From NCBI RefSeq assembly GCF_003480915.1, contig NZ_QUKD01000003.1, positions 248,001-312,000 on the forward strand: DNA of 64,000 bases, in the 5' to 3' direction. Shown here one piece after another: positions 1 through 64,000 of this stretch. The notes under the pieces are model-generated. The model had not been told where the DNA came from. It did no database searches and saw only the letters and a list, made by a program, of their open reading frames with translations. Numbering within the stretch: the stretch's first letter is position 1; each line of letters opens with the position of its first letter. The position numbers and the translations under genes were made by a program. The DNA is from Parabacteroides sp. TM07-1AC (lineage in GTDB: Bacteria; Bacteroidota; Bacteroidia; Bacteroidales; Tannerellaceae).

Positions 1-208
1 TCGGTACAGCCCCGTAAGTCTGATCATTCAGAAAACCGGCCGTATCCACCGATACCGACCGAAAACCATGCTCTGCCGTGTAAAGCAAATACGGGCCATC
101 TGTTGAGAGAGCCCGCTTTTCATGCTTTTTATCCGCCCCTGACAGCTGCACGAGGCAGCTTATCAGTAAGACGAATAACCATATAAATCTATATTGGTAG
201 GATTTCAT
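1..208 (-). CDS. Secreted protein, N-terminal part only (possible metallophosphoesterase)
   Basis: The leading 69 codons are visible; the rest lies outside the window. The start is the ATG whose complement is at 206-208, 15 bases after the stop of the SusD-like gene, so it is probably the last visible member of that operon. The protein begins MKSYQYRFIWLFVLLISCLV, a basic start plus hydrophobic stretch that reads as an export signal, with LLISC as a possible lipobox. The following text DGPYLLYTAEHGFRSVSVDT resembles the N-terminus of secreted calcineurin-like phosphoesterases that often follow SusCD pairs in Bacteroidales. That assignment is a weak inference from resemblance alone. Confidence 0.5.
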   Translation of the reverse strand, partial: MKSYQYRFIWLFVLLISCLVQLSGADKKHEKRALSTDGPYLLYTAEHGFRSVSVDTAGFLNDQTYGAVP

Positions 209-223
209 ACCTCAATCATTGGA

Positions 224-1678
224 TTAGTAACCCGGATTCTGCTGTGCTGCAATATTCGGATTCGTATCGATCTCAAATTTAGGAATAGGCAATACCACCT
301 TATAATAATTCCAGTCGAACTTCTTCGCGTCTTCTGTCATGGATAGATGTTTCGTACTGCTGATTGCCGGGATTTTCACATCCTTACGTTCGATAGTCTG
401 GTTGTTACGCAAAGCATCGTACAGACGATGACCTTCGCCAAAGAGTTCTTTACGACGTTCATTCAGCACACGTTCCAAAGTAACAGTTTCGCCCTCAAGC
501 GTCTTTTCCGGATTCGCGCGATTAACGATCGGTTCGAGATACTCAACTGCTTTCGCATTATTGCCCAACTTGACGGCTGCTTCGGCAGCATTCAGATAAA
601 GCTCGGATACACGCAGCAGCGGAATATTGGCATCTGCCTCATTCTCACCTTTCTGCGGCTGATACTTATTGATATAAGCTTTATTCTTATAAATCTCATA
701 CACTTCATTACGGACATCGTCCGGATCTTCGCTCAACAGCTGAAAGAATGTACTTGTCAGAATCATATCCGAATAACCGCTACGCCAGCAGAGGTATCCC
801 ATACTTTCCTTACCCGGGCTGTCTACAGTTGTATTCACGATCTCGAAGAAAACTTCACCCGGATCGGATGCACTGCGCTCATCTCCCCAAGCTGTCGGAT
901 ATTCTTCATTGCTCCACAAATGATATTTATATTCGGACATGCCGGCAATCGCTTCTTCCGCCACTTTCAACGCGTTGGTATTATCACCTTTATACAAATA
1001 AGCGCGGCTTAACAGCAACATGGCCCCCCAACGGTTCAATTTACCGAAATTAAACTTCGGGCTCAGCTGCGGAACCGCATCGTTCAGATCTTTAATGATA
1101 GCGTCATAACATTCAGCTACCGTGTTACGTCCCGGCTTGCTATCGATCTGACGTACATCTTGAACAATACAGGCTCCCCACGATGCACCATTGTCTTTGG
1201 CATAAGGGTAACCATAGATACGAGTCAGGTCGAACAATGCTAATGCACGGATCGTCAGTGCCTGACCGATGATGTCGCTACGTTCAGCCTTGTTATCTTC
1301 TGTCTCGGGAATATTTTCGATTTCTTGCAAGATGATATTCGCATTGCGGGTCAACTCATAAGGAATTTTCCACAAAGAAGAAGGGGCATTGTCTTTCGTA
1401 TATTTCAACAAATAATAGGTACCTGTTCGCTTCGTGGCACTGGCAGCCTGTATATCGTCTGCCGTTACATCACCGTAATAAACAATACGTCCGGAATACC
1501 CGTCCGAGTTTTGCATCGCACTGTAAATGCCGTTCAAGGAAAATTGAAAATCCGACAAACGCTCCAGCGAACCTTCAGATGGAATTTCCGTTGAAGATTC
1601 CAAATCCAGCCAATCGTTTCCGCAAGAAGTAACGGACAAAGTCAAAATACCGGATAATATATAATTTAATGCTTTCAT
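224..1678 (-). CDS. SusD/RagB-family outer-membrane nutrient-binding lipoprotein
   Basis: 484 aa. Surface lipoprotein that binds a glycan or other ligand and forms the lid of the SusC channel beside it. It has a signal sequence with a lipobox (SVTSC, Cys at about 19), the N-terminal WLDLESSTEIP segment typical of RagB/SusD, helical TPR-like text (ALTIRALALFDLTRIYGYPY) and the C-terminal signature LNERRKELFGEGHRLYDALR. The C-terminus PIPKFEIDTNPNIAAQQNPGY is the usual end of the family. It starts 20 bases after the SusC-like stop and is co-transcribed with it. The ligand cannot be told from sequence, and no carbohydrate enzyme is visible in this module inside the window. Confidence 0.93.
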   Translation of the reverse strand: MKALNYILSGILTLSVTSCGNDWLDLESSTEIPSEGSLERLSDFQFSLNGIYSAMQNSDGYSGRIVYYGDVTADDIQAASATKRTGTYYLLKYTKDNAPSSLWKIPYELTRNANIILQEIENIPETEDNKAERSDIIGQALTIRALALFDLTRIYGYPYAKDNGASWGACIVQDVRQIDSKPGRNTVAECYDAIIKDLNDAVPQLSPKFNFGKLNRWGAMLLLSRAYLYKGDNTNALKVAEEAIAGMSEYKYHLWSNEEYPTAWGDERSASDPGEVFFEIVNTTVDSPGKESMGYLCWRSGYSDMILTSTFFQLLSEDPDDVRNEVYEIYKNKAYINKYQPQKGENEADANIPLLRVSELYLNAAEAAVKLGNNAKAVEYLEPIVNRANPEKTLEGETVTLERVLNERRKELFGEGHRLYDALRNNQTIERKDVKIPAISSTKHLSMTEDAKKFDWNYYKVVLPIPKFEIDTNPNIAAQQNPGY

Positions 1679-1698
1679 TATGCTATAGACTTTAATGA

Positions 1699-4600
1699 TT
1701 AGAAATTAACATTTAACCCAAAAGTAACCGAACGCAAAGGAGGAGTACCCCAAATAGCCGTACCACCGCTTACAGCTTCCGGATCGTAATAATCATACTT
1801 TGCCCAGGTCAGCAAATTATTTCCGGATACATACAGGCGAACTCGGTCGATACCAGCCTTACCGGTCACTGCTTTCGGCAGAGAATAACCGAATGTCAGG
1901 TTCTTCAGACGGATAAAGTCCGTACTATGCAGACGGCGTGTCGTTGCATACGATTTCATGGAAACATCACCATTCAGAATAAAACGTTCGATATTCGTAT
2001 TATCTCCCGGATTCTGCCAACGATCCCGATAATAAGTAGGAATATTTGCTTCCGGATCGTCGCCGCCATGTTCGGTTTTCTGTGCCCAGTTGTCATAAGA
2101 ATAACCGCCAAACTGATAAGACAACATGAAGTTCAGATCGAATCCTTTATAACTCAAAGTGTTTGACAAACCTCCCTGTACAACGGGATCCGCATTTTTC
2201 GTTGCTATACGATACACGTCGTCACTCGGATCTTCCGTAATTGTACGATCCAGCGTACCGTCTGCATTCGGTTTGTTCTTATAGAACTGAGGTGCTCCAG
2301 TTTCCGGATTAACACCGGCAAACTCTATCAGATAAAAAGTACGATAAGGCATACCTACTTTACGGATTTGCGAACCGCTGATGATTTCTGTCTGCAGACC
2401 ATCCAGGCGAACGATTTCGTTTTTGTTATGTCCCAGGTTGAAGACCGTGCTCCAGGAGAAATTCTTATTTGAAATATTGGTAGAGCGTATTTCCAGTTCG
2501 ACACCTTTATTCTTTACTTCACCGATATTCATCAGATATTTATCAAAACCGGTTGTCATAGACAACGGACGGTCCATCAGCAGGTTCTTGGTCCGACGGG
2601 TGTAATATTCCAATGTCACATTCAGGCGGTTAAAGAAACCTAAGTCAAATCCCAGGTTAAAGTTATGGTTGGTTTCCCACGACAGATCGAGATTTTCCAG
2701 CTGTGACTGCAAAATACCCGGCTGTTCCAGATAACCTTCCTTGATGGAACTCAATCCCATATAACCATAATAATCGGAAGGCAATGTGCCGTTCACACCG
2801 TAAGATGCTCTGATCTTCAGGTCACTCAACCAATCCTTATAATCATTCAGGAATTCTTCTTCGATGGCTCTCCACGCTCCGGAAACAGACCAGAAACTAC
2901 CCCAACGATTGTCTCTTGACAAACGGGAACTACCGTCCAAACGGTAACTGCCACCTAAATAATATTTATTCTTATAATCATAATTCACACGTGTCAGATA
3001 AGAAACCAGACGATATGAACGGCCATAACCTCCCACAGCTTCCAGCTTCATTCCGTTTTCCACATCATTTCTGTCGTTGCGGGCAAAGTTGGAAGATTCG
3101 CCGGAGAGGAAATCGCGTTCGTACATATCTGTTTCGTAGCCGACCAAAGCGTCCAGATGATGATTCCGGGCAATAGTCGTCTGATAGCTCAATGCATTCT
3201 CCCAAACCAACTTACGATATTCATAAAAGACTTTCTTCATGTCACCGTTCAGGTCATCTCCGTTCGAGGTACGCGGGTCATACCAACGATCTCCTTTCGA
3301 CAAAGTATAATCGTAACTCAACGTACTCTTCAGCTTCAGATTATCGATAAATTCATACTGAGCATAAGCGGTATTGAATGCACGGGTCACATGTTCACGC
3401 TCGTAGTCATACATGGCCGATAACAGAGGATTACGGTCTGCAATACGAATCAGTTCGCGGTTCCAGCTTCCGTCTTCGTTGTAGACAGGATCGGAAGGAG
3501 TCACGGCACTTTTAGAAGTATAGAAAGGAGAGGTATAAGAAGTTCCTTCCTGGTTAACATCCTGGTTGACATTGGCAAAAAGGGACTTAACACCCAAACT
3601 GAAACGCTTGGTTGCCTGATAATCGACATTCACACGACCGGTTATACGTTCAAGACCGGAATTCAACGCAACACCTTCCTGTTTCAAATAGCCGAGAGAG
3701 CTGTAGTATTTGAACTTATCCGTCCCGCCCGTAATGGATGCTTCATACGTCTGATGGCTGCCTTTCTGGAATAACGCATCATCCCAATTGACAAACCCGC
3801 ACCAGGGAACCGGTGCATAATCATCTATTTCACCATCCGCATAAGCACGGGCTTCGGCCTCCGTCATACCATGATGAACCATTCCGTCGGCTACCAATCC
3901 GTCATAAATCAGGTTACGACGTTCTTCACCGCCCATTACCGGACGATAATCCATCGCAAAATCAGAGAATCCCCAGTCAGCTTTCAAAGAGACTGACGGC
4001 TTACCTGTTTTACCTTGCTTTGTCGTAATAAGGATAACTCCGTTGGCTGCACGCGAACCGTACAGGGAAGCTGCCGCCGCATCTTTGATCACCGTAATAT
4101 TTTCAATATCCGACGTATTGATCGTAGACATGATATCCATACCTGCGTCAGATCCCGTACTACTGATATTTCCGGAACTGACCGGAACACCGTCGATGAC
4201 ATACAACGGCGAGTTAGATGCATTGAAAGAACCCATACCACGGATATTAATGGAAGAGGTTGCCCCCGGCTGGCCGGATGCAGACGATATCTGAACACCC
4301 GGAGCTGCTCCCTGCAACACTTGCGAGAAAGAAACAGCCGGCACATCTTTCATTTCCGAAGTCTTGATAGTGGAAGCCGAACCGGCATAAGCTGATTTCT
4401 TATAGGTTCCGTAACCGGTAACAATGACTTCTTCCAATTGCTGATCTTCCGATTCCAGTACAATCTTCAACGGTGAATTGCCTGTTACACGTACTTCTTT
4501 CGGGCTGTATCCGACAAATGAAACGACCAAAGTTATATTTTTACCATCTGCCACTTCAAAAGCGAAATTTCCATCCATATCGGTCGTCGCTCCCTGTACA

Positions 4601-5067
4601 GTTCCTTTTACTACAATATTTGCTCCGGGAACCGTTTCGCCAGTCTCGTCAAAGACCTTTCCCTGGACCATTCTTTTTTGCTGGGTGGCAGAAGTGCGGG
4701 CCATTTCTTCGGCATGGCGGATAGCCACCACTCCATTATGGATCGTATAGGTGAGTTTCGTATCACGTAGACATTTGTCCAGTACTTTATAGACATCTTC
4801 ATTGACGACATCCACTTTATTCACTTTGACGTTTTGTACGTCAAGTGTACTGTACACAAAAGTAAAGTCGGTCTGTTTTTGCAATTCCCAAATCACATCT
4901 CTCAATGTAGCATTATTGAAAGTGACAGTTACTGTCGCAGTAGTCTGCGCGGTAGAACGTGCCGGAGCCTGAGCCAGGCCGGTTGCAAGAAACAAACAAA
5001 CCAGGCCGGAAATACAGAGAACTCTCTTCCCGGTGGATTGCCCTAGGCTTTCTTTGTTTTTTCTCAT
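1699..5067 (-). CDS. SusC/RagA-family TonB-dependent transducer and receptor
   Basis: 1122 aa. Outer-membrane beta-barrel that imports a ligand captured by the partner SusD using TonB energy. After a signal peptide (to about residue 33) there is a secretin/TonB STN domain (about 44-116), a carboxypeptidase-regulatory-like domain (about 133-210, VPGANIVVKGT), a plug starting near EEVIVTGYGT with the SusC signature SPLYVIDGVPV, then a barrel ending in Phe (VTFGLNVNF). The STN domain marks it as a transducer: it should signal to the FecR-like anti-sigma encoded just upstream. The gap to that gene is 43 bases with no evident terminator, so the four genes may be one transcript. Confidence 0.95.
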   Translation of the reverse strand: MRKNKESLGQSTGKRVLCISGLVCLFLATGLAQAPARSTAQTTATVTVTFNNATLRDVIWELQKQTDFTFVYSTLDVQNVKVNKVDVVNEDVYKVLDKCLRDTKLTYTIHNGVVAIRHAEEMARTSATQQKRMVQGKVFDETGETVPGANIVVKGTVQGATTDMDGNFAFEVADGKNITLVVSFVGYSPKEVRVTGNSPLKIVLESEDQQLEEVIVTGYGTYKKSAYAGSASTIKTSEMKDVPAVSFSQVLQGAAPGVQISSASGQPGATSSINIRGMGSFNASNSPLYVIDGVPVSSGNISSTGSDAGMDIMSTINTSDIENITVIKDAAAASLYGSRAANGVILITTKQGKTGKPSVSLKADWGFSDFAMDYRPVMGGEERRNLIYDGLVADGMVHHGMTEAEARAYADGEIDDYAPVPWCGFVNWDDALFQKGSHQTYEASITGGTDKFKYYSSLGYLKQEGVALNSGLERITGRVNVDYQATKRFSLGVKSLFANVNQDVNQEGTSYTSPFYTSKSAVTPSDPVYNEDGSWNRELIRIADRNPLLSAMYDYEREHVTRAFNTAYAQYEFIDNLKLKSTLSYDYTLSKGDRWYDPRTSNGDDLNGDMKKVFYEYRKLVWENALSYQTTIARNHHLDALVGYETDMYERDFLSGESSNFARNDRNDVENGMKLEAVGGYGRSYRLVSYLTRVNYDYKNKYYLGGSYRLDGSSRLSRDNRWGSFWSVSGAWRAIEEEFLNDYKDWLSDLKIRASYGVNGTLPSDYYGYMGLSSIKEGYLEQPGILQSQLENLDLSWETNHNFNLGFDLGFFNRLNVTLEYYTRRTKNLLMDRPLSMTTGFDKYLMNIGEVKNKGVELEIRSTNISNKNFSWSTVFNLGHNKNEIVRLDGLQTEIISGSQIRKVGMPYRTFYLIEFAGVNPETGAPQFYKNKPNADGTLDRTITEDPSDDVYRIATKNADPVVQGGLSNTLSYKGFDLNFMLSYQFGGYSYDNWAQKTEHGGDDPEANIPTYYRDRWQNPGDNTNIERFILNGDVSMKSYATTRRLHSTDFIRLKNLTFGYSLPKAVTGKAGIDRVRLYVSGNNLLTWAKYDYYDPEAVSGGTAIWGTPPLRSVTFGLNVNF

Positions 5068-5110
5068 AATAATGATGTTTAAAATTTGAAATTATTTAGT
5101 TTTATTCTGA

Positions 5111-6286
5111 TCAATAGATTGTTATGTTTCGCTGTTCCACTCGTGTCTTCACTTTGCCGGTAGCATTCAGCAGTTCAAGGAAAGGAGCGATCTCATCATA
5201 CCGGTTCAGATTACATCCGAATTGCAGGTTTTTCAATTTATCATCGGCAAACACAATATTCACATCATACCAACGCGACAAAACAGTCATAATATCTTCC
5301 AGCCGTTCGTCTTTAAAATAGATTTTTCCGGTTATCCAGGATGTATACAGGGAGACATCAACCTGACGGACAACCAGCTCATGTGATTTATTATCCAGTT
5401 CAGCCTGTTGGGAAGGTTCCAGTACAATGCTTCCTCCCTCTTTGGTCTGGATCCGGACTGAACCGGTCATCAAGGTCGTTTGTGTCACAAGATCATCCGG
5501 ATAAGCGGATACGTTGAATTGGGTTCCTAATACGCGTACATCTACTCCTGCCGTCTTTACAATAAAGGGAGCTTCACTTTTACTGACATCAAAAAAGGCC
5601 TCTCCGCTCAGTTCCACTTCCCGCACATCACCTGTAAAATGAACCGGATAGCGTAATGAACTCATGGAGTTCAGATGTACCAGGCTGCCGTCACTCAAAC
5701 GAAGTTTATATTCGCCGCCGCGGGGGATTTCTATTTTATTGTAGACGACTTCTTCTGTAATTGCTTCCGCTTCTTTCTTATCGTAAGCCAGCTCCTCCTT
5801 CTTCACATTGATCTGAATCCCGGATTCTTTCAGCTCTGTCTGAGTTTCAGCATCCAGGTCGACCACGGTACCGTCTCCCAATGTCAAGATAGCCTTGCTT
5901 TCGCCGGGAGTGATATGTACCGACTGGGCTACGACAGGGATAGCAGGATTTTGTTCTGTCTCGCGGGTAAAATGCCAGGTCAGCATCCCTGCCAGCAAAG
6001 GGAGAAGGAAGATGGCTGCATACTGGCAAATAGTAATATAGATTTTTCTGCGACGATCCGTGCTGATCCGCTTCTGCACTTGTTCCCAGCCGATATTTTT
6101 ATCATATTTCGCGGACTTCCGGGAGTAGGCATATAAATTTTCCTGACGGCACATTGACTCGAACAGCCGGAAATTATGCTCTGACGCATTTTTCCAGTCT
6201 TCCAGTTCCTGTTTTTCCTTTTCCGATAAGGAGTTTGTAACTGATTTGGCAATTAATGCTGCAATATAGAAGTCTTGTTCCAACAT
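5111..6286 (-). CDS. FecR-family anti-sigma factor
   Basis: 391 aa. Inner-membrane protein that holds the neighbouring ECF sigma factor and releases it when the SusC transducer is loaded. An N-terminal cytoplasmic helical part (1-85) is followed by one membrane segment (about 86-105, ICQYAAIFLLPLLAGMLTW). Then come the periplasmic FecR domain (about 190-290, with EIPRGGEYKLRLSDGSLVHL and GEAFFDVSKSEAPFIVKT) and a C-terminal DUF4974-type domain (about 320-391) that is expected to contact the STN domain of the receptor. It follows the sigma gene after 74 bases and precedes SusC. It is longer than the second FecR of the window (324 aa), mostly through an acidic linker at 140-190. Confidence 0.93.
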   Translation of the reverse strand: MLEQDFYIAALIAKSVTNSLSEKEKQELEDWKNASEHNFRLFESMCRQENLYAYSRKSAKYDKNIGWEQVQKRISTDRRRKIYITICQYAAIFLLPLLAGMLTWHFTRETEQNPAIPVVAQSVHITPGESKAILTLGDGTVVDLDAETQTELKESGIQINVKKEELAYDKKEAEAITEEVVYNKIEIPRGGEYKLRLSDGSLVHLNSMSSLRYPVHFTGDVREVELSGEAFFDVSKSEAPFIVKTAGVDVRVLGTQFNVSAYPDDLVTQTTLMTGSVRIQTKEGGSIVLEPSQQAELDNKSHELVVRQVDVSLYTSWITGKIYFKDERLEDIMTVLSRWYDVNIVFADDKLKNLQFGCNLNRYDEIAPFLELLNATGKVKTRVEQRNITIY

Positions 6287-6360
6287 TCCTGTGTTCTTTA
6301 TTTAGTAAAACAGGCGAAGTCAAAAACAGGGTGAATGGCGTTGAAGAAAATTTTATCGGT

Positions 6361-6897
6361 TTATAAAAAAAGTACATAATAATAGTAATCCTTCAGGAAA
6401 GCACGGAGTTTCTTATAGGCTCCTTTCTTCAAAGTATGTACTGTTTCTTTGGATACGGACAGTTTTTCGGCAATCTCGGCGTTTGAATGGTTTTCCAAAG
6501 CCAGCCGTATGATATTCCGGCTCTGCTGAGGCAGTTTATCGACCGCTTCCATCACAATGCGATGCATTTCTTCTTCGATGAGATAGTCATGAAACGTAGA
6601 TTCTTCCATCCGGGCAATGGTTACTTCCTGATAGCCCGACACCACCTGCCGGTGTTCCAACTCGTTCAGGCAGGAATTACGAACGCTGGTGTACATAAAC
6701 GAGCGGACCTGATAAATAAACTGAAAATCATTCTGTTTCTGCCAGACCCTGGCAAAACATTCCTGCACAATATCCGAGGCTATTTCTTCATCGTTCACAT
6801 AGCGTTCCGCAAACACACACAAAGGCACATAGTAACGGTCAAACAGATTCCTGAACACCTGCTCGTCAGTCAAATTTATTTTCTCCTCATTGTTCAC
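6361..6897 (-). CDS. ECF RNA polymerase sigma factor (sigma-70 family, Bacteroidota type)
   Basis: 178 aa. Redirects RNA polymerase to the promoter of its own SusC/SusD operon when freed by the FecR protein next to it. Region 2 is at about 12-50 (LFDRYYVPLCVFAERYVNDE, then DIVQECFARVW). Region 4 is at about 115-165 (LPQQSRNIIRLALENHSNAE, then the recognition helix VSKETVHTLKKGAYKKLR). Its length is normal for Bacteroidota sigma-70 family 1 ECFs. It is the first gene of the sigma/anti-sigma/SusC/SusD series and faces away from the degraded gene on its right. Confidence 0.94.
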   Translation of the reverse strand: MNNEEKINLTDEQVFRNLFDRYYVPLCVFAERYVNDEEIASDIVQECFARVWQKQNDFQFIYQVRSFMYTSVRNSCLNELEHRQVVSGYQEVTIARMEESTFHDYLIEEEMHRIVMEAVDKLPQQSRNIIRLALENHSNAEIAEKLSVSKETVHTLKKGAYKKLRAFLKDYYYYVLFL

Positions 6898-7004
6898 ACT
6901 CTTTTATAATCGCTGAATATCTTATGCCTCATGTATTTTGGGCGCTTAAAGTTACACAAAATTATATACTTCACAAGAAATGCCCGCCTTTCCCGAAAAA
7001 ACTA

Positions 7005-7012
7005 TACTTTTG
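7005..7012 (+). promoter_or_regulatory. Bacteroidota -7 element in front of the AAA-ATPase remnant
   Basis: TACTTTTG matches TAnnTTTG and lies about 40 bases before the first plausible codon of the degraded gene that follows. No convincing -33 TTTG was seen at 19-21 bp upstream. The promoter appears to survive although the reading frame has decayed. Confidence 0.4.
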
Positions 7013-7029
7013 TATACGACTCAAAATAG

Positions 7030-8127
7030 AAAACTTTAAAACAGATCGTTATAAGCAGTAAGATTTATCCTATCGGGATACAAAGTTTCGAAAAGATACG
7101 CAAAGACGGCTATTTCTATATAGACAAAACTGCTTTGGTTTATCAAATGGTGAAGACTGGAAGTTATTATCTCCTGAGCCGTCCACGCCGCTTTGGTAAA
7201 AGCTTGCTGCTCTCTACACTGGAAGCTTATTTCCAAGATTTGAACTCCCGCAACTATGAAAATAAAAACTCCCTGTTGGAAGAGCTGAACAAACATTTGG
7301 AAATATGGGAACGAGCCTACAACAGTCCGTATGGCAATCGTGCTCCGGAAGAACGTTTCTATCAAGTCATCCGGTTAGCTGCTGAACAAACAGGACAGCC
7401 TGTAGTCATATTAGTTGATGAATACGACAAGCCTTTGCTACAAACTATCGGCAACAAAGAGTTGCAAGCCAGTTATCGAAGCATACTGAAACCCTTTTAC
7501 GGCGTACTTAAGTCGATGGACAAATTCATCAAGTTCGCTCTGCTGACAGGGGTTACTAAATTTGGTAAAGTCAGCGTGTTCAGCGATTTGAATAACCTGG
7601 ATGACATTTCTATGCGCGAACCGTATATCAGTTTATGTGGTATGACAGAAAAAGAGATTCATGATAATCTGGAAATAGAACTACATGAACTAGCAACTAC
7701 TCTAAACATAACTTTCGAGGAGGTTTGCTCTAAACTGAAAGAGTATTATGACGGATACCATTTCGTAGAAAACACGGAAGGAATTTATAATCCGTTCAGC
7801 CTACTGAACACTTTCAAATATAACAAATTCAGTAATTACTGGTTTGAAACAGGCACTCCGACCTATCTCGTCGAGTTGCTCAAACAAAATCATTACGATT
7901 TGGAACGCATGGCGCATGAAGAAATCGATATACCATCGATTGACACTACTTGTTTGATGTTCCCTGAACCAATTCCAATACTCTATCAATATGGATATTT
8001 AACAATAAAAGACCATGATGAAAAATTTGAACTTTATCAACTAGGAATTCCTAATAGAGAAATTAAAGAAGGCATATTAAATTTCAGTGCACAGACACGT
8101 AATAACGAAAAATGGATAGTGGAATAA
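7030..8127 (+). pseudogene. Decayed AAA-ATPase-like / PD-(D/E)XK nuclease-family protein
   Basis: The frame reads IYPIGIQSFEKIRKDGYFYI, DKTALVYQM, then SRPRRFGKSLLLSTLEAYF, which is the AAA-ATPase-like domain (PF09820 type) with its Walker A. It continues with VVILVDEYDKPLLQTIGN and FALLTGVTKFGKVSVFSDLN. Three defects are visible. There is no ATG or GTG where the family starts: the frame opens after a TAG at 7027, and ATA stands at 7051 where the initiating codon would be expected. About 30 residues normally following LEAYFQ are missing. The frame stops after GILNFSAQTRNNEKWIVE, so the C-terminal PD-(D/E)XK nuclease domain is gone. A TTG at 7135 could start a shorter product but would remove the N-terminal part. 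Best read as a pseudogene of a multicopy Bacteroidales family. Confidence 0.8.
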
Positions 8128-8159
8128 AGGATATTCTTCCTTCATTTGAATAAAAACCA

Positions 8160-8202
8160 AAAGAGAGTCCCAGAAGTTCGAAACCTCCGGGGCTCTTTTT
8201 TG
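8160..8202. terminator. Bidirectional hairpin terminator after the first giant surface-protein gene
   Basis: Arms AGAGTCCC and GGGGCTCT enclose a smaller inner pairing (GAAGTTCGAAAC), with T runs on both strands (six T on the + side, a T-rich tract on the - side). It can end both the ATPase remnant transcript and the leftward surface-protein transcript. Confidence 0.7.
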
Positions 8203-8228
8203 TGTCTGCTTTCTTCCTTCACAGGAGT

Positions 8229-8266
8229 ACTGACAGATGAACTTTATTTTATTACTTTAGTATTAA
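8229..8266 (-). repeat. Conserved 3' block of the DUF6383 loci, copy 1
   Basis: A 38-base stretch beginning ACTGACAGATGAACTTTATT and ending TTTAGTATTAA is identical to 38433-38470 behind the second giant gene. It lies between the stop codon and the terminator in both places, so it is part of the duplicated unit, probably a conserved 3' untranslated region. Confidence 0.85.
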
Positions 8267-8310
8267 ACTGTTACTTGTTCACCTGTCGCAGGGTAGTTGG
8301 TTGGTTTGTG

Positions 8311-8337
8311 GTAGAGACGCACGGCGTGCGTCTCTAC
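8311..8337. repeat. Perfect 27-base REP-like palindrome
   Basis: Arms GTAGAGACGCAC and GTGCGTCTCTAC flank GGC. It sits about 45 bases beyond the stop codon of the giant gene. The second locus has a different palindrome in the same slot (38510-38529). Confidence 0.85.
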
Positions 8338-8381
8338 GGGGTCAACCGCGTAACAGATTTAAATTTCAATTTAAATGTTTC

Positions 8382-11300
8382 TTATTTTACGATTGCTTTA
8401 ACAGCCTTTTCACCTTCAACAGCTACTGTTACATATCCCTTAGGAGCTGCGATAGTTGCTTCGTCTGAAGAAAGAACTGTGTTGGCAATTGTCTGACCAA
8501 GAACGTTGCTGATGATAACATTCTTACCTGCTGCACCCTTAACGATTACAGCACCGCCAGTTGCGATTACTGATATTTCACCAGCTTCGATAGCATCTGT
8601 AGAAGTTGCAACTTCGTCAGTCGGTTCGATGTTGAAGATTTCAGCGTCACGGATAGCATCTGTATAAGTTTCCATTGCAGCTACAACAGGAACACCATTC
8701 TTAATAGCAACCCATTTACCTGTTCCATCTGACGGGATCTTATGATCACCTGCTGATTCGATCAGGAAGTCACAAGCATCTGCATTAACCAAACGGAATG
8801 CGAATACCGGATTCTTAATACCGTTAGGTCTTGCTGTTGTTACCTTGTTATGGTCATTATTACCTAAGAAGATAGAGTCTTTTGCAGCAGTGCTAGCTTT
8901 ACCATTACGGAAGATTACTAATGTATCACCGATATGTTTAGCATCAACGAATGCCAGACGAGTGTATTTAGTATTCCATACATAATTATTGTTTCCTGCA
9001 GCAACAGAGTCTTCTGCATTGATCAGGTAACGACCTGTGATGCTAGCCGGAGTAATAGTTGTGTGAGGACAAGCCAGAGAATCAGCCAATGTAGCATGTT
9101 TGTGAGTAGATGTAGCATTACACCATACAGTGTCAGCCTTAACGATCTGCGGATTCATAACCAACATATACTGAGGCATGTTAGTGTTTCCACGTACATA
9201 AGCTGTATCGATGAACATTGCAGATTTTGCATCTACACCCTTACCTTCAAGACCCAGGAAGTTTATATTCTTACCTGCTGAATATTTGCTTGTTGCATCT
9301 TCATACAGATATTCTTTAGCAGCGCTGTTTACAGTATAGATCTTACCATTCTGAACTGTCATATCTTTGAAGCCATCATCAGCCTTTGATACGCCCAGAC
9401 GACGATACAACGGAGTGTTATCTTCAACTACTGCGAAAGTAGCGATACGTTTTTCAGGAGTGAAATAACAAGATTCTTCTACAGTAAATGCCATTGAAGC
9501 GTCACGTACACCTACACGATTCCAGTCGCTATTTACATAGAATTTCTTATCGTCTACATAACGTGAAACTTGCTGCAATGCATAGTAACAAGTAGTGTCA
9601 CCTTCTTCAGAAACCAATTCGTTATTTTCTTTCAGAACAAAGTAAGAAGGAGTAATACCGCTAGTTTCGTGAGTGATTACATAAGATTTACCATCTTTAC
9701 CAACTGTTACATAATAACTACCAGTTGTCAACAATGTTTCGTTATGAACACGCAGTGCATAAGCTGCTTTATAAAGTTGTACAGCACCAGCTTTTGTGCT
9801 TGCATAACCGAATTCAGTATCTTCAGAAGCAGGAACAAATTCGATAAATGTCTTACCACCCTTCAGGTCTACATAAACAGAAGAGTCACCCTTGAAGCTT
9901 ACATAGTTACCCAATTCCATACCTGACAGATAATCCAAGTTGTAGAATTTTTCGTAGTCTAATGCTTTTTCAAACTTCTTGTAACCAAGGTATTTGTCTG
10001 ATGTATATTTATCAGCAACCTTAGTATAAGCCAATGTATCAATTACAGAAGTATTAGCAAATGCACCTACCTGAGCAAATACATTGTCACCAGCTTTGTA
10101 CAATTGAACATTATTATAACGAACACCAAATTCACGGTTTGTGATAGTTACAGTCTGAATTCCAGCTACGCCTTCGTTCTGTTCTACAACCCACTGAGTA
10201 CGTGGCATGTGATTGAAGTCCTGAGCTTTACCAAAACGCTGAGTTGTTTCTTCGTTTTCATAAGCTTTCCAGTTATCACCACAATAAGTAGCTACACGAT
10301 ATTTACCATTGTCATCCATTCTTGATTTCAGATCTGTTACCAGATTGAAGAAATAAACACCGGAAGCCAAAGTTGTACGTTCGTAGTTGGAATTTCCACC
10401 CAAGTAGATACGAGTGTTGATAGTTGTAGCAGATGTAGATGTGTTCGTTTTATCAGCTACACCTACTGTCACTTCACGGTGATCCTTAGCCAAAATAGCC
10501 AATTTAACCTGCTGACCAGCATATTCCGGTTTAGCTTTAGCTGTTGCAACTTCTGTATTAGTTATATCAGCATATGCCTTATCAGTAAATGGATAAATGT
10601 AAGAAGCCGGTTCAATCATCAAAGAATCCTGAGTAGGATAATAAGTGAACTTGAAGCTATAACGACCATTGAAGTCTTCTTGTAAACGTGCATCAACCAA
10701 CTGTTTTTTAGAGTTTTTCAATGCAGAATTAAATGTACCGACAGCAAATGCTAACTGATACTTATCAGAAGATACAGTTGTCAAATAAGTAGTATCTACA
10801 CGCAGATATGTAGTCTTGCTTGCATCTGTTTTATTGATATTTGAAGCCAAAGATACATAATCAGCAGAAGCACCAACATATTCAGCAGCTTTTTCTACGG
10901 CAGCATCAATAACTTCAGCCACAGGTGTTTTTGTATCAGCAGCATCATGAATAGCTTTTACAACAGCTTTTTCTTCTGTAGAATAATAAGATTGTACTGT
11001 TGCATTAATTGCAGCAAGAACCTGTGCTTTATTACCAGCATAGCTAGAAACTGCAGTACCTACAGTTGTTGCAATTGTATTTGCTTCTGTTGCAGCCAAC
11101 TTAGCATCTTCAAAAGAACGAACTACAGCTAAAACTGCTTCAGCCGTTGGTTTTACAAAACCAGGACCAGCAACCAATGCTTTCATAGCCTTTTGAACAG
11201 CCTTCATTTCGTCGGCTGTAGCAGATGAACCTCCTACGGCAACTGCTTCTACAGCAGCATCGTAATCAGCTTTTGAATTAACGCCAGTCAATGCTTTAAC

Positions 11301-12767
11301 TGCAGTATTAATTGCCTGAACATCTGTCAGATTAGTAGCAGCTGTTGTTGCAGCGCCATCATATTCAGCTAAAGTAGCTTTTGCTGCAGTTTTAGCTGTT
11401 GCTATCGCAAAAGGATTGCCACAATCAGCTTCAGCTACTAAAGCGACCTTATCTATTAACTCCTTCAAAATAATTTGATCTACTGCTGGTAAAGATATTG
11501 CTTTAAGATCAGTGATCAACGCTGCATAATTAGCACTTGTCAAACCGTCAATCTCAGCATCAATCAAATCTCTGATAGCCTTCTTTTGATCTGCACTAGC
11601 TTTTTTTGCAACATATTCATCTTCCATTTCTTGGATAGCCGTTTTTGCAGCAGTCAAGCTATAACCGGCTTCTGCAACTAAGGCTTTTGCATCATTCTTC
11701 AAAGCAGTTGCAGCAGAAGCTCCATCCACAGCACCAACAAATTCAGCATAAGTTGCAGCAGCTAAAGCGTTAATAGCAGTCTGTTGCAGCACTGCATAAT
11801 CATATTCATGAGTCGCTGCAGTTTGAGCTGAAGTATACTTACCAACAGCAGCAGTCGCTTTTGTTTTTGCTTCAGTAACTGTACTTCCTTTAGCAGCCTC
11901 TGTTGCGATTGTATATACAATCTCTCTTTGAGCAGCTGTATAGCTAGGAGTAATTGTTGCAATAATGGCATCTGCAACTCCAGAAGGAGTATTTACATTC
12001 TTTGCAGCTTGAGCAGCAGCTTGCGCAGCTTTAGCAACAACACTTTCACCAAGAGCCGTTACTGCTGTGTATTCTTTTAACCAAATGTTCTCAACACCAT
12101 TCAACTGATCGCGAGTGAAGCCTAATTTCATCTTGCCATCTGTCGGCTGGATACCCAACATTGAGTTCAAAGCATCAACCCCTAAAACAACTTCCTCTGC
12201 CTGATATGCATCAACAGTAAAAGAACTTGAAGGAGTTGTCGTCTTTGCATACACTTTCTTTGCAGAAATCGCTCCACCATTATTTTCCAAAACCAAAGCA
12301 GAGTCCTTATGGAAATAAGACACTAAATCTTTAGCACCTTTGACAGAAGTTCCTGTTCTCCATTTCCACAAAGAAACATTACCCATTGCATTTGTAGCAT
12401 TTGCACCACCTAATTTTGCATCTTTTGTATCGAATGCAAGAGGAAGACCTGTTGCTTTGTTGATGAATGTATAAGACACACCACCTTCACCATCATCTTC
12501 AGATACAATCGTCCATAAAGAAGACATCAAATCTGCTTCATCGGCAGCAACCATCTTTAATGCCATAGTACCATTGCTCTGTTCCTGCATAACCAGAACA
12601 TTAGCGCCTGAAGTCAATTGATAGGACACACCATTAACAACTGTTTCTGCCTGAGTACCGACACCGGCACTCTTCACATAACTGTTGTAAGGAACAACAG
12701 CCCCCACAGTTCCAACGGCACCCGCCAGCAGGACGCTGGCAACAAGCGTAGAAAACTTTTTGTTCAT
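8382..12767 (-). CDS. Giant phase-variable surface glycoprotein with C-terminal DUF6383-type domain
   Basis: 1461 aa from the ATG complementary to 12765-12767; this start gives MNKKFSTLVASVLLAGAVG, almost the same as the paralogue at 38578-42123 (MNKKFSTLMAASLVLAG). A further in-frame ATG 17 codons upstream would spoil the signal peptide. After the signal peptide come a beta-rich N-terminal part, an Ala-rich predicted helical stretch (about residues 225-660, coded at roughly 10800-12090) that the paralogue lacks, a beta-rich part shared with the paralogue (MFIDTAYVRG, IGDTLVIFRNG), and a C-terminal domain of about 70 aa (EISVIATGGAVIVKGAAGKN to VAVEGEKAVKAIVK). Many D-S/T-(A/I/L/V) tripeptides, the Bacteroidota O-glycosylation motif, are present (DSA, DSL, DTL, DTA, DSV, DSI). 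Expression is probably set by the invertible segment at 12834-13029, which here points the wrong way. Confidence 0.88.
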   Translation of the reverse strand: MNKKFSTLVASVLLAGAVGTVGAVVPYNSYVKSAGVGTQAETVVNGVSYQLTSGANVLVMQEQSNGTMALKMVAADEADLMSSLWTIVSEDDGEGGVSYTFINKATGLPLAFDTKDAKLGGANATNAMGNVSLWKWRTGTSVKGAKDLVSYFHKDSALVLENNGGAISAKKVYAKTTTPSSSFTVDAYQAEEVVLGVDALNSMLGIQPTDGKMKLGFTRDQLNGVENIWLKEYTAVTALGESVVAKAAQAAAQAAKNVNTPSGVADAIIATITPSYTAAQREIVYTIATEAAKGSTVTEAKTKATAAVGKYTSAQTAATHEYDYAVLQQTAINALAAATYAEFVGAVDGASAATALKNDAKALVAEAGYSLTAAKTAIQEMEDEYVAKKASADQKKAIRDLIDAEIDGLTSANYAALITDLKAISLPAVDQIILKELIDKVALVAEADCGNPFAIATAKTAAKATLAEYDGAATTAATNLTDVQAINTAVKALTGVNSKADYDAAVEAVAVGGSSATADEMKAVQKAMKALVAGPGFVKPTAEAVLAVVRSFEDAKLAATEANTIATTVGTAVSSYAGNKAQVLAAINATVQSYYSTEEKAVVKAIHDAADTKTPVAEVIDAAVEKAAEYVGASADYVSLASNINKTDASKTTYLRVDTTYLTTVSSDKYQLAFAVGTFNSALKNSKKQLVDARLQEDFNGRYSFKFTYYPTQDSLMIEPASYIYPFTDKAYADITNTEVATAKAKPEYAGQQVKLAILAKDHREVTVGVADKTNTSTSATTINTRIYLGGNSNYERTTLASGVYFFNLVTDLKSRMDDNGKYRVATYCGDNWKAYENEETTQRFGKAQDFNHMPRTQWVVEQNEGVAGIQTVTITNREFGVRYNNVQLYKAGDNVFAQVGAFANTSVIDTLAYTKVADKYTSDKYLGYKKFEKALDYEKFYNLDYLSGMELGNYVSFKGDSSVYVDLKGGKTFIEFVPASEDTEFGYASTKAGAVQLYKAAYALRVHNETLLTTGSYYVTVGKDGKSYVITHETSGITPSYFVLKENNELVSEEGDTTCYYALQQVSRYVDDKKFYVNSDWNRVGVRDASMAFTVEESCYFTPEKRIATFAVVEDNTPLYRRLGVSKADDGFKDMTVQNGKIYTVNSAAKEYLYEDATSKYSAGKNINFLGLEGKGVDAKSAMFIDTAYVRGNTNMPQYMLVMNPQIVKADTVWCNATSTHKHATLADSLACPHTTITPASITGRYLINAEDSVAAGNNNYVWNTKYTRLAFVDAKHIGDTLVIFRNGKASTAAKDSIFLGNNDHNKVTTARPNGIKNPVFAFRLVNADACDFLIESAGDHKIPSDGTGKWVAIKNGVPVVAAMETYTDAIRDAEIFNIEPTDEVATSTDAIEAGEISVIATGGAVIVKGAAGKNVIISNVLGQTIANTVLSSDEATIAAPKGYVTVAVEGEKAVKAIVK

Positions 12768-12833
12768 AATTCTAAATTTAATATTAATACTAATGTTAAT
12801 GAAAACTTCTTTGTACACGTTCTATAGCTGTAA

Positions 12834-13029
12834 TGACTAGCTAAAACGTTCCTTTTTTCTAGTCATTTTTTCGGGGGTTCGTATCTAAAAGACATAATTT
12901 CGTACTAACTTTGCTATTCAATTGATAAGAAAGCATATAGGTTGAGAAAAAAATATTAAAAAAGGATTGCGCATTCAAAAGTTATAGCTAATTTTGTTGA
13001 CTAGAAAAAAGGAACGTTATTTCTAGTCA
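12834..13029. promoter_or_regulatory. Invertible promoter segment, locus 1 (32-bp inverted repeats, OFF orientation)
   Basis: The left repeat is 12834-12865 and the right repeat 12998-13029; the right one is the reverse complement of the left with 3 mismatches in 32. They enclose 132 bp. Each repeat has TGACTAG/CTAGTCA ends and the core CGTTCC (12847-12852 in the left copy). The only good promoter inside points right, away from the giant gene at 8382-12767. Inversion would aim it at that gene, leaving a leader of roughly 65-70 bases. No recombinase gene is in the window, so the enzyme acts in trans. Confidence 0.85.
12967..12996 (+). promoter_or_regulatory. Promoter inside invertible segment 1, pointing away from the gene
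   Basis: TTG (12967-12969), a 19-bp spacer, then TAATTTTG (12989-12996, a TAnnTTTG match), ending one base before the right repeat. The predicted transcription start falls inside the repeat, as in other Bacteroidota invertible promoters. A second TAnnTTTG (TAACTTTG, 12906-12913) in the same direction lies in a block conserved with locus 2 but has no clear -33 element. Confidence 0.75.
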
Positions 13030-13089
13030 TTTCGAACTTTTCGTATCACACTAATTTCCATAACATTATATATCAAATTCGACCTATAT

Positions 13090-13113
13090 ATTAATGTACG
13101 CGCGTACATTAAT
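13090..13113. repeat. Palindrome with TGTAC-N4-GTACA core beside invertible segment 1
   Basis: A perfect 24-base palindrome with core TGTACGCGCGTACA (13095-13108), 66 bases beyond the right inverted repeat. A related core TGTACGTATGTACA stands in the equivalent place at locus 2 (42479-42492). It could be an operator or a protein-binding accessory site; function unknown. Confidence 0.7.
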
Positions 13114-13362
13114 TACTAAAGGGAAGCAATCTGTTAATCAGACGTTTAAAAAAACAGACTTTCAGGGGCCGTTTAAAAACCATGATTTCATCCCTTTTTT
13201 ACAGGTATTTCACGACTGAAAACAACCGGGCTCTTTCCTGCAATCAGTAAGGACTACTTCCCCATTACCTGCCGGAAAAATTCAACTACCCCAAAGATCT
13301 TTTGGAACCATACGCCTGACAATCCAATTTACCTGGCACATTTTTATTGTTCGACACGGCTC

Positions 13363-13418
13363 GAACAGCTGTCCGACAGCGGTGGGATAGCTGTCCCACT
13401 CCCGTCAGACAGCTGTTC
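13363..13418. repeat. Nested palindromes built on AGCTGTC
   Basis: Outer arms GAACAGCTGTC and GACAGCTGTTC enclose an inner palindrome GTGGGATAGCTGTCCCAC, with CCGACAGC between. Three AGCTGT units lie in 56 bases and the whole can fold as one cruciform. It lies 80 bases after the stop of the DUF2339 gene and could end that leftward transcript only if read through, so its role is unclear. The stretch between 13114 and 13362 shows nothing recognisable. Confidence 0.7.
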
Positions 13419-13497
13419 CACGACTGTCAAACATAAAATAATTAGGATAATAAACAGGAAAAGAAGGTAAGTCTCTGACTACAAATATATAGGTATT

Positions 13498-15846
13498 TCA
13501 TTCTTTTGTCAATAGATTCTCTTCATTATCCATAAACAATACTTTTTTCAGCTTCTGATACAAGAAAGACAAGACCAACAGGATTACCCCCAACATAATG
13601 AAAACAATAATCTTCCCGACCGTCGGAAGCAGCCACAAATCGACAATGACCAACTTCAGCAAGACTACACCGAAAACCGCCAGGCTGATCATACGCAATA
13701 TCTTCAGATGCAGACGCATACCCAACGACATCTGAATAAACCCCGCCATACTCAGAGAAATAGACAAAGCCGCACTCGATTCATTCTCCCAACCAGCCAG
13801 ATGCAGCATATTATTAACAGCAACCGCAAACAAAACAGTAGAAGCAATCGCAATAAACGAAGTCATCGGATTCGCTCTTTTCTGCCGGAAGTCAAAGGAA
13901 CGATAGTAATATCTTGCCAATAAAAAGAGATGAATAATCACAACAACCAACGAACCCCACTGCAACAAAAGCAAAGAAGTATCGCCATACTCATTGACTA
14001 TCGGTGACAACAACACGAACAAACAGACAGAAAGTCCGGCAGCTATTACATAAACAACAGCATATCGATCGATAGCAAAACGTCTCCTCAATCCAACCAA
14101 TAACAGCAATAACGCCAGACTGGTAAATGCCAGGCAAGCACTTTCCTCCAACGGATAATAAGTAATATTCAAACAGAAATCGACAATAAACGACAGATAG
14201 ATTATTCCGCACCCCACCAACAAGGCAATCGCATTGAACGGCATATATGAAATCTTCGAAGCAGTTGTGAATGAAGCCTTCCTGCGCTCCATCAGCCACG
14301 CGAAAACACCGAACGCCAAACCGGTAAATATTCCGGTAGCAAACGTCCCGTTCACGAACAGCGAAGAAGCCACACCGTCAGACAAAGCATTCTCCAGATC
14401 GATCATATATGAAATAAGCGTCAGGAAGAAGAGTATATAAGTGAAATAAGCATACACCGGTTTCCCGAACCGGCTGAAAAGCCATAGAACAACCACCATT
14501 TCCGTAGCCCACAACAACGTAATGAAAGTCCCTTCCAACTGGATCGGTATGCTTAACGAAATAAAAGTCAAAAACATACCCGTCAGCAGAGCCAGCAACA
14601 ACCCTTTGTCCGCCGCCCGTTTACGTACAGCAAAGGCTATCACACCATTGATCAAAGCAATAAACAGCGTAAACACACCTTTAATATTATAAGGCAGCTG
14701 CAATTCACGTAAAAACCAAAGGGCGAAAAAGAGATACAGGAAATTATTCAGCACGACCGTCATCACCAGCCACTGATTGATCTTCTTATCGTCCGTACGC
14801 AACACCGATACGACGGGCAACAGGAATATCAGATAATATAACGTAGAAAAAAGCAACAGATGAACCAGCTGCGCGTTTCGGGCAACATCTAGATCCGCGA
14901 CCATCGAATAGCCCAGCATAATCACATAAGTAGCGATAAAACAGATAAGCGGCAATTCACCCCATTTCTTATAGAGTGCCAATCCGAACATCCCCATATT
15001 CAAAATGGTCATATACGTAAACAACACCAGATAATTTCCCATCCCGTTACTTACCAGGAAAGGAGCGATAAAACCACCTATCAAGGCGATAACCGCCAGC
15101 TCACGCCGGTTATAGAGAACAGAAAGAAGCGACATAAAGACCGTCAGCACCACCAGTATGATAAAGGCAGCCACCTGACTGAACAACCCATAATAATGAT
15201 AGGCCATCCCAACCGTCACATAGAAAATGGCAAACGCGCCACCCGCCAACAAAGAGCTGAACGTCCGGTATGTCTTTTTAAGTCTTTGAGATAAAAACAA
15301 TAACCCTCCGCCGACAACAAACCCGAGCACCGTACGGAACACTTCATTGATCCAGTTCTTATCGATGGCATATTTGACAAACAATCCCATACCGACCACC
15401 AGCACCAGAATCCCAATCTTCCCGAAGAGATTCTCGCCGATATATTTTTCATAATCGACCTTTTTCTTCTCCTTGACAATCCCAAAAGGTTTGATAACAG
15501 GCTCAGGAACGACCTTCTTCTCTTCAATATTTACAGGAAGGGGCGGTTCTTCCTGCTCACTTTCAGTCCGTTCTTCTACCACCGTGACAGGAGTGACTGG
15601 AATAACAGGAACTACGACTTCTTCAGCCACAGGCACGGAAACAACCGCTTCCTCCGGTTTTTCTTCAACAGGGGCCATTGCTGCCTGCTGTTTTTTGAGT
15701 TCTTCCAACTGGATCTCGATATATTTCCGCAAGCTATACAGATCTTTTCGCAAAGAATCCGTATGGCTATTCATCTTACTTATATGGGAATACAGGCTGA
15801 TCCACACAACCACGATCAATATAACTAGCAGGGTTTCCATAAGCAT
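13498..15846 (-). CDS. DUF2339-family polytopic membrane protein
   Basis: 782 aa. An N-terminal membrane segment (4-20, LLVILIVVVWISLYSHI) is followed by a short coiled coil (about 25-58), a Val/Glu/Pro-rich linker (about 60-115), a conserved entry into the membrane part (DYEKYIGENLFGKIGILVLV, about 130-150) and then roughly twenty hydrophobic segments to residue 770. This arrangement is that of the DUF2339 family, whose biochemical role is unknown. The start is the ATG at 15844-15846; Met3 is equally possible. It stands alone, 39 bases after the stop of the regulator to its right. Confidence 0.85.
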   Translation of the reverse strand: MLMETLLVILIVVVWISLYSHISKMNSHTDSLRKDLYSLRKYIEIQLEELKKQQAAMAPVEEKPEEAVVSVPVAEEVVVPVIPVTPVTVVEERTESEQEEPPLPVNIEEKKVVPEPVIKPFGIVKEKKKVDYEKYIGENLFGKIGILVLVVGMGLFVKYAIDKNWINEVFRTVLGFVVGGGLLFLSQRLKKTYRTFSSLLAGGAFAIFYVTVGMAYHYYGLFSQVAAFIILVVLTVFMSLLSVLYNRRELAVIALIGGFIAPFLVSNGMGNYLVLFTYMTILNMGMFGLALYKKWGELPLICFIATYVIMLGYSMVADLDVARNAQLVHLLLFSTLYYLIFLLPVVSVLRTDDKKINQWLVMTVVLNNFLYLFFALWFLRELQLPYNIKGVFTLFIALINGVIAFAVRKRAADKGLLLALLTGMFLTFISLSIPIQLEGTFITLLWATEMVVVLWLFSRFGKPVYAYFTYILFFLTLISYMIDLENALSDGVASSLFVNGTFATGIFTGLAFGVFAWLMERRKASFTTASKISYMPFNAIALLVGCGIIYLSFIVDFCLNITYYPLEESACLAFTSLALLLLLVGLRRRFAIDRYAVVYVIAAGLSVCLFVLLSPIVNEYGDTSLLLLQWGSLVVVIIHLFLLARYYYRSFDFRQKRANPMTSFIAIASTVLFAVAVNNMLHLAGWENESSAALSISLSMAGFIQMSLGMRLHLKILRMISLAVFGVVLLKLVIVDLWLLPTVGKIIVFIMLGVILLVLSFLYQKLKKVLFMDNEENLLTKE

Positions 15847-15885
15847 CTTATTAAGAACGCTACTAATATACAGATTAATTTAACA

Positions 15886-16851
15886 TTACAAGCTATCCAC
15901 AATCCTCCTTTGCTTTTCAAAAAACAAAATACGCTGCTGCTCTCCGCTGACAGAGATCATTGTAGATGATTTCAGCAAAGACTGCAACCAATTACGAATT
16001 ATCTCATACGCTTTCCGGTCCAGCGAGATAACCGTATTCAAAATAAATGCACGAATAATACTGATTTGATATTCCTGCGTTTCCAAATAACTGTAGCTGG
16101 CATCAAAATTGATACTGGAAATATAGAACTGGATCGGGTTACCAGTCTCGCTGTGCACGCCACGGGTTGCCAATATCTCCATATTGTCGAGGAAACGAAG
16201 CAGTTCCTGTTTTAAAAGACGGACATTCTCCTCGTCTATCAGATGAATGCTGCGGCAATACTGGATGTCATTCACGATATACTGGAAAATCAGCGGATCC
16301 ATAATATAAGAAGTCTTCCTGATATACTTCGATTCCGCAGCTGTCACCCGCTGCACTTCCAGTAACTCAGCAGACGTCTCTATATCCCTGAAATGGACGG
16401 CCTTATCCGAATCGCCATACTGATTATACCATTTACATAAGTAGAAACGGGTGATATAGTCATAGTCGAGCAGGAAAGTAGCAGGAAGTACATTCATACA
16501 CTCCACACTGCAGGAAGCAGGGTCGTTGCGAACGCGGCGCAACCGTTCATTATACATCCTCCACATCTTAAAATCATCCTCGATCGGATCGACATACTCC
16601 ACCAGGCTCAGCTGATAAGGGCGGCTCTTTGCCGCAGATTCTCCAACCAGACTATCCAACGAAATCCCGAACTTATTGGAGATCGCTGCTATCTCCGTAA
16701 ACGAGAAAGCGACATCGCCCCTCATCCGGCGGTATACGGCTTCTCTCTCTATGCACAGTAAATCAACCAATGCATTGGTTAAGGTGGCTTTGTGGGGTAT
16801 CTTTTCTCTGATCGCGCTGATTAACTTTTCGTAAATCAGGTCTTTACTCAT
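15886..16851 (-). CDS. Putative helix-turn-helix regulator of unknown target
   Basis: 321 aa from the ATG giving MSKDLIYEKLISAIREKIPH. An upstream in-frame ATG would add a hydrophobic tail overlapping the promoter (TATTTTTG on this strand at 16880-16887), so the shorter start is preferred. Residues about 15-70 (LLCIEREAVYRRMRGDVAFS, then FTEIAAISNKFGISLDSLVG) look like an XRE/BetR-type helix-turn-helix. The rest has no domain I can name and resembles the ligand or dimer half of Bacteroidales regulators. It is divergent from the PfkB kinase and may regulate it; that is inference from position. Confidence 0.65.
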   Translation of the reverse strand: MSKDLIYEKLISAIREKIPHKATLTNALVDLLCIEREAVYRRMRGDVAFSFTEIAAISNKFGISLDSLVGESAAKSRPYQLSLVEYVDPIEDDFKMWRMYNERLRRVRNDPASCSVECMNVLPATFLLDYDYITRFYLCKWYNQYGDSDKAVHFRDIETSAELLEVQRVTAAESKYIRKTSYIMDPLIFQYIVNDIQYCRSIHLIDEENVRLLKQELLRFLDNMEILATRGVHSETGNPIQFYISSINFDASYSYLETQEYQISIIRAFILNTVISLDRKAYEIIRNWLQSLLKSSTMISVSGEQQRILFFEKQRRIVDSL

Positions 16852-16928
16852 AACATCCATTTTAATAATTGCCAACACACAAAAATAAGAAAAATAAAGA
16901 AGCATTCCTACCAATGCACATTTTTGAC

Positions 16929-16936
16929 TACTTTTG
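16929..16936 (+). promoter_or_regulatory. -7 element of the PfkB kinase promoter
   Basis: TACTTTTG (TAnnTTTG) lies 24 bases before the chosen ATG at 16961. It overlaps the 5' end of the longer alternative frame of the divergent regulator, which supports the shorter start there. Confidence 0.55.
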
Positions 16937-16960
16937 TACGCTTATCAACAATATTATATT

Positions 16961-17854
16961 ATGCACGATCTTTGTTGTATCGGTCACATCACACTAGATA
17001 AAATAGTGACCCCGAAAAATACGGTACATATGGCGGGAGGAACCGCATTTTACTTCTCGCATGCTATCAAACATTTCAACGATATCGATTATTCGCTGAT
17101 CACGGCTTTGGCTGAAACTGAAATGAAAGAAGTGGAGAAACTACGGTCGGAAGGGATCGATGTTTCAGTCATGCCCAGCAAACATTCCGTTTATTTCGAA
17201 AACATCTATGGCGAGAATCAGGACAACCGTACACAGCGGGTTCTGGCGAAAGCAGATCCGTTCACGGTCGATTACCTGAAAGATATACAGGCACGTATCA
17301 TCCACCTGGGAAGCCTGCTTGCCGACGATTTTTCTTTGGACGTTGTAAAGTTTATGGCTGGAAAAGGACTTGTGTCCGCCGACTCTCAGGGATATCTACG
17401 CGAAGTACGTGATAAGAACGTATACGCCGTCGACTGGACCGAAAAAGAGGAGGCTTTAAAATATATTCATTTCCTGAAAGCGAACGAACATGAAATGGAA
17501 GTATTGACAGGCCATGATGATGTAGTGGGCGCTGCACAAAAAATGTATGACTGGGGAGTAAAAGAGGTACTGATCACACTAGGCAGCCTCGGTTCCGTGA
17601 TATACGACGGAAAGACCTTCCATAAGATCCCCGCCTACAAACCCAGGGAAGTGGTAGATGCCACCGGCTGTGGTGACACCTATATGACCGGCTACCTGTA
17701 TCAGCGTGCCAAAGGTGCTTCCATAGAAGAAGCCGGCCGTTTTGCCGCTGCTATGTCGACCCTGAAGATAGAGGCTTCAGGCCCTTTCAGCGGTACGAAA
17801 GAGGAAGTCATCCATTGTATGGAAACTGCAGAACTACGTTTTCCGGAGATTTAG
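16961..17854 (+). CDS. PfkB-family carbohydrate/nucleoside kinase
   Basis: 297 aa. Phosphorylates a sugar or nucleoside with ATP; substrate unknown. The N-terminal motif is CCIGHITLDKI, the substrate-side glycines are in MAGGTAFYFSHAI, and the second PfkB signature is DATGCGDTYMTGYL with the catalytic Asp at about 239. The length is normal. The ATG at 16961 is used because it follows the TACTTTTG element; a TTG upstream would place the start inside the promoter. Confidence 0.88.
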   Translation: MHDLCCIGHITLDKIVTPKNTVHMAGGTAFYFSHAIKHFNDIDYSLITALAETEMKEVEKLRSEGIDVSVMPSKHSVYFENIYGENQDNRTQRVLAKADPFTVDYLKDIQARIIHLGSLLADDFSLDVVKFMAGKGLVSADSQGYLREVRDKNVYAVDWTEKEEALKYIHFLKANEHEMEVLTGHDDVVGAAQKMYDWGVKEVLITLGSLGSVIYDGKTFHKIPAYKPREVVDATGCGDTYMTGYLYQRAKGASIEEAGRFAAAMSTLKIEASGPFSGTKEEVIHCMETAELRFPEI

Positions 17855-17869
17855 CAAATAAATATTCTC

Positions 17870-17960
17870 AGTTGACAGATGACAGTCAGGATTCGCGTTG
17901 TGTGAATAAATCGACAGAAAGTCGAAAGAACTGTCAACTGTCACTTGTCAACTGTCAACT
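17870..17960. repeat. Heptamer repeat CTGTCAA in inverted clusters
   Basis: The right part (17930-17960) reads as CTGTCAA, CTGTCAC, TTGTCAA, CTGTCAA. The left part (17870-17886) carries TTGACAG and ATGACAG, the same unit inverted. The two can pair into a long hairpin between two converging genes, and the right end touches the stop codon of the MFS gene. It may serve as a bidirectional terminator, although no T run follows. Confidence 0.75.
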
Positions 17961-19170
17961 ATTTAAACGCCTTGCTGAATGTCGTCATCAACAGAATGCA
18001 AAGTCCCAGCAAGCCGACAACCATATAGGCATACTCCATATTAAATGCCTGTGATATAGCACCGATCAGCAATGGTGCAATAAGCGAACCGATAAAGCTG
18101 ATGCTTGAAAGGATGGTAAGGGCAATCCCCACGGGTGTCTTCGACTTGGCACCGACCAAACTATAGATGGTCGGAACCATACTCGATATACCCAGCCCCA
18201 CCAGCATAAAACCGAAAGAGTTGACAATCACCTTCAAGGCCATGGAGTCGAACGTGCTGCCCAGCAACGCCGAGATAAAGAACCCGATAAAAATAAAAGC
18301 GCCCGACAGTTGCAGTACCCGTTGCTTTCCACAAATCCGATAGGCATAATTAGCCAGGAAACGCCCTACAGTCATCATGACCATAAACACCAGGAATCCG
18401 ATCTGTAAAGACTTAGGCACCTGCAATACCGATTCAAAATAAACACCGCTCCAATCGAACATCGCACTCTCCACCACCAGTGCAAACAATCCGACCAGTC
18501 CCAACTTGATCAGCAGCATTTCCGGCTTCCGGATATATTGCCATTTCTCCGATTTATCTGCAGCCGGTTCTTCTTTCACGTCGGCAACAACAATATCTTC
18601 CTGCAAATACTTACGGTTCACCATGGTAAGGAACAGAATCAATACGGCGATCAATGTAAAATGCCAGAACGGAGTAACATCCGAAACAATCATGATAAAG
18701 CCGATCAACGCCCCCATACATGCCGCCAGGCTCCATCCTCCGTGAAAGGATGCCATGATCGTCCGCCCGTAGAGCCGTTCAATGCCTATCCCCTGCGTAT
18801 TCAACGATATGTCGCATAAGTTCCAGAACACCCCGAAGCAAAACAGGAATGCGCCCAACATATAGATATTCAAAGCCGTTCCGATCGCAAACAGCGACAA
18901 GGCATATCCCATAATACTTATCTGCACCATGATGCGGCTTCCCAGCTTCGACACCAAATAACCAGCCAGCGGAATGGCCACAAATTTCCCTACCGGAATC
19001 ATAAACAAGACAATTCCCCAATACAGAGCATCGTTCACCGTAAAAAACTCCTTAATATCGGGAATACGACTTGCCCAGCTCGAAAAACAAAGTCCCTGGG
19101 CAAGGAAAAAGGAAAGAACCGCAAAACGTATGCGCTCTCTCGGATAAATAGCATGGTTAGTAGAATCCAT
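17959..19170 (-). CDS. MFS transporter, YbjJ-like
   Basis: 403 aa from the ATG giving MDSTNHAIYPRERIRFAVLS; an earlier ATG would add a further 25 mostly hydrophobic residues not expected in the family. About twelve membrane segments are seen, with the early motif FFLAQGLCFSSWASRIPDIK and the loop GYLVSKLGSRIMV, as in the YbjJ branch of the major facilitator superfamily. The substrate is not predictable. It converges with the PfkB gene, and its stop lies inside the heptamer repeat. Confidence 0.85.
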   Translation of the reverse strand: MDSTNHAIYPRERIRFAVLSFFLAQGLCFSSWASRIPDIKEFFTVNDALYWGIVLFMIPVGKFVAIPLAGYLVSKLGSRIMVQISIMGYALSLFAIGTALNIYMLGAFLFCFGVFWNLCDISLNTQGIGIERLYGRTIMASFHGGWSLAACMGALIGFIMIVSDVTPFWHFTLIAVLILFLTMVNRKYLQEDIVVADVKEEPAADKSEKWQYIRKPEMLLIKLGLVGLFALVVESAMFDWSGVYFESVLQVPKSLQIGFLVFMVMMTVGRFLANYAYRICGKQRVLQLSGAFIFIGFFISALLGSTFDSMALKVIVNSFGFMLVGLGISSMVPTIYSLVGAKSKTPVGIALTILSSISFIGSLIAPLLIGAISQAFNMEYAYMVVGLLGLCILLMTTFSKAFK

Positions 19171-19321
19171 TTCGTCAGATATTTTTGAACATACAAAGAT
19201 ACTTAATAAGAGTAAGATACAAGAGAAAAAAATAAATAGTGCCAACTAAATGCAGCATTTTCCAACTTCATCCCATCTTAATAGTCGTACATAATTTATT
19301 AACATTAAAAAAATAAGAAAG

Positions 19322-19864
19322 ATGAAGAAGACGTTGAAATGGTCGATTGTGATGATGTTAGCTGTAGTAGGTATGACTTTTACCTCTTGTGATGATGACG
19401 ACACTCCTGCTGTTCCTACAGTGGAAGAAGTGAATGGCAACTATAGCGGTACGATGAAATACCTCGAAGCTGATGCCAAAGAATTAGATCTGAAAGTAGC
19501 TAATGACTCTGTCATTTTCGAAGCATTCCCTTACCAGCCATTAGTAGAAGCGGTCGTAGGTAAAGAAGCTGCAGCCGGTATCATTGCTTTAATCGGCGAC
19601 AGCCTGGCATATAAAGTAAATTATACTGCAGCGATGAACGCAGCTAATGATTCTGTTATTATCACACTGAAACCGGAACCTCTGAACATTCCGTTAGGAG
19701 AAAACGCAGCAGTAGTCGTTACTATTACTGCAGACAAGAAAGCATCTTATGCTATCGACAAAAAGAACTTTAAATTCGACTTAACAGCAACAGAAGCTAA
19801 GTTAGGTGAAGCGAATGCTCTTCAGAATCCGATTGATTTGGCATTCGATATGAATAAAAAGTAA
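19322..19864 (+). CDS. Small lipoprotein, DUF4840-like
   Basis: 180 aa. A lipoprotein signal with lipobox MTFTSC (Cys at about 23) is followed by DDDD and VEEVNGNYSGTMKY, a start typical of DUF4840 lipoproteins in Bacteroides and Parabacteroides. The rest is predicted beta-rich with repeated NDSVI text. Function is unknown. It is a single gene ended by a strong terminator. Confidence 0.75.
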   Translation: MKKTLKWSIVMMLAVVGMTFTSCDDDDTPAVPTVEEVNGNYSGTMKYLEADAKELDLKVANDSVIFEAFPYQPLVEAVVGKEAAAGIIALIGDSLAYKVNYTAAMNAANDSVIITLKPEPLNIPLGENAAVVVTITADKKASYAIDKKNFKFDLTATEAKLGEANALQNPIDLAFDMNKK

Positions 19865-19898
19865 GAAGTAAATAATAATTAAACGTTCAAATAAAAAG

Positions 19899-19934
19899 CG
19901 GTGTGCCATTGTGTTCTTCTGGCACACCGTTTTT
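19899..19934. terminator. Bidirectional terminator between the lipoprotein gene and uvrA
   Basis: Perfect arms CGGTGTGCCA and TGGCACACCG, with five T on the + side and an A-rich flank that becomes a T run on the - side. It serves two converging genes. Confidence 0.88.
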
Positions 19935-19945
19935 CTATGATACTA

Positions 19946-22732
19946 CTACAATTTTTCTTTTAAATATTTTCCCGTATACGATTCCGGACATAGAGCCACC
20001 TCTTCCGGTGTTCCGGCACAAACCAGATAACCGCCGGCGTTACCACCCTCCGGTCCCAAGTCGACCAGATAGTCCGCACATTTGATCACATCCATGTTAT
20101 GCTCGATGATCACCACGGTATGGCCTTTATCGATCAAGGCATTAAATGCTTTCAACAACGTCTTGATGTCATGGAAATGCAGACCGGTAGTCGGTTCGTC
20201 GAATACGAACAAAGTAGGCTGCTGCTTTTCCTGCCCCAGATAATACGCCAGCTTCACACGCTGGTTCTCACCACCCGACAAGGTAGAAGAAGTCTGTCCG
20301 AGTTTGATATAGCCCAAACCAACATCCTGCAACGGCTTCAGCTTCTTGATAATTTTCTTTTCCTGCGAGCCGGGATGCTGTTCGAAAAATTCGATCGCCT
20401 GGTTGACAGTCATTTCCAGCATATCGTAAATACTCACGCCAAAATATTCCACATCCAGCACATCCTGTTTGAAACGCTTACCGTGGCAACTTTCACATTC
20501 CAGGGTGATATCCGCCATGAACTGCATCTCAACCGTAATACGTCCGTCCCCCTTGCACTCTTCGCAACGGCCTCCCTCTTTATTGAAAGAGAAATAAGCT
20601 GCCGTATATCCCAACTGTTTTGCCAGCGGCTGTTCGCCGAACAACTTACGGATCTCATCGTAAGCGCCGATATAAGTCACCGGATTGGAACGGGAACTCT
20701 TACCGATCGAATTTTGGTCGACAAACTCGATCCCTTCGATCATCTTCATATCCCCTTCCAGACCAGAACAGTCCACCATCAGCCGGGCGGCTTCATCCAG
20801 GTAATGCTTCACCCCTTCATAAAAGATATCGCGCACCAGCGAACTCTTTCCCGAACCGCTGACACCGGTAACCACCGTCATCACATTCAGCGGGAATTTC
20901 ACATCGATCCCTTTCAGATTATTCTTGCGTGCCCCTTTTACCTCTATATAATTATTCCACAAACGGCGGAAAGCCGGAACCTCGATCTTATCTTCACCGG
21001 TCAGGTAACGTACCGTATGGCTGTTACTGCTGGTCTGCAGGTTATTCACATCGCCCTGGTAGACCACTTCACCACCCAGACGGCCAGCCTTCGGACCTAT
21101 ATCGATAATATAATCGGCCGACCGGATGATATCCTCGTCATGCTCCACCACGACCACCGTATTGCCCAATGCCTGCAACTGGCGCAACACCTTTACGAGC
21201 AGGTCGGTATCCCGCGAATGCAGTCCGATACTCGGTTCATCCAATATATATAAGGAACCGACCAGGCTGCTACCCAGCGAAGTCGCCAAATTGATACGCT
21301 GGCTCTCACCACCCGACAAGGAAGCCGACAGGCGGTCGAGCGTCAGATAACCCAGCCCCACATCCAGCAGGAACTGCAGGCGGTTCATAATCTCCGTCAG
21401 CAGACGTTTAGCCACAGCGGCATCCGTTTCGTCCAGCACCAGATTATCGAAAAACGCTTTGGCTTCCGTGATAGGCAACGATACCAGTTCAGCAATGTCC
21501 TTTCCGCCCACTTTCACATAAAGCGCTTCCGGTTTCAGCCGGGCACCTTTACAGGAAGGACAGGTCGTCTTTCCCCGGTAACGCGCCTGCATGACACGGT
21601 ATTGTATTTTATACAGATTCTCTTCTACAAACTTAAAGAAGTCGTCGATGCCATGCAATCCCCGGGCACCGTGCCACAGCAGGTCTTTCTCCTTCTGCGT
21701 CAGGTCGTAATAAGGACGGTGGATCGGGAAGTTGTATTTCTCGCTCTTGGCGATAAACTCTTTCAGCCACTCTCCCATCACTTCGCCTTTCCAGCAGACT
21801 ACCGCTCCCTGGTAAACCGACAGGCTTTTATCCGGCACCACCAGATTCTCATCGATCCCCAGCACCTTGCCGAATCCTTCGCAGACCGGACAGGCTCCCA
21901 GCGGGTTATTGAAGCTGAACATCATATCGGTCGGCTCGATGAACGTAATGCCGTCCGCCTCAAACTTCTTCGAATATTCTTTCACCACCGTTCCTTCGGC
22001 AGCATAGATACGGATGATACAGGTGTCATGCCCTTCGAAGAATGCCGTTTCCGCCGAGTCGGCAAGACGGCTCTTCAATGTCTTGTCGTCCGAGACTGTC
22101 AGACGGTCGATCAGCAGTTCGATATTGGGAGAAGCAAGCAACGCCTCGTCCGCCATCACCTCCTGAATACGGTGAGCCGTATCGTCGATCGACAAACGGG
22201 TATACCCTTCTTTCTGTAATATCTCCAGTTGTTCCTTCATACTCCGCCCTTCCGGCAGAACTACGGGAGCAAACACGGCGAAGCGGGTACCTGCCGGATA
22301 GGACAGGACTTCGCTGATAATGTCTTTTACCTGATGCTTCTTCACCTCCATCCCCGACACCGGCGAGATCGTCTTGCCGATGCGGGCATAAAGCAACCGC
22401 AGGTATTCGTAAATCTCCGTCGATGTCCCCACCGTCGAACGCGGGTTGCGGGTATTCACTTTCTGCTCGATCGCGATAGCGGGCGGAATGCCTTTGATAT
22501 AGTCACACTCCGGCTTGCTCATACGCCCCAGGAACTGGCGGGCATACGATGAAAGGCTTTCCACATAGCGGCGCTGTCCCTCGGCATATAACGTATCGAA
22601 AGCAAGTGAAGATTTGCCGCTGCCGGATAATCCGGTTATGACGACCAGTTTGTCGCGTGGGATCTCTACATCAATGTTCTTCAGATTATTGACACGAGCC
22701 CCTTTGATAAATATAGAATTGTTTTCAGACAT
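19946..22732 (-). CDS. uvrA: UvrABC excinuclease subunit A
   Basis: 928 aa. DNA-damage sensor of nucleotide excision repair; the dimer loads UvrB at lesions. Two ABC modules are seen: Walker [17 protein letters not shown] (about 33-48) with signature LSGGESQRI, and Walker [14 protein letters not shown] with signature [12 protein letters not shown]. The zinc-binding Cys pairs CPVC, CPSC, CEEC and CESC are present. The family motif [18 protein letters not shown] follows the first Walker A. The length is close to normal for UvrA. It is a single gene, convergent with the lipoprotein gene across a shared terminator. Confidence 0.98.
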
Positions 22733-22863
22733 AATTTTTAAATATACATGCTGTTTTTACAGACTTTCAAAGCCAAATATCTCATAATGACAGGTTTTTA
22801 TGGCTCTACAATGTCACAAAGATAGGTATTTTTATAAGAACACATATCTTTTCCCCCTTTCAA

Positions 22864-22895
22864 TTTGCATGTATACACGGCTCTTTGTATCTTTA
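22864..22895 (+). promoter_or_regulatory. Promoter of the thioredoxin-fold lipoprotein gene
   Basis: TTTG (22864-22867), a 20-bp spacer, then TATCTTTA (22888-22895), one base off TAnnTTTG. It leaves a leader of about 75 bases before the ATG at 22978. Confidence 0.6.
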
Positions 22896-22977
22896 CCAGA
22901 CATAGGAGATCAGCACATGACTAAGCGATTGGAAACGTTCAAATCTCCCTTTTTATCCATTTAACAGGCAGAATAAA

Positions 22978-24873
22978 ATGAAGTTTAAACAGCTCTTTAT
23001 GGCCGTCCTCCTGACATTGATGGTAACGGCCTGTGCTCAACCCGACAAGACTGTCGAGTATCCTTTTATCGAAATGGCAAATACTATGACATTGGATATT
23101 GCCAAGGTTGAACTGTCGGACACAGCGACCGTACTACATACCGATGCCTATTTCCAACCGCATTATTGGATCCAAATCAGCTCCCAGGGGTATCTGCAGG
23201 CTGACGGCAAGCGATACGCTCTCAAAAAAACAGAAGGCATCGATATGGATACCAAGTTCTGGATGCCTGATTCCGGAGAGGCTTCATTCCGGTTGATTTT
23301 CGAACCGCTGCCGAAACGAACAAAGACATTCGACTATATCGAAGCGGACGACTGCCCCGACTGTTTCAGGTTATATGGCATCAGCTTGGACACCAACAAA
23401 GCCACTACACTTGCCTACGACAAACCTAAAAGCGTACCTGCCGAACTGACGAAAGTAGACTCGAACGCCCCTATACCCGACCCTGTTTTCGAAATAGGTG
23501 AAACGACCGTCAACATACACCTGCTGGGCTATCGGGAGGAGTTAGGTAATGAAGTAAACCTATACCTCAACGAAATGTTTGGTAACCAGGAACCTTACTC
23601 TGCCAAGGTTGATAAAACAAACGGGATAGCCACCATCCGGTTCATGCAGTATGGCCCGGCACAAGCCCTGTTCTCATTCGGACAAGCCAGCGGAAATCTT
23701 TGGCTTGCTCCGAACGAAAAAACGGAAGTGTACCTCGACCTACGCTCTTCCGGTTGGTTCCTTTTGAAACGTAGAGAGATGAAAGGAAAAGGCCCTCAAC
23801 CGGGTATCTTCCAAGAATTATACACTTCCGGGAAATATGCCAACCTGAACAATGTAATGGCTCAACGGGCGGCAGATTCATTCCATTATTCAATGAATCT
23901 GTACTCAGGAGAGTTTGCCGATTATAAGATGTCGGCAGACCAATATGCACAACTTGTTATTGATAAGTATAAAGCATATTCAGATAGCATAGCCAACAGC
24001 ACGAGCGCTCCCCTTGTGAAAGAATTTAACCTACTGAACTTGAAACAAGAAGCACTGGGAGGAATTGTGCAAGGGAATTATTTCAGAGAACATAATTACC
24101 GTCATACCTATAACAAATGGGACCGTACCGACAAAGTGGAGGGTATCGACCCGATCCGTACCGAACATATAGCATCTGTTTGTAGTCTGTTCGACATCAA
24201 CGACCCGAAACTACTGATGGGAACACATTCATCGGAGTACGTATATGCATTGTACAGTCCGCTTATCCAGGATAAGAAAGGTTTTTCTTACAATATATCA
24301 CAAACAATGGGTTTCCCCTCGAAAGCAGAGAATGCAGCATTGACCGAAGAAGACTTCAACAAGCTCAAAGCCTTAGACAATCCGTTCTTCCTGTACGTAT
24401 TTGAAAAGAAACAGGAAATTACCAAGGCGAAACTGGCCGAACTTACCAGCAAAGCCGTCATCGAGCCGACCCCCGACGTACCGAACGAAAAGCTGCTGGA
24501 AGCCATCTTTGCCCCGTACAAGGGGAAAATCATTATGGTGGACTTCTGGAACACTTGGTGCGGTCCATGCCGGGCAAGCATCAAAGCCAACGAACCGCTC
24601 AAGAGCGGTGAGCTGAAGAGCGACCAGATCGTTTGGCTGTACATCGCCAATGAAACCTCACCCCTGGTGAAATATAAAACGATGATACCGGAGATACAAG
24701 GCAAACATTACCGCCTCAACGACAAGCAATGGGCGTATGTCTGCGACCTGCTGAAGATTGACGGAATCCCCTCTTACGTCTTAGTGGACAAATCGGGACA
24801 GTTCAAACTGCGCAATGGCTTCCGTGACCATGAACTCATGAAGAATGAATTGAAAAAAATGTTCCAACAATAA
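22978..24873 (+). CDS. Lipoprotein with C-terminal thioredoxin (TlpA/AhpC-TSA-like) domain
   Basis: 631 aa. The lipobox is LMVTACAQ (Cys 19). Residues 20-500 form a large extracytoplasmic part without a domain I can name; it contains the pair DDCPDC. The C-terminal 120 residues form a thioredoxin fold with the redox motif NTWCGPCRASI after KIIMVDFW and the cis-Pro region IDGIPSYVLVDKSG. The protein is likely a periplasm-facing disulfide reductase or oxidoreductase of the Bacteroidales TlpA-like group. It stands alone with its own promoter. Confidence 0.82.
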   Translation: MKFKQLFMAVLLTLMVTACAQPDKTVEYPFIEMANTMTLDIAKVELSDTATVLHTDAYFQPHYWIQISSQGYLQADGKRYALKKTEGIDMDTKFWMPDSGEASFRLIFEPLPKRTKTFDYIEADDCPDCFRLYGISLDTNKATTLAYDKPKSVPAELTKVDSNAPIPDPVFEIGETTVNIHLLGYREELGNEVNLYLNEMFGNQEPYSAKVDKTNGIATIRFMQYGPAQALFSFGQASGNLWLAPNEKTEVYLDLRSSGWFLLKRREMKGKGPQPGIFQELYTSGKYANLNNVMAQRAADSFHYSMNLYSGEFADYKMSADQYAQLVIDKYKAYSDSIANSTSAPLVKEFNLLNLKQEALGGIVQGNYFREHNYRHTYNKWDRTDKVEGIDPIRTEHIASVCSLFDINDPKLLMGTHSSEYVYALYSPLIQDKKGFSYNISQTMGFPSKAENAALTEEDFNKLKALDNPFFLYVFEKKQEITKAKLAELTSKAVIEPTPDVPNEKLLEAIFAPYKGKIIMVDFWNTWCGPCRASIKANEPLKSGELKSDQIVWLYIANETSPLVKYKTMIPEIQGKHYRLNDKQWAYVCDLLKIDGIPSYVLVDKSGQFKLRNGFRDHELMKNELKKMFQQ

Positions 24874-24908
24874 ACTGACCGGTTGTCAGGAAACAATTAT
24901 AGACCTAT

Positions 24909-24940
24909 CATTTGACCAAACGTACTTGTTTGGTCAAATG
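24909..24940. repeat. Perfect 13-bp inverted repeat TTTGGTCAAAT with an extra half-site
   Basis: Arms CATTTGACCAAAC and GTTTGGTCAAATG are separated by six bases; outer ACCTA/TAGGT pairing extends the stem with one bulge. A third copy of the half, GTTTGGTCAAATA, starts near 24969. No T run follows, so an operator is as likely as a terminator for the upstream lipoprotein gene. Confidence 0.75.
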
Positions 24941-25051
24941 ATTAGGTTGTCTTTTGTTCAGACAGGCATGTTTGGTCAAATAGTAACTATTCTCTTCCAT
25001 CAAACAGACAAATTGTTATCCACCCCCTACGTAACAAGTCTCTTTTTTATG

Positions 25052-25059
25052 TACTTTTG
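25052..25059 (+). promoter_or_regulatory. -7 element of the glycosidase-like lipoprotein promoter
   Basis: TACTTTTG matches TAnnTTTG, 44 bases before the ATG at 25104. No clear -33 TTTG is seen at the right distance. Confidence 0.5.
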
Positions 25060-25103
25060 CCATCGAATAAAATGTTACTATAATCTCAAACCAGACAAGA
25101 TTC

Positions 25104-26633
25104 ATGAACAATCAGTATATCCGGCTGCTTCTGGCAGTGATCCTTTTTGTAGTTACCTCCTGTTCGACTACACGCCAGTTACCCGTCCGCGAAACAGAAG
25201 GAAAAGACAAACGGGAATTCAGGGGAGCCTGGATCCAGACAGCCTTTCAAGGAGAATATAAAGACATGACTCCGGCACAGATGCGGAAAGATTTTGTACG
25301 CAAGTTGAATTACCTGCAATCCTGCGGTATCAACGCCATCATCTTCCAGGTCCGTCCCGAAGCGGATGCGTTCTATAAATCGGACATCGAACCCTGGAGC
25401 CGCTTCTATACCGGCCAGCAGGGTCTCGCTCCTGCCGGCGATTTCGACGTGATGGAATTTCTGGTCAAGGAATGCCACAAACGGAATATGGAGTTCCATG
25501 CCTGGCTGAACCCTTACCGTGCCAGTACGGCAGGCAACACTAGGTTTGCCGATTCGCATATCTACCACCAGCACCCGGAATGGTTCGTCACTTACAACAA
25601 ACAGATCCTGTTCGACCCGGGACTGCCTCAGAACCGCGAATTCATCTGCAAGGTGGTACGCGACATCGTCAGCCGTTACGACGTGGATGCCATCCATATG
25701 GACGACTATTTCTATCCGTATCCTGCTCCGGGAATGCCTTTCCCCGATGATAACAGTTTCCGGAAATACGGCCTGAACAAAGGATATACCGAAGCACAGC
25801 GAGGCGACTGGCGACGGGAGAATGTGAACACCCTGATCCGCGAACTGAAACGGACGATACTGCTGACCAAACCCTGGGTACGTTTCGGTATCAGCCCGTT
25901 CGGTATCTACCGCAACAAGAAAAGCACGCCCGACAATTCCGGCAGCAACACCAACGGCCTGCAGAACTACGACGACCTGTATGCAGATATCCTGCGCTGG
26001 GTTAGAGAAGGATGGATCGACTATAACATGCCACAGATATACTGGGAGATAGGTCATACGGCAGCCGACTATATCACCCTGATCCAGTGGTGGAACAAGA
26101 ACGCGACCCTCGAAGGTCCTCACCTGTATATCGGACAGGACGTGGCACGCACGATGAAGGCGGACCAGCTGACACGTAAAATGCTTTACGAACGCTCCTT
26201 GTCGAAAGTGAAAGGCAACTGCTTCTGGCCTGCCAACGAACTGCTGTGGAACAACAAAGGCGTGGCGGATAGCCTGAAAAGAAACTATCACCGTTATCCG
26301 GCACTGATCCCGGCTTATACCCATATGCATAACCGGGCACCGCAGGAGGTGAAGAAACTGAAAAAGGAATGGACCCCCGACGGTTACATGTTGCACTGGC
26401 AGGCAGAGCAAAGTCCGACAAATCCGGAGCTTGCCTCTTACTTCGTCGTTTACCGGTTCGAGGACAAAGAACCGATCGACCTCAGCAACCCTGCCAAAAT
26501 AGCAAAAATCACCCGGAACACAAGATTTTTAATGCCTTATGACAACGGAAAGAAAAAATATCGCTATATTGTGACCGCCGTAGACCGTTTCCATAATGAA
26601 AGCGACGGTAAGAGTATAAAGGTAAAATTATAA
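25104..26633 (+). CDS. Glycosyl hydrolase-like 10 (GHL10/DUF187) lipoprotein
   Basis: 509 aa. The lipobox is FVVTSCST (Cys 20). The GHL10 domain (about 38-350) begins EFRGAWIQTAFQGEY and contains INAIIFQVRPEADAFYKSDI, FHAWLNPYRA, and the acidic segment DAIHMDDYFYPYP expected at the active site of this TIM-barrel family. A C-terminal fibronectin-like segment (about 420-509) follows. It probably cleaves a surface glycan or peptidoglycan-related polymer; the substrate is not known from sequence. The AraC-type regulator follows after 9 bases, so the two may be co-transcribed. Confidence 0.88.
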   Translation: MNNQYIRLLLAVILFVVTSCSTTRQLPVRETEGKDKREFRGAWIQTAFQGEYKDMTPAQMRKDFVRKLNYLQSCGINAIIFQVRPEADAFYKSDIEPWSRFYTGQQGLAPAGDFDVMEFLVKECHKRNMEFHAWLNPYRASTAGNTRFADSHIYHQHPEWFVTYNKQILFDPGLPQNREFICKVVRDIVSRYDVDAIHMDDYFYPYPAPGMPFPDDNSFRKYGLNKGYTEAQRGDWRRENVNTLIRELKRTILLTKPWVRFGISPFGIYRNKKSTPDNSGSNTNGLQNYDDLYADILRWVREGWIDYNMPQIYWEIGHTAADYITLIQWWNKNATLEGPHLYIGQDVARTMKADQLTRKMLYERSLSKVKGNCFWPANELLWNNKGVADSLKRNYHRYPALIPAYTHMHNRAPQEVKKLKKEWTPDGYMLHWQAEQSPTNPELASYFVVYRFEDKEPIDLSNPAKIAKITRNTRFLMPYDNGKKKYRYIVTAVDRFHNESDGKSIKVKL

Positions 26634-26642
26634 AGGGTGTCT

Positions 26643-27494
26643 ATGTTCTCTTCCGACCTGAGATATAGCAAATTCACAGATTGTGGCTCCTGTCCGGAAT
26701 ATAGGAAACACATCTTTAAATATCGTTCTTACCCCAAAGGGATCATCATTCCCCGGGAACGCTGCCTGCAGAATACATTGTATTTTCTGCTGAAAGGTAG
26801 CGTATGGGTCAACAGCGAAGAACATCCCGACACCACTTTCCATGAAGGACAATTTATTCTGCAACCGATCGGTTCAAAAGTTGAATTCAAAATACTTGAA
26901 GCCACCGAATGTGTTCTCTATCTGTTCGAGCGACCGATCAATGTCTGCAATGAACGTTTTAGTAAAGGAGCAAGTATTGCAGAAACTTCACGTATTGAAT
27001 CGATCGTGATGAATATGTGTCCGCCCCTGCGATACTTCGTAGAAGGCATACGAATGTATCTGAACGATGACTTGTTGTGTGCCGGTTTTCTGAATGCCAA
27101 ACGGACAGAGCTGGTATACCTGCTCAACTGCTACTATACATTAAAAGAACTTGCCGCTTTCTACTCCCCGATCTACCGGTACAGCAAGAGTTTCCGTTAT
27201 TTCGTTATGCAGAACTATATGAAAGCGAAAGACGTGGAAGCATTTGCACAGCTGGGAGGTTACAGTACGCCGACTTTCCGCCGCCTGTTCAAAGAGACTT
27301 TCGGCGAACCTGTTTACCAGTGGATGCTGAAAAAGAAATGCGAAGACATCCAGACTGACCTGACCACAACCGAAATGTCCATATCCGAGATCAGCTACAA
27401 ATATGGTTTCGAATCCCTTTCCAACTTTTCCCATTTCTGCCGTGCCAATTTCGGCATGTCTCCCCGTGCCTTGCGGACGAAAAAAGAGGAATAA
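26643..27494 (+). CDS. AraC-family transcriptional regulator
   Basis: 283 aa. The C-terminal DNA-binding part (about 180-280) has two helix-turn-helix motifs (VEAFAQLGGYSTPTFRRLFK and MSISEISYKYGFESLSNFSH), ending GMSPRALR as in AraC proteins. The N-terminal half begins with a cupin-like beta segment (LYFLLKGSVWV, EGQFILQPIG). The ATG at 26643 is preferred over a GTG two codons upstream because an AAAGGG stretch precedes it. This type of regulator is commonly found next to fimbrillin clusters in Bacteroidales and probably controls the genes that follow. Confidence 0.85.
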   Translation: MFSSDLRYSKFTDCGSCPEYRKHIFKYRSYPKGIIIPRERCLQNTLYFLLKGSVWVNSEEHPDTTFHEGQFILQPIGSKVEFKILEATECVLYLFERPINVCNERFSKGASIAETSRIESIVMNMCPPLRYFVEGIRMYLNDDLLCAGFLNAKRTELVYLLNCYYTLKELAAFYSPIYRYSKSFRYFVMQNYMKAKDVEAFAQLGGYSTPTFRRLFKETFGEPVYQWMLKKKCEDIQTDLTTTEMSISEISYKYGFESLSNFSHFCRANFGMSPRALRTKKEE

Positions 27495-27572
27495 GCAGTA
27501 AAAATCAACAACTCTCACATTTTTTACAACTTATTGAATAGAAAAAGCAATTTTCAGCATGCTTTTTCCCGA

Positions 27573-27580
27573 TACATTTG
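27573..27580 (+). promoter_or_regulatory. -7 element in front of the fimbrial cluster
   Basis: TACATTTG fits TAnnTTTG, 41 bases before the DUF5119 ATG at 27621. The usual -33 TTTG is absent, which would fit a promoter needing the adjacent AraC-type activator; this last point is inference. Confidence 0.5.
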
Positions 27581-27620
27581 CGTCATAAAGAAAAAGTAAT
27601 TGAATTTCAAAGAATATCTG

Positions 27621-28538
27621 ATGATGATAATAAGAGGAGAGATAGGTTGCTCGTGCGGAATTGCCGCTTGCATATTAATGATCATTACATGCTTCATTAA
27701 ATGCAGTACGAAGGAAGAGCCGGAACAGTCCTCCTACGGTTTTATCTCCTATTCGCTGAAATGGGAACAGGCCTTGAGTGGTTATGAAAGCCCGAAGAAA
27801 GTACGTTACTGCTTTTATCCCATGGAAAAGGGTGCGATGACCCAGATCGAAGGCGATGCCGACGGTCTGAAGTTCACACTGCCACCGGATAAATACCGCT
27901 TGCTGGTTTTCAATTGCGATGCCGACAATATCGAATTCCGCAACATGAACACCTACGAAACGGCAGAAGCATTCATCCCGGAGACGAAAGCAACGGGAAC
28001 CCGAGCTTCAGTACGCACTCCTTTATATGGAATAGCCATCAATGAACTGGAAGTGGAAGCCAACGAAGGAACAAACAACGAACGTGAGTTCAAGATGGCT
28101 TCATTGATCCGCGAAGTAACGATCGACATCAAAGTCGACGGCATGGAGCACATAAAAGAGTGCAAAGGGGAACTGTCAGGGATACCTGCCGCCTTCAACC
28201 TGAGCAAACAAGAGATCGTACCGGATAAAACAACAACAGTAAACTTTGAAACGACGACTTCAGCGGAAGGAGTCAAAACCAATCTATTGATACTGGGAAC
28301 TGCCCCCAAAACAGGAGAAAAGCCGCCCGTCCTCCCCACCAACGAGGTAAAGCTGGATTTCACCCTCAATGACGGAAGTACCATCTCTTCCTCTCTCGAC
28401 CTGGGAAACTCAATAGGCGAGGCGGAAGGCGACCATGTAAATGTAGACGTGTCGGTAGCTGTAGAAAAGAATGTCACTTTCTCCGTAACAATCAAAAACT
28501 GGGAAGTATCTGCCGGCGACAACATGACCATCGAGTAA
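27621..28538 (+). CDS. DUF5119-family fimbria-associated protein
   Basis: 305 aa from the ATG giving MMIIRGEIGCSCG; a TTG seven codons upstream is also in frame. A hydrophobic signal (about 10-25) ends in a possible lipobox (CFIKC). Then come WEQALSGYESPKKVRYCFYP, PPDKYRLLVFNCDADNIEF and VSLIREVTIDIKVDGMEHIK-like text typical of DUF5119 proteins, which accompany fimbrillin genes. It ends FSVTIKNWEVSAGDNMTIE like a fimbrillin domain. It is likely a structural or anchoring part of a type V-like pilus. Confidence 0.75.
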   Translation: MMIIRGEIGCSCGIAACILMIITCFIKCSTKEEPEQSSYGFISYSLKWEQALSGYESPKKVRYCFYPMEKGAMTQIEGDADGLKFTLPPDKYRLLVFNCDADNIEFRNMNTYETAEAFIPETKATGTRASVRTPLYGIAINELEVEANEGTNNEREFKMASLIREVTIDIKVDGMEHIKECKGELSGIPAAFNLSKQEIVPDKTTTVNFETTTSAEGVKTNLLILGTAPKTGEKPPVLPTNEVKLDFTLNDGSTISSSLDLGNSIGEAEGDHVNVDVSVAVEKNVTFSVTIKNWEVSAGDNMTIE

Positions 28539-28596
28539 ATCGAGTAATTTAAATAATAAGCAATAATAAAGTTCAAACAATTTAATTTTTATAATT

Positions 28597-29559
28597 ATGA
28601 AAGCATTAGTATTTAATATGTTAACCATTGCTGCAACATTTGCAGCAATGACCGCTTGTACAAGCGAGAGTGATCCGGTAGACGAAGTACAGACAAAGGG
28701 TAAAACTCCAATAGAGTTTAGTAGTTCTATATTAGGAGTTCAAACAAAAGCGATTGTTAGTGATGATCAATTTCAAGATGGTCAAAAAATCGGCATCTAT
28801 GGATATAAAACCGCAGAGCCTAGCAGCGATTATTTAACGACTAACTTTATAAACAATAAAGAATTTACATACTCAGGAAGTACCTTTACTGCAACCGATG
28901 CATATTGGGAACGTGATGCTACACATTTTTTTTATGCATACTACCCAGTAGCCTCAACTACTGCAGATCCAACGGGCTATCAACTAACCGAAGCAACAAA
29001 CAGTGTTGCTCCTTCAGTAAAAGTTGTATGTCAAAAAGATAGCGGTATTGACCAAGATTTATTATGGGCACAACCTGCAAGTAACGGTTTTCAATTTTCT
29101 GGTGTTAGTGTTAACAACGTATCATTACCCTTTTCACACAAACTATCTCAAGTTAAATTCTTAATCAAATTGGAAAATACTAACATACCAACATCAGCTC
29201 TAACCAAAATTTCTTTGAATGTTGATAAAAGTGAAGGTTCTCTCAACATAATTACTGGAGAATTAACAGAAACAGGTTCTTCTGTAGCTCTTAGTAAGAC
29301 GATCTCTTCAACGGATATTACAGTCGCAGGAATTAATTGCGATAATTATAATCCATTAGTTTTACCAAGTTCAATAATTTCTGATTTAAAAGTTACTATT
29401 AATAACCAAGAACTACCTGTAACCTTAACTACTGCTCCTGCATTAGTAGCAGGAAAAATCACCACTATAACAATAACAGTTAAGCCAACCAATGTCATAA
29501 TGGAGTCTTCTATTACTCAATGGGGGGATGGAGGTACTCCTGGAGTAGGAGAAGTTTAA
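28597..29559 (+). CDS. Fimbrillin family protein (Mfa/FimA-like)
   Basis: 320 aa. The lipobox is AMTACTSE (Cys 21). QTKAIVSDDQFQDGQKIGIY is the conserved opening of fimbrillins, HFFYAYYP and DLLWAQP are typical inner motifs, and the C-terminus SSITQWGDGG fits the family end. Pilins of this family are exported as lipoproteins, cut by a protease and assembled by strand exchange. Base composition is clearly more AT-rich than in the preceding DUF5119 gene. A strong terminator follows. Confidence 0.86.
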   Translation: MKALVFNMLTIAATFAAMTACTSESDPVDEVQTKGKTPIEFSSSILGVQTKAIVSDDQFQDGQKIGIYGYKTAEPSSDYLTTNFINNKEFTYSGSTFTATDAYWERDATHFFYAYYPVASTTADPTGYQLTEATNSVAPSVKVVCQKDSGIDQDLLWAQPASNGFQFSGVSVNNVSLPFSHKLSQVKFLIKLENTNIPTSALTKISLNVDKSEGSLNIITGELTETGSSVALSKTISSTDITVAGINCDNYNPLVLPSSIISDLKVTINNQELPVTLTTAPALVAGKITTITITVKPTNVIMESSITQWGDGGTPGVGEV

Positions 29560-29579
29560 TCATTTTCCATATTAATAAA

Positions 29580-29614
29580 AAAACTGTTCTCGTATAGAAT
29601 ACGAGAACAGTTTT
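29580..29614 (+). terminator. Terminator between the two fimbrillin genes
   Basis: Arms AACTGTTCTCGTAT and ATACGAGAACAGTT with a 3-base loop, followed by TTTTCTC. It should cut most readthrough into the second fimbrillin, making that gene a minor or tip product or one with its own promoter. Confidence 0.85.
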
Positions 29615-29652
29615 CTCAACTTTATAGATCCATTATAATACTCATCGCCCTT

Positions 29653-30561
29653 ATGACTAGTAAGATCTTATATATATCAATTTTCATAACGTTATGCTTA
29701 AGCTGCAACAACGACAAAGTGGATACAATCCAAATATCAGATACCTCCATCATAATATTCAGCGGAAAAATTAATAACATTATTCAAAGTAAAAGTATAA
29801 TTAATGAAGAATACTTTCCTTCAAACTCATCTGTTGGAATTTTTGCATGGGGGCACAAAGAAAATAACACAGAAGCAATATCTATTCGAAAAGATTTAAA
29901 TAATACACCATATACAAGAGATATTGATAGCAATACTCTTTCTTCATCCAATCATGCTCACTACCCAGTCAACCCCGACACCTTACTCAACATTTACGCC
30001 TACTACCCATATACCGAAGCAGCAACTACCGCTCCTTTGAGTATCCCATTCGACCTAAAAAAACAAGACGACATCATGTGGGCAACCCCCGTACTGAATC
30101 TTAGTAAAACACAAGGAGATACCCCAGTCAATCTATCTTTCAACCATATCCTATCCGCCATCACTCTTAAATTCAAGAAAGCGGATGATATTAAAGAAGA
30201 TATGATTCTGCAAAGTATTTCAATGGAGAATTATCCCTCCACCATACAGTTAAACGTACAAACCGGTAAGCTAAGCGCAGCCACCTCAACAACGCCTTAC
30301 ACGCTTATTGACAATCTGAGCGAAACAATGACACCGAACGAAATAACAATCGTCACAAACTACCTTCTTTACCCGATAGAGAATCCTGTTTTCATCGTTC
30401 GAATGAGTGGCAAGGATTACCGCATCGAATCTAAAAAGGCGTTTGAAGGAGGAAAAAAACAAACCTACTCTTTCACCATACAGGCACAAAATATCAGCAT
30501 TTCAGGTAGTATCACTCCCTGGCAGGATGGCGGCACAAGCAACGAAACGGTTTATTTCTAA
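29653..30561 (+). CDS. Second fimbrillin family protein
   Basis: 302 aa. The lipobox is LCLSCNND (Cys 18). SSVGIFAWGH, LLNIYAYYPY, DDIMWATPV and the end SGSITPWQDGG follow the fimbrillin pattern, parallel to the upstream gene although the two are diverged. The first third (to about 29950) is very AT-rich; the remainder is closer to the genome average. It could be an accessory or tip pilin. Confidence 0.83.
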   Translation: MTSKILYISIFITLCLSCNNDKVDTIQISDTSIIIFSGKINNIIQSKSIINEEYFPSNSSVGIFAWGHKENNTEAISIRKDLNNTPYTRDIDSNTLSSSNHAHYPVNPDTLLNIYAYYPYTEAATTAPLSIPFDLKKQDDIMWATPVLNLSKTQGDTPVNLSFNHILSAITLKFKKADDIKEDMILQSISMENYPSTIQLNVQTGKLSAATSTTPYTLIDNLSETMTPNEITIVTNYLLYPIENPVFIVRMSGKDYRIESKKAFEGGKKQTYSFTIQAQNISISGSITPWQDGGTSNETVYF

Positions 30562-30689
30562 ACGATAATTCTTTTCCATTCAGAAATCACCATCAATAGC
30601 TACACCGTCATATCCGGTTAGGAGATTTTATTATTACACGAAAAATGAGCCAATTAGCGTCGTTGTCTTGAAGGCTGTAAGCCTGACCC

Positions 30690-30857
30690 CAAATTAGCCC
30701 AGAGTTTTAACTCTGGGTATCAACAGGTTATTCTCTCGTTTTTTAAGTCCTGCAAGGACGAAACAAGGAATACGAACTTCTTGTAACGCCCTTACAGGGC
30801 TTAGGAGATAGAACGGGTAAAACATTGATACCCAGAGCTAAAGCACTGGGCTAATTT
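30690..30857. repeat. Intergenic palindromic element, about 168 bp
   Basis: Ends are inverted copies of 33 bp (30690-30723 and 30825-30857) with 4 mismatches, each built from AAATTAGCCCAG and CTCTGGGTATCAA. Between them are smaller palindromes (TCCTGCAAGGAC near 30748, GCCCTTACAGGGC near 30788). A GC-rich hairpin (GCCCCGACGGGGC) follows. No coding frame is present. This looks like a non-autonomous repeat common in Bacteroidales intergenic DNA. Confidence 0.7.
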
Positions 30858-30926
30858 GGCTCGCCCCGACGGGGCTCTTAGTTGCTACAACCATCATACA
30901 CTAGCGAATTTGAGAATATACCTTTC

Positions 30927-31036
30927 AACCATTCACCTTTTACATCCATCCTTTGATTATTACCTTCTCATAGGTGAACAGTTAGGGTGAACGGTTTGAT
31001 AAAAAGGTGAACGGTCACCTCTAAACCGTTCACCTT
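30927..31036. repeat. GGTGAACGGT repeats, first cluster
   Basis: Copies or near-copies of GGTGAACGGTT occur in both orientations: ACCATTCACC (30928), AGGTGAACAGTT, GGGTGAACGGTTT, AGGTGAACGGTCACCT and AAACCGTTCACCTT (to 31036). The last two form a hairpin. Confidence 0.7.
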
Positions 31037-31170
31037 CTTATAAAACAGTTATCCGGCAACTCAAAACTATCTTTACACACGGACAATCCAAAACTATCTT
31101 GGCACACAGTATCTTTTACCATCAAACCTACTACCAACTAACTCAGTAGTCACGACTTACAGTTCCGCAC

Positions 31171-31252
31171 ACCACCATCGTCAAGCTTTGCGACCAAGGC
31201 CGTTAAGGTTTGCGACGTCGCTCATCAAGCTTAACGACGGTGGTCGTTAAGC
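31171..31252. repeat. Imperfect inverted repeat of CGTTAAGCTTTGCGAC units
   Basis: Outer arms ACCACCATCGTCAAGCTT and AAGCTTAACGACGGTGGT pair with two mismatches. Inside are further copies of the same unit (CGTTAAGGTTTGCGAC). No gene is seen here, and 31253-31426 shows nothing else. Confidence 0.65.
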
Positions 31253-31426
31253 AAAAAGATTATGACCTTCGGCTTAGTCAGTCCGGACTTTCCATGTAGT
31301 GATCAATTACATACAGGCTAAACATAAGAAGCCCTAAAAAGACAGAGGTTCGTCTACTTTTTTACATTCATAGACAACCCATAACAGGATTTTTTTAATA
31401 CACAGTCAACCAAAATCAGGACGAGA

Positions 31427-31545
31427 CAAGGTGAATGGTTTATGCCAACCGTTCACCTTTTTACGAAACCGTTCACCCCGACCATTCACCCATCACCGTT
31501 TAATTATCAAAGGATGATTGCGAAAAGGTGAACGATGAACGGTTA
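31427..31545. repeat. GGTGAACGGT repeats, second cluster
   Basis: AAGGTGAATGGTTT, AACCGTTCACCTTT, AAACCGTTCACCCC, ACCATTCACCC and AAAGGTGAACGATGAACGGTT occur within 120 bases. They mirror the cluster at 30927-31036, so the motif brackets about 390 bp lying between the fimbrillin and DUF3868 genes. Confidence 0.7.
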
Positions 31546-31564
31546 AATGCAGTTTTACTATGTA

Positions 31565-32095
31565 TTATTCAGCCATCTGAATATAAAAATGATCGGTCAG
31601 GACATTCGTATACGTCTGAACCGGAATATCATCATAATTATTCAACTCACCGATAAGAATCAGTTCAGCGTCTTCCATCCATGGCTGGAAAGAAATCACT
31701 TTCTTATAGTTGACCTCCTGCAATAAGGACGGATTACTTTTCAGAACCACATAAGCCTCTCCGTCAGCCACCCGTTTTCCCTCAAAAGCGATGGTACGCT
31801 CATACATCTTTTGCTTGTTCGCCCCATTAATACGGACAGGTACAAAACGGAACGAATGATTGCCGTTACGCAATACCGGAGTCAACACCAACGTCTGATA
31901 ACGCCCTACCGACAATCCGCTCAGCAAAAGATCCATATCCAGTTTCAACTGGCCGTTCTCTACTTCAGCCTTGTTCTGCTTGATATTGACGAAACCATTG
32001 TAAACAGTAGCCTGCGCTTGCGTCTGCGACAGCAACCGGACAGGACACAGCTGCATGATCAACAGAAAAAGAAATATATAGACCGGAGTTTTCAT
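31565..32095 (-). CDS. DUF3868-like exported protein (short)
   Basis: 176 aa. A signal peptide (to about 25) precedes YNGFVNIKQNKAEVENGQLK and the motif LVLTPVLRNGNHSFRFVPVR, typical of DUF3868, which accompanies DUF3575 and fimbrial genes in Bacteroides. Family members I know of are usually longer, so this may be a C-terminally shortened version ending soon after the domain (FQPWMEDAELILIGEL). The start lies 7 bases after the DUF3575 stop, so the two form an operon. Confidence 0.7.
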   Translation of the reverse strand: MKTPVYIFLFLLIMQLCPVRLLSQTQAQATVYNGFVNIKQNKAEVENGQLKLDMDLLLSGLSVGRYQTLVLTPVLRNGNHSFRFVPVRINGANKQKMYERTIAFEGKRVADGEAYVVLKSNPSLLQEVNYKKVISFQPWMEDAELILIGELNNYDDIPVQTYTNVLTDHFYIQMAE

Positions 32096-32102
32096 CGTTC
32101 AT

Positions 32103-32663
32103 TTATTTAATTATATATACAATACTAACACCGAGTTTGGTCGGTCCGAAGTAGTCATTACGGTATTTATAGGCAGTCTCGCCATTGGAAGGATACGCCG
32201 ATTTGTCGTATTCGAAATGTACAAAACCGACTCCCGCAGAAAATTCAATGTTCCAATGCGGAGAAAGGTACAACTGATACCCATAAGAAATACCACCGCC
32301 ATAGCCGTTGCCGTCGTAGGCAAATTTCTTTTTCATCACCGACATGAAGTTTGAATTTGAAATATCGTAATCGATATAAATACCATGAACACCGAAGTAA
32401 TGCCCGTTAAACTTTTCGTGTAACCAATAACGGGCCTCGGGCTGCACCATCCAATGTTGCCATGACTTGTCACTCGCGATATCCCACCCGTTATAATTTC
32501 CGGAGATATCCAATGACCAATGTCGGCTGAAAGCCACTTCGGCACCCAGATTCACTGTTGCAGTTGCATCATACAGGATATTAGACTTGACAGCCACGGT
32601 CTGAGCCTTCATTCCCCCACCGAAACAACACAAAAGCAATGCGATGAACAGTATCTTTTTCAT
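32103..32663 (-). CDS. DUF3575-family outer-membrane beta-barrel protein
   Basis: 186 aa from the ATG giving MKKILFIALLLCCFGGGMKA; an upstream ATG would extend into the promoter (TATCTTTG on this strand at 32707-32714). The mature part AVKSNILYDATATVNLGAEV and HWSLDISGNYNGWD is the DUF3575 pattern, with alternating beta strands to the end (KLGVSIVYIIK). It is expected to be a small barrel in the outer membrane connected with the fimbrial genes, and is the first gene of the pair with DUF3868. Confidence 0.82.
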   Translation of the reverse strand: MKKILFIALLLCCFGGGMKAQTVAVKSNILYDATATVNLGAEVAFSRHWSLDISGNYNGWDIASDKSWQHWMVQPEARYWLHEKFNGHYFGVHGIYIDYDISNSNFMSVMKKKFAYDGNGYGGGISYGYQLYLSPHWNIEFSAGVGFVHFEYDKSAYPSNGETAYKYRNDYFGPTKLGVSIVYIIK

Positions 32664-32706
32664 ATTCGTTTCTTTTTCTCTACATGCTTTAAAATCAATT
32701 AGCACA

Positions 32707-32765
32707 CAAAGATAGAAATAAAGAAATATAAATCATTAGATGCAAACAAATTATACGTAACTTTG
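32707..32765. promoter_or_regulatory. Divergent -7 elements for DUF3575 and the C11 peptidase
   Basis: TATCTTTG on the - strand (32707-32714) and TAACTTTG on the + strand (32758-32765) both match TAnnTTTG. The + element lies 18 bases before the peptidase ATG at 32784. The -33 boxes are not clear. Confidence 0.55.
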
Positions 32766-32783
32766 CAATGAAATAAACAAGAC

Positions 32784-33917
32784 ATGAAAATCAAATTTAT
32801 CATTTATAGTATTCTCTGTGCTTTCTTGCTGGCTAGTTGCGAAAAAGAGGAGATCGATCATCCGACAGAAACACCAAAACGTACGGTACTCGCCTATATG
32901 GTTGCCAGTAATCTGGGAGGCTATCTTCGCGCCAATATCACCAAAATGATGACCGTAGCCTCCAACAAAGAACTGAACGGAGGAAATTTGGTTGTCTATT
33001 ATTCGGAAAATAAAAGCAAATCTTACCTGTTCCAGATAAAAGAAGACAAGAACGGAACAATAGTCACGGACACGATTCGTTTTTATGAAAATCAAAGTGC
33101 TATCTCACCGGAGACTATGCATAATGTGATTCAGGAGGTGACCGACTTGTTTCCTGCTGAAAGTTACGGTTTCATTTTATCCAGTCATGGCACATCCTGG
33201 TTACCCGGCAATTACAGTTCCTTGCGTTCTTTTGGCGAAGAGAACAAGAAATACATGGAAATAACAGAGATAAACGAAGCTCTGGAAGGTTTTCATTTCG
33301 ACTTTATGCTGTTCGATGCCTGTTATATGAGCGGCATTGAATGTGCGTATGAGCTGAAAGACAAAACGGATTATTTTCTCGGATCGCCAACGGAAGTGCT
33401 TGCCCGCGGATTTCCTTATGAGAATTTCCTGCCTGCCTTATTTAAGGAAGAAGCCGACCTGGAGATGGTTGCCAAAAGTTTCTATGACTACTACAACAAT
33501 AACAGCGGCGGACCATATGGTACGGTTTCTCTGATCAAATCCAGCGAACTGGACGAGCTGGCTTCGGTTGTCAACGAGATATTGAAAGACAAAACAGAAG
33601 AGGATATTTATGCATTACCTTTGTCGGAAATGCAGATCCTGGAATATCTGACGGCAAGCAAGCCGCATATGCTTTATGATTTCGATGATTTTATCCGACA
33701 TCTGGCTAGTAACGAACAGTACGAGCGTTTCAATGCCTGCATGGAGAAAGCTGTTGTCAGTAAATATACCACTCCTTATTCCTATTATGCTGCATTGTAT
33801 GGAGCGAAGAAAATCGAGCATTATTCCGGCCTGTCTGTCTTCGTTCCCCAACCGTCTCTGACAAAGTTAGCCGATTGGTATAAACAGCTGGCGTGGTATA
33901 AAGCCGTTTATGAATAA
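32784..33917 (+). CDS. Clostripain-family (C11) cysteine peptidase lipoprotein
   Basis: 377 aa. The lipobox is LLASCEKE (Cys 19), so the enzyme is probably tethered to a membrane. The fold begins RTVLAYMVASNLGGYL. The catalytic pair is His135 (ILSSHGTSW) and Cys180 (MLFDACYM), the family C11 / clan CD arrangement. Their spacing is close to that of the Parabacteroides merdae PmC11 peptidase as I recall it. Enzymes of this family cut after Lys or Arg and are often activated by self-cleavage. It neighbours the fimbrial genes; a role in pilin maturation is possible but unproved. Confidence 0.88.
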   Translation: MKIKFIIYSILCAFLLASCEKEEIDHPTETPKRTVLAYMVASNLGGYLRANITKMMTVASNKELNGGNLVVYYSENKSKSYLFQIKEDKNGTIVTDTIRFYENQSAISPETMHNVIQEVTDLFPAESYGFILSSHGTSWLPGNYSSLRSFGEENKKYMEITEINEALEGFHFDFMLFDACYMSGIECAYELKDKTDYFLGSPTEVLARGFPYENFLPALFKEEADLEMVAKSFYDYYNNNSGGPYGTVSLIKSSELDELASVVNEILKDKTEEDIYALPLSEMQILEYLTASKPHMLYDFDDFIRHLASNEQYERFNACMEKAVVSKYTTPYSYYAALYGAKKIEHYSGLSVFVPQPSLTKLADWYKQLAWYKAVYE

Positions 33918-33921
33918 AAAA

Positions 33922-33956
33922 TTAACCAGTTCTCGTGGCAGTACGGGAACTGGTTA
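33922..33956. terminator. Terminator between the C11 peptidase and the small-protein operon
   Basis: Arms TTAACCAGTTC and GAACTGGTTAA with the loop near 33935-33945. A AAAAAATT flank becomes a T run on the - strand, and TTTC follows on the + side. The genes converge on it. Confidence 0.75.
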
Positions 33957-33967
33957 ATTTCATCTTA

Positions 33968-34306
33968 TTATAGGCTTGCTATATTATTGAGCTTTTTACG
34001 AATATCCTCCCATGTTACTTTATTTTGCTTCTTGGAAGCTTCCAACATCTTCTTTTCATAAGCTAACCGAGGTATTTCTTCTTTCGCAAATTCGATCAGT
34101 AACTCAGTGCCTTTAACTAAATTATCCCAATCTTGCTTACGTTCTTCCGGTGACATTGTGTCTAATTTAGCCTTATGCTCTTCAAAATAAATACGTCGTC
34201 CGTCTTCATCAAGATCCATAAAACGTACGAAATCCTCATACATTTCCTGTGTTGGAAACAAACTTCTATATTCCGGATGCGATTCTAAATATTCTTTATT
34301 ATCCAT
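33968..34306 (-). CDS. Small acidic helical protein of unknown function
   Basis: 112 aa, no signal peptide. It is rich in Glu and Lys, probably all helix (TQEMYEDFVRFMDLDEDGRR, EERKQDWDNLVKGTELLIEF). I do not recognise the family. A GGAGGAG ribosome site overlaps the upstream gene's stop and lies about 6 bases before the ATG, so the pair is translationally linked. Confidence 0.7.
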   Translation of the reverse strand: MDNKEYLESHPEYRSLFPTQEMYEDFVRFMDLDEDGRRIYFEEHKAKLDTMSPEERKQDWDNLVKGTELLIEFAKEEIPRLAYEKKMLEASKKQNKVTWEDIRKKLNNIASL

Positions 34307-34309
34307 AAA

Positions 34310-34483
34310 TTACTCCTCCATCTCTTTAACTAAAGCATTATACCAATCAAGAATAACATCTATATTCTTCATTATTAAATCTTTTTCCTGATCAGAATGA
34401 TCATTCATTTGTCCCGAATAGTTCATGAAAAGACTTTCCAGGAATCCTTTTCTACGTTTAAAATCTTCTTCTTTCATAGGCAT
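34310..34483 (-). CDS. Very small cytoplasmic protein, operon leader
   Basis: 57 aa from the ATG giving MPMKEEDFKRRKGFLESLFM; Met3 is equally possible. A longer in-frame start exists, but it overlaps a very good promoter (34527-34558), which excludes it. The protein is helical and charged (SDQEKDLIMKNIDVILDWYN). Family unknown. It is followed after 3 bases by the 112-aa gene. Two small co-transcribed cytoplasmic proteins could be a toxin/antitoxin or effector/immunity pair, but no motif supports this. Confidence 0.6.
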   Translation of the reverse strand: MPMKEEDFKRRKGFLESLFMNYSGQMNDHSDQEKDLIMKNIDVILDWYNALVKEMEE

Positions 34484-34526
34484 TAAAATAATTTTGATTA
34501 ACGCTCTATGTTTATCGGAGACATTA

Positions 34527-34558
34527 CAAAGATAAAGGTTCCGAACGTCTCCAACAAA
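34527..34558 (-). promoter_or_regulatory. Consensus promoter of the small-protein operon
   Basis: On the - strand, TTTG (34555-34558), a 20-bp spacer and TATCTTTG (34527-34534): a full match to the Bacteroidota vegetative promoter. It decides the start of the 57-aa gene. Confidence 0.8.
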
Positions 34559-34598
34559 CATAAAACTATTTATTAACGAACAACTTATCCACCTCGTT

Positions 34599-36983
34599 TT
34601 ACCGGATAAGGAATACCTGTTTATATCGTTTTACAGTACCGCCGGAATGGTAAACCTCAGCATAGAAGATATAAACACCTGTTGGCAATTTTCTTCCTGC
34701 AGACGAGGAACCGTCCCAGGTAAGCTGTCCGGAGAGGCCCAATAGTTCATGGTTGGCAATTTCAGCGACACGCTGTCCGGCCGTATTGAAGACAAAGGCG
34801 CGGCAATTGTATCCCGGTTGATCCAGATAATAAGTTATCGAATAATGGTTCGAGCCGGGAACCCATTCCGGAGCTTCTACTCCGGTCGGCTCATCCGGCT
34901 CATCCGGATTGGGTATCTTCGACTGGGAGTTTTGATAACCGGGAGTTCCATAACCGGCTGTAGCAGACGCTGAAGTCCAGTTTGCTGCCGATTGTGTTTC
35001 AGCTTCGGGATCAATTCGTTCAAGGGCTACGCCTTTCTGGTCTTTTATGGAGGAAGCATGCCATTTGGAGGAATAGGAGACTTCATCGATCACTGTTTCA
35101 TCCTTTGTACGGAATAATACAAGTGTAGAAGATGTATTTGCCAATATAGGAAGTTTGGGGATTTCAAATAAAGACAAGGAAGACAGGATCGTATAGAAAT
35201 CAGTGACCCCCGATTTGTTTTTAGTCAACAGCACATAACCATCCGGTTCAATCATTGAAGTAACAGACGATAAAGGGTAACGGGTATTCAATGTGCCGTC
35301 GGCTTTACGGACAGCTACTGATAAGCCGGATAGCGGCAAAGAGCGATCAGAGCGGTTATACAATTCTATATATTCACTGCCACCGGCAAAAGGATTCGGC
35401 AGAAGTTCGTTAATAATAAATTCAGACGGTTCAACTATAACGGAAGGATCATCTTCAGAATCATCCGGTTTATCCGGATCGTCAGGATCTTCTGAATGAT
35501 CGGGCTTGTCGGGATCATCCGGTTCCACAGGTTTTTCCGGCTCGGTCGGTTCTTCTTCTTTACCGGACGAATTAACGGAACCAGGTGTCCCGCCACGAGG
35601 ATCGGAAGACAGATGCCAGTCACCGGAGGCGGAACGCTCCCACGATTTGGCAGGGGTAGCCTTGGGGTATTCGTATTGGTCAATAATAGTTCCGGAGGGA
35701 TCTTTCAGCATCAAGCTTTGTCCTTCATCTCTTAATGGATAATACATACTAACAGGTATAACAATTCCATCTAAATCAAAATCAATTTCTGATCCACTCT
35801 TACATAATAGTGCATATTTATTCGTTTGCAAATCAATATCCGGCAAAACAAAACATCTTGTTCCACACCAAAGTTCCAGACCTTTAAGAGCAACTGACGA
35901 CCGAGATGTATTATACAACTCTATATATTCAAAAAATGGACCATCGCCTGGTTTAGCCATAATTTCATTGATTAGAATTGTACCGGAAGGAATCACAGGA
36001 TCATAACCTTCATCTTCCAATTTAAATTCTTCAGATGCTAAGTTCAATGATTTACCTGACAAATCCGTAAGTCCGGTAAATGAAATAATATAAGATTCTC
36101 CAGGAGTCATATCTTTAGGAAAGCCAGCATTCACAACAGCCTTTGTATCACCATATTTTAGGTAATCAGCTTTTCCTATCCCTGATATAAATGAATTAGC
36201 ATTGGATATATCAACAGGAGATTCGAAATTAAACTGTAATTCTGACAGACTTACTATTTCCACATCAGGAAAAGGCATTTCCACAGATGGGACATCGGGA
36301 TCATCCGGATCAACAGGTGTTTCATCCGAGTCTGTAATTGTAGGAGTTATTTCATCTGATATTCTTATATTATCCATTAAGAAGTGCTTATTTCGACTTC
36401 CTGTATAAATCATATTAATAATGAAATAACCAGACACCGGAGCATTTGCAATTGGATATGTACAAGATCCTTCTTCTTTATAATATTTATCATTAATATT
36501 GCGAGAATACATTTTCCAATACTTATTATCTTCTAAAGTTACTTTGATACTAAGGTGAGTTTTACTATCAAGACTACTTTCTTTTCGGTCGAACATATCA
36601 ACTCCACCATTTCTTCTCAACCCTATTTTCTTTTCAACTTTATCATTCTTTTCTTTTTTACATCCGATCTGTACATAATAGTAAGTTTCCGCATTTTCCA
36701 TATATAAATAGATACGCATATAATTTTTCTCGCTTGGGACTGTTTTCATCTGTATTTCAAATTCCCATTGCATATTGGGTGTATAAGTAATTAGTCTTTT
36801 CAAAGCGGCAACACCACCATACCCTTTCGTAGCATTAAGTTGCAATTGACCATTTACGAGTAGAAAAGAATCACGAGCACCAAGCCATTCTGTAGATAAG
36901 ACAGGCCCATCAAACGTTTCTGTGAACTGTGCAAATGCACAAACAGGAAGTAATACAAGGAGAAAAAGAATAAATTGTTTCAT
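34599..36983 (-). CDS. Secreted lamin-tail-domain protein with C-terminal sorting-like domain
   Basis: 794 aa. A signal peptide (1-18, ending AFA) is followed by a jelly-roll-like part (about 20-215), an Asp/Pro linker, a beta sandwich, a first lamin-tail domain (about 335-470, ILINEIMAKPGDGPFFEYIE), a linker rich in DDPDKPD repeats (about 475-525), a second lamin-tail domain (about 530-690, FIINELLPNPFAGGSEYIEL) and a C-terminal module (about 720-794) ending TGVYIFYAEVYHSGGTVKRY KQVFLIR. That end resembles a type IX secretion (type A) or FlgD-like domain. It is probably displayed at or released from the surface. The 5' half of the gene is more AT-rich than the 3' half. Confidence 0.82.
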   Translation of the reverse strand: MKQFILFLLVLLPVCAFAQFTETFDGPVLSTEWLGARDSFLLVNGQLQLNATKGYGGVAALKRLITYTPNMQWEFEIQMKTVPSEKNYMRIYLYMENAETYYYVQIGCKKEKNDKVEKKIGLRRNGGVDMFDRKESSLDSKTHLSIKVTLEDNKYWKMYSRNINDKYYKEEGSCTYPIANAPVSGYFIINMIYTGSRNKHFLMDNIRISDEITPTITDSDETPVDPDDPDVPSVEMPFPDVEIVSLSELQFNFESPVDISNANSFISGIGKADYLKYGDTKAVVNAGFPKDMTPGESYIISFTGLTDLSGKSLNLASEEFKLEDEGYDPVIPSGTILINEIMAKPGDGPFFEYIELYNTSRSSVALKGLELWCGTRCFVLPDIDLQTNKYALLCKSGSEIDFDLDGIVIPVSMYYPLRDEGQSLMLKDPSGTIIDQYEYPKATPAKSWERSASGDWHLSSDPRGGTPGSVNSSGKEEEPTEPEKPVEPDDPDKPDHSEDPDDPDKPDDSEDDPSVIVEPSEFIINELLPNPFAGGSEYIELYNRSDRSLPLSGLSVAVRKADGTLNTRYPLSSVTSMIEPDGYVLLTKNKSGVTDFYTILSSLSLFEIPKLPILANTSSTLVLFRTKDETVIDEVSYSSKWHASSIKDQKGVALERIDPEAETQSAANWTSASATAGYGTPGYQNSQSKIPNPDEPDEPTGVEAPEWVPGSNHYSITYYLDQPGYNCRAFVFNTAGQRVAEIANHELLGLSGQLTWDGSSSAGRKLPTGVYIFYAEVYHSGGTVKRYKQVFLIR

Positions 36984-37011
36984 AGCTATATAGTTTTGTT
37001 ATAAAATTATC

Positions 37012-37019
37012 TATCTTTG
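37012..37019 (+). promoter_or_regulatory. -7 element of the asd promoter
   Basis: TATCTTTG fits TAnnTTTG. It leaves a leader of about 90 bases before the ATG at 37115. No -33 box is found at the normal spacing. Confidence 0.5.
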
Positions 37020-37114
37020 CGCACTAATAGTTTACAACTATACGCGCGACCCTGATTTTGGATGCGGTAAAGTTATAACATTTTTTTTATATTACAATTT
37101 AATTAGTGCTCAAA

Positions 37115-38125
37115 ATGAAAGTAGCAATTGTTGGTGTGAGTGGAGCGGTAGGACAAGAATTCCTGCGCGTACTCGACGAAAGAAACTTCCCGATGGATGA
37201 GCTTGTGCTTTTTGGCTCATCGCGTAGTGCCGGACGTGTTTATGACTTCCGTGGTAAACAGTACACCGTTAAGGAGCTTAAGCATAACGACGACTTTAAG
37301 GGAATCGATGTTGCTTTTGTTTCGGCCGGTGGCGGTACATCTGTCGAATTTGCAGAAACCATTACAAAACATGGCACTGTAATGATCGACAACTCCAGCG
37401 CATTCCGTATGGATAACGATGTACCTTTGGTAGTTCCTGAAGTGAACCCGGAAGATGCACTGAATCGTCCTCGCGGTATCATTGCCAATCCGAACTGTAC
37501 TACCATCCAGATGGTCGTTGCATTGAAGGCAATCGAAAAGGTATCGCACATCAAGCGTGTACAGGTAGCCACTTATCAGGCAGCCAGCGGTGCAGGTGCA
37601 ACTGCAATGGCCGAACTGATTAAGCAGTACGAACAGCTGTTGAAGGGCGAAGAACCTACAGTAGAAAAATTCGCTTATCAGCTGGCATACAACGTGATCC
37701 CTCACGTAGACGTGTTCACTGATAACGGTTATACGAAAGAAGAAATGAAGATGTATAACGAAACACGCAAGATCATGCACTCCGATATCGAAGTGAGCGC
37801 AACCTGTGTTCGTGTTCCGGTTATGCGTGCTCATAGCGAAGCAACCTGGATCGAAACAGAACGTCCGATCAGCGTAGAAGAAGCCCGCAAGGCTTTTGCA
37901 GAGGGTGAAGGTATAATCCTGCAGGACGATCCGGCAAACAAAGACTATCCGATGCCTTTGTTCGTAGCCGACAAAGAACCGGTTTACGTAGGCCGTATCC
38001 GCAAGGACATCAGCAACCCGAACGGCTTGACATTCTGGACCGTTAGCGACCAGATCAAGAAAGGCGCTGCCCTGAATGCTGTTCAGATCGCTGAATATTT
38101 GCTTAAAGTAAAGAACATAGGATAA
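37115..38125 (+). CDS. asd: Aspartate-semialdehyde dehydrogenase
   Basis: 336 aa. Reduces aspartyl phosphate to aspartate semialdehyde, the branch point to lysine/diaminopimelate, threonine and methionine, so it is normally needed for cell-wall synthesis. The nucleotide-binding loop is [18 protein letters not shown] (residues 3-20), the catalytic Cys128 is in ANPNCTTIQ, and the substrate-site text [13 protein letters not shown] is present. The ATG at 37115 gives the standard MKVAIVG start; a GTG three codons earlier is not needed. It is a single gene with its own terminator. Confidence 0.97.
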
Positions 38126-38147
38126 CAATTTTGTAATCTTTCTATAT

Positions 38148-38184
38148 AAAAGGGACGGTCTGTTGGAGGCCGTCCCTTTTGTTT
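38148..38184 (+). terminator. asd terminator
   Basis: Arms AAAGGGACGG and CCGTCCCTTT with an 11-base loop, followed by TGTTTT. Confidence 0.88.
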
Positions 38185-38365
38185 TAAAAGTGGTGAATTC
38201 CCGGATTGTCTTCTATAAAAGATAAAATGAGGATTGTTTTATCTTTTATAATCGATAAAATAAGCCTGTTCAATAAAATATTTTGGTGATTTAACAACAC
38301 ACTATTCCATCCGGAGTGATCCGACAATGGAAGTCCTGATCCTACACGAATTACTCATATATAAT

Positions 38366-38398
38366 ACAAAAAGCTCCGATAACCATAGTCACCGGAGC
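38366..38398 (-). terminator. Terminator of the second giant surface-protein gene
   Basis: Arms GCTCCG and CGGAGC, with a T5 run on the - strand. It occupies the same place as the terminator of locus 1. Confidence 0.75.
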
Positions 38399-38432
38399 CA
38401 ATTTTGTATCTGTGTCCTCTCTTCGCAGAGAT

Positions 38433-38470
38433 ACTGACAGATGAACTTTATTTTATTACTTTAGTATTAA
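38433..38470 (-). repeat. Conserved 3' block of the DUF6383 loci, copy 2
   Basis: Identical in all 38 bases to 8229-8266. Flanking bases on both sides are similar but not identical. Confidence 0.85.
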
Positions 38471-38509
38471 TATCTACCGCCTGTTCCCCCATCGCAGGTT
38501 ACTTTGCAA

Positions 38510-38529
38510 GGGCGGTTCACGAACCGCCC
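38510..38529. repeat. REP-like palindrome at the locus 2 3' end
   Basis: Arms GGGCGGTTC and GAACCGCCC around AC. It fills the slot that holds a different palindrome at locus 1 (8311-8337). Confidence 0.85.
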
Positions 38530-38577
38530 CTACGCACGGTAAACAATTTAGAATTTTATTTTCAATTTGTAAATTGC

Positions 38578-41500
38578 TTATTTTACGATTGCCTTTACAG
38601 CAGCTTCGCCTTCAACAGCCACTACTACAATACCTGCCGGAGCAGAGATAGTAACTTCGTTAGAAGAAGCAACAGTGTTAGCAACCTGCTGTCCAAGTAC
38701 GTTAGTGATCACTACATTCTTGCCTTCAGCACCCTTAACAACTACAGCACCGTCGATAGTTGAAACACTGACAGCAGAAGCGTCGATAGCTTCGTTGTTT
38801 ACAGCATCCTGTGTTTCTTCTTCGTTGATACCGAATACATCACCTCTTTCATAAGTCGGAACAACAACTACTGTACCGTTGATCCATTTCAGATAACCTT
38901 CGTTGGAAGCTGCTTCTTCGTTCGCCTTCACGTCATCTTTGTCAACTGAAGCGATATAGTTCTTATACTGAGTTTGAATTTTGAAAGTCTTATCGCTTTC
39001 GTTAGCAGGATTTACATAACGGAATGCGAACTTAGCAACATTGAAGTCAGGAGTATCCAATTCTAATTTAACTGAATCACCGTTGTTACGGATGATATAC
39101 AGAGTGTCATTGATATGAATACCATCTACGAATGCTAGCTTAGCCAGGTTTTCACCAGCTTCACCTTCATTGATATAAGGATTGTTATGCAAATGAGTTG
39201 CACCGTATACATTAGCTGTATCGATCAGGTTGACCAAATAGCGAGCTGTTACCATACGGTCTGTTCTCGGGTGACCAGGAACTGTACAAGTATCAGGATC
39301 GTGAACGTCAGCATTTACAGCCAACAGATACTGCCAGCAAGTATTCGGGTTTTCTTTTGTACCACGGTTGATATAAGCTGTATCAACAAACATAGCCGGG
39401 TTGATCTTGTCAAACTGATGAACGTTGTCAATATTCAGGAAGCTCTGAACTTCGTCTTCTACTACAGAGTTCTTGTCAGCCTTTTCATACAATACCTGAG
39501 AGTTGTTGTCTGCACGATAAATACTTACGATTTCACCGAAGCCTTTAGCTACTTTGTGATATTCAGGAGCATCCAAAGAAACCAGTTTAAACAAATCATT
39601 AGAGTTAATCTGTTCCCAAGATTCTTCTACCTGAATCTGACCTTGCTTAGTTGTTGTTGCACCGAACAATTTCTTGCTCAGATCCAAAGTATAATATTTA
39701 TTATCTTTAGATATCTTACCAGCTACACCGATGATATTGAATAAGCCGTTTGCTTTTTTCTTCAATACAAAGCTATTATTTGCAGTCAGACCTGCTTCAG
39801 AGCTATAGTCTTTAGAATCCGGATCGCAATACATTGCATCTTCATCCAAACCTACTTTATTCTTATCGATATAAGTCATATACTCTTTGTTTCCAGCATT
39901 CTGGAATGCATAAGTCGGAACGAACAGAGTATCAGCAACAGCCTTGAAACCTTTCTTATCATAATCATAAGAGTTGCTAATTACAATTGCAGTGTCGCCA
40001 GTTGCAACTACACGCCAGTTAACAGAATAATCTTTTTCTTTTGTCAAACCAAGCAAATGCTTACCTGCATGATTTTCTGTCACATAGAAGTCAGTTTCTT
40101 CTGTTGAAGCAACAGCCAGTTTATACTGAGTATCTTTGATTTCTGTTTCTTTGTAGTTTGTATAGAAATCAGCAACTGTCAATTTAGGATCAACCGGGTT
40201 GATGATAAATGTATCACGTTCTCCAAAGCTGAACATAGCTTCGTTATCATCATAAGAAATAGTATACTTGTTATTAGCTGCATCCAACACATTCAGATAC
40301 AATGCATCAAATTTAGCAGTTGCTTTAGAACCAGCTTCACGGTTTGTGAAAGTGAACTGTGTTTCAGAATCTTCATCTGACAATGAAACTACCCACTGAG
40401 CTTCGGGAACAGCCTGCAAATATCTAGCAGCTTCAACCAATTCAGGAGAATAGTTACCTTCGTTATCCAAACCTAAGACTTTACCATTCTTAGCTTTCAA
40501 ATTTTTATCTGTTGTAACGAATGTAAGTGTTACATAACGATCACGGAATGGGTTGTTCTTCTTATCGTATGCATTTACTCTTGTATCAGAAGCAATTGCA
40601 ATATTCAAAACGGTAGGAAGTTCTTCCGTTGTAGTCAAATAGATCTGAGGATTAGTATCTGTTCCAGCTTTTACTGTTGTCAAATAAAGCTCATCATCTC
40701 CTATTTGGATAGCTACAATTGATTTTTCGTCCGAATTACCTAATACTGTTACTTTCTCTGCATCATCAATTTTACTTACCAAAGCCAATCTTTCACCAAT
40801 ACCAGTAACATTTTCCCACTGGGTATCAGCAAAAGCAAGGTACTTATCACCAACTTTTAGATATGTAGAACCACTTTTTGTTTCCAGATAAAGCAATTTG
40901 CCAGCCAATACATTTCCATTGTTAATAGTAAGGCTAGTTTCTGCATCAACCGGTCTTGTCAGATTCAGCATAAAGCCATTACCTAACAATGCATTCAAAT
41001 CGTCTGCATCCCATGCAGTAATAGCTGCATCTGCATCAACGCTACCATCTGCTTTTACCTCTACAGTAATATCCTGATTATCATTAGAAACAGAACCCTT
41101 ACCAGCTACAACATTCTTGTTACCTACAACAAGAGCAAAGTCTGCAGGAAGTTCTGTTTTTGAAACAGTAGAGTTAGACAAAGCATCAATAACTGTATTA
41201 GCATCAGCATTATTTACAGACAGAGCCTGAGTGCTCTTAGTATTATAGTTAGCTGCCATATCAATAACAGCCTGCTGGAATACTTCAATTTCTGCATCTG
41301 TAGCATCTTCTGGTAAACTTACCTGAGCACTATAATAATAAGATTCTCCTTTTGATTGACGAACATCTGCATATTCGAATACACTTCCTTCAAAAGTATT
41401 TTGAGAAGCGATATCAGCAGCAGCATTAGTCTTACCTGTCAATCCTGTAAAAGTAAGAGCAGTTGACAGATAAGTAGCGTTATCGCCAGTTGTCACTTTC

Positions 41501-42123
41501 TTTTGAATTGCAAGATTGTTATCTTTGATCTTCAAACCTGCAACATCATTTCCTTTAACAACAATGCCATAAGTCATGAACCCCTCTAAAAGATTAGTGG
41601 CTTCTGTTATAGTATTATTAGAAATAGTAGCTTTTTCAACACTTGCATCAAGTACAATACCCGTTTTATTTGCAGTTGGCTGATTATTACATGTATTTAC
41701 AGTGATAGGAAGATTCTTTACTGTAACATTATCCGCACTAATTTGTAACTGACCGACAATAGCACCATCACCCTCAGCTGTAATTGTTATACCTTCTACA
41801 TTTACATTTAAGAAGTTTGCACAATTTCGTAGATAACCACTACCAGACCACTTTATGCCATAAGTAGGAAATGTTATTTCTTCGGCAAATACAATCTCAT
41901 CACCTTTTACAATGCCATCCTCTCCTGTTTTAAATTGCCATACATCAGTATTAGTTTCTTGGCCATTTTGGGCATCCCCTTTCCAATCTGTAACAGTTGT
42001 AGTGATGTCATTAAGATCAGAAATACTTTTAATTACGTACTTCTCTGCCCAAGCATCACCACTCCACAGCGAACCGGCAAGCACTAAGCTCGCCGCCATA
42101 AGCGTAGAAAACTTTTTGTTCAT
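38578..42123 (-). CDS. Giant phase-variable surface glycoprotein with C-terminal DUF6383-type domain (paralogue)
   Basis: 1181 aa. Signal peptide MNKKFSTLMAASLVLAG to about residue 26. Residues about 95-290 have the look of a right-handed beta-helix (VEGITITAEGDGAIVGQLQI, ADNVTVKNLPITVN, KATISNNTITEATN). The C-terminal half parallels the protein at 8382-12767 (MFVDTAYINRG, INDTLYIIRNN) and ends with the same type of domain (SVSTIDGAVVVKGAEGKNVV to VEGEAAVKAIVK). D-T-(A/L) glycosylation tripeptides are frequent (DTA, DTL). It lacks the Ala-rich helical insert of its paralogue. It probably forms a surface layer after O-glycosylation. Its control segment is at 42200-42394. Confidence 0.88.
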   Translation of the reverse strand: MNKKFSTLMAASLVLAGSLWSGDAWAEKYVIKSISDLNDITTTVTDWKGDAQNGQETNTDVWQFKTGEDGIVKGDEIVFAEEITFPTYGIKWSGSGYLRNCANFLNVNVEGITITAEGDGAIVGQLQISADNVTVKNLPITVNTCNNQPTANKTGIVLDASVEKATISNNTITEATNLLEGFMTYGIVVKGNDVAGLKIKDNNLAIQKKVTTGDNATYLSTALTFTGLTGKTNAAADIASQNTFEGSVFEYADVRQSKGESYYYSAQVSLPEDATDAEIEVFQQAVIDMAANYNTKSTQALSVNNADANTVIDALSNSTVSKTELPADFALVVGNKNVVAGKGSVSNDNQDITVEVKADGSVDADAAITAWDADDLNALLGNGFMLNLTRPVDAETSLTINNGNVLAGKLLYLETKSGSTYLKVGDKYLAFADTQWENVTGIGERLALVSKIDDAEKVTVLGNSDEKSIVAIQIGDDELYLTTVKAGTDTNPQIYLTTTEELPTVLNIAIASDTRVNAYDKKNNPFRDRYVTLTFVTTDKNLKAKNGKVLGLDNEGNYSPELVEAARYLQAVPEAQWVVSLSDEDSETQFTFTNREAGSKATAKFDALYLNVLDAANNKYTISYDDNEAMFSFGERDTFIINPVDPKLTVADFYTNYKETEIKDTQYKLAVASTEETDFYVTENHAGKHLLGLTKEKDYSVNWRVVATGDTAIVISNSYDYDKKGFKAVADTLFVPTYAFQNAGNKEYMTYIDKNKVGLDEDAMYCDPDSKDYSSEAGLTANNSFVLKKKANGLFNIIGVAGKISKDNKYYTLDLSKKLFGATTTKQGQIQVEESWEQINSNDLFKLVSLDAPEYHKVAKGFGEIVSIYRADNNSQVLYEKADKNSVVEDEVQSFLNIDNVHQFDKINPAMFVDTAYINRGTKENPNTCWQYLLAVNADVHDPDTCTVPGHPRTDRMVTARYLVNLIDTANVYGATHLHNNPYINEGEAGENLAKLAFVDGIHINDTLYIIRNNGDSVKLELDTPDFNVAKFAFRYVNPANESDKTFKIQTQYKNYIASVDKDDVKANEEAASNEGYLKWINGTVVVVPTYERGDVFGINEEETQDAVNNEAIDASAVSVSTIDGAVVVKGAEGKNVVITNVLGQQVANTVASSNEVTISAPAGIVVVAVEGEAAVKAIVK

Positions 42124-42199
42124 AATTCTAAAATTTAGTATTAATAATAGTGTTAATGAAATATATGTTCTTCTTATAAATTGTCTCTTCTAAATAGAA

Positions 42200-42394
42200 T
42201 GACGAGAATAAACGTTCCTTTTTTCTCGTCATTTTTTGAGGGTTTGTTACCATAAAAGACAATTTCGTACTAACTTTGCTATTCGGTTGATAAGAAAGCA
42301 TATAGGGAAGAAAAAATTATTTTGAAAAAGATTGGAGGTTTAAAAGAATGTGGTAACTTTGCTGACGAGAAAAAAGGAACGTTTATTCTCGTCA
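42200..42394. promoter_or_regulatory. Invertible promoter segment, locus 2 (perfect 32-bp inverted repeats, OFF orientation)
   Basis: The left repeat 42200-42231 and right repeat 42363-42394 are perfect reverse complements and enclose 131 bp. The ends are TGACGAG/CTCGTCA and the core CGTTCC is at 42213-42218 in the left copy. The interior shares with locus 1 the blocks AATTTCGTACTAACTTTGC and TTGATAAGAAAGCATATAGG. The promoter inside points away from the gene at 38578-42123. Confidence 0.88.
42332..42361 (+). promoter_or_regulatory. Promoter inside invertible segment 2, pointing away from the gene
   Basis: TTG (42332-42334), a 19-bp spacer, TAACTTTG (42354-42361), one base before the right repeat. 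Spacing and placement are the same as at locus 1 although the spacer sequence differs. Confidence 0.78.
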
Positions 42395-42478
42395 CTCGTT
42401 TTTCCCTCCATAATTTTTGATTATCAAACTTCTTATTAGATTTATGTTCATTAATAATATAATAATGACATTAATATA

Positions 42479-42492
42479 TGTACGTATGTACA
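42479..42492. repeat. TGTAC-N4-GTACA palindrome beside invertible segment 2
   Basis: TGTACGTATGTACA, 85 bases beyond the right inverted repeat, counterpart of 13095-13108 at locus 1. Confidence 0.6.
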
Positions 42493-42881
42493 TTATTATA
42501 TAGAAAAGTAAACTTTTCCTATTAGCACGAATTGACCACACACACAACAAGCTTATCAACAAAGAATTACTAACAAACAGAGATGTAATTATATCATCTC
42601 ACATCTACTTTCATTCTGATCGGATGAAGTGTTCAAACCCTAAGAGAGAACCACTGAAATACTAAAATCTAGATATTGGCGAATTAAGGGCAATTCTCCT
42701 ATGTTTCAAATACACAATAATAACTTTACAAAAAAACAGAGCATACTTTACACTTTAGAATACTATAGGTTATAAATAAGGAAGGAGTGCGTTCCTTATT
42801 CAAATTATAGGAGAAAATGGCTTAATTATAGGGAGTTTTAGAAGTGAAAGTCCTAAGAATAGTTCTTATATAAAACGGGAA
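42493..42881. other. Non-coding stretch with no recognised element
   Basis: AT-rich DNA between the locus 2 control region and the terminator of the SusCD module. I see no convincing reading frame, RNA or repeat. Confidence 0.5.
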
Positions 42882-42919
42882 AAAGGGTGACGTCATAAAC
42901 AATCGCGACGTCACCCTTT
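42882..42919 (-). terminator. Terminator of the second SusC/SusD module
   Basis: Perfect 13-bp arms AAAGGGTGACGTC and GACGTCACCCTTT with a 12-base loop; on the - strand the stem is followed by TTCCCGTTTT. It closes the module directly after SusD, so no enzyme gene belongs to it on this side. Confidence 0.82.
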
Positions 42920-43041
42920 CAGATGTTTATCTTCAAAGGACAGATACGGTTTTACACAGGATGATTCCGTAATTATAAATTACAGGCAGGTACCAATTTA
43001 TCTCGTTGAGCTGCTTTAATAAAATAAAATCACCTTTTACT

Positions 43042-44976
43042 TTATTTATCTTCCCAGCCTTTCGTCTGAATTAAGTTCGTGTTCAACAATAATTCACCTT
43101 TCGGGATAGGCCAGTAGTAACGGTAATCGGACCATGGTAATGTGCCAGTTTGAATATTTATACTTTTCGGATAAAGAATGATGAAACCTTCTTCATCTAA
43201 AAAGACATCTTTATTGGCAATTGCCGTCACTGCTGTTTCGCGGATACCGGTTTCCGGATCTACTACCCCATTGTTGTAATCTCCATTATAAAGAGCCTGC
43301 ATCTCTTCAGTAAATTTTACACCTCTCATCGGAACAGTCAACAGGCCTGCCGCCTTCCAACGCATTAAATCCCAATAACGGAGGTCTTCCTGGGCCATCT
43401 CAACACGTCTTTCACGACGTATCTCACGCAATAAGGGGGAAACCGTATAATCCAACTTTTCTCTGTAAATAGCATCCAAGCGAGGGTCTGCCGGAATATT
43501 TCCCATATTCAGCTTAGCTGTTGGATATTTCTCGAAGTCGAACCCGGCACGTAGACGCAACTTATTGATAGTTATATCAATATCATTCTGCGAGATTGTG
43601 CCCAGTTCACATTTTGCTTCTGCATATATCAGCAGAGCTTCTGCATATCTAAACTCAATAGCCGATTGCGTTGAGCCACTGGCTCTCTGGTAGTTCACCA
43701 GGTCCGGTTTCCAATGTTTGATGAATCGGTAGCCAGACTGTTCAGTACCAAGATATTTCAGGTTAGGATAGGTTATTCCATTTTCGTTGATGCCATATAC
43801 TCCTGTGTTTCTGTTCCAGACGGTGATATATTCTCCCGGTTTACAGATTGTCTGCGACATACGGGGATCGCGATTGTTCAACTCGCTCCATTTTCCATAT
43901 CCTTCAAACAGCGGGTTTACTTCATAATTACCTTTCGAACCACCGATATAGACAGGACGTCCGTCTTCGCACAGATATTCATCGACCAGACTCTTTTGAG
44001 CACAAATACCCATGTGATTATTCTGGTCATAATAACGAAGCAGGTCATTGCCAATCTTATTATCAAAGCTATATTCTACTCCCAAAATGGCCTCCGGATT
44101 GGTTCTAATTTCGGTATCAAACTGAGCGAACAGTGCCCAATAAGCATCATCATTTCCATTGGTAAACAATTCATATCGTCCCGATTTAATCAGATAATCG
44201 GATGCTTTAACAGCTTCTTCCAACCATACATTAGCAGTGTTCTGCAAATTCAATTCTGTGTGGTATTTCCGGAAAGTTCCTTCATTCAGACAGATTCTTG
44301 CTTTCAAAAACTGAGCCATATCCTTGTTTATACGACCTACCGAGTTAGGTGTTGCAACTTCCGGAAACCATTCAATGGCACGGTTTATGCAAAACAACAC
44401 CGAGTCCATCACCAATTCTCTCGAATCACGCGGCGCGTACAGTTCTTCCGAGTCTATGTTCAAGTCGCGGCTAAGCCAGGGTACATCACTAAAAATCTGT
44501 ACTTTCTTAAAGTAGTCCCATGCCTTGAAAAAATAAGCTTCAGCAGCATAAGCCTTTTTCTTATCCTCGCTAATAGGCGCTCTGTCGTAGTTTGTCAGGA
44601 AATAATTTACGCGACGTAAATCTCCCCAACTCCATCCATTGTAATTATCATTCAAAGGAACGGTATAAGCATTAGTCAGTCTGACGTTCACATTCTGACC
44701 GCTACGAACTGCATTATCTGAAAAAGCATCGCCATAAGCAATGTGGCTTCCTCTAAAGTTCAAAGGTGCAACGTATGGATCCTGGTTATGCCCTCGGGCA
44801 TAGATACGGTACATACCATTGAGATAAAGCTCCAGGTCGGTTTCCGTGTTCCAGAAGTTTTCACTTACTATATCGTCTTTGGGAGGACGGTCCATAAAAT
44901 CGTCATTACAAGCAAAAAGGCAAAATGACAACGCTGATAAAGCCAGCACTTTTATATTTGAACTATGTTTTCTCAT
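43042..44976 (-). CDS. SusD/RagB-family outer-membrane nutrient-binding lipoprotein
   Basis: 644 aa from the ATG giving MRKHSSNIKVLALSALSFCL; an ATG eleven codons upstream overlaps the SusC stop and is less likely. The lipobox is LFACNDD. MDRPPKDDIVSENFWNTETD is the usual SusD N-terminus, and RINKDMAQFLKARICLNEGT, RYAEALLIYAEAKCELG and RREIRRERRVEMA-type text confirm the family. The C-terminus is LLLNTNLIQTKGWEDK. It is similar in motifs to the SusD cut by the right window edge, which shares APRDSR-LVMDSVL. Partner of the SusC gene 13 bases upstream. Confidence 0.93.
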   Translation of the reverse strand: MRKHSSNIKVLALSALSFCLFACNDDFMDRPPKDDIVSENFWNTETDLELYLNGMYRIYARGHNQDPYVAPLNFRGSHIAYGDAFSDNAVRSGQNVNVRLTNAYTVPLNDNYNGWSWGDLRRVNYFLTNYDRAPISEDKKKAYAAEAYFFKAWDYFKKVQIFSDVPWLSRDLNIDSEELYAPRDSRELVMDSVLFCINRAIEWFPEVATPNSVGRINKDMAQFLKARICLNEGTFRKYHTELNLQNTANVWLEEAVKASDYLIKSGRYELFTNGNDDAYWALFAQFDTEIRTNPEAILGVEYSFDNKIGNDLLRYYDQNNHMGICAQKSLVDEYLCEDGRPVYIGGSKGNYEVNPLFEGYGKWSELNNRDPRMSQTICKPGEYITVWNRNTGVYGINENGITYPNLKYLGTEQSGYRFIKHWKPDLVNYQRASGSTQSAIEFRYAEALLIYAEAKCELGTISQNDIDITINKLRLRAGFDFEKYPTAKLNMGNIPADPRLDAIYREKLDYTVSPLLREIRRERRVEMAQEDLRYWDLMRWKAAGLLTVPMRGVKFTEEMQALYNGDYNNGVVDPETGIRETAVTAIANKDVFLDEEGFIILYPKSINIQTGTLPWSDYRYYWPIPKGELLLNTNLIQTKGWEDK

Positions 44977-44989
44977 ACTATCATATCTT

Positions 44990-47900
44990 TTAAAATCCAA
45001 CTTGTACACCTAAAGCAACACTTCTCATCTGAGGATAGGAAGTTGACAGCAAATCCGGGTCGTATACACCGGGTAATTCTGTAATTTCAAACAAGTTAAA
45101 GCCTGAAACATAGACTCTGAGTTTACTCATCTTAATCTTGTTCGTGATTTCTGCCGGAACAGTATAACCCAGAATAGCCTGTTTCAAACGTAGATAAGCT
45201 CCGTTAAACATGTAAGCCGATTGCGTATACCAGTTCTGCGAACGACGGGCCCCATAAAGCGGATATTTGGCATCCGTCCGTTCCGGTGTCCATGAATTTT
45301 CATAAACGGTTTTACTGCCGGGACCATCTTCATCTCCCCAATATGTTTTATCGCTAATCCAGACATCTCTTTTGGCAACTCCCTGGAAGAAGAGATTCAG
45401 GTCGAAACCTTTCCATGCAAAATTTGCTGTCAAACCAAACTTCAGGCGTGGTGTATTATTTCCAAGAACTTTCAGGTCGCCATGATCGTCTAATGTATTC
45501 ATACCTCTGTTTACTTCGCCATCTCCATTGATATCTTTATACATGATATCGCCCGGATAGTAAGCACTATTCGATTCGTGCGGACGATGCAGGTTGTTTC
45601 CGTTTACGTCTGTATATTGGATAATCAGGTTGTCAGCAATATCCCCTTCCTGCAGAATGCGATCGGTTTCATATCCCCAGATTTCACCTACTTTCTTTCC
45701 TGTATACAAAGAGCCCAAACTACAATTGTCGTTGCCATTGAAGAGAGCGACTTCGGTCTGATAATCGGACAACACAAAGTTCAAATCGTAAAAGAAACCA
45801 TTTGAAAGGCGATCTTTCCATCCAATGCTCATCTCCCATCCGTGTGTTCTCAGCTTACCGGAGTTCACCATAGGAGCACTGGTTCCGAGCACTGACGGAT
45901 AAGTTGAACCGTCCATAATGATATCTTTCGTTTCACGTCTGTAGATGTCGAAAGAAAAGTTCAGTCTGTTGGTAAGTAAAGAGATATCCAAACCGCCATT
46001 GATAGTAGTAGCCGTTTCCCAGGTAAAATCCGGACTAATCAATCCGGGAGGATTCACCTGATAAGGACGTTGCCCGTTAATCATAGCACTCGACTGACTG
46101 GAACCCATTCTGGAATAGAAACCATAGTTGGCCACATTCTGATTGCCGATCGAACCATAGGAAGCTCTTATTTTTAGATTATCCAACCAACTACGCGTAT
46201 CGGCCATAAAACTTTCTTCCGAAAGACGCCATGCAGCAGAGAAAGATGGAAAAAATTTGAAACGCGAGTCGTGCGGGAATTTAGATGAACCATCATATCT
46301 TCCGTTCATTTCAAAAAGATAACGGTCAGAAAAGTTATAGTTAACCCTCATGAATACGCCACGTACAGCCCAATGTTCGTCCACTTCACTTTTCGAAGGA
46401 TTCATGCCATAGGTATTTCCCAGTGTCGGAGCGCCAATACTCATGATTCCTGTATTTCCTGCAGACAACTGTTCTTTCTTCCAGACTTCCTGGTTGAAAC
46501 CTACCAATCCTCCCAATGTATGCTTGCCAAATGTCTGATTATAATCGGCATATATATTAGTTGTGAAAAGCTGTACATCTTCTTTCGTTTTACTGATACG
46601 TCCTGTTTCCGTATTAGTCGCAATGTTTAATGCTTCCCAGCTATCCTGAATATACTGAAATTCGGGTTCCACGTCTTTTACATCATAAGAAGAAGGACGA
46701 TAGGAGAAGTCGGCTTTCAATTTTAATTGTGGCAAGACCTGATATTCCGGACTTGCAGTGAATACGGCTACACTTCTGTCTGTTCTTTTGTTTCTGTTGC
46801 TATAAGCATAAGCCGAAACAATGCTGTTGGTCGGAGTATTGGGAACCGGGTCATTCGGTCCTGTCAACAAGGGCATATTCTGATTCCATTTCCCCTGATA
46901 TAGAATAACCGACCAGGGATCGCCTTTATAAGAAAAAGGTAATGGTTCGTTATAACGTGTTGCGTTATATGACAATTTGATATTGACACTGAACTTGTCA
47001 TTTATCTTCGCATCCAGATTAACCATTCCGTTATAACGACGCATATTGTCATTGCGGAGTTTATAAAAACCATCCTGATCCTGGAAGCCCAGCGAAGCGT
47101 AATAGCGCAAGGCTTCAGAACCTCCGGAAATACTTACGTTATGCTTTTGCGTAGGAGACCAGTCTCTTACCATCATTTCAAACGGGTCAAAGTTTCCAAC
47201 CCACCAAATAGATTGCTGGTTGCTTCCCGGCTCATACATCCAGGCATTTTCGGGAACAGGATTATCTATATATTTTTGTAATGCTTCCAGGCGCATATCA
47301 TCTTCTGTTGTTCTGGAACCACCTGTATAGACTCTGTTCATTATTCTTGCATATTCGGCATCATAAGAGTTCATGAAATCCGGACGTGCTGAAGGATGAT
47401 TCCACTGTACATCATACGAATATTGCACTCTTCCTTTACCTTTCTTCCCTTGCTTGGTAGTCACCAGAATAACCCCATAAGCGGCACGCGCACCGTAGAT
47501 GGCCGAAGCAGAAGCATCTTTAATAACAGAGATACTTTCCATATCATTCGGATTTAAAGCACTAAGGTTAAAATTCTCCATCTCGATACCATCTACCAAA
47601 ATAAGAGGGCTGCCATTATCAACCTGCCATGTTCCGCTGCTATTCTTCGACATGGATGTTGCACCACGCACATTATAAGAAGCAAAAGTGTTAGGTGCGC
47701 CGTTGGATATATTGACATTCAGGTTGGGCACAACCCCTTGTAGGGCTTGGGCTATATTTGTAACAGGGCGACTTTCCATAACTTCAGCCGAAACGGAAGA
47801 TACCGCACCTGTCAGATTCACCTTTTTCTGTGTGCCGTAACCTACAACGACAACCTCATCCAATGTTTGCGTATCTTCTTTCAATATAACCGATATATCG

Positions 47901-48445
47901 GTCTTGTTTCTGACTGATACATCCTGTGTCATATAGCCAATATAAGACACTTCCACCACTTCACCTTGCTCCAAAGTTAACGAAAACTTTCCATCAAGGT
48001 CTGTTATAATACCGTTTCTCGTTCCTTTTTCCACTACGTTAGCACCGATGACAGGTAATCCGGACTCATCTTTTATAGTACCTGTAATTGTTTTCCTCTT
48101 CTCCTGCTGTGGTTGTGTTGATACAGGTGCAGGTTTTATCAGAATTTGATTTTCTTTAATTGTAAATACAGCTCCCGTACCTTTCAATATCTCTGTCATC
48201 GCCTCTTTTACAGGTTTTTCAGAAATGTTCACGGACACACGTCGGTCTTTATTAATTGTCGATTCGCTGTAAGCAATAGATAATTTTGTCTGATTTTCCA
48301 CTTCCTCAAAGACATCGGCCAATGTGGCATTTTGCTTGTTGATATTTACGTTTTGTGCCGATATACTTGTGGTTATGAAGAAAAGGAACAAATAGGTAAA
48401 TATCTTTCGTAAAGATTTACAGGATAAATTGTTATTCTTTTCCAT
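44990..48445 (-). CDS. SusC/RagA-family TonB-dependent transducer and receptor
   Basis: 1151 aa. Signal peptide to about 30, then an STN domain (about 33-100, ATLADVFEEVENQTKLSIAY), a carboxypeptidase-regulatory-like domain (about 117-195, LPVIGANVVEKGTRNGI), a plug starting at LDEVVVVGYGTQKKVNLTGA with the signature PLILVDGIEM, and a barrel ending SVALGVQVGF. The STN domain shows it can signal to the FecR protein encoded upstream. The 138-base gap before it contains a hairpin (48514-48550), so SusC and SusD may be transcribed from a sigma-dependent promoter of their own. Confidence 0.95.
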   Translation of the reverse strand: MEKNNNLSCKSLRKIFTYLFLFFITTSISAQNVNINKQNATLADVFEEVENQTKLSIAYSESTINKDRRVSVNISEKPVKEAMTEILKGTGAVFTIKENQILIKPAPVSTQPQQEKRKTITGTIKDESGLPVIGANVVEKGTRNGIITDLDGKFSLTLEQGEVVEVSYIGYMTQDVSVRNKTDISVILKEDTQTLDEVVVVGYGTQKKVNLTGAVSSVSAEVMESRPVTNIAQALQGVVPNLNVNISNGAPNTFASYNVRGATSMSKNSSGTWQVDNGSPLILVDGIEMENFNLSALNPNDMESISVIKDASASAIYGARAAYGVILVTTKQGKKGKGRVQYSYDVQWNHPSARPDFMNSYDAEYARIMNRVYTGGSRTTEDDMRLEALQKYIDNPVPENAWMYEPGSNQQSIWWVGNFDPFEMMVRDWSPTQKHNVSISGGSEALRYYASLGFQDQDGFYKLRNDNMRRYNGMVNLDAKINDKFSVNIKLSYNATRYNEPLPFSYKGDPWSVILYQGKWNQNMPLLTGPNDPVPNTPTNSIVSAYAYSNRNKRTDRSVAVFTASPEYQVLPQLKLKADFSYRPSSYDVKDVEPEFQYIQDSWEALNIATNTETGRISKTKEDVQLFTTNIYADYNQTFGKHTLGGLVGFNQEVWKKEQLSAGNTGIMSIGAPTLGNTYGMNPSKSEVDEHWAVRGVFMRVNYNFSDRYLFEMNGRYDGSSKFPHDSRFKFFPSFSAAWRLSEESFMADTRSWLDNLKIRASYGSIGNQNVANYGFYSRMGSSQSSAMINGQRPYQVNPPGLISPDFTWETATTINGGLDISLLTNRLNFSFDIYRRETKDIIMDGSTYPSVLGTSAPMVNSGKLRTHGWEMSIGWKDRLSNGFFYDLNFVLSDYQTEVALFNGNDNCSLGSLYTGKKVGEIWGYETDRILQEGDIADNLIIQYTDVNGNNLHRPHESNSAYYPGDIMYKDINGDGEVNRGMNTLDDHGDLKVLGNNTPRLKFGLTANFAWKGFDLNLFFQGVAKRDVWISDKTYWGDEDGPGSKTVYENSWTPERTDAKYPLYGARRSQNWYTQSAYMFNGAYLRLKQAILGYTVPAEITNKIKMSKLRVYVSGFNLFEITELPGVYDPDLLSTSYPQMRSVALGVQVGF

Positions 48446-48513
48446 GAATAATATTATTTTTGTTGTTGAATACTATTTTTATAATTAAGCCTTATGAAAT
48501 GTGTTCGATTTCA

Positions 48514-48558
48514 AACCGGAGAGTTGTGCAGCAAATAAAACTCTCCGGTTCTTTTTTT
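48514..48558 (+). terminator. Hairpin between anti-sigma and SusC genes with a + strand T run
   Basis: Arms AACCGGAGAGTT and AACTCTCCGGTT, followed on the + strand by CTTTTTTT. All surrounding genes are on the - strand, where no T run follows the stem. It would end antisense transcripts efficiently and may act as a weaker stem in the operon mRNA. Confidence 0.6.
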
Positions 48559-48583
48559 CATGGTATCGTTTGTGTGTTCATTA

Positions 48584-49558
48584 TTAATAAATATATACTT
48601 TATCTCCATCTATCTTATATCTGAATCCGGCTATGATTTGCTGCAAAGTATAAAAGACCTCTTCCAACGTCTCATCATGCAGGAATTTGACTGTCAAGCG
48701 TTCGTCTTTCAAACCTTTGGAATTAAGATAAACCGTTACTCCATACTTTCTCTCAATCTCGTTGATAACAGTATACAACGAAACACTTTGGAATACCATT
48801 TGTCCTTTTTCCCAAGCCAGTACATAATCCAGCCGAGTATGTTTATGTTCGCTTTTTCCCGTTTCCCTGTCATATATAACCTGTTCTTCCGGATTAAGAA
48901 TATAACTTTCCTGACTGGAATTAATGTCCACTTTAAGCTTTCCTTCTACCAGTGAAGCTACTGTTGTTTCGGCTTCCGGATAGGATGATACATTAAAAAC
49001 AGTTCCTAAAGCTTCTACGGCCATATCGTGTGTTTTAACAATAAATGGCTTCTTCTTATCTGAAAAAACAGAGAACTTAGCCTCTCCACTTAAATAAATA
49101 TTACGAATCTTTCCTTTAAATTCGGCAGGATATAATAAAGAACTTCCGGAATTAAGCAAGACCTCCGATTTATCCGGTAAAACAACAGAACGAATTTCGC
49201 CTGCCGCAACAAAACATTCTACCCATTCGATCTCCTCCTGAGTATAATTCTGCACATACTTCCATGAAAACCATACACTAAGTAAAGGAATAAGCAAAAC
49301 AGCTGCTATCTGTCCCCACTTTTGCAATGAAAAAGAGAGTCTCTTTCGCACAGGAAATCCCAATCGTCTTTCAACATGCTTGAAGGAACTTTCTGTCGAG
49401 GCATCGGAATGAATCTCCAGTTCTTCCCAAATCCGGAAAAGAGCTTCATCTTTCTCTTTCCTGGAAGAAGAGAAAAACCAATGGGTAAACCCCTTTCGAA
49501 TCTCTTCCGGATGATCTTTCTTAAAGAAACTTTCTATGATCTGATATACTTTCGACAT
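48584..49558 (-). CDS. FecR-family anti-sigma factor
   Basis: 324 aa. A cytoplasmic helical N-terminus (1-75) precedes one membrane segment (about 80-97, IAAVLLIPLLSVWFSW). The periplasmic FecR domain (about 110-205) holds the FVAAGEIRSVVLPDKSEVLL and GEAKFSVFSDKKKPFIVKT motifs, and a DUF4974-like C-terminus (about 250-324) follows. It should keep the sigma factor encoded 70 bases upstream inactive until the STN domain of the SusC partner signals ligand binding. Confidence 0.93.
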   Translation of the reverse strand: MSKVYQIIESFFKKDHPEEIRKGFTHWFFSSSRKEKDEALFRIWEELEIHSDASTESSFKHVERRLGFPVRKRLSFSLQKWGQIAAVLLIPLLSVWFSWKYVQNYTQEEIEWVECFVAAGEIRSVVLPDKSEVLLNSGSSLLYPAEFKGKIRNIYLSGEAKFSVFSDKKKPFIVKTHDMAVEALGTVFNVSSYPEAETTVASLVEGKLKVDINSSQESYILNPEEQVIYDRETGKSEHKHTRLDYVLAWEKGQMVFQSVSLYTVINEIERKYGVTVYLNSKGLKDERLTVKFLHDETLEEVFYTLQQIIAGFRYKIDGDKVYIY

Positions 49559-49628
49559 AATATTATTTTCCGTTATCTATTATTAAGACACGCGAAAATA
49601 AACTTACACCCAAAAAAAAGAAGGTATT

Positions 49629-50171
49629 TTATATAAAAAAGGAAGTGAATAAAAATAATGTCTTTTTAATTTCTTTCAATGCCAGGTTCAAGTGGTTCTC
49701 TACGGTCTTTTTAGAAATACCCATGCGGGTCGCTATTTCATCATTAGTCAGCCCATCTTTCCGGCTCATTTCATAAATAGCTTTACGCTTGGGAGGCATA
49801 CGACTGACAGTCAATTGTTCCAATAGTTTTATCTCACGAGCATACAACTCTCCTTCAATTGTAAACTCGGTTTCTCCATCATATTCTTCTAGATAATTCT
49901 CTTCCAAATATTTATGCCGCAGATAATTCAAAGCTATGTTTTTGGCCATTCGGTAAACATATGAATTAAACGATACGACGTTCCTCAACTGTTCCCTATT
50001 CTCCCAAATTCTCATAAAAACATCCTGAGCCAATTCCTCAGCTATAACCTCCGATTTAATAAGATGGCTGATAAAATATTTAACTTTGGGGAAATAATTC
50101 ATAAACAAGCATCTGAAAGCCTCATGACTTCCTAACACCAGTTCTTCTATATATGATGTATCCTTTTCCAT
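49629..50171 (-). CDS. ECF RNA polymerase sigma factor (sigma-70 family, Bacteroidota type)
   Basis: 180 aa. Region 2 is at about 15-60 (LFMNYFPKVKYFISHLIKSE, AQDVFMRIWENREQ) and region 4 at about 120-170 (MPPKRKAIYEMSRKDGLTND, the recognition part ISKKTVENHLNLALKEIKK). It is the first gene of the second sigma/anti-sigma/SusC/SusD module. It differs enough from the first sigma (6361-6897) that cross-control is not implied. Confidence 0.93.
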   Translation of the reverse strand: MEKDTSYIEELVLGSHEAFRCLFMNYFPKVKYFISHLIKSEVIAEELAQDVFMRIWENREQLRNVVSFNSYVYRMAKNIALNYLRHKYLEENYLEEYDGETEFTIEGELYAREIKLLEQLTVSRMPPKRKAIYEMSRKDGLTNDEIATRMGISKKTVENHLNLALKEIKKTLFLFTSFFI

Positions 50172-50234
50172 AAGAGTATAGCTCGAACAAATATAGTATA
50201 AATAACCAACACAAGAATAACGTTGATGCCATTA

Positions 50235-50274
50235 ATAAAAATGAGCAGATTTCTTGAATGGAAAATCTGCTCAT
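50235..50274 (-). terminator. Terminator of the porin/reductase/AICAR transformylase operon
   Basis: Arms ATGAGCAGATTT and AAATCTGCTCAT; on the - strand the stem is followed by TTTTATTAATGG. It separates the operon from the sigma factor gene downstream. Confidence 0.85.
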
Positions 50275-50287
50275 CTTCTTCTATAAA

Positions 50288-51475
50288 TTAATGATGGAAC
50301 AACCGCACTCCGGTAAAAGCCATCGTTATACCATACTTGTCGCAAGTATCGATCACATGGTCGTCACGGACTGAGCCGCCTGCCTGTGCAATATATTCCA
50401 CGCCACTCTTATGCGCACGTTCGATATTGTCGCCGAACGGGAAGAAAGCATCCGAGCCCAAAGCCACACCGTTCATGGTATCCAGCCAGGCACGTTTCTC
50501 TTCGCGGGTCAGGACTTCCGGTTTTTCAGTGAAGAACTGCTGCCATACACCATCGGCCAATACATCTTCATGGTCGTCGCTGATATATACATCTATCGTA
50601 TTATCACGATCGGCACGGCGTATTTTTTCGATCCAAGGCAGATTCATTACTTTCGGGTGCTGGCGGAGGAACCAGATATCAGCCTTGTTTCCTGCCAGGC
50701 GGGTACAATGGATACGGCTTTGCTGGCCGGCACCGATACCGATCGCCTGTCCGTCCTTGGCATAACAAACGGAGTTACTCTGTGTATATTTCAAAGTGAT
50801 AAGGGCAATGATCAGGTCGCGTTTAGCATCTTCCGAGAAATTCTTGCTCTTTGTCGGGATATTGGTCAGCAAGCTTTCGTCCAGCTTGATCTCGTTACGT
50901 CCCTGTTCGAAAGTGATGCCGAAGACATCCTTATGTTCGATCGGAGCCGGTGTATAAGCCGGATCGATTTTGATAACGTTGTAAGTACCTTTCCGTTTGT
51001 TCTTCAGGATCTCCAGAGCTTCCGGCGTATAGTCGGGAGCAATGACGCCATCGGATACTTCACGGTTGATCAGGCGGGCTGTCGCTTCATCGCAAGTATC
51101 GCTCAAAGCGATAAAGTCACCGTAAGAAGACATGCGGTCTGCACCGCGGGCACGGGCATAAGCGGTTGCCAGAGGAGTCAGAGGAAGATCGTCTACAAAG
51201 TAGATTTTCTTCAACGTATCGCTCATCTCGATTCCAACAGCGGCACCAGCCGGGCTGACGTGTTTGAAAGAAGCGGCAGCGGGAAGTCCTGTAGCCTCTT
51301 TCAGTTCTTTCACCAATTGCCAACTATTGAAGGCATCCATGAAATTGATGTATCCGGGACGACCGTTCAATACCTCGATAGGCAATTCCCCCTGCTGCAT
51401 GAAAATGCGCGACGGCTTCTGGTTGGGGTTGCAGCCGTACTTCAGTTCTAAAGAGTTTTTGTTTTCTGTGCTCAT
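50288..51475 (-). CDS. Stand-alone AICAR formyltransferase (PurH C-terminal half)
   Basis: 395 aa. Transfers a formyl group from 10-formyl-tetrahydrofolate to AICAR in purine synthesis. It starts LELKYGCNPNQKP, equal to the start of the transformylase half of bifunctional PurH. The catalytic Lys-His pair is in AASFKHVSPAGAA (about 67-79). The family end GGSVRDDHVIDTCDKYGITM, AFTGVRLFHH is complete. The IMP cyclohydrolase (MGS-like) half is absent by design of this variant, not by truncation, as the gene has a normal ATG and length. Last gene of a four-gene operon, 19 bases after the reductase gene. Confidence 0.93.
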   Translation of the reverse strand: MSTENKNSLELKYGCNPNQKPSRIFMQQGELPIEVLNGRPGYINFMDAFNSWQLVKELKEATGLPAAASFKHVSPAGAAVGIEMSDTLKKIYFVDDLPLTPLATAYARARGADRMSSYGDFIALSDTCDEATARLINREVSDGVIAPDYTPEALEILKNKRKGTYNVIKIDPAYTPAPIEHKDVFGITFEQGRNEIKLDESLLTNIPTKSKNFSEDAKRDLIIALITLKYTQSNSVCYAKDGQAIGIGAGQQSRIHCTRLAGNKADIWFLRQHPKVMNLPWIEKIRRADRDNTIDVYISDDHEDVLADGVWQQFFTEKPEVLTREEKRAWLDTMNGVALGSDAFFPFGDNIERAHKSGVEYIAQAGGSVRDDHVIDTCDKYGITMAFTGVRLFHH

Positions 51476-51494
51476 ATTGTTGTTATATAAAATT

Positions 51495-52379
51495 CTATTT
51501 CATTTCTGCCATTCCTTCTTCCAGGGAATGGGGAGTGTAGCCTAGTTCGCAACCAGCCTTGTCGATACTCAGTCCGCTGAAACGGGGACGCGGGGTGGCT
51601 TCGTTCATTTCTTCCGTAGTGACCGGAATGATCAACGAACGATCCAATTGGAAATAATCGGCTACACGGTAGGCAATATCGGCTATTGACAGGCATTCGC
51701 CGCCACAAATATGCCAGGTTCCGTTCAGAGAGGTGTGCATAAGTTTCTCCACACCGTCGGCAATATCTTGTACCCAGGTCGGTGTACGATACTGATCGGA
51801 AACGACACGTATCTCCTGACCGGCTTGCAGACGGTTCTTCACCAGTTGCAGGATATTACCGTGCTGTCCCGGCAATGCCTTTCCGTAAACAACGACTACA
51901 CGGACATTCGCATAATTACTGCAACTAGCAGCAACAGCCAATTCGCCCTGGTATTTGGATATGCCATAATAGTTCACAGGAGCCGGGGTATCCGTTTCCG
52001 TATATAATCCGGTCTTCTTTCCGTCGAAGACGAAATCAGTAGACAGATGGATGAAACGGCTGCCAGTCCTCTCACAGCAACGGGCTATATTCTCTACTGC
52101 CAGCACATTGGCGGCGTAGGCTTCTTCATGATGTGATTCACAATAATCGGGGACGGACAAGGCGGAACCGTTGATTACGACATCCGGACGAACATCAGCA
52201 ATCAGCCGGTCGATAGCCGGATGGTTATTTATATCTGCCTGAACAAACCGGTAATTATCTCCCGGCAAAATATCTTTATGCAAGGAACAGCCTGTCAGTT
52301 CATACTTTCCCTGCCGGGACAGGTGCTGCAAGATTCGTCTGCCAGTAAAGCCATTCGCTCCAATTATCAGTGTTTTCAT
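51495..52379 (-). CDS. RmlD-like NAD(P)-dependent sugar-nucleotide reductase
   Basis: 294 aa. Extended short-chain dehydrogenase: the Rossmann loop is LIIGANGFTGRRILQHL (4-20) and the catalytic pair Tyr/Lys is in YYGISKYQGE (about 137-146), after FIHLSTDFVFDGKK. It belongs to the RmlD substrate-binding group (dTDP-4-dehydrorhamnose reductase-like), but the exact substrate is uncertain. Its ATG overlaps the TGA of the preceding porin-like gene by one base, which suggests coupled translation. Confidence 0.85.
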   Translation of the reverse strand: MKTLIIGANGFTGRRILQHLSRQGKYELTGCSLHKDILPGDNYRFVQADINNHPAIDRLIADVRPDVVINGSALSVPDYCESHHEEAYAANVLAVENIARCCERTGSRFIHLSTDFVFDGKKTGLYTETDTPAPVNYYGISKYQGELAVAASCSNYANVRVVVVYGKALPGQHGNILQLVKNRLQAGQEIRVVSDQYRTPTWVQDIADGVEKLMHTSLNGTWHICGGECLSIADIAYRVADYFQLDRSLIIPVTTEEMNEATPRPRFSGLSIDKAGCELGYTPHSLEEGMAEMK

Positions 52380-53602
52380 CAGAACATATACATTAATACA
52401 CCTAATACACGGTGATTTGTTATCGAATGCGTATCGCGGATACGTCCGTCAGCCAATGTACGGTCACCATACCAGGCGAGGGACGGACTGTATTCCAAGC
52501 CTACTTTCCAGTGAGGCAGGACATACGACATCTGCAAATTAGTAGTAAATACCTGGTCCACATCCAGTCCGACACCATAAGTCGGTCCGACAATATCCTT
52601 GCCTGCACCCAGGTTCTTCAGATAACCGACAAACAGGCCCGGTTGCCATTTCTTACCGTAGACAACATTCAGCCAGGTCATCGAATGACGGTAAGGCGTA
52701 TATTCCTGTTCACCCGTACGCTTATCGATACTGCTTACGCCATAACCGCCCAGCATGCAAAGGTGAGCCAGGTTGGAACCCAGCAATGTCTTGGCAGATA
52801 TCTTCCAGTTTTCATTGGTATAGCGGGCATGAGCTTCGAAAGAGACGGAAGTAACCCGTTCCTTTACCTTATATACATTATCTCCCACCGTAGATTTGAC
52901 ACGCGGTGCGATGGAAAGGATATCGGCTCCTACACCGGCCATCCAGTTATCCTTCTTATAATCCACACCGAAATAAAATTCCGGCACGCAACCGTTCTTT
53001 ATATATTCTTCGCTCTTTCCGTTCGGCCCGGTAGACAAATACTGCAACTGCCAAATCGCCGCCCCGGTCAGGCTCCATCCCTGATCCGTATAACGGTAAC
53101 GCAACATCGGGTTACGGCTGAAAGGCTGAAAAGGGGCTCCCGTGGAGAGATTCAGCATCTGCGGAAAGATATCTCCGAACAACGGATGCCAGGTCTGACC
53201 GATCAATACGGCTGATTTTCCCCAATCGAGATTCACATAGGCATGTCGCACACGAATCATCGCAAAGTTACTTCCGGAACCACGGAAATCGACTTCCAGT
53301 TTGGCAGTCGTCTTTGCTTTCCCGACATTCGGTCCTGCCACATCTATCCCCAAACGGGAATAAAGCAGATAGAAACTACCGTTAGCCGTAGCATTCAAGT
53401 CGTTGCCGTCGGCATCCGGTTCGACGTCTTTCGGATAGAGATGGAACAAACCGTCCACGATCTCCGAATTGGCACGCGAGTTGTAAAACAAGTCACCGCG
53501 CACCTGTCCGTAAAATTTGTACGAAAAATTCTTTTTCTGTGCATAACCGGAAGTTGCCATCAACAGTCCGGCCAATAAAAACATACCTAGCTTCGTTCTC
53601 AT
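52379..53602 (-). CDS. Porin-like outer-membrane protein, copy 2
   Basis: 407 aa. A signal peptide (to about 21) precedes KKNFSYKFYGQVRGDLFYNS and alternating beta strands to a C-terminal Phe (LGVLMYMF), the usual outer-membrane barrel end. It shares the whole length with the next gene to the right (KFYG-VRGDLFYN-RAN, IGQTWHPLFG, LNLSTGAPFQPF, QLQYLSTGPNG, GEQEYTPYRHSMTW). The two are a tandem duplication, 15 bases apart. I do not recognise a named family; a sugar- or acid-specific channel is possible. Confidence 0.75.
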   Translation of the reverse strand: MRTKLGMFLLAGLLMATSGYAQKKNFSYKFYGQVRGDLFYNSRANSEIVDGLFHLYPKDVEPDADGNDLNATANGSFYLLYSRLGIDVAGPNVGKAKTTAKLEVDFRGSGSNFAMIRVRHAYVNLDWGKSAVLIGQTWHPLFGDIFPQMLNLSTGAPFQPFSRNPMLRYRYTDQGWSLTGAAIWQLQYLSTGPNGKSEEYIKNGCVPEFYFGVDYKKDNWMAGVGADILSIAPRVKSTVGDNVYKVKERVTSVSFEAHARYTNENWKISAKTLLGSNLAHLCMLGGYGVSSIDKRTGEQEYTPYRHSMTWLNVVYGKKWQPGLFVGYLKNLGAGKDIVGPTYGVGLDVDQVFTTNLQMSYVLPHWKVGLEYSPSLAWYGDRTLADGRIRDTHSITNHRVLGVLMYMF

Positions 53603-53617
53603 TTAAAAGCGTTCAAA

Positions 53618-54844
53618 TTAGAAATAATACATAACCAATCCCAATATGCGGTGATTGGTTACGGCGTGGGTGTTTCCCACTTTGCCATTCTTCTGGTCGA
53701 TCGTACCGTACCAGGCTGTTGCCGGAGAATATTCCAGACCGATCTGCCAATGAGGCAAATTATATGATAAATTTACATTTACAGTAAATAACTGGTCGAT
53801 GTTCAGTCCCATACCGTAGACCGTTTTCGATGCGGTCAGTTCGTCGTCCGTACCGAGATTCTTGGTGTATCCCATGAAAAGACCCGTTTTCCATTTCGTT
53901 CCATAGGTAAAATTCGCCCAGGTTGTCGAATGGCGGAACGGAGTGTATTCCTGTTCACCGGTCTTCGGATCGACAGAGCTGATGCCATAACCTCCGATCA
54001 GAGCCGTCTGGTCCAAACAGGAAGCCATCAGGCTTTTGGCTGCAAAGGTATAATTACGTCCGGTATATTTCAAGTGAGCTTCATAGGAATATGTCGTCAT
54101 TCGCTCATTTACCTTATAAACTTTGTCATTTATCTCCGATGTCGTACGAGGTTTCAGGGAAATCAGATGGATACCCGCCCCTGCCAGCCAGCCGCTATCG
54201 GAAGTATAGTCCGCTCCGACATAAAATTCCGGCACGCAGCTGTTCTTAATATAATCCTCGCTCATTCCTTTCGGACCGCTCGATGTATATTGCAGCTGCC
54301 AGATAGCAGAAGCCGTGAGCTTCACCTGTCCGGCTTTATACTGATAACGGATTTGCGGGCTGCGGTTGAACGGCTGGAAAGGTGCTCCCGTAGAAAGATT
54401 CAGCATATCCGGAAAAACGGAACCGAATAACGGATGCCAGGTGTGACCGATCAATAAATTACTCTTTTCCCAATCCAGTGCTACCCATGCCTGACGGATA
54501 CGGAGCATAGTCGTACTTGCCGAGAAACCACCGAAATCAGTTTCCAGGCAGGCGGAAGTCCTTGCAGAGCCGACATTCGGGCCGGTCACACTGATTCCCA
54601 ATCGGGAAGTAAATGTATAAAAACTACCGTTGGGTGTCGCGTTCAGGTCTTTCCCGTCAGCATCCGGTTGTTCATCAAGAGGGAAAAGGTAGAAGTTTCC
54701 GTCTACCGGAGCCATATTCGCACGCGTGTTGTAAAACAAGTCACCACGCACAAATCCATAAAACTTGTAAGTGAAGTTTTTCTTCTGGGCAGTTGCGGAA
54801 AACAAAGTCAGTGCACTTACCAGTAGCAGAGCCAGTTTTTTCAT
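53618..54844 (-). CDS. Porin-like outer-membrane protein, copy 1
   Basis: 408 aa. First gene of the four-gene operon. A signal peptide (to about 19) and KKNFTYKFYGFVRGDLFYNT are followed by beta-strand text ending ILGLVMYYF with C-terminal Phe. It is a clear paralogue of 52379-53602 over its whole length. The promoter is probably TACCTTTG on the - strand at 54883-54890. Function unknown. Confidence 0.75.
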   Translation of the reverse strand: MKKLALLLVSALTLFSATAQKKNFTYKFYGFVRGDLFYNTRANMAPVDGNFYLFPLDEQPDADGKDLNATPNGSFYTFTSRLGISVTGPNVGSARTSACLETDFGGFSASTTMLRIRQAWVALDWEKSNLLIGHTWHPLFGSVFPDMLNLSTGAPFQPFNRSPQIRYQYKAGQVKLTASAIWQLQYTSSGPKGMSEDYIKNSCVPEFYVGADYTSDSGWLAGAGIHLISLKPRTTSEINDKVYKVNERMTTYSYEAHLKYTGRNYTFAAKSLMASCLDQTALIGGYGISSVDPKTGEQEYTPFRHSTTWANFTYGTKWKTGLFMGYTKNLGTDDELTASKTVYGMGLNIDQLFTVNVNLSYNLPHWQIGLEYSPATAWYGTIDQKNGKVGNTHAVTNHRILGLVMYYF

Positions 54845-54882
54845 TGTTGTCGTTTGTTATCTATTTGTCTAATTTGAAGGCA

Positions 54883-54890
54883 CAAAGGTA
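54883..54890 (-). promoter_or_regulatory. -7 element of the porin operon
   Basis: TACCTTTG on the - strand fits TAnnTTTG, 38 bases before the ATG. The -33 box is not clear. Confidence 0.45.
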
Positions 54891-55000
54891 TATATTTTTG
54901 TTTATTCAATTTGAAGAATGAAATATTATTTGTTACTTTGCTTCCAAGTTGTAAGCCTTAAAGGCCAAATCGATTAATAATGTAAACTACATAAATAATT

Positions 55001-56365
55001 ATGAATACGAAAAAGTTTTTATTGGAGGAGAAAGACATACCCACAGCCTGGTATAATATTGTGGCTGATATGAAGAACAAACCACTTCCTATTTTGAATC
55101 CGCAGACCAAGCAACCGATGAAAGAAGAGGATCTCTATCCCCTGTTTTCCAAAGCTGCTTCCCATCAGGAAATGAATACGACCGATGCCTGGATCGAAAT
55201 ACCGGAAGAAGTTCGCGAATTATATAAGGTATGGCGTCCCACTCCGCTGGTTCGTGCTTACGGACTGGAGAAGATGCTGGATACTCCTGCACATATTTAC
55301 TTTAAGAACGAAAGTGTCAGCCCGATCGGTTCACACAAGCTGAACTCTGCTATCGCACAGGCTTACTATTGTAAACAGGAAGGTGTTACCAATATCACCA
55401 CTGAAACAGGTGCCGGACAATGGGGTGCCGCCCTCTCCTATGCTGCCAAGGCTTTCGGCCTGGAACTGGCTGTTTATATGGTAAAGGTCAGCTATCACCA
55501 GAAACCTTACCGCCGTTCGATCATGCAAACTTTCGGTGCACAGGTGATCGCTTCACCGAGTATGAGTACGAAAGCCGGACGTAAGATCCTGACCGATCAT
55601 CCTAATTATCAGGGTAGTCTGGGTACTGCTATCTCGGAAGCCGTAGAGTTGGCTATGCAGGTGCCTAACTGTAAATATACATTGGGTAGCGTTTTGAACC
55701 ACGTGATGTTGCACCAGACTGTGATTGGCCTGGAAGCTGAAAAGCAGATGGAAATGGCAGGCGAATATCCGGATGTGGTGATCGGTTGCTTCGGTGGCGG
55801 TTCAAACTTCTCCGGTATCACTTTCCCGTTCCTGCGTCACAAACTGACAGAAGGTAAAGATATTCGTGTGATCGCCGCAGAACCGGCATCCTGTCCGAAA
55901 CTGACACGCGGACAGTTCCAGTATGACTTCGGAGATGAGGCCGGATACACTCCACTGATTCCGATGTTCACGTTGGGACATAACTTTGCTCCTGCCAATA
56001 TCCATGCAGGCGGTCTGCGTTATCATGGTGCAGGTTCGATCGTCAGCCAGCTGATGAAAGACGGACTGATGAATGCTGCGGACGTAAAACAGTTGGATAC
56101 ATTCAAAGCGGCAACAATGTTTGCCCAAGCAGAAGGAATCATCCCGGCTCCGGAATCATCTCACGCTATTGCTGTTGCCATCCGCGAAGCAGAAGAAGCG
56201 AAGAAAGAAGGAAAGGCACGTACGATCCTGTTCAACTTGTCCGGTCACGGTCTGATCGATATGGCGGCTTACGACCAGTATCTGGCAGGCGACCTGACCA
56301 ATTATGAAGTAACAGACGAAGATGTTGCCAAGAATCTGGAAGAATTAGAAAAGATTATCGGATAA
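55001..56365 (+). CDS. trpB: TrpB2-type tryptophan synthase beta chain
   Basis: 454 aa. PLP enzyme that joins indole and serine to tryptophan. It belongs to the longer TrpB2 group: an extended N-terminus (1-75) comes before RPTPLVRAYGLEKML. The PLP lysine is in PIGSHKLNSAIAQAY, ETGAGQWGAALSYAAKAFG is the conserved catalytic loop, and the phosphate loop is GCFGGGSNFSG. It stands alone without a TrpA partner, as TrpB2 genes often do, and may salvage free indole. A hairpin (AAGATTATCGG/CCGATAATCTT, 56351-56377) covers the stop codon. Confidence 0.94.
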   Translation: MNTKKFLLEEKDIPTAWYNIVADMKNKPLPILNPQTKQPMKEEDLYPLFSKAASHQEMNTTDAWIEIPEEVRELYKVWRPTPLVRAYGLEKMLDTPAHIYFKNESVSPIGSHKLNSAIAQAYYCKQEGVTNITTETGAGQWGAALSYAAKAFGLELAVYMVKVSYHQKPYRRSIMQTFGAQVIASPSMSTKAGRKILTDHPNYQGSLGTAISEAVELAMQVPNCKYTLGSVLNHVMLHQTVIGLEAEKQMEMAGEYPDVVIGCFGGGSNFSGITFPFLRHKLTEGKDIRVIAAEPASCPKLTRGQFQYDFGDEAGYTPLIPMFTLGHNFAPANIHAGGLRYHGAGSIVSQLMKDGLMNAADVKQLDTFKAATMFAQAEGIIPAPESSHAIAVAIREAEEAKKEGKARTILFNLSGHGLIDMAAYDQYLAGDLTNYEVTDEDVAKNLEELEKIIG

Positions 56366-56387
56366 CCCGATAATCTTTCACAAAATA

Positions 56388-56438
56388 AAAGTGGCGCTAA
56401 TAACAGGGACTCACGTCTTTTGTTATTCGCGCCACTTT
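56388..56438. terminator. Palindrome between trpB and the DUF3836 gene
   Basis: Arms of about 18 bp (AAAGTGGCGC-TAATAACA and its complement, one mismatch). It lies between converging genes and probably ends both transcripts, although the T runs are short. Confidence 0.75.
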
Positions 56439-56473
56439 CGTGTGTGTCTATGAATGTTTTATAAAATAGGTTC

Positions 56474-56881
56474 TTAAGAGAAAATCTCTTCATAGCTTGT
56501 AGCCGGAACAATCATTTTCTGTTGATTCAGGCTATAGTCTTTTTTCTTTTTGTTCCACATTCCGTATTCGGAAGTTATATTTCCATCTTCATTATACTGA
56601 TAAGAAATCAGATAATAAGGATCCCATGTTTCTTGTGTCTTATTCCAGCGGTACGCTTTCTTTTCAGCGACTCTGCCGTTCTCATTATAGGTGAATTCAT
56701 ATTTCACCTGTTTATTCAAAAGTCCTTCTTCCTGCAAGAATACTACTTTTGAAACGATCTTTCCGTTCTCCTCTTTCGTATCATAAAGATAGTTTCTAGG
56801 AGATGCGGCACTCATTGCCAGACTACAAACGAACAAAACAACAAGTGACAAAATCTCTTTTCTTAAAACTGAAGCTTTCAT
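56474..56881 (-). CDS. DUF3836-like exported protein
   Basis: 135 aa. A signal peptide (to about 26, SLAMSAA) precedes RNYLYDTKEENGKIVSKVVF and repeated Y-N-E-x-G strands (YEFTYNENGRVAEKKAYRWN, SYQYNEDGNITSEY), which fit the DUF3836 family of Bacteroides and Parabacteroides. The repeats recall YD-type strands. Function unknown. Single gene. Confidence 0.75.
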   Translation of the reverse strand: MKASVLRKEILSLVVLFVCSLAMSAASPRNYLYDTKEENGKIVSKVVFLQEEGLLNKQVKYEFTYNENGRVAEKKAYRWNKTQETWDPYYLISYQYNEDGNITSEYGMWNKKKKDYSLNQQKMIVPATSYEEIFS

Positions 56882-57249
56882 AAAATATATTACTTATAAG
56901 ATTTACTTTCAAATTGCGTGCAAATGAACATAGTTTTCCGATATAAACCAAATATTTGCTGACATTTTGATAGCCAAAATAAGTTATTTAACTATTTTAA
57001 ACCACCTCTACATTACAACAAAAGACCGATCAACTTACAATTTATAATAAACCTACTTCAAAAGCACAAAATAAAGCTACTTTTTACCCGATATTTCTAA
57101 ATAAACCAATACAATATCACTCACAACTTACAAATTGACACAAAGAGTTTTTTTGAGTATCATACACATTCTTTAAAACTAAATATCCATACTCGTTTGT
57201 TATTTACAAATAAAGGAATGATATTAGTACCCAATTAAATCAGTATATC
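56882..57249. other. AT-rich divergent intergenic region
   Basis: It separates the DUF3836 gene from the divergent hexokinase gene. No coding frame, palindrome or convincing consensus promoter was found. Confidence 0.5.
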
Positions 57250-58458
57250 ATGGAGAGAAATATTTTTAAACTGGAAAACGAGCAATTGAAAGAGATCGCT
57301 CTTTCATTGCGACAGAAAGTAGAAGAGGGGTTAGCAAAAGAGAATGCTGAAATACAATGCCTCCCGACATTCATTACCCCCAAAAGTAATAATATAAATG
57401 GTAAGGCATTGGTTCTCGACCTGGGAGGGACCAACTATCGTGTCGCTACCGTTAACTTCGCAAACGACAAAGCGACGATTCATCCTGAGAACGGATGGAA
57501 AAAGGATTTATCGGTTATGAAAACTCCCGGTTTCACCCGAGAGGAATTATTTAAAGAGTTAGCCGATCCGATCGGAGAGATCAAACGGGACGTAGAAATG
57601 CCTATAGGTTACTGTTTTTCATATGCGGCTGAATCGCTTCCGGACGGCGATGCCAAATTATTGCATTGGACAAAGGGTGTTCACATCAAAGAAATGCTGG
57701 GACAACCCGTAGGAAAACCGTTGCTCGAATACCTCAATGAACGGAACGAACCTAAATTCACGAATATAAAAGTATTGAACGATACGGTTGCCAGTTTGTT
57801 TGCCGGACTTACGGATAGTAACTACGATGCTTATATCGGACTGATAGTCGGAACCGGAACCAATATGGCAACTTTCATTCCTGCAGATAAGATAACCAAA
57901 CTTCCTGCATCCATACAGGCAGACGGCTTGATCCCTGTCAATTTGGAATCAGGCAATTTCCATCCGCCTTTCCTGACGACGGTAGACGAAATGGTCGATG
58001 CCTGCTCTGACAGCCGTGGCATGCAACGATTTGAAAAGGCTGTTTCCGGCATGTATCTGGGAGAAATACTGAAATCGACTTTCCCTCTCGATGAGTTCGA
58101 AGAAAAGTTCGATGCCCAAAAACTGACTACCATCATGAATTATCCGGATATCCACAAGGAGAAATATGTACAGGTTGCGCATTGGATCTATAACCGTTCT
58201 GCCCAACTGGTAGCCTCCTCACTAGCCGGTCTGATCTCTTTACTGGTTTCATATAATAAGGATATCAAAAAGGTTTGCCTGGTAGCTGAAGGCAGTATGT
58301 TCTGGAGCCTCAACAGAAATGATAAGAATTATAATGTACTCGTAATGGAAGAATTGGATATTCTTCTGAACGAACTTGGAATTGGTGACGTAAAAGTTCA
58401 CGTTAATAAAATGAATAATGCCAATCTGGTAGGGACTGCGATTGCAGCATTATCTTGA
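57250..58458 (+). CDS. Hexokinase family protein
   Basis: 402 aa. Phosphorylates glucose or related hexoses with ATP. It shows the eukaryote-like hexokinase pattern: phosphate loop LVLDLGGTNYRVATV (about 53-67), substrate region PIGYCFSYAAESLPDG, catalytic Asp in KVLNDTVASLFAG, second glycine loop GLIVGTGTNMA, and adenosine site VCLVAEGSMFW. Such hexokinases occur in Bacteroides and relatives. Single gene, followed by a long palindrome. Confidence 0.93.
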   Translation: MERNIFKLENEQLKEIALSLRQKVEEGLAKENAEIQCLPTFITPKSNNINGKALVLDLGGTNYRVATVNFANDKATIHPENGWKKDLSVMKTPGFTREELFKELADPIGEIKRDVEMPIGYCFSYAAESLPDGDAKLLHWTKGVHIKEMLGQPVGKPLLEYLNERNEPKFTNIKVLNDTVASLFAGLTDSNYDAYIGLIVGTGTNMATFIPADKITKLPASIQADGLIPVNLESGNFHPPFLTTVDEMVDACSDSRGMQRFEKAVSGMYLGEILKSTFPLDEFEEKFDAQKLTTIMNYPDIHKEKYVQVAHWIYNRSAQLVASSLAGLISLLVSYNKDIKKVCLVAEGSMFWSLNRNDKNYNVLVMEELDILLNELGIGDVKVHVNKMNNANLVGTAIAALS

Positions 58459-58518
58459 TCATTATTTCCGGATAACGACACAGCTTTTTTTCAAATTTGA
58501 ATCTATTTGTCGCAATAA

Positions 58519-58633
58519 AAGAACCAGGTACGCGGATGACGCGGATTGAGCGGATTTGAACGGATTTGAACGGGTCGAATCATTTAATCCGTTTTGATCC
58601 GCCTAATCCGTGTCATCCGCGTACCTGGTTCTT
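58519..58633. repeat. 115-bp palindromic repeat with GCGGATT tandem units
   Basis: The ends pair as AAGAACCAGGTACGCGGATG against CATCCGCGTACCTGGTTCTT without mismatch. Inward the arms carry degenerate units (GCGGATT, GCGGATTT, ACGGATTT) that pair with the reverse units on the right. It lies between converging genes and can act as a terminator. Similar repeats are common in Bacteroidales. Confidence 0.85.
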
Positions 58634-58665
58634 ATTAAAATAGTTCAAATCTTTCTAATTATATC

Positions 58666-59337
58666 CTATACCCTTCCCAGATATTCATCCACCGTATAAT
58701 TCAGGAAATTATTGAGAGGGAGAAGTTCCTGGAAAATCTTGATTGTCTGATCCATCCAATCATCTTGCAAAAAGAACTCATCCGGTTTATTAGCGGCAAA
58801 ACAAAAATCCTTATGACGTAGAATTTCGTCATATTTAAAATCTGTCGGATAACCTGCCGGCATACGCTTCAGCACTTCACCCTCCATCACCGGATACGTA
58901 TTCTTAAAAGACGGTTTTTCTATAATGCTTACAAACTCGTCAATATGATCGTATATATCCTGACGAAGCATCTTCAACAGCTTGGGAGGAGGACACCAGA
59001 CTCCACCCGACAACATGCAGTTACCCGGTTCGAGATGAATATAATATCCGCCCCGTTCACTGGCACGTCCGCCCTGAGCCATGTAAGCGGCAAAATGAAT
59101 TTTATAAGGAGTCTTGTCCGGAGAAAAGCGCAAATCCCGGTAAATACGGAACTGACAATCTTTCGCTTCCAAACCTGCTACCTGCGGATCGAACAGAGCG
59201 ATCCTGTTGATCAGCTGCTGAACCTCATCCAAAAAAGCCTTATGCAACACATCGTAACGGTCTTTGTTAGCCTGGAACCATTCCCGGTTGTTGTTTGCAC
59301 TTAATTCCTTCAGGAATTGTATAATCTCTGCATTCAT
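58666..59337 (-). CDS. DUF2461-family protein
   Basis: 223 aa from the ATG giving MNAEIIQFLKELSANNNREW; an ATG seven codons upstream is less fitting. NNNREWFQANKDRYD, FRIYRDLRFSPDKTPYKIHF and GGYYIHLEPGNCMLSGGVWC are the defining blocks of DUF2461 (TIGR02453), a conserved family of unknown function. It follows the sialate O-acetylesterase gene after 36 bases on the same strand. Confidence 0.88.
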   Translation of the reverse strand: MNAEIIQFLKELSANNNREWFQANKDRYDVLHKAFLDEVQQLINRIALFDPQVAGLEAKDCQFRIYRDLRFSPDKTPYKIHFAAYMAQGGRASERGGYYIHLEPGNCMLSGGVWCPPPKLLKMLRQDIYDHIDEFVSIIEKPSFKNTYPVMEGEVLKRMPAGYPTDFKYDEILRHKDFCFAANKPDEFFLQDDWMDQTIKIFQELLPLNNFLNYTVDEYLGRV

Positions 59338-59373
59338 ACTATCTGTTTTTAAGAACAAAGATAAGGAATAATA

Positions 59374-60783
59374 TCATTCATTATTCCAATTTCTATCCGT
59401 TCGGAAAGGAGCGACCGGCAAACCATCCTTATTAAATAAGTTTCCGATAGTTGCATCATCAAAACAATATTGTACGGCTACCGGATTCTTTACGCGTAGC
59501 GAAGAGACAACGACTGTATTCTCCTTGATCTGTGCTTTTGCAGGCTCAAAAACACCATCTTCACCGGCAATACGAAAACCGACGATCTGCTTATCTTTAC
59601 ACATCAACCCATTCTCCGCATGCAAAAAAGAAATCACTGCTTTATTTTTATTGACAGTCAGCGTATTAAATACCGGACTTTCAAAACCAGAATCAAGCCG
59701 GGAGTAGGTTTTACCCAAAGCCATATTAGCCAAACGTAAACCAACACTTTGTTTGTCAGTAGGATGAATATTCTTTACATCGGCAACACAGTCGGAAACA
59801 GCGACCATACCGGTACCAGGGACTGTTCGGGAAATCCACTCCTGATGTTCACGAATCAAAGCTGCCCCGTTATCAATTGAATTATAAGTATGAGGAGCGA
59901 TTTGTACGAGATAGAAAGGAAAGTCTTTTTTAAAACTTTTCCGCCAGCTTTCGATCATTGTCTTCATCAGGATACCATACGAGTCCGGATGATCGCGGTT
60001 TGACTCCCCTTGATACCAGATTGCACCTGCCAAAGCATAAGGAACGATCGGATTAATCATCTGATTATATAACACACCCGGCTCAACCGGCCACCACGGA
60101 TATGTCTTACCAGGCATCGCATCGCGTATCCGGGGATCATTCACAACTAACTCTTCCGGTGTCCATACTTCAGCCGGAGTTCCTCCCCACGCCGAAACAA
60201 TCAGTCCGACAGGTACATTCAGGTCCTTCTGCAAATTGCGTCCGAAAAAGTATGCCACAGCACTGGTATTCTTCATCACATCCGGTGTACAGGCAGCCCA
60301 GGATGCTTCGCAATTATTCTGCGGAGTAGCTGCTCCACGCTTAGGAATATGGAAAAAGCGGATATCAGGATGATTAGCGGCAGCAATCTCTTCGTCCCGG
60401 TTATCGATGTTACTCATCGGGGTCCATTCCATATTGGATTGTCCGCTGCAAAGCCAGACTTCGCCCAACATGACATCTTTCAACTGGCATTCTCCATCTC
60501 CTAAAAAAGACAAGGTGTAGGGGCCTCCTGCTTCCACCGTCTTTAATGACGTTTCCCAGGAACCGTCAGAACGGACTACCACAGAGACAGTATCTTTCGG
60601 AGCCCAACTCCCTACTACTTTAATTGTTGCACTTGCCGTTCCCCATCCCCACACAGGAACTTCACTTTTTTGCTGCAATACCATATGATCAGCAAAAACG
60701 GATGGCAAACTAATCTTAGCCTGCATACTGGTAACCAGCAGTAATAATCCAGCTGTAAAACCGGCAATCTTTGTTTTATTCAT
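59374..60783 (-). CDS. Sialate O-acetylesterase-family (SASA) hydrolase
   Basis: 469 aa. Secreted SGNH-type esterase that removes acetyl groups from sialic acid or other glycans. After the signal peptide (to about 22) the protein opens with LPSVFADHMVLQQKSEVPVW. The nucleophile Ser116 is in LCSGQSNMEW, the oxyanion part is IVSAWGGTPAEVW and IWYQGESNRDHPDSY, and the catalytic Asp/His are probably in NIHPTDKQSVG (near 342). Length normal. A remnant of another SGNH hydrolase lies directly upstream. Confidence 0.92.
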   Translation of the reverse strand: MNKTKIAGFTAGLLLLVTSMQAKISLPSVFADHMVLQQKSEVPVWGWGTASATIKVVGSWAPKDTVSVVVRSDGSWETSLKTVEAGGPYTLSFLGDGECQLKDVMLGEVWLCSGQSNMEWTPMSNIDNRDEEIAAANHPDIRFFHIPKRGAATPQNNCEASWAACTPDVMKNTSAVAYFFGRNLQKDLNVPVGLIVSAWGGTPAEVWTPEELVVNDPRIRDAMPGKTYPWWPVEPGVLYNQMINPIVPYALAGAIWYQGESNRDHPDSYGILMKTMIESWRKSFKKDFPFYLVQIAPHTYNSIDNGAALIREHQEWISRTVPGTGMVAVSDCVADVKNIHPTDKQSVGLRLANMALGKTYSRLDSGFESPVFNTLTVNKNKAVISFLHAENGLMCKDKQIVGFRIAGEDGVFEPAKAQIKENTVVVSSLRVKNPVAVQYCFDDATIGNLFNKDGLPVAPFRTDRNWNNE

Positions 60784-60796
60784 AATATCCTTATCC

Positions 60797-60990
60797 TTAA
60801 TTATTAATTAAACGATCTATTTGAGAGCACCAAACTTTATATCCTTCAGAATTCAGATGTAAAAAGTCTCCCCTGTATAATTCGGTCTATAGACTTCCAT
60901 CCGGGTTAACAAACCAAGAAGTCGGATCAATATATTCTATTCCCAAAAGGACATCTCCTACTATCACCATTAATACTGGTAATAACAATA
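60797..60990 (-). pseudogene. C-terminal remnant of a GDSL/SGNH hydrolase
   Basis: On the - strand the frame reads IEYIDPTSWFVNPDGSL, an in-frame TAG, then TELYRGDFLHLNSEGYKVWC and SQIDRLINN before TAA at 60797-60799. D-x-x-H-L-N-x-x-G-Y is the catalytic Asp/His block of GDSL-like acylhydrolases. The rest of the gene is missing and a stop interrupts the fragment. It sits directly upstream of an intact SGNH esterase. The remaining bases up to 61190 show no gene. Confidence 0.7.
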
Positions 60991-61190
60991 ATCTCTGATT
61001 GACAACAAATATAGTCATCATTTATCAAATGTCACAATAAATATAGAGTCCGGTTACCTAATATTTATTCATGAAGACTCTCTACCACATATCATAGTGA
61101 AATACCGATCTTCCAAAGAAAACCCAGAAATCCGACATCGATTACTAATTTGTAAAGAACAAAAATATAATAAAACAAACCATATACATA

Positions 61191-61220
61191 ATTAGGGTTT
61201 GTAATTCAACAAACCCTAAT
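61191..61220 (-). terminator. Sulfatase terminator
   Basis: Perfect arms ATTAGGGTTTGT and ACAAACCCTAAT with a 6-base loop, immediately after the sulfatase stop. Confidence 0.8.
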
Positions 61221-61227
61221 TAATAAT

Positions 61228-62727
61228 CTATATCGAACTTTCGTTATTTGTCATAAACGCATTATAATAAGGTCTTACATCTAAAGGATCTTTTATTTCT
61301 TGTTGTAGTTCCTGAAAACGTTTAAAAAGTTTATCCATTATTTTATGATACTTTTTATTACCGGCAAGATCATTTATTTCATGTGGATCTTTCTGTATAT
61401 CATATAAACGTACGATATTTGCTCTTGGATAAATAATCATTTTATATTTATCTGTACGTATCATCCTCTGACAACCGATATAACAACCAATAACAGCATC
61501 TCTAGTTTTCATCTTTTTACCTTGTGCCAAAGGAAGAAAAGACTGAAAGTCTACAGCATTAACCCCATCACTTCCTGCAATATCCAAAGAGGTTGCCATG
61601 ATATCCTGCAAATACATCAAATCATCAACTATTACTCCTTCCTTAACCCCAGGACCAATAATAAACATTGGAACTCTTATACTGGCATCATACTGATTTT
61701 GTTTACCCATAAAACCATGATCGCCAACTGCTAAACCATGGTCTGCCGTAAAAAATATATATGTATTGTTTAGTTTGCCACTCTTTTCCAAGGCATCAAA
61801 AATTTTTCCAATTTGAATATCCAAATGCGTAATCAGAGAATAATATTCCTTACGGTTAACTTTTACAGCATATTCTGTACGAGGAAAAGGTGCCAACATT
61901 TCATCACGCAAATCTTTACCAGATCCTCCCTCTTCTGCATAAGGATAGACTGAAAGGAAATTTTCCGGAACAGATATTTTATCCAACGGATACATGTCCA
62001 AACATTCCTGGGGAGACTGCCGAGGATCATGTGGGGCATTAAATGCCAAATACATGAAAAAAGGATTGTCTTTTTGCTTCGCTTCTTCTATATACTCTAA
62101 AGCATCATCACATAAGACTTCACTCCAATGTTTACCTCCTTTCCAATACCCTCCATGAATTGTATCTGCCGCACTCCATGTATCAGGCTCTCCTTGTATA
62201 AATTTACGATTGTAACGTACTTTCGTCTGATTTGGCATACCCGGACGAATATGACTGACACGGTCAAAAACTTGCTCAGCCGGTATAGGTATGTGCCATT
62301 TACCCGTTATATAAGTATCATAGCCTTCCTCTTTCATGTATTGACTCCACAAAGGAGATGCTTTGGCAGGTTTTTGCAGCTTGTAAGGTTCTATACCATC
62401 TGGCCATTCATTTTTCCCACTTCCCGTAATATCGCCTGTCTCATCCAGAGATTTCCATAAATATTTACCAGTGTTCATCATGGCACGACTTGCAGCAGAA
62501 ATAGCACAGTTAAAGCCTCCCTGATTGAACGTATGGGAAAAAAATGTTCCCCGACTTTTCATACGATCTAAATTAGGAGTTATTACTTCTCCATTTGAAG
62601 TAGACCCTAAACTCCTAATCGTCATATCGTCCGCAAAAATAAAAACTATATTTGGCTTATCTGTTTGCTGAGCCATCGATAAGCTACTCAAACCTAACTG
62701 AATGGCTACCAATAAATTCTTTTTCAT
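61228..62727 (-). CDS. Sulfatase, serine-type active site
   Basis: 499 aa. Removes sulfate from a glycan in the periplasm or at the surface. Signal peptide to about 20. The metal-binding acids are in NIVFIFADDMT (Asp33, Asp34). The residue converted to formylglycine is Ser77 in the motif S-A-A-S-R (77-81), followed by MMNTGKYL; the usual Pro at the third place is Ala. Substrate-side blocks include TYITGKWHIP and FFTADHGLAVGDHG. Maturation needs an anSME enzyme, which is not in the window. It lies 28 bases after the SusD-like gene and is probably part of a sulfated-glycan locus extending beyond the right edge. Confidence 0.92.
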   Translation of the reverse strand: MKKNLLVAIQLGLSSLSMAQQTDKPNIVFIFADDMTIRSLGSTSNGEVITPNLDRMKSRGTFFSHTFNQGGFNCAISAASRAMMNTGKYLWKSLDETGDITGSGKNEWPDGIEPYKLQKPAKASPLWSQYMKEEGYDTYITGKWHIPIPAEQVFDRVSHIRPGMPNQTKVRYNRKFIQGEPDTWSAADTIHGGYWKGGKHWSEVLCDDALEYIEEAKQKDNPFFMYLAFNAPHDPRQSPQECLDMYPLDKISVPENFLSVYPYAEEGGSGKDLRDEMLAPFPRTEYAVKVNRKEYYSLITHLDIQIGKIFDALEKSGKLNNTYIFFTADHGLAVGDHGFMGKQNQYDASIRVPMFIIGPGVKEGVIVDDLMYLQDIMATSLDIAGSDGVNAVDFQSFLPLAQGKKMKTRDAVIGCYIGCQRMIRTDKYKMIIYPRANIVRLYDIQKDPHEINDLAGNKKYHKIMDKLFKRFQELQQEIKDPLDVRPYYNAFMTNNESSI

Positions 62728-62754
62728 AAATTATCTTCTATTGATTGATTTATT

Positions 62755-64000
62755 TTATTTCCAACCCGGATTTTGTTTCAAATTCGGATTAATAACTAAT
62801 TCCTCTGTAGGAAGTGGAAAATAATAATGTTTTGATTCATCAAACGTGCGTCCATTTGGTAATATGTTCCAATAAGGAAGTATAAAACCTTCATCATCTA
62901 TCTGAATATGTTTCCCTAATACGACTTTAGGATATTGTGAAGCAACATACTTCATTCCTCTAACTGGGTTTTCAAATAATTTTCCAGCTTTCCAACGCAT
63001 CATATCGTCATATCTGAAGGATTCTAAAGCTAACTCAACTCTACGTTCTCGTCTGATTTCATCTATCAAAACAGGCAATAACGGAAAATCAGATAAAGGA
63101 TCTTTTATTAAATTTGCCATTATCATGTCTGGCATACCTACGCGTTTCCGTAAAAGATTGATCGATTTATCCAAATCATTTTGAGTACATTCGCCTAATT
63201 CCGCTTTAGCTTCCGCATAAATTAATAAAGCTTCTGCATATCGGAAGATAGGAGCATCCAAAATACCTTGTTGATAACGCAAATATTCTTCCGGATCATC
63301 CACCCAAAACTTTATAATACGGTATCCTGTAGGTATATTACTCGTAGACATACCAGAACCAGGAATAGAAGGTAAAATACTTTCTCTTAATAAATCTTTA
63401 CCAGGATAACACACGGTTTGACATAAACGTGGATCCCGATGAAGCATTTCTACCTGGATACTGTCATGACCTAAAAAATGTTCCTTACATAAAGAAATAG
63501 GTTTTCCACATTCACAAAGATACGAGTCAACCAAAGATTTACTGACACTCCATCCAAGAGCAGATTCTTCCCCTTCCAACAGGTTGCTTATTCTATTCCC
63601 CAAAAGCCCCAATTCATATTTTTTATAGTAGATCATTTCCGGGTTTCCAGCCAAATCCAAATCACAAAATAAATTTCTATAATCTTTATCCGGGTTACCT
63701 GTATTATAAATGGAGTAATTACCCTCATGCATCAAGGTTGAAACAGCATCAACGGCCTCTTTTAAAAAAGTAGTACCATCATCTATTCCATGATATTTAC
63801 GAAATGTTCCTTCGTGTAAACAAATCCGAGCTTTTAAAATCAATGCTACATCTTTATTAATACGACCATCTACAGCTTCACTTTTAACTGGCAAATTAGA
63901 TATTGCCCAATTTAAATTAGTTAAAACCGAATCCATAACTAGTAAGCGAGAATCCCGAGGAGCAAATAACTCTTCTGAATCTGTCGTTAAATCTTCGGAC
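62755..64000 (-). CDS. SusD/RagB-family lipoprotein, N-terminus outside the window
   Basis: The visible 415 codons run from the window edge to the stop. They begin within DLTTDSEELFAPRDSRLLVM and continue RINKDVALILKARICLHEGT, FRYAEALLIYAEAKAELGE, RRERRVELALESFRYDDMMR and the normal end EELVINPNLKQNPGWK. The internal ATG at 63936 is not the start. It resembles the SusD at 43042-44976 more closely than the one at 224-1678. A SusC partner is expected just beyond the edge. With the sulfatase it suggests uptake of a sulfated glycan. Confidence 0.92.
   Translation of the reverse strand, partial: SEDLTTDSEELFAPRDSRLLVMDSVLTNLNWAISNLPVKSEAVDGRINKDVALILKARICLHEGTFRKYHGIDDGTTFLKEAVDAVSTLMHEGNYSIYNTGNPDKDYRNLFCDLDLAGNPEMIYYKKYELGLLGNRISNLLEGEESALGWSVSKSLVDSYLCECGKPISLCKEHFLGHDSIQVEMLHRDPRLCQTVCYPGKDLLRESILPSIPGSGMSTSNIPTGYRIIKFWVDDPEEYLRYQQGILDAPIFRYAEALLIYAEAKAELGECTQNDLDKSINLLRKRVGMPDMIMANLIKDPLSDFPLLPVLIDEIRRERRVELALESFRYDDMMRWKAGKLFENPVRGMKYVASQYPKVVLGKHIQIDDEGFILPYWNILPNGRTFDESKHYYFPLPTEELVINPNLKQNPGWK

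Follow-up and report, generated by a model that had tools for sequence, protein, structure and literature searches.

A probable Mpi-type invertible promoter before one member of a large S-layer-like protein family in Parabacteroides

Introduction

Does a promoter enclosed by inverted repeats in front of a large surface-protein gene act as a switch of this gene, and does the finding of two such loci in the OFF state within one assembly imply that the family is expressed one member at a time? These questions are raised by positions 42200-42394 of the window, i.e., the whole stretch of 64,000 nucleotides of Parabacteroides sp. TM07-1AC that was analysed. The locus is read here with high confidence as a promoter switch that sets one gene of a large phase-variable S-layer-like family ON or OFF, most likely by Mpi-type inversion. 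In the proposed mechanism, an invertase would recombine two 32-bp sites at the central 2 bp of each and thereby turn the 163 bp that separate the site centres. A TTG-19-TAnnTTTG promoter facing the gene would lead to transcription, and the same promoter facing away, as in the assembly, would leave the gene silent.

Structure of the switch and its target gene

The two arms of the locus, 42200-42231 and 42363-42394, are complementary at 32 of 32 positions across a gap of 131 nt, exactly as the initial annotation had described them in front of the 1181-aa gene. In 100 first-order Markov resamples of the window, no perfect inverted repeat (gap 60-300) was longer than 15. The distal arm (42363-42394, plus strand) is the 32-bp site TGACGAGAAAAAA-GGAACG-TTTATTCTCGTCA, which is near-palindromic itself and has AA as its central dinucleotide; the gene-proximal arm (42200-42231, minus strand) is a copy of it in inverted orientation. 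The interior of the segment (42232-42362, plus strand, 131 bp) bears a -33-type TTG box at 42332-42334 and, 19 bp downstream, a -7-type box TAACTTTG at 42354-42361, both on the plus strand, and the latter stops 1 bp short of the distal arm. The same spacing is found in the ON units L076 and L208. An AT-rich leader of 76 nt (42124-42199, minus strand) separates the proximal arm from the start codon and is conserved throughout the family. Thus a Bacteroidales-type promoter flanked by inverted repeats stands directly upstream of its target gene, and because this promoter (42332-42361, plus strand) faces away from the minus-strand gene at 38578-42123, the switch is OFF, in agreement with what had been proposed for this second locus. 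The boxes are promoter-like, and the promoter in 42232-42362 is presumably functional. A promoter scan and an Rfam search of the window returned nothing relevant to the switch.

The other unit of the window, locus 1, has its invertible segment at 12832-13031 with arms at 12832-12865 and 12998-13031 that match at 31 of 34 positions, and it is OFF as well. Its promoter, TTG-19-TAATTTTG, had been described as equal in place and direction to that at 42200-42394; the likeness holds for position, spacing, and direction, and the box differs by one base. The target gene (8382-12767, minus strand) encodes 1461 aa when counted from an MNKK start, within a product of 1478 aa, and is 94% identical to a P. 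goldsteinii gene in L105, the unit of which is OFF too. The products of both window loci end in a C-terminal DUF6383 domain.

The 1181-aa product of the gene at 38578-42123 (minus strand) has an N-terminus that looks by eye like a signal peptide, and its DUF6383 domain covers residues 1108-1180 (38584-38802, minus strand). The protein is probably secreted and S-layer-like, with a presumed location at the surface. Its close relatives in the species genomes occupy six loci, all in Parabacteroides, the nearest at 51% in P. goldsteinii. The likeness of its tail to a T9SS type A sorting signal is weak: TIGR04183 (cut-off 23) was not reached by the whole protein (13.9 bits) or by the tail alone (19.7 bits), and 4 of 17 DUF6383 tails showed such likeness at E up to 0.01, so that DUF6383 could be called a T9SS signal only weakly. 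No solved structure resembled the DUF6383 tail at E up to 0.1. An AlphaFold model of the 1181-aa protein was too poor for a fold search and was dropped (mean pLDDT 45.3, with 70-80 in the tail region only; pTM 0.30).

Related units in seven Parabacteroides genomes

Strong DUF6383 matches (85 bits or more) were surveyed in seven genomes of other Parabacteroides than that of the window, and the DNA upstream of them was read. These genomes are G001 (P. goldsteinii), G003 (P. gordonii), G010 (which we take to be P. distasonis ATCC 8503), G016, G017, G018, and G038; weak matches, under about 40 bits, stand outside the survey. Invertible units precede DUF6383 genes in 82 cases, the two of the window not counted, and 79 of these are OFF and three ON (an ON fraction of 3.7%, 95% interval 0.8 to 10%). 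The OFF/ON counts are 16/0 in G001, 20/0 in G003, 16/1 in G038, 8/0 in G016, 7/1 in G018, 3/1 in G017, and 9/0 in G010, where the nine units have the same promoter module. OFF is the usual state in assemblies, and two OFF loci are the norm.

The units share an upstream element, TTTCGTAC...TTGATAAGAAAG, which lies at 42263-42298 (plus strand) in the window and closes with the 12-mer TTGATAAGAAAG (42287-42298), some 55 bp ahead of the -7 box. Of 82 DUF6383 units, 81 carry the 12-mer exactly or with one mismatch, whereas all 14 units before other genes have two or more mismatches to it. A role as recombination enhancer was considered and rejected as less likely, because the 12-mer is missing before those other genes (14/14) and is kept, exactly, in the seven of seven fixed-ON slots described below, which have no recombination sites. 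From this pattern it is read as a putative family-specific promoter element, separate from the recombination machinery.

The 12-mer also served to call orientation, with 0-1 mismatch admitted; when as many as 3 mismatches were tolerated, several unrelated promoters received an ON or OFF label. L108 (at 5387) was weakly ON by the 12-mer rule and was tallied OFF from the arm-box result. Two genes of G010, L188 and L189 (= L221 and L222), fall below the local tail-HMM threshold and are included in the 79:3 tally as OFF, the 12-mer being exact and pointing away. Outside the tally are the broken copies L136 and L137 of G038, a short copy in G016 (L154/L223), the partial L150 at a contig start, and the genes that lack the module. 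In front of L136 an exact 12-mer points away from the gene, and this broken DUF6383 copy may add a further OFF unit.

In each of the seven genomes, exactly one of the assessed strong DUF6383 genes (L146, L129, L138, L196, L201, L210, and L215) has the promoter module facing the gene and no repeats; such a gene is termed fixed-ON here. The fixed-ON position is common to G001, G003, and G038 (83-93% over about 1 to 1.3 kb upstream) and, separately, to G016 and G018 (94% from -505 to +25). The standing protein probably comes from the fixed-ON member, and rare variants from the invertible ones. Some other DUF6383 members have neither module nor repeats and may use promoters of another kind. No module within one mismatch was found upstream of L185, L161, L171, L176, and L178. 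Four DUF6383 genes, L122, L124, and L130 of G003 and L141 of G038, have a distinct common upstream region without module or repeats; over 155 nt, that of L141 is 84-85% identical to those of L122, L124, and L130.

Inversion, recombination sites, and invertase

Matching slots of different species were found in opposite states. The interior of L076 (G038, ON) is 96% identical to that of L121 (G001, OFF) when inverted and 61% as it stands, with the flank at 93% and the leader at 98%. Similarly, L200 (G018, ON) and L191 (G016, OFF) agree at 86% when inverted and 49% as they stand, with 81% in the flank and 100% in the leader. Control pairs in the same state agree at 85%, 87%, and 97% as they stand and at 55-56% inverted. 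In both opposite pairs, the inverted stretch runs between the centres of the two arms. The opposite interiors at two matching slots imply that such switches flip, and they agree with the invertible-promoter build that had been assigned to 42200-42394. The window's own slot was seen in one orientation: the first control pair (85%) consists of the window unit and L072 of G038, which align as they stand, and hence L072 is OFF too. By analogy with the two opposite pairs, 42200-42394 probably inverts in this strain.

Each arm is a near-palindrome of two 13-bp halves around 6 bp. The central 2 bp are identical between the arms in 81 of 82 units, a set which comprises 80 units of the seven genomes and the two of the window, without L188 and L189; random pairing within genomes gave a mean of 39.3 and a maximum of 54 in 5000 trials. 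Between units the central dinucleotide varies (AA 32, AT 27, TA 14, GT 4, AC 3, TT 1, and GA 1). The whole 6-bp core is equal in both arms of 69 of the 82 units, and 12 units differ in it outside the central 2 bp only. Serine recombinases with a 2-bp overlap need matching central dinucleotides. Equality within units together with variation between units is thus the pattern which a serine invertase with a 2-bp overlap needs. The dinucleotides AT and TA are symmetric and do not by themselves force inversion over excision. The sole unit with differing central 2 bp is L108 (G001 C11:119577-119937), which has three tandem site copies before one DUF6383 gene, so the pair chosen by the script is possibly wrong. 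With three sites, several different inversions, or else an excision, would be possible at this unit.

A Mpi-family invertase scored above the NCBIfam cut-off in all seven genomes (317-342 bits, cut-off 272). Weaker Mpi-like serine recombinases occur in all seven as well (13 scanned, L231-L243), with 168-253 bits, below the cut-off of 272. None of the 27 window ORFs scanned is a recombinase. The serine invertase acting in trans on the window unit is most likely of the Mpi family, with Mpi rather than a paralogue as the presumed agent. Similar sites lie at several unlinked promoters, namely the two of the window, 80 before DUF6383 genes of the seven genomes, and 14 upstream of genes outside this family in G001, G003, and G038 (L066, L067, L079, L081, L082, L093, L097, L099, L100, L101, L103, L112, L113, and L117). 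Ten of these other targets were scanned, and they include HU-like DUF4469 proteins, ECF sigma factors, and a DUF3575 protein; further ones are a polysaccharide-synthesis enzyme, a TonB receptor, and two repeat-rich proteins. The distances from site to site fall into groups of 163, 173-174, and 184-186 bp, spaced by roughly one turn, with 177-180 in G010. Helical phasing of the two sites was considered and dropped, given the G010 distances and a broad phase concentration without a peak at 10.5.

Other explanations of these observations are less probable, to different degrees. That the repeats are decayed or static, and the orientation no longer changes here, could be argued from the 79 of 82 units in one orientation and from L072, which is oriented as its match in the window; this is most improbable, since the arms in the window are perfect and two matching slots were caught in opposite orientations. 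Inversion by a tyrosine recombinase, as at many Bacteroides capsule and S-layer loci, is very unlikely. The site does parse as 13-6-13, with half-sites of 13 bp and a spacer of 6 bp that is the same in both arms of most units, and Bacteroides S-layer and capsule repeats lie near site-specific integrases as far as the available excerpt of PMC12118408 goes. However, the cores that differ between the arms never do so at the central 2 bp, the one exception, L108, is a unit whose pair may have been wrongly chosen, and no tyrosine recombinase was found among the 27 window ORFs scanned. As to expression of one member at a time by exclusion, which would have the window loci OFF since another invertible member is ON, no genome of the seven has two ON invertible units and three have exactly one. 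Still, this reading is unlikely: four genomes have no ON invertible unit at all, a fixed-ON member is present in every one of the seven, and the three ON units among 82 would land in three different genomes with a probability of 0.57 under independence. At this probability the tally neither supports nor excludes mutual exclusion. The initial annotation had seen in the two OFF loci a sign of exclusive expression, and this was rejected, OFF being common and the spread of the three ON units being compatible with independence; its companion idea, that another member is ON elsewhere, finds partial support by analogy with the seven related genomes, all of which have a fixed-ON gene and three of which have an ON unit. 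Switching by Mpi-type inversion, with OFF as the default, is preferred to these alternatives.

Exchange of coding bodies between slots

Slots of G001 and G038 were paired by an upstream flank of at least 85% identity over at least 150 bp. Among the matches listed, the coding bodies are alike in 7 of 13 pairs (64-94%) and unlike in the other 6 (under 50% or partly alignable), and the mismatch of bodies extends to the fixed-ON slot. Resemblance between matching slots is lost 18-49 nt inside the gene and returns towards the C-terminus, in many cases in the last 200-230 nt. The 1181-aa gene follows this pattern. Its slot and C-terminus match L072, with 88% from +2680 onward; between the stop of similarity at +32 and this point, the body (39445-42091, minus strand) is unlike the gene in the matching slot of G038. 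The whole protein is closest to L139 and L145 (51%), which sit in another slot. Within window 37000-43100, the first 1.2 kb show 94% identity to P. gordonii and 92% to P. goldsteinii, and 2.4 kb match G038 at 88%. The body of the fixed-ON gene L201 (G018) is 81% identical to the OFF gene L195 of G016, with 42% to the fixed-ON gene of G016. From these comparisons across species, coding bodies appear to be exchanged between slots.

Similar flanks around unlike bodies might also arise by fast divergence in place or by rearrangement of whole slots. The bodies are hypervariable throughout, and many pairs at 30-48% have no better partner elsewhere. In one of the six unlike pairs, L110/L077, the flanks conflict: upstream L110 corresponds to L077 and downstream to L078, and L116 matches L077 in body and downstream. 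Against both accounts stand L114 of G001, which by its flanks pairs with the slot of L069 but is 95.5% identical to L068 of G038, and the fixed-ON body L138 of G038, which is 73% identical at the protein level to the OFF gene L089 of G003 and only 30% to the G001 gene in the common fixed-ON slot. These accounts are therefore regarded as unlikely, and exchange of bodies is preferred.

The exchange may be part of a two-tier coat, in which one fixed-ON slot and many silent invertible slots have their bodies moved between them by homologous recombination. This proposal is tentative, and we hold it with less than even confidence. The exchange would proceed through the common leader, the signal-peptide start, and the DUF6383 tail, and the fixed-ON slot would be built from the same promoter module without recombination sites. 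A population would thereby renew its standing coat through swaps of cassettes, with promoter inversion as a form of bet-hedging.

Relation to known systems

The family at hand most likely corresponds to the S-layer-like glycoproteins of Parabacteroides. P. distasonis has a surface glycoprotein (S-layer) family whose expression is switched by inversion, according to the excerpt of PMC8400631, and its phase-variable glycoproteins (Fletcher et al., 2007) are cited in the parts available of PMC9409006 and PMC10773633. As far as these excerpts go, the window switch is alike in genus, in the kind of surface-protein family, and in control by inversion; it differs in belonging to another Parabacteroides, in its coding bodies, and in a slightly different site.

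The capsule promoters of B. fragilis are inverted by one global invertase, Mpi (Krinos, 2001; Coyne, 2003; PMC12632263, in excerpt). Many promoters are likewise served here, with a Mpi-family protein in every genome surveyed and the signature of a 2-bp overlap. Unlike the capsule promoters as they are described there, the targets here are mostly single large surface-protein genes. In B. thetaiotaomicron, about 1 cell in 1,000 expresses the S-layer of the BT1927 type when phage is absent (PMC12548429, in excerpt). An invertible promoter stands before an S-layer protein there, as is likely here, and the rare expression resembles the OFF bias of the present units, whereas the repeat, CCGTTACCTABVRAGTAAC, and the site-specific integrase nearby are different (PMC12118408, in excerpt). 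The vls/vmp systems of Borrelia, as far as the partial sources describe them, have one expression site and many silent copies, and they share with the present family common ends and variable bodies. In contrast to them, the silent copies of Parabacteroides have their own invertible promoters, and exchange was seen between species only.

The switch is of a known kind, that of phase-variable S-layer-type glycoproteins and Mpi inversions, and a fixed-ON slot with exchangeable cargo is possibly new. Among the matches listed for the literature on DUF6383 and Parabacteroides variation, the excerpts describe no fixed-ON slot or body exchange. In the context of the seven genomes, the switch belongs to a repertoire that is OFF by default and comprises as many as 20 invertible surface-protein genes in a genome, with a family promoter element apart from the recombination sites and a fixed-ON cargo that varies by species. 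The variation of the 2-bp overlap from unit to unit may limit recombination between units. If the exchange of cargo also holds true inside a single species, promoter inversion and cassette replacement, which are best known as strategies of pathogens, would occur together in a gut commensal.

Other features of the window

Further inverted repeats lie at 30689-30859, 30920-31543, and 58519-58633, with arms of 35, 96, and 48 nt, respectively. An Rfam match to Acido-Lenti-1 RNA (RF01687) at 30831-30876, barely above threshold, overlaps the first of them. On the distal side of the switch, 43042-50171 holds a SusC/SusD pair, a FecR-like gene, and an ECF sigma factor.
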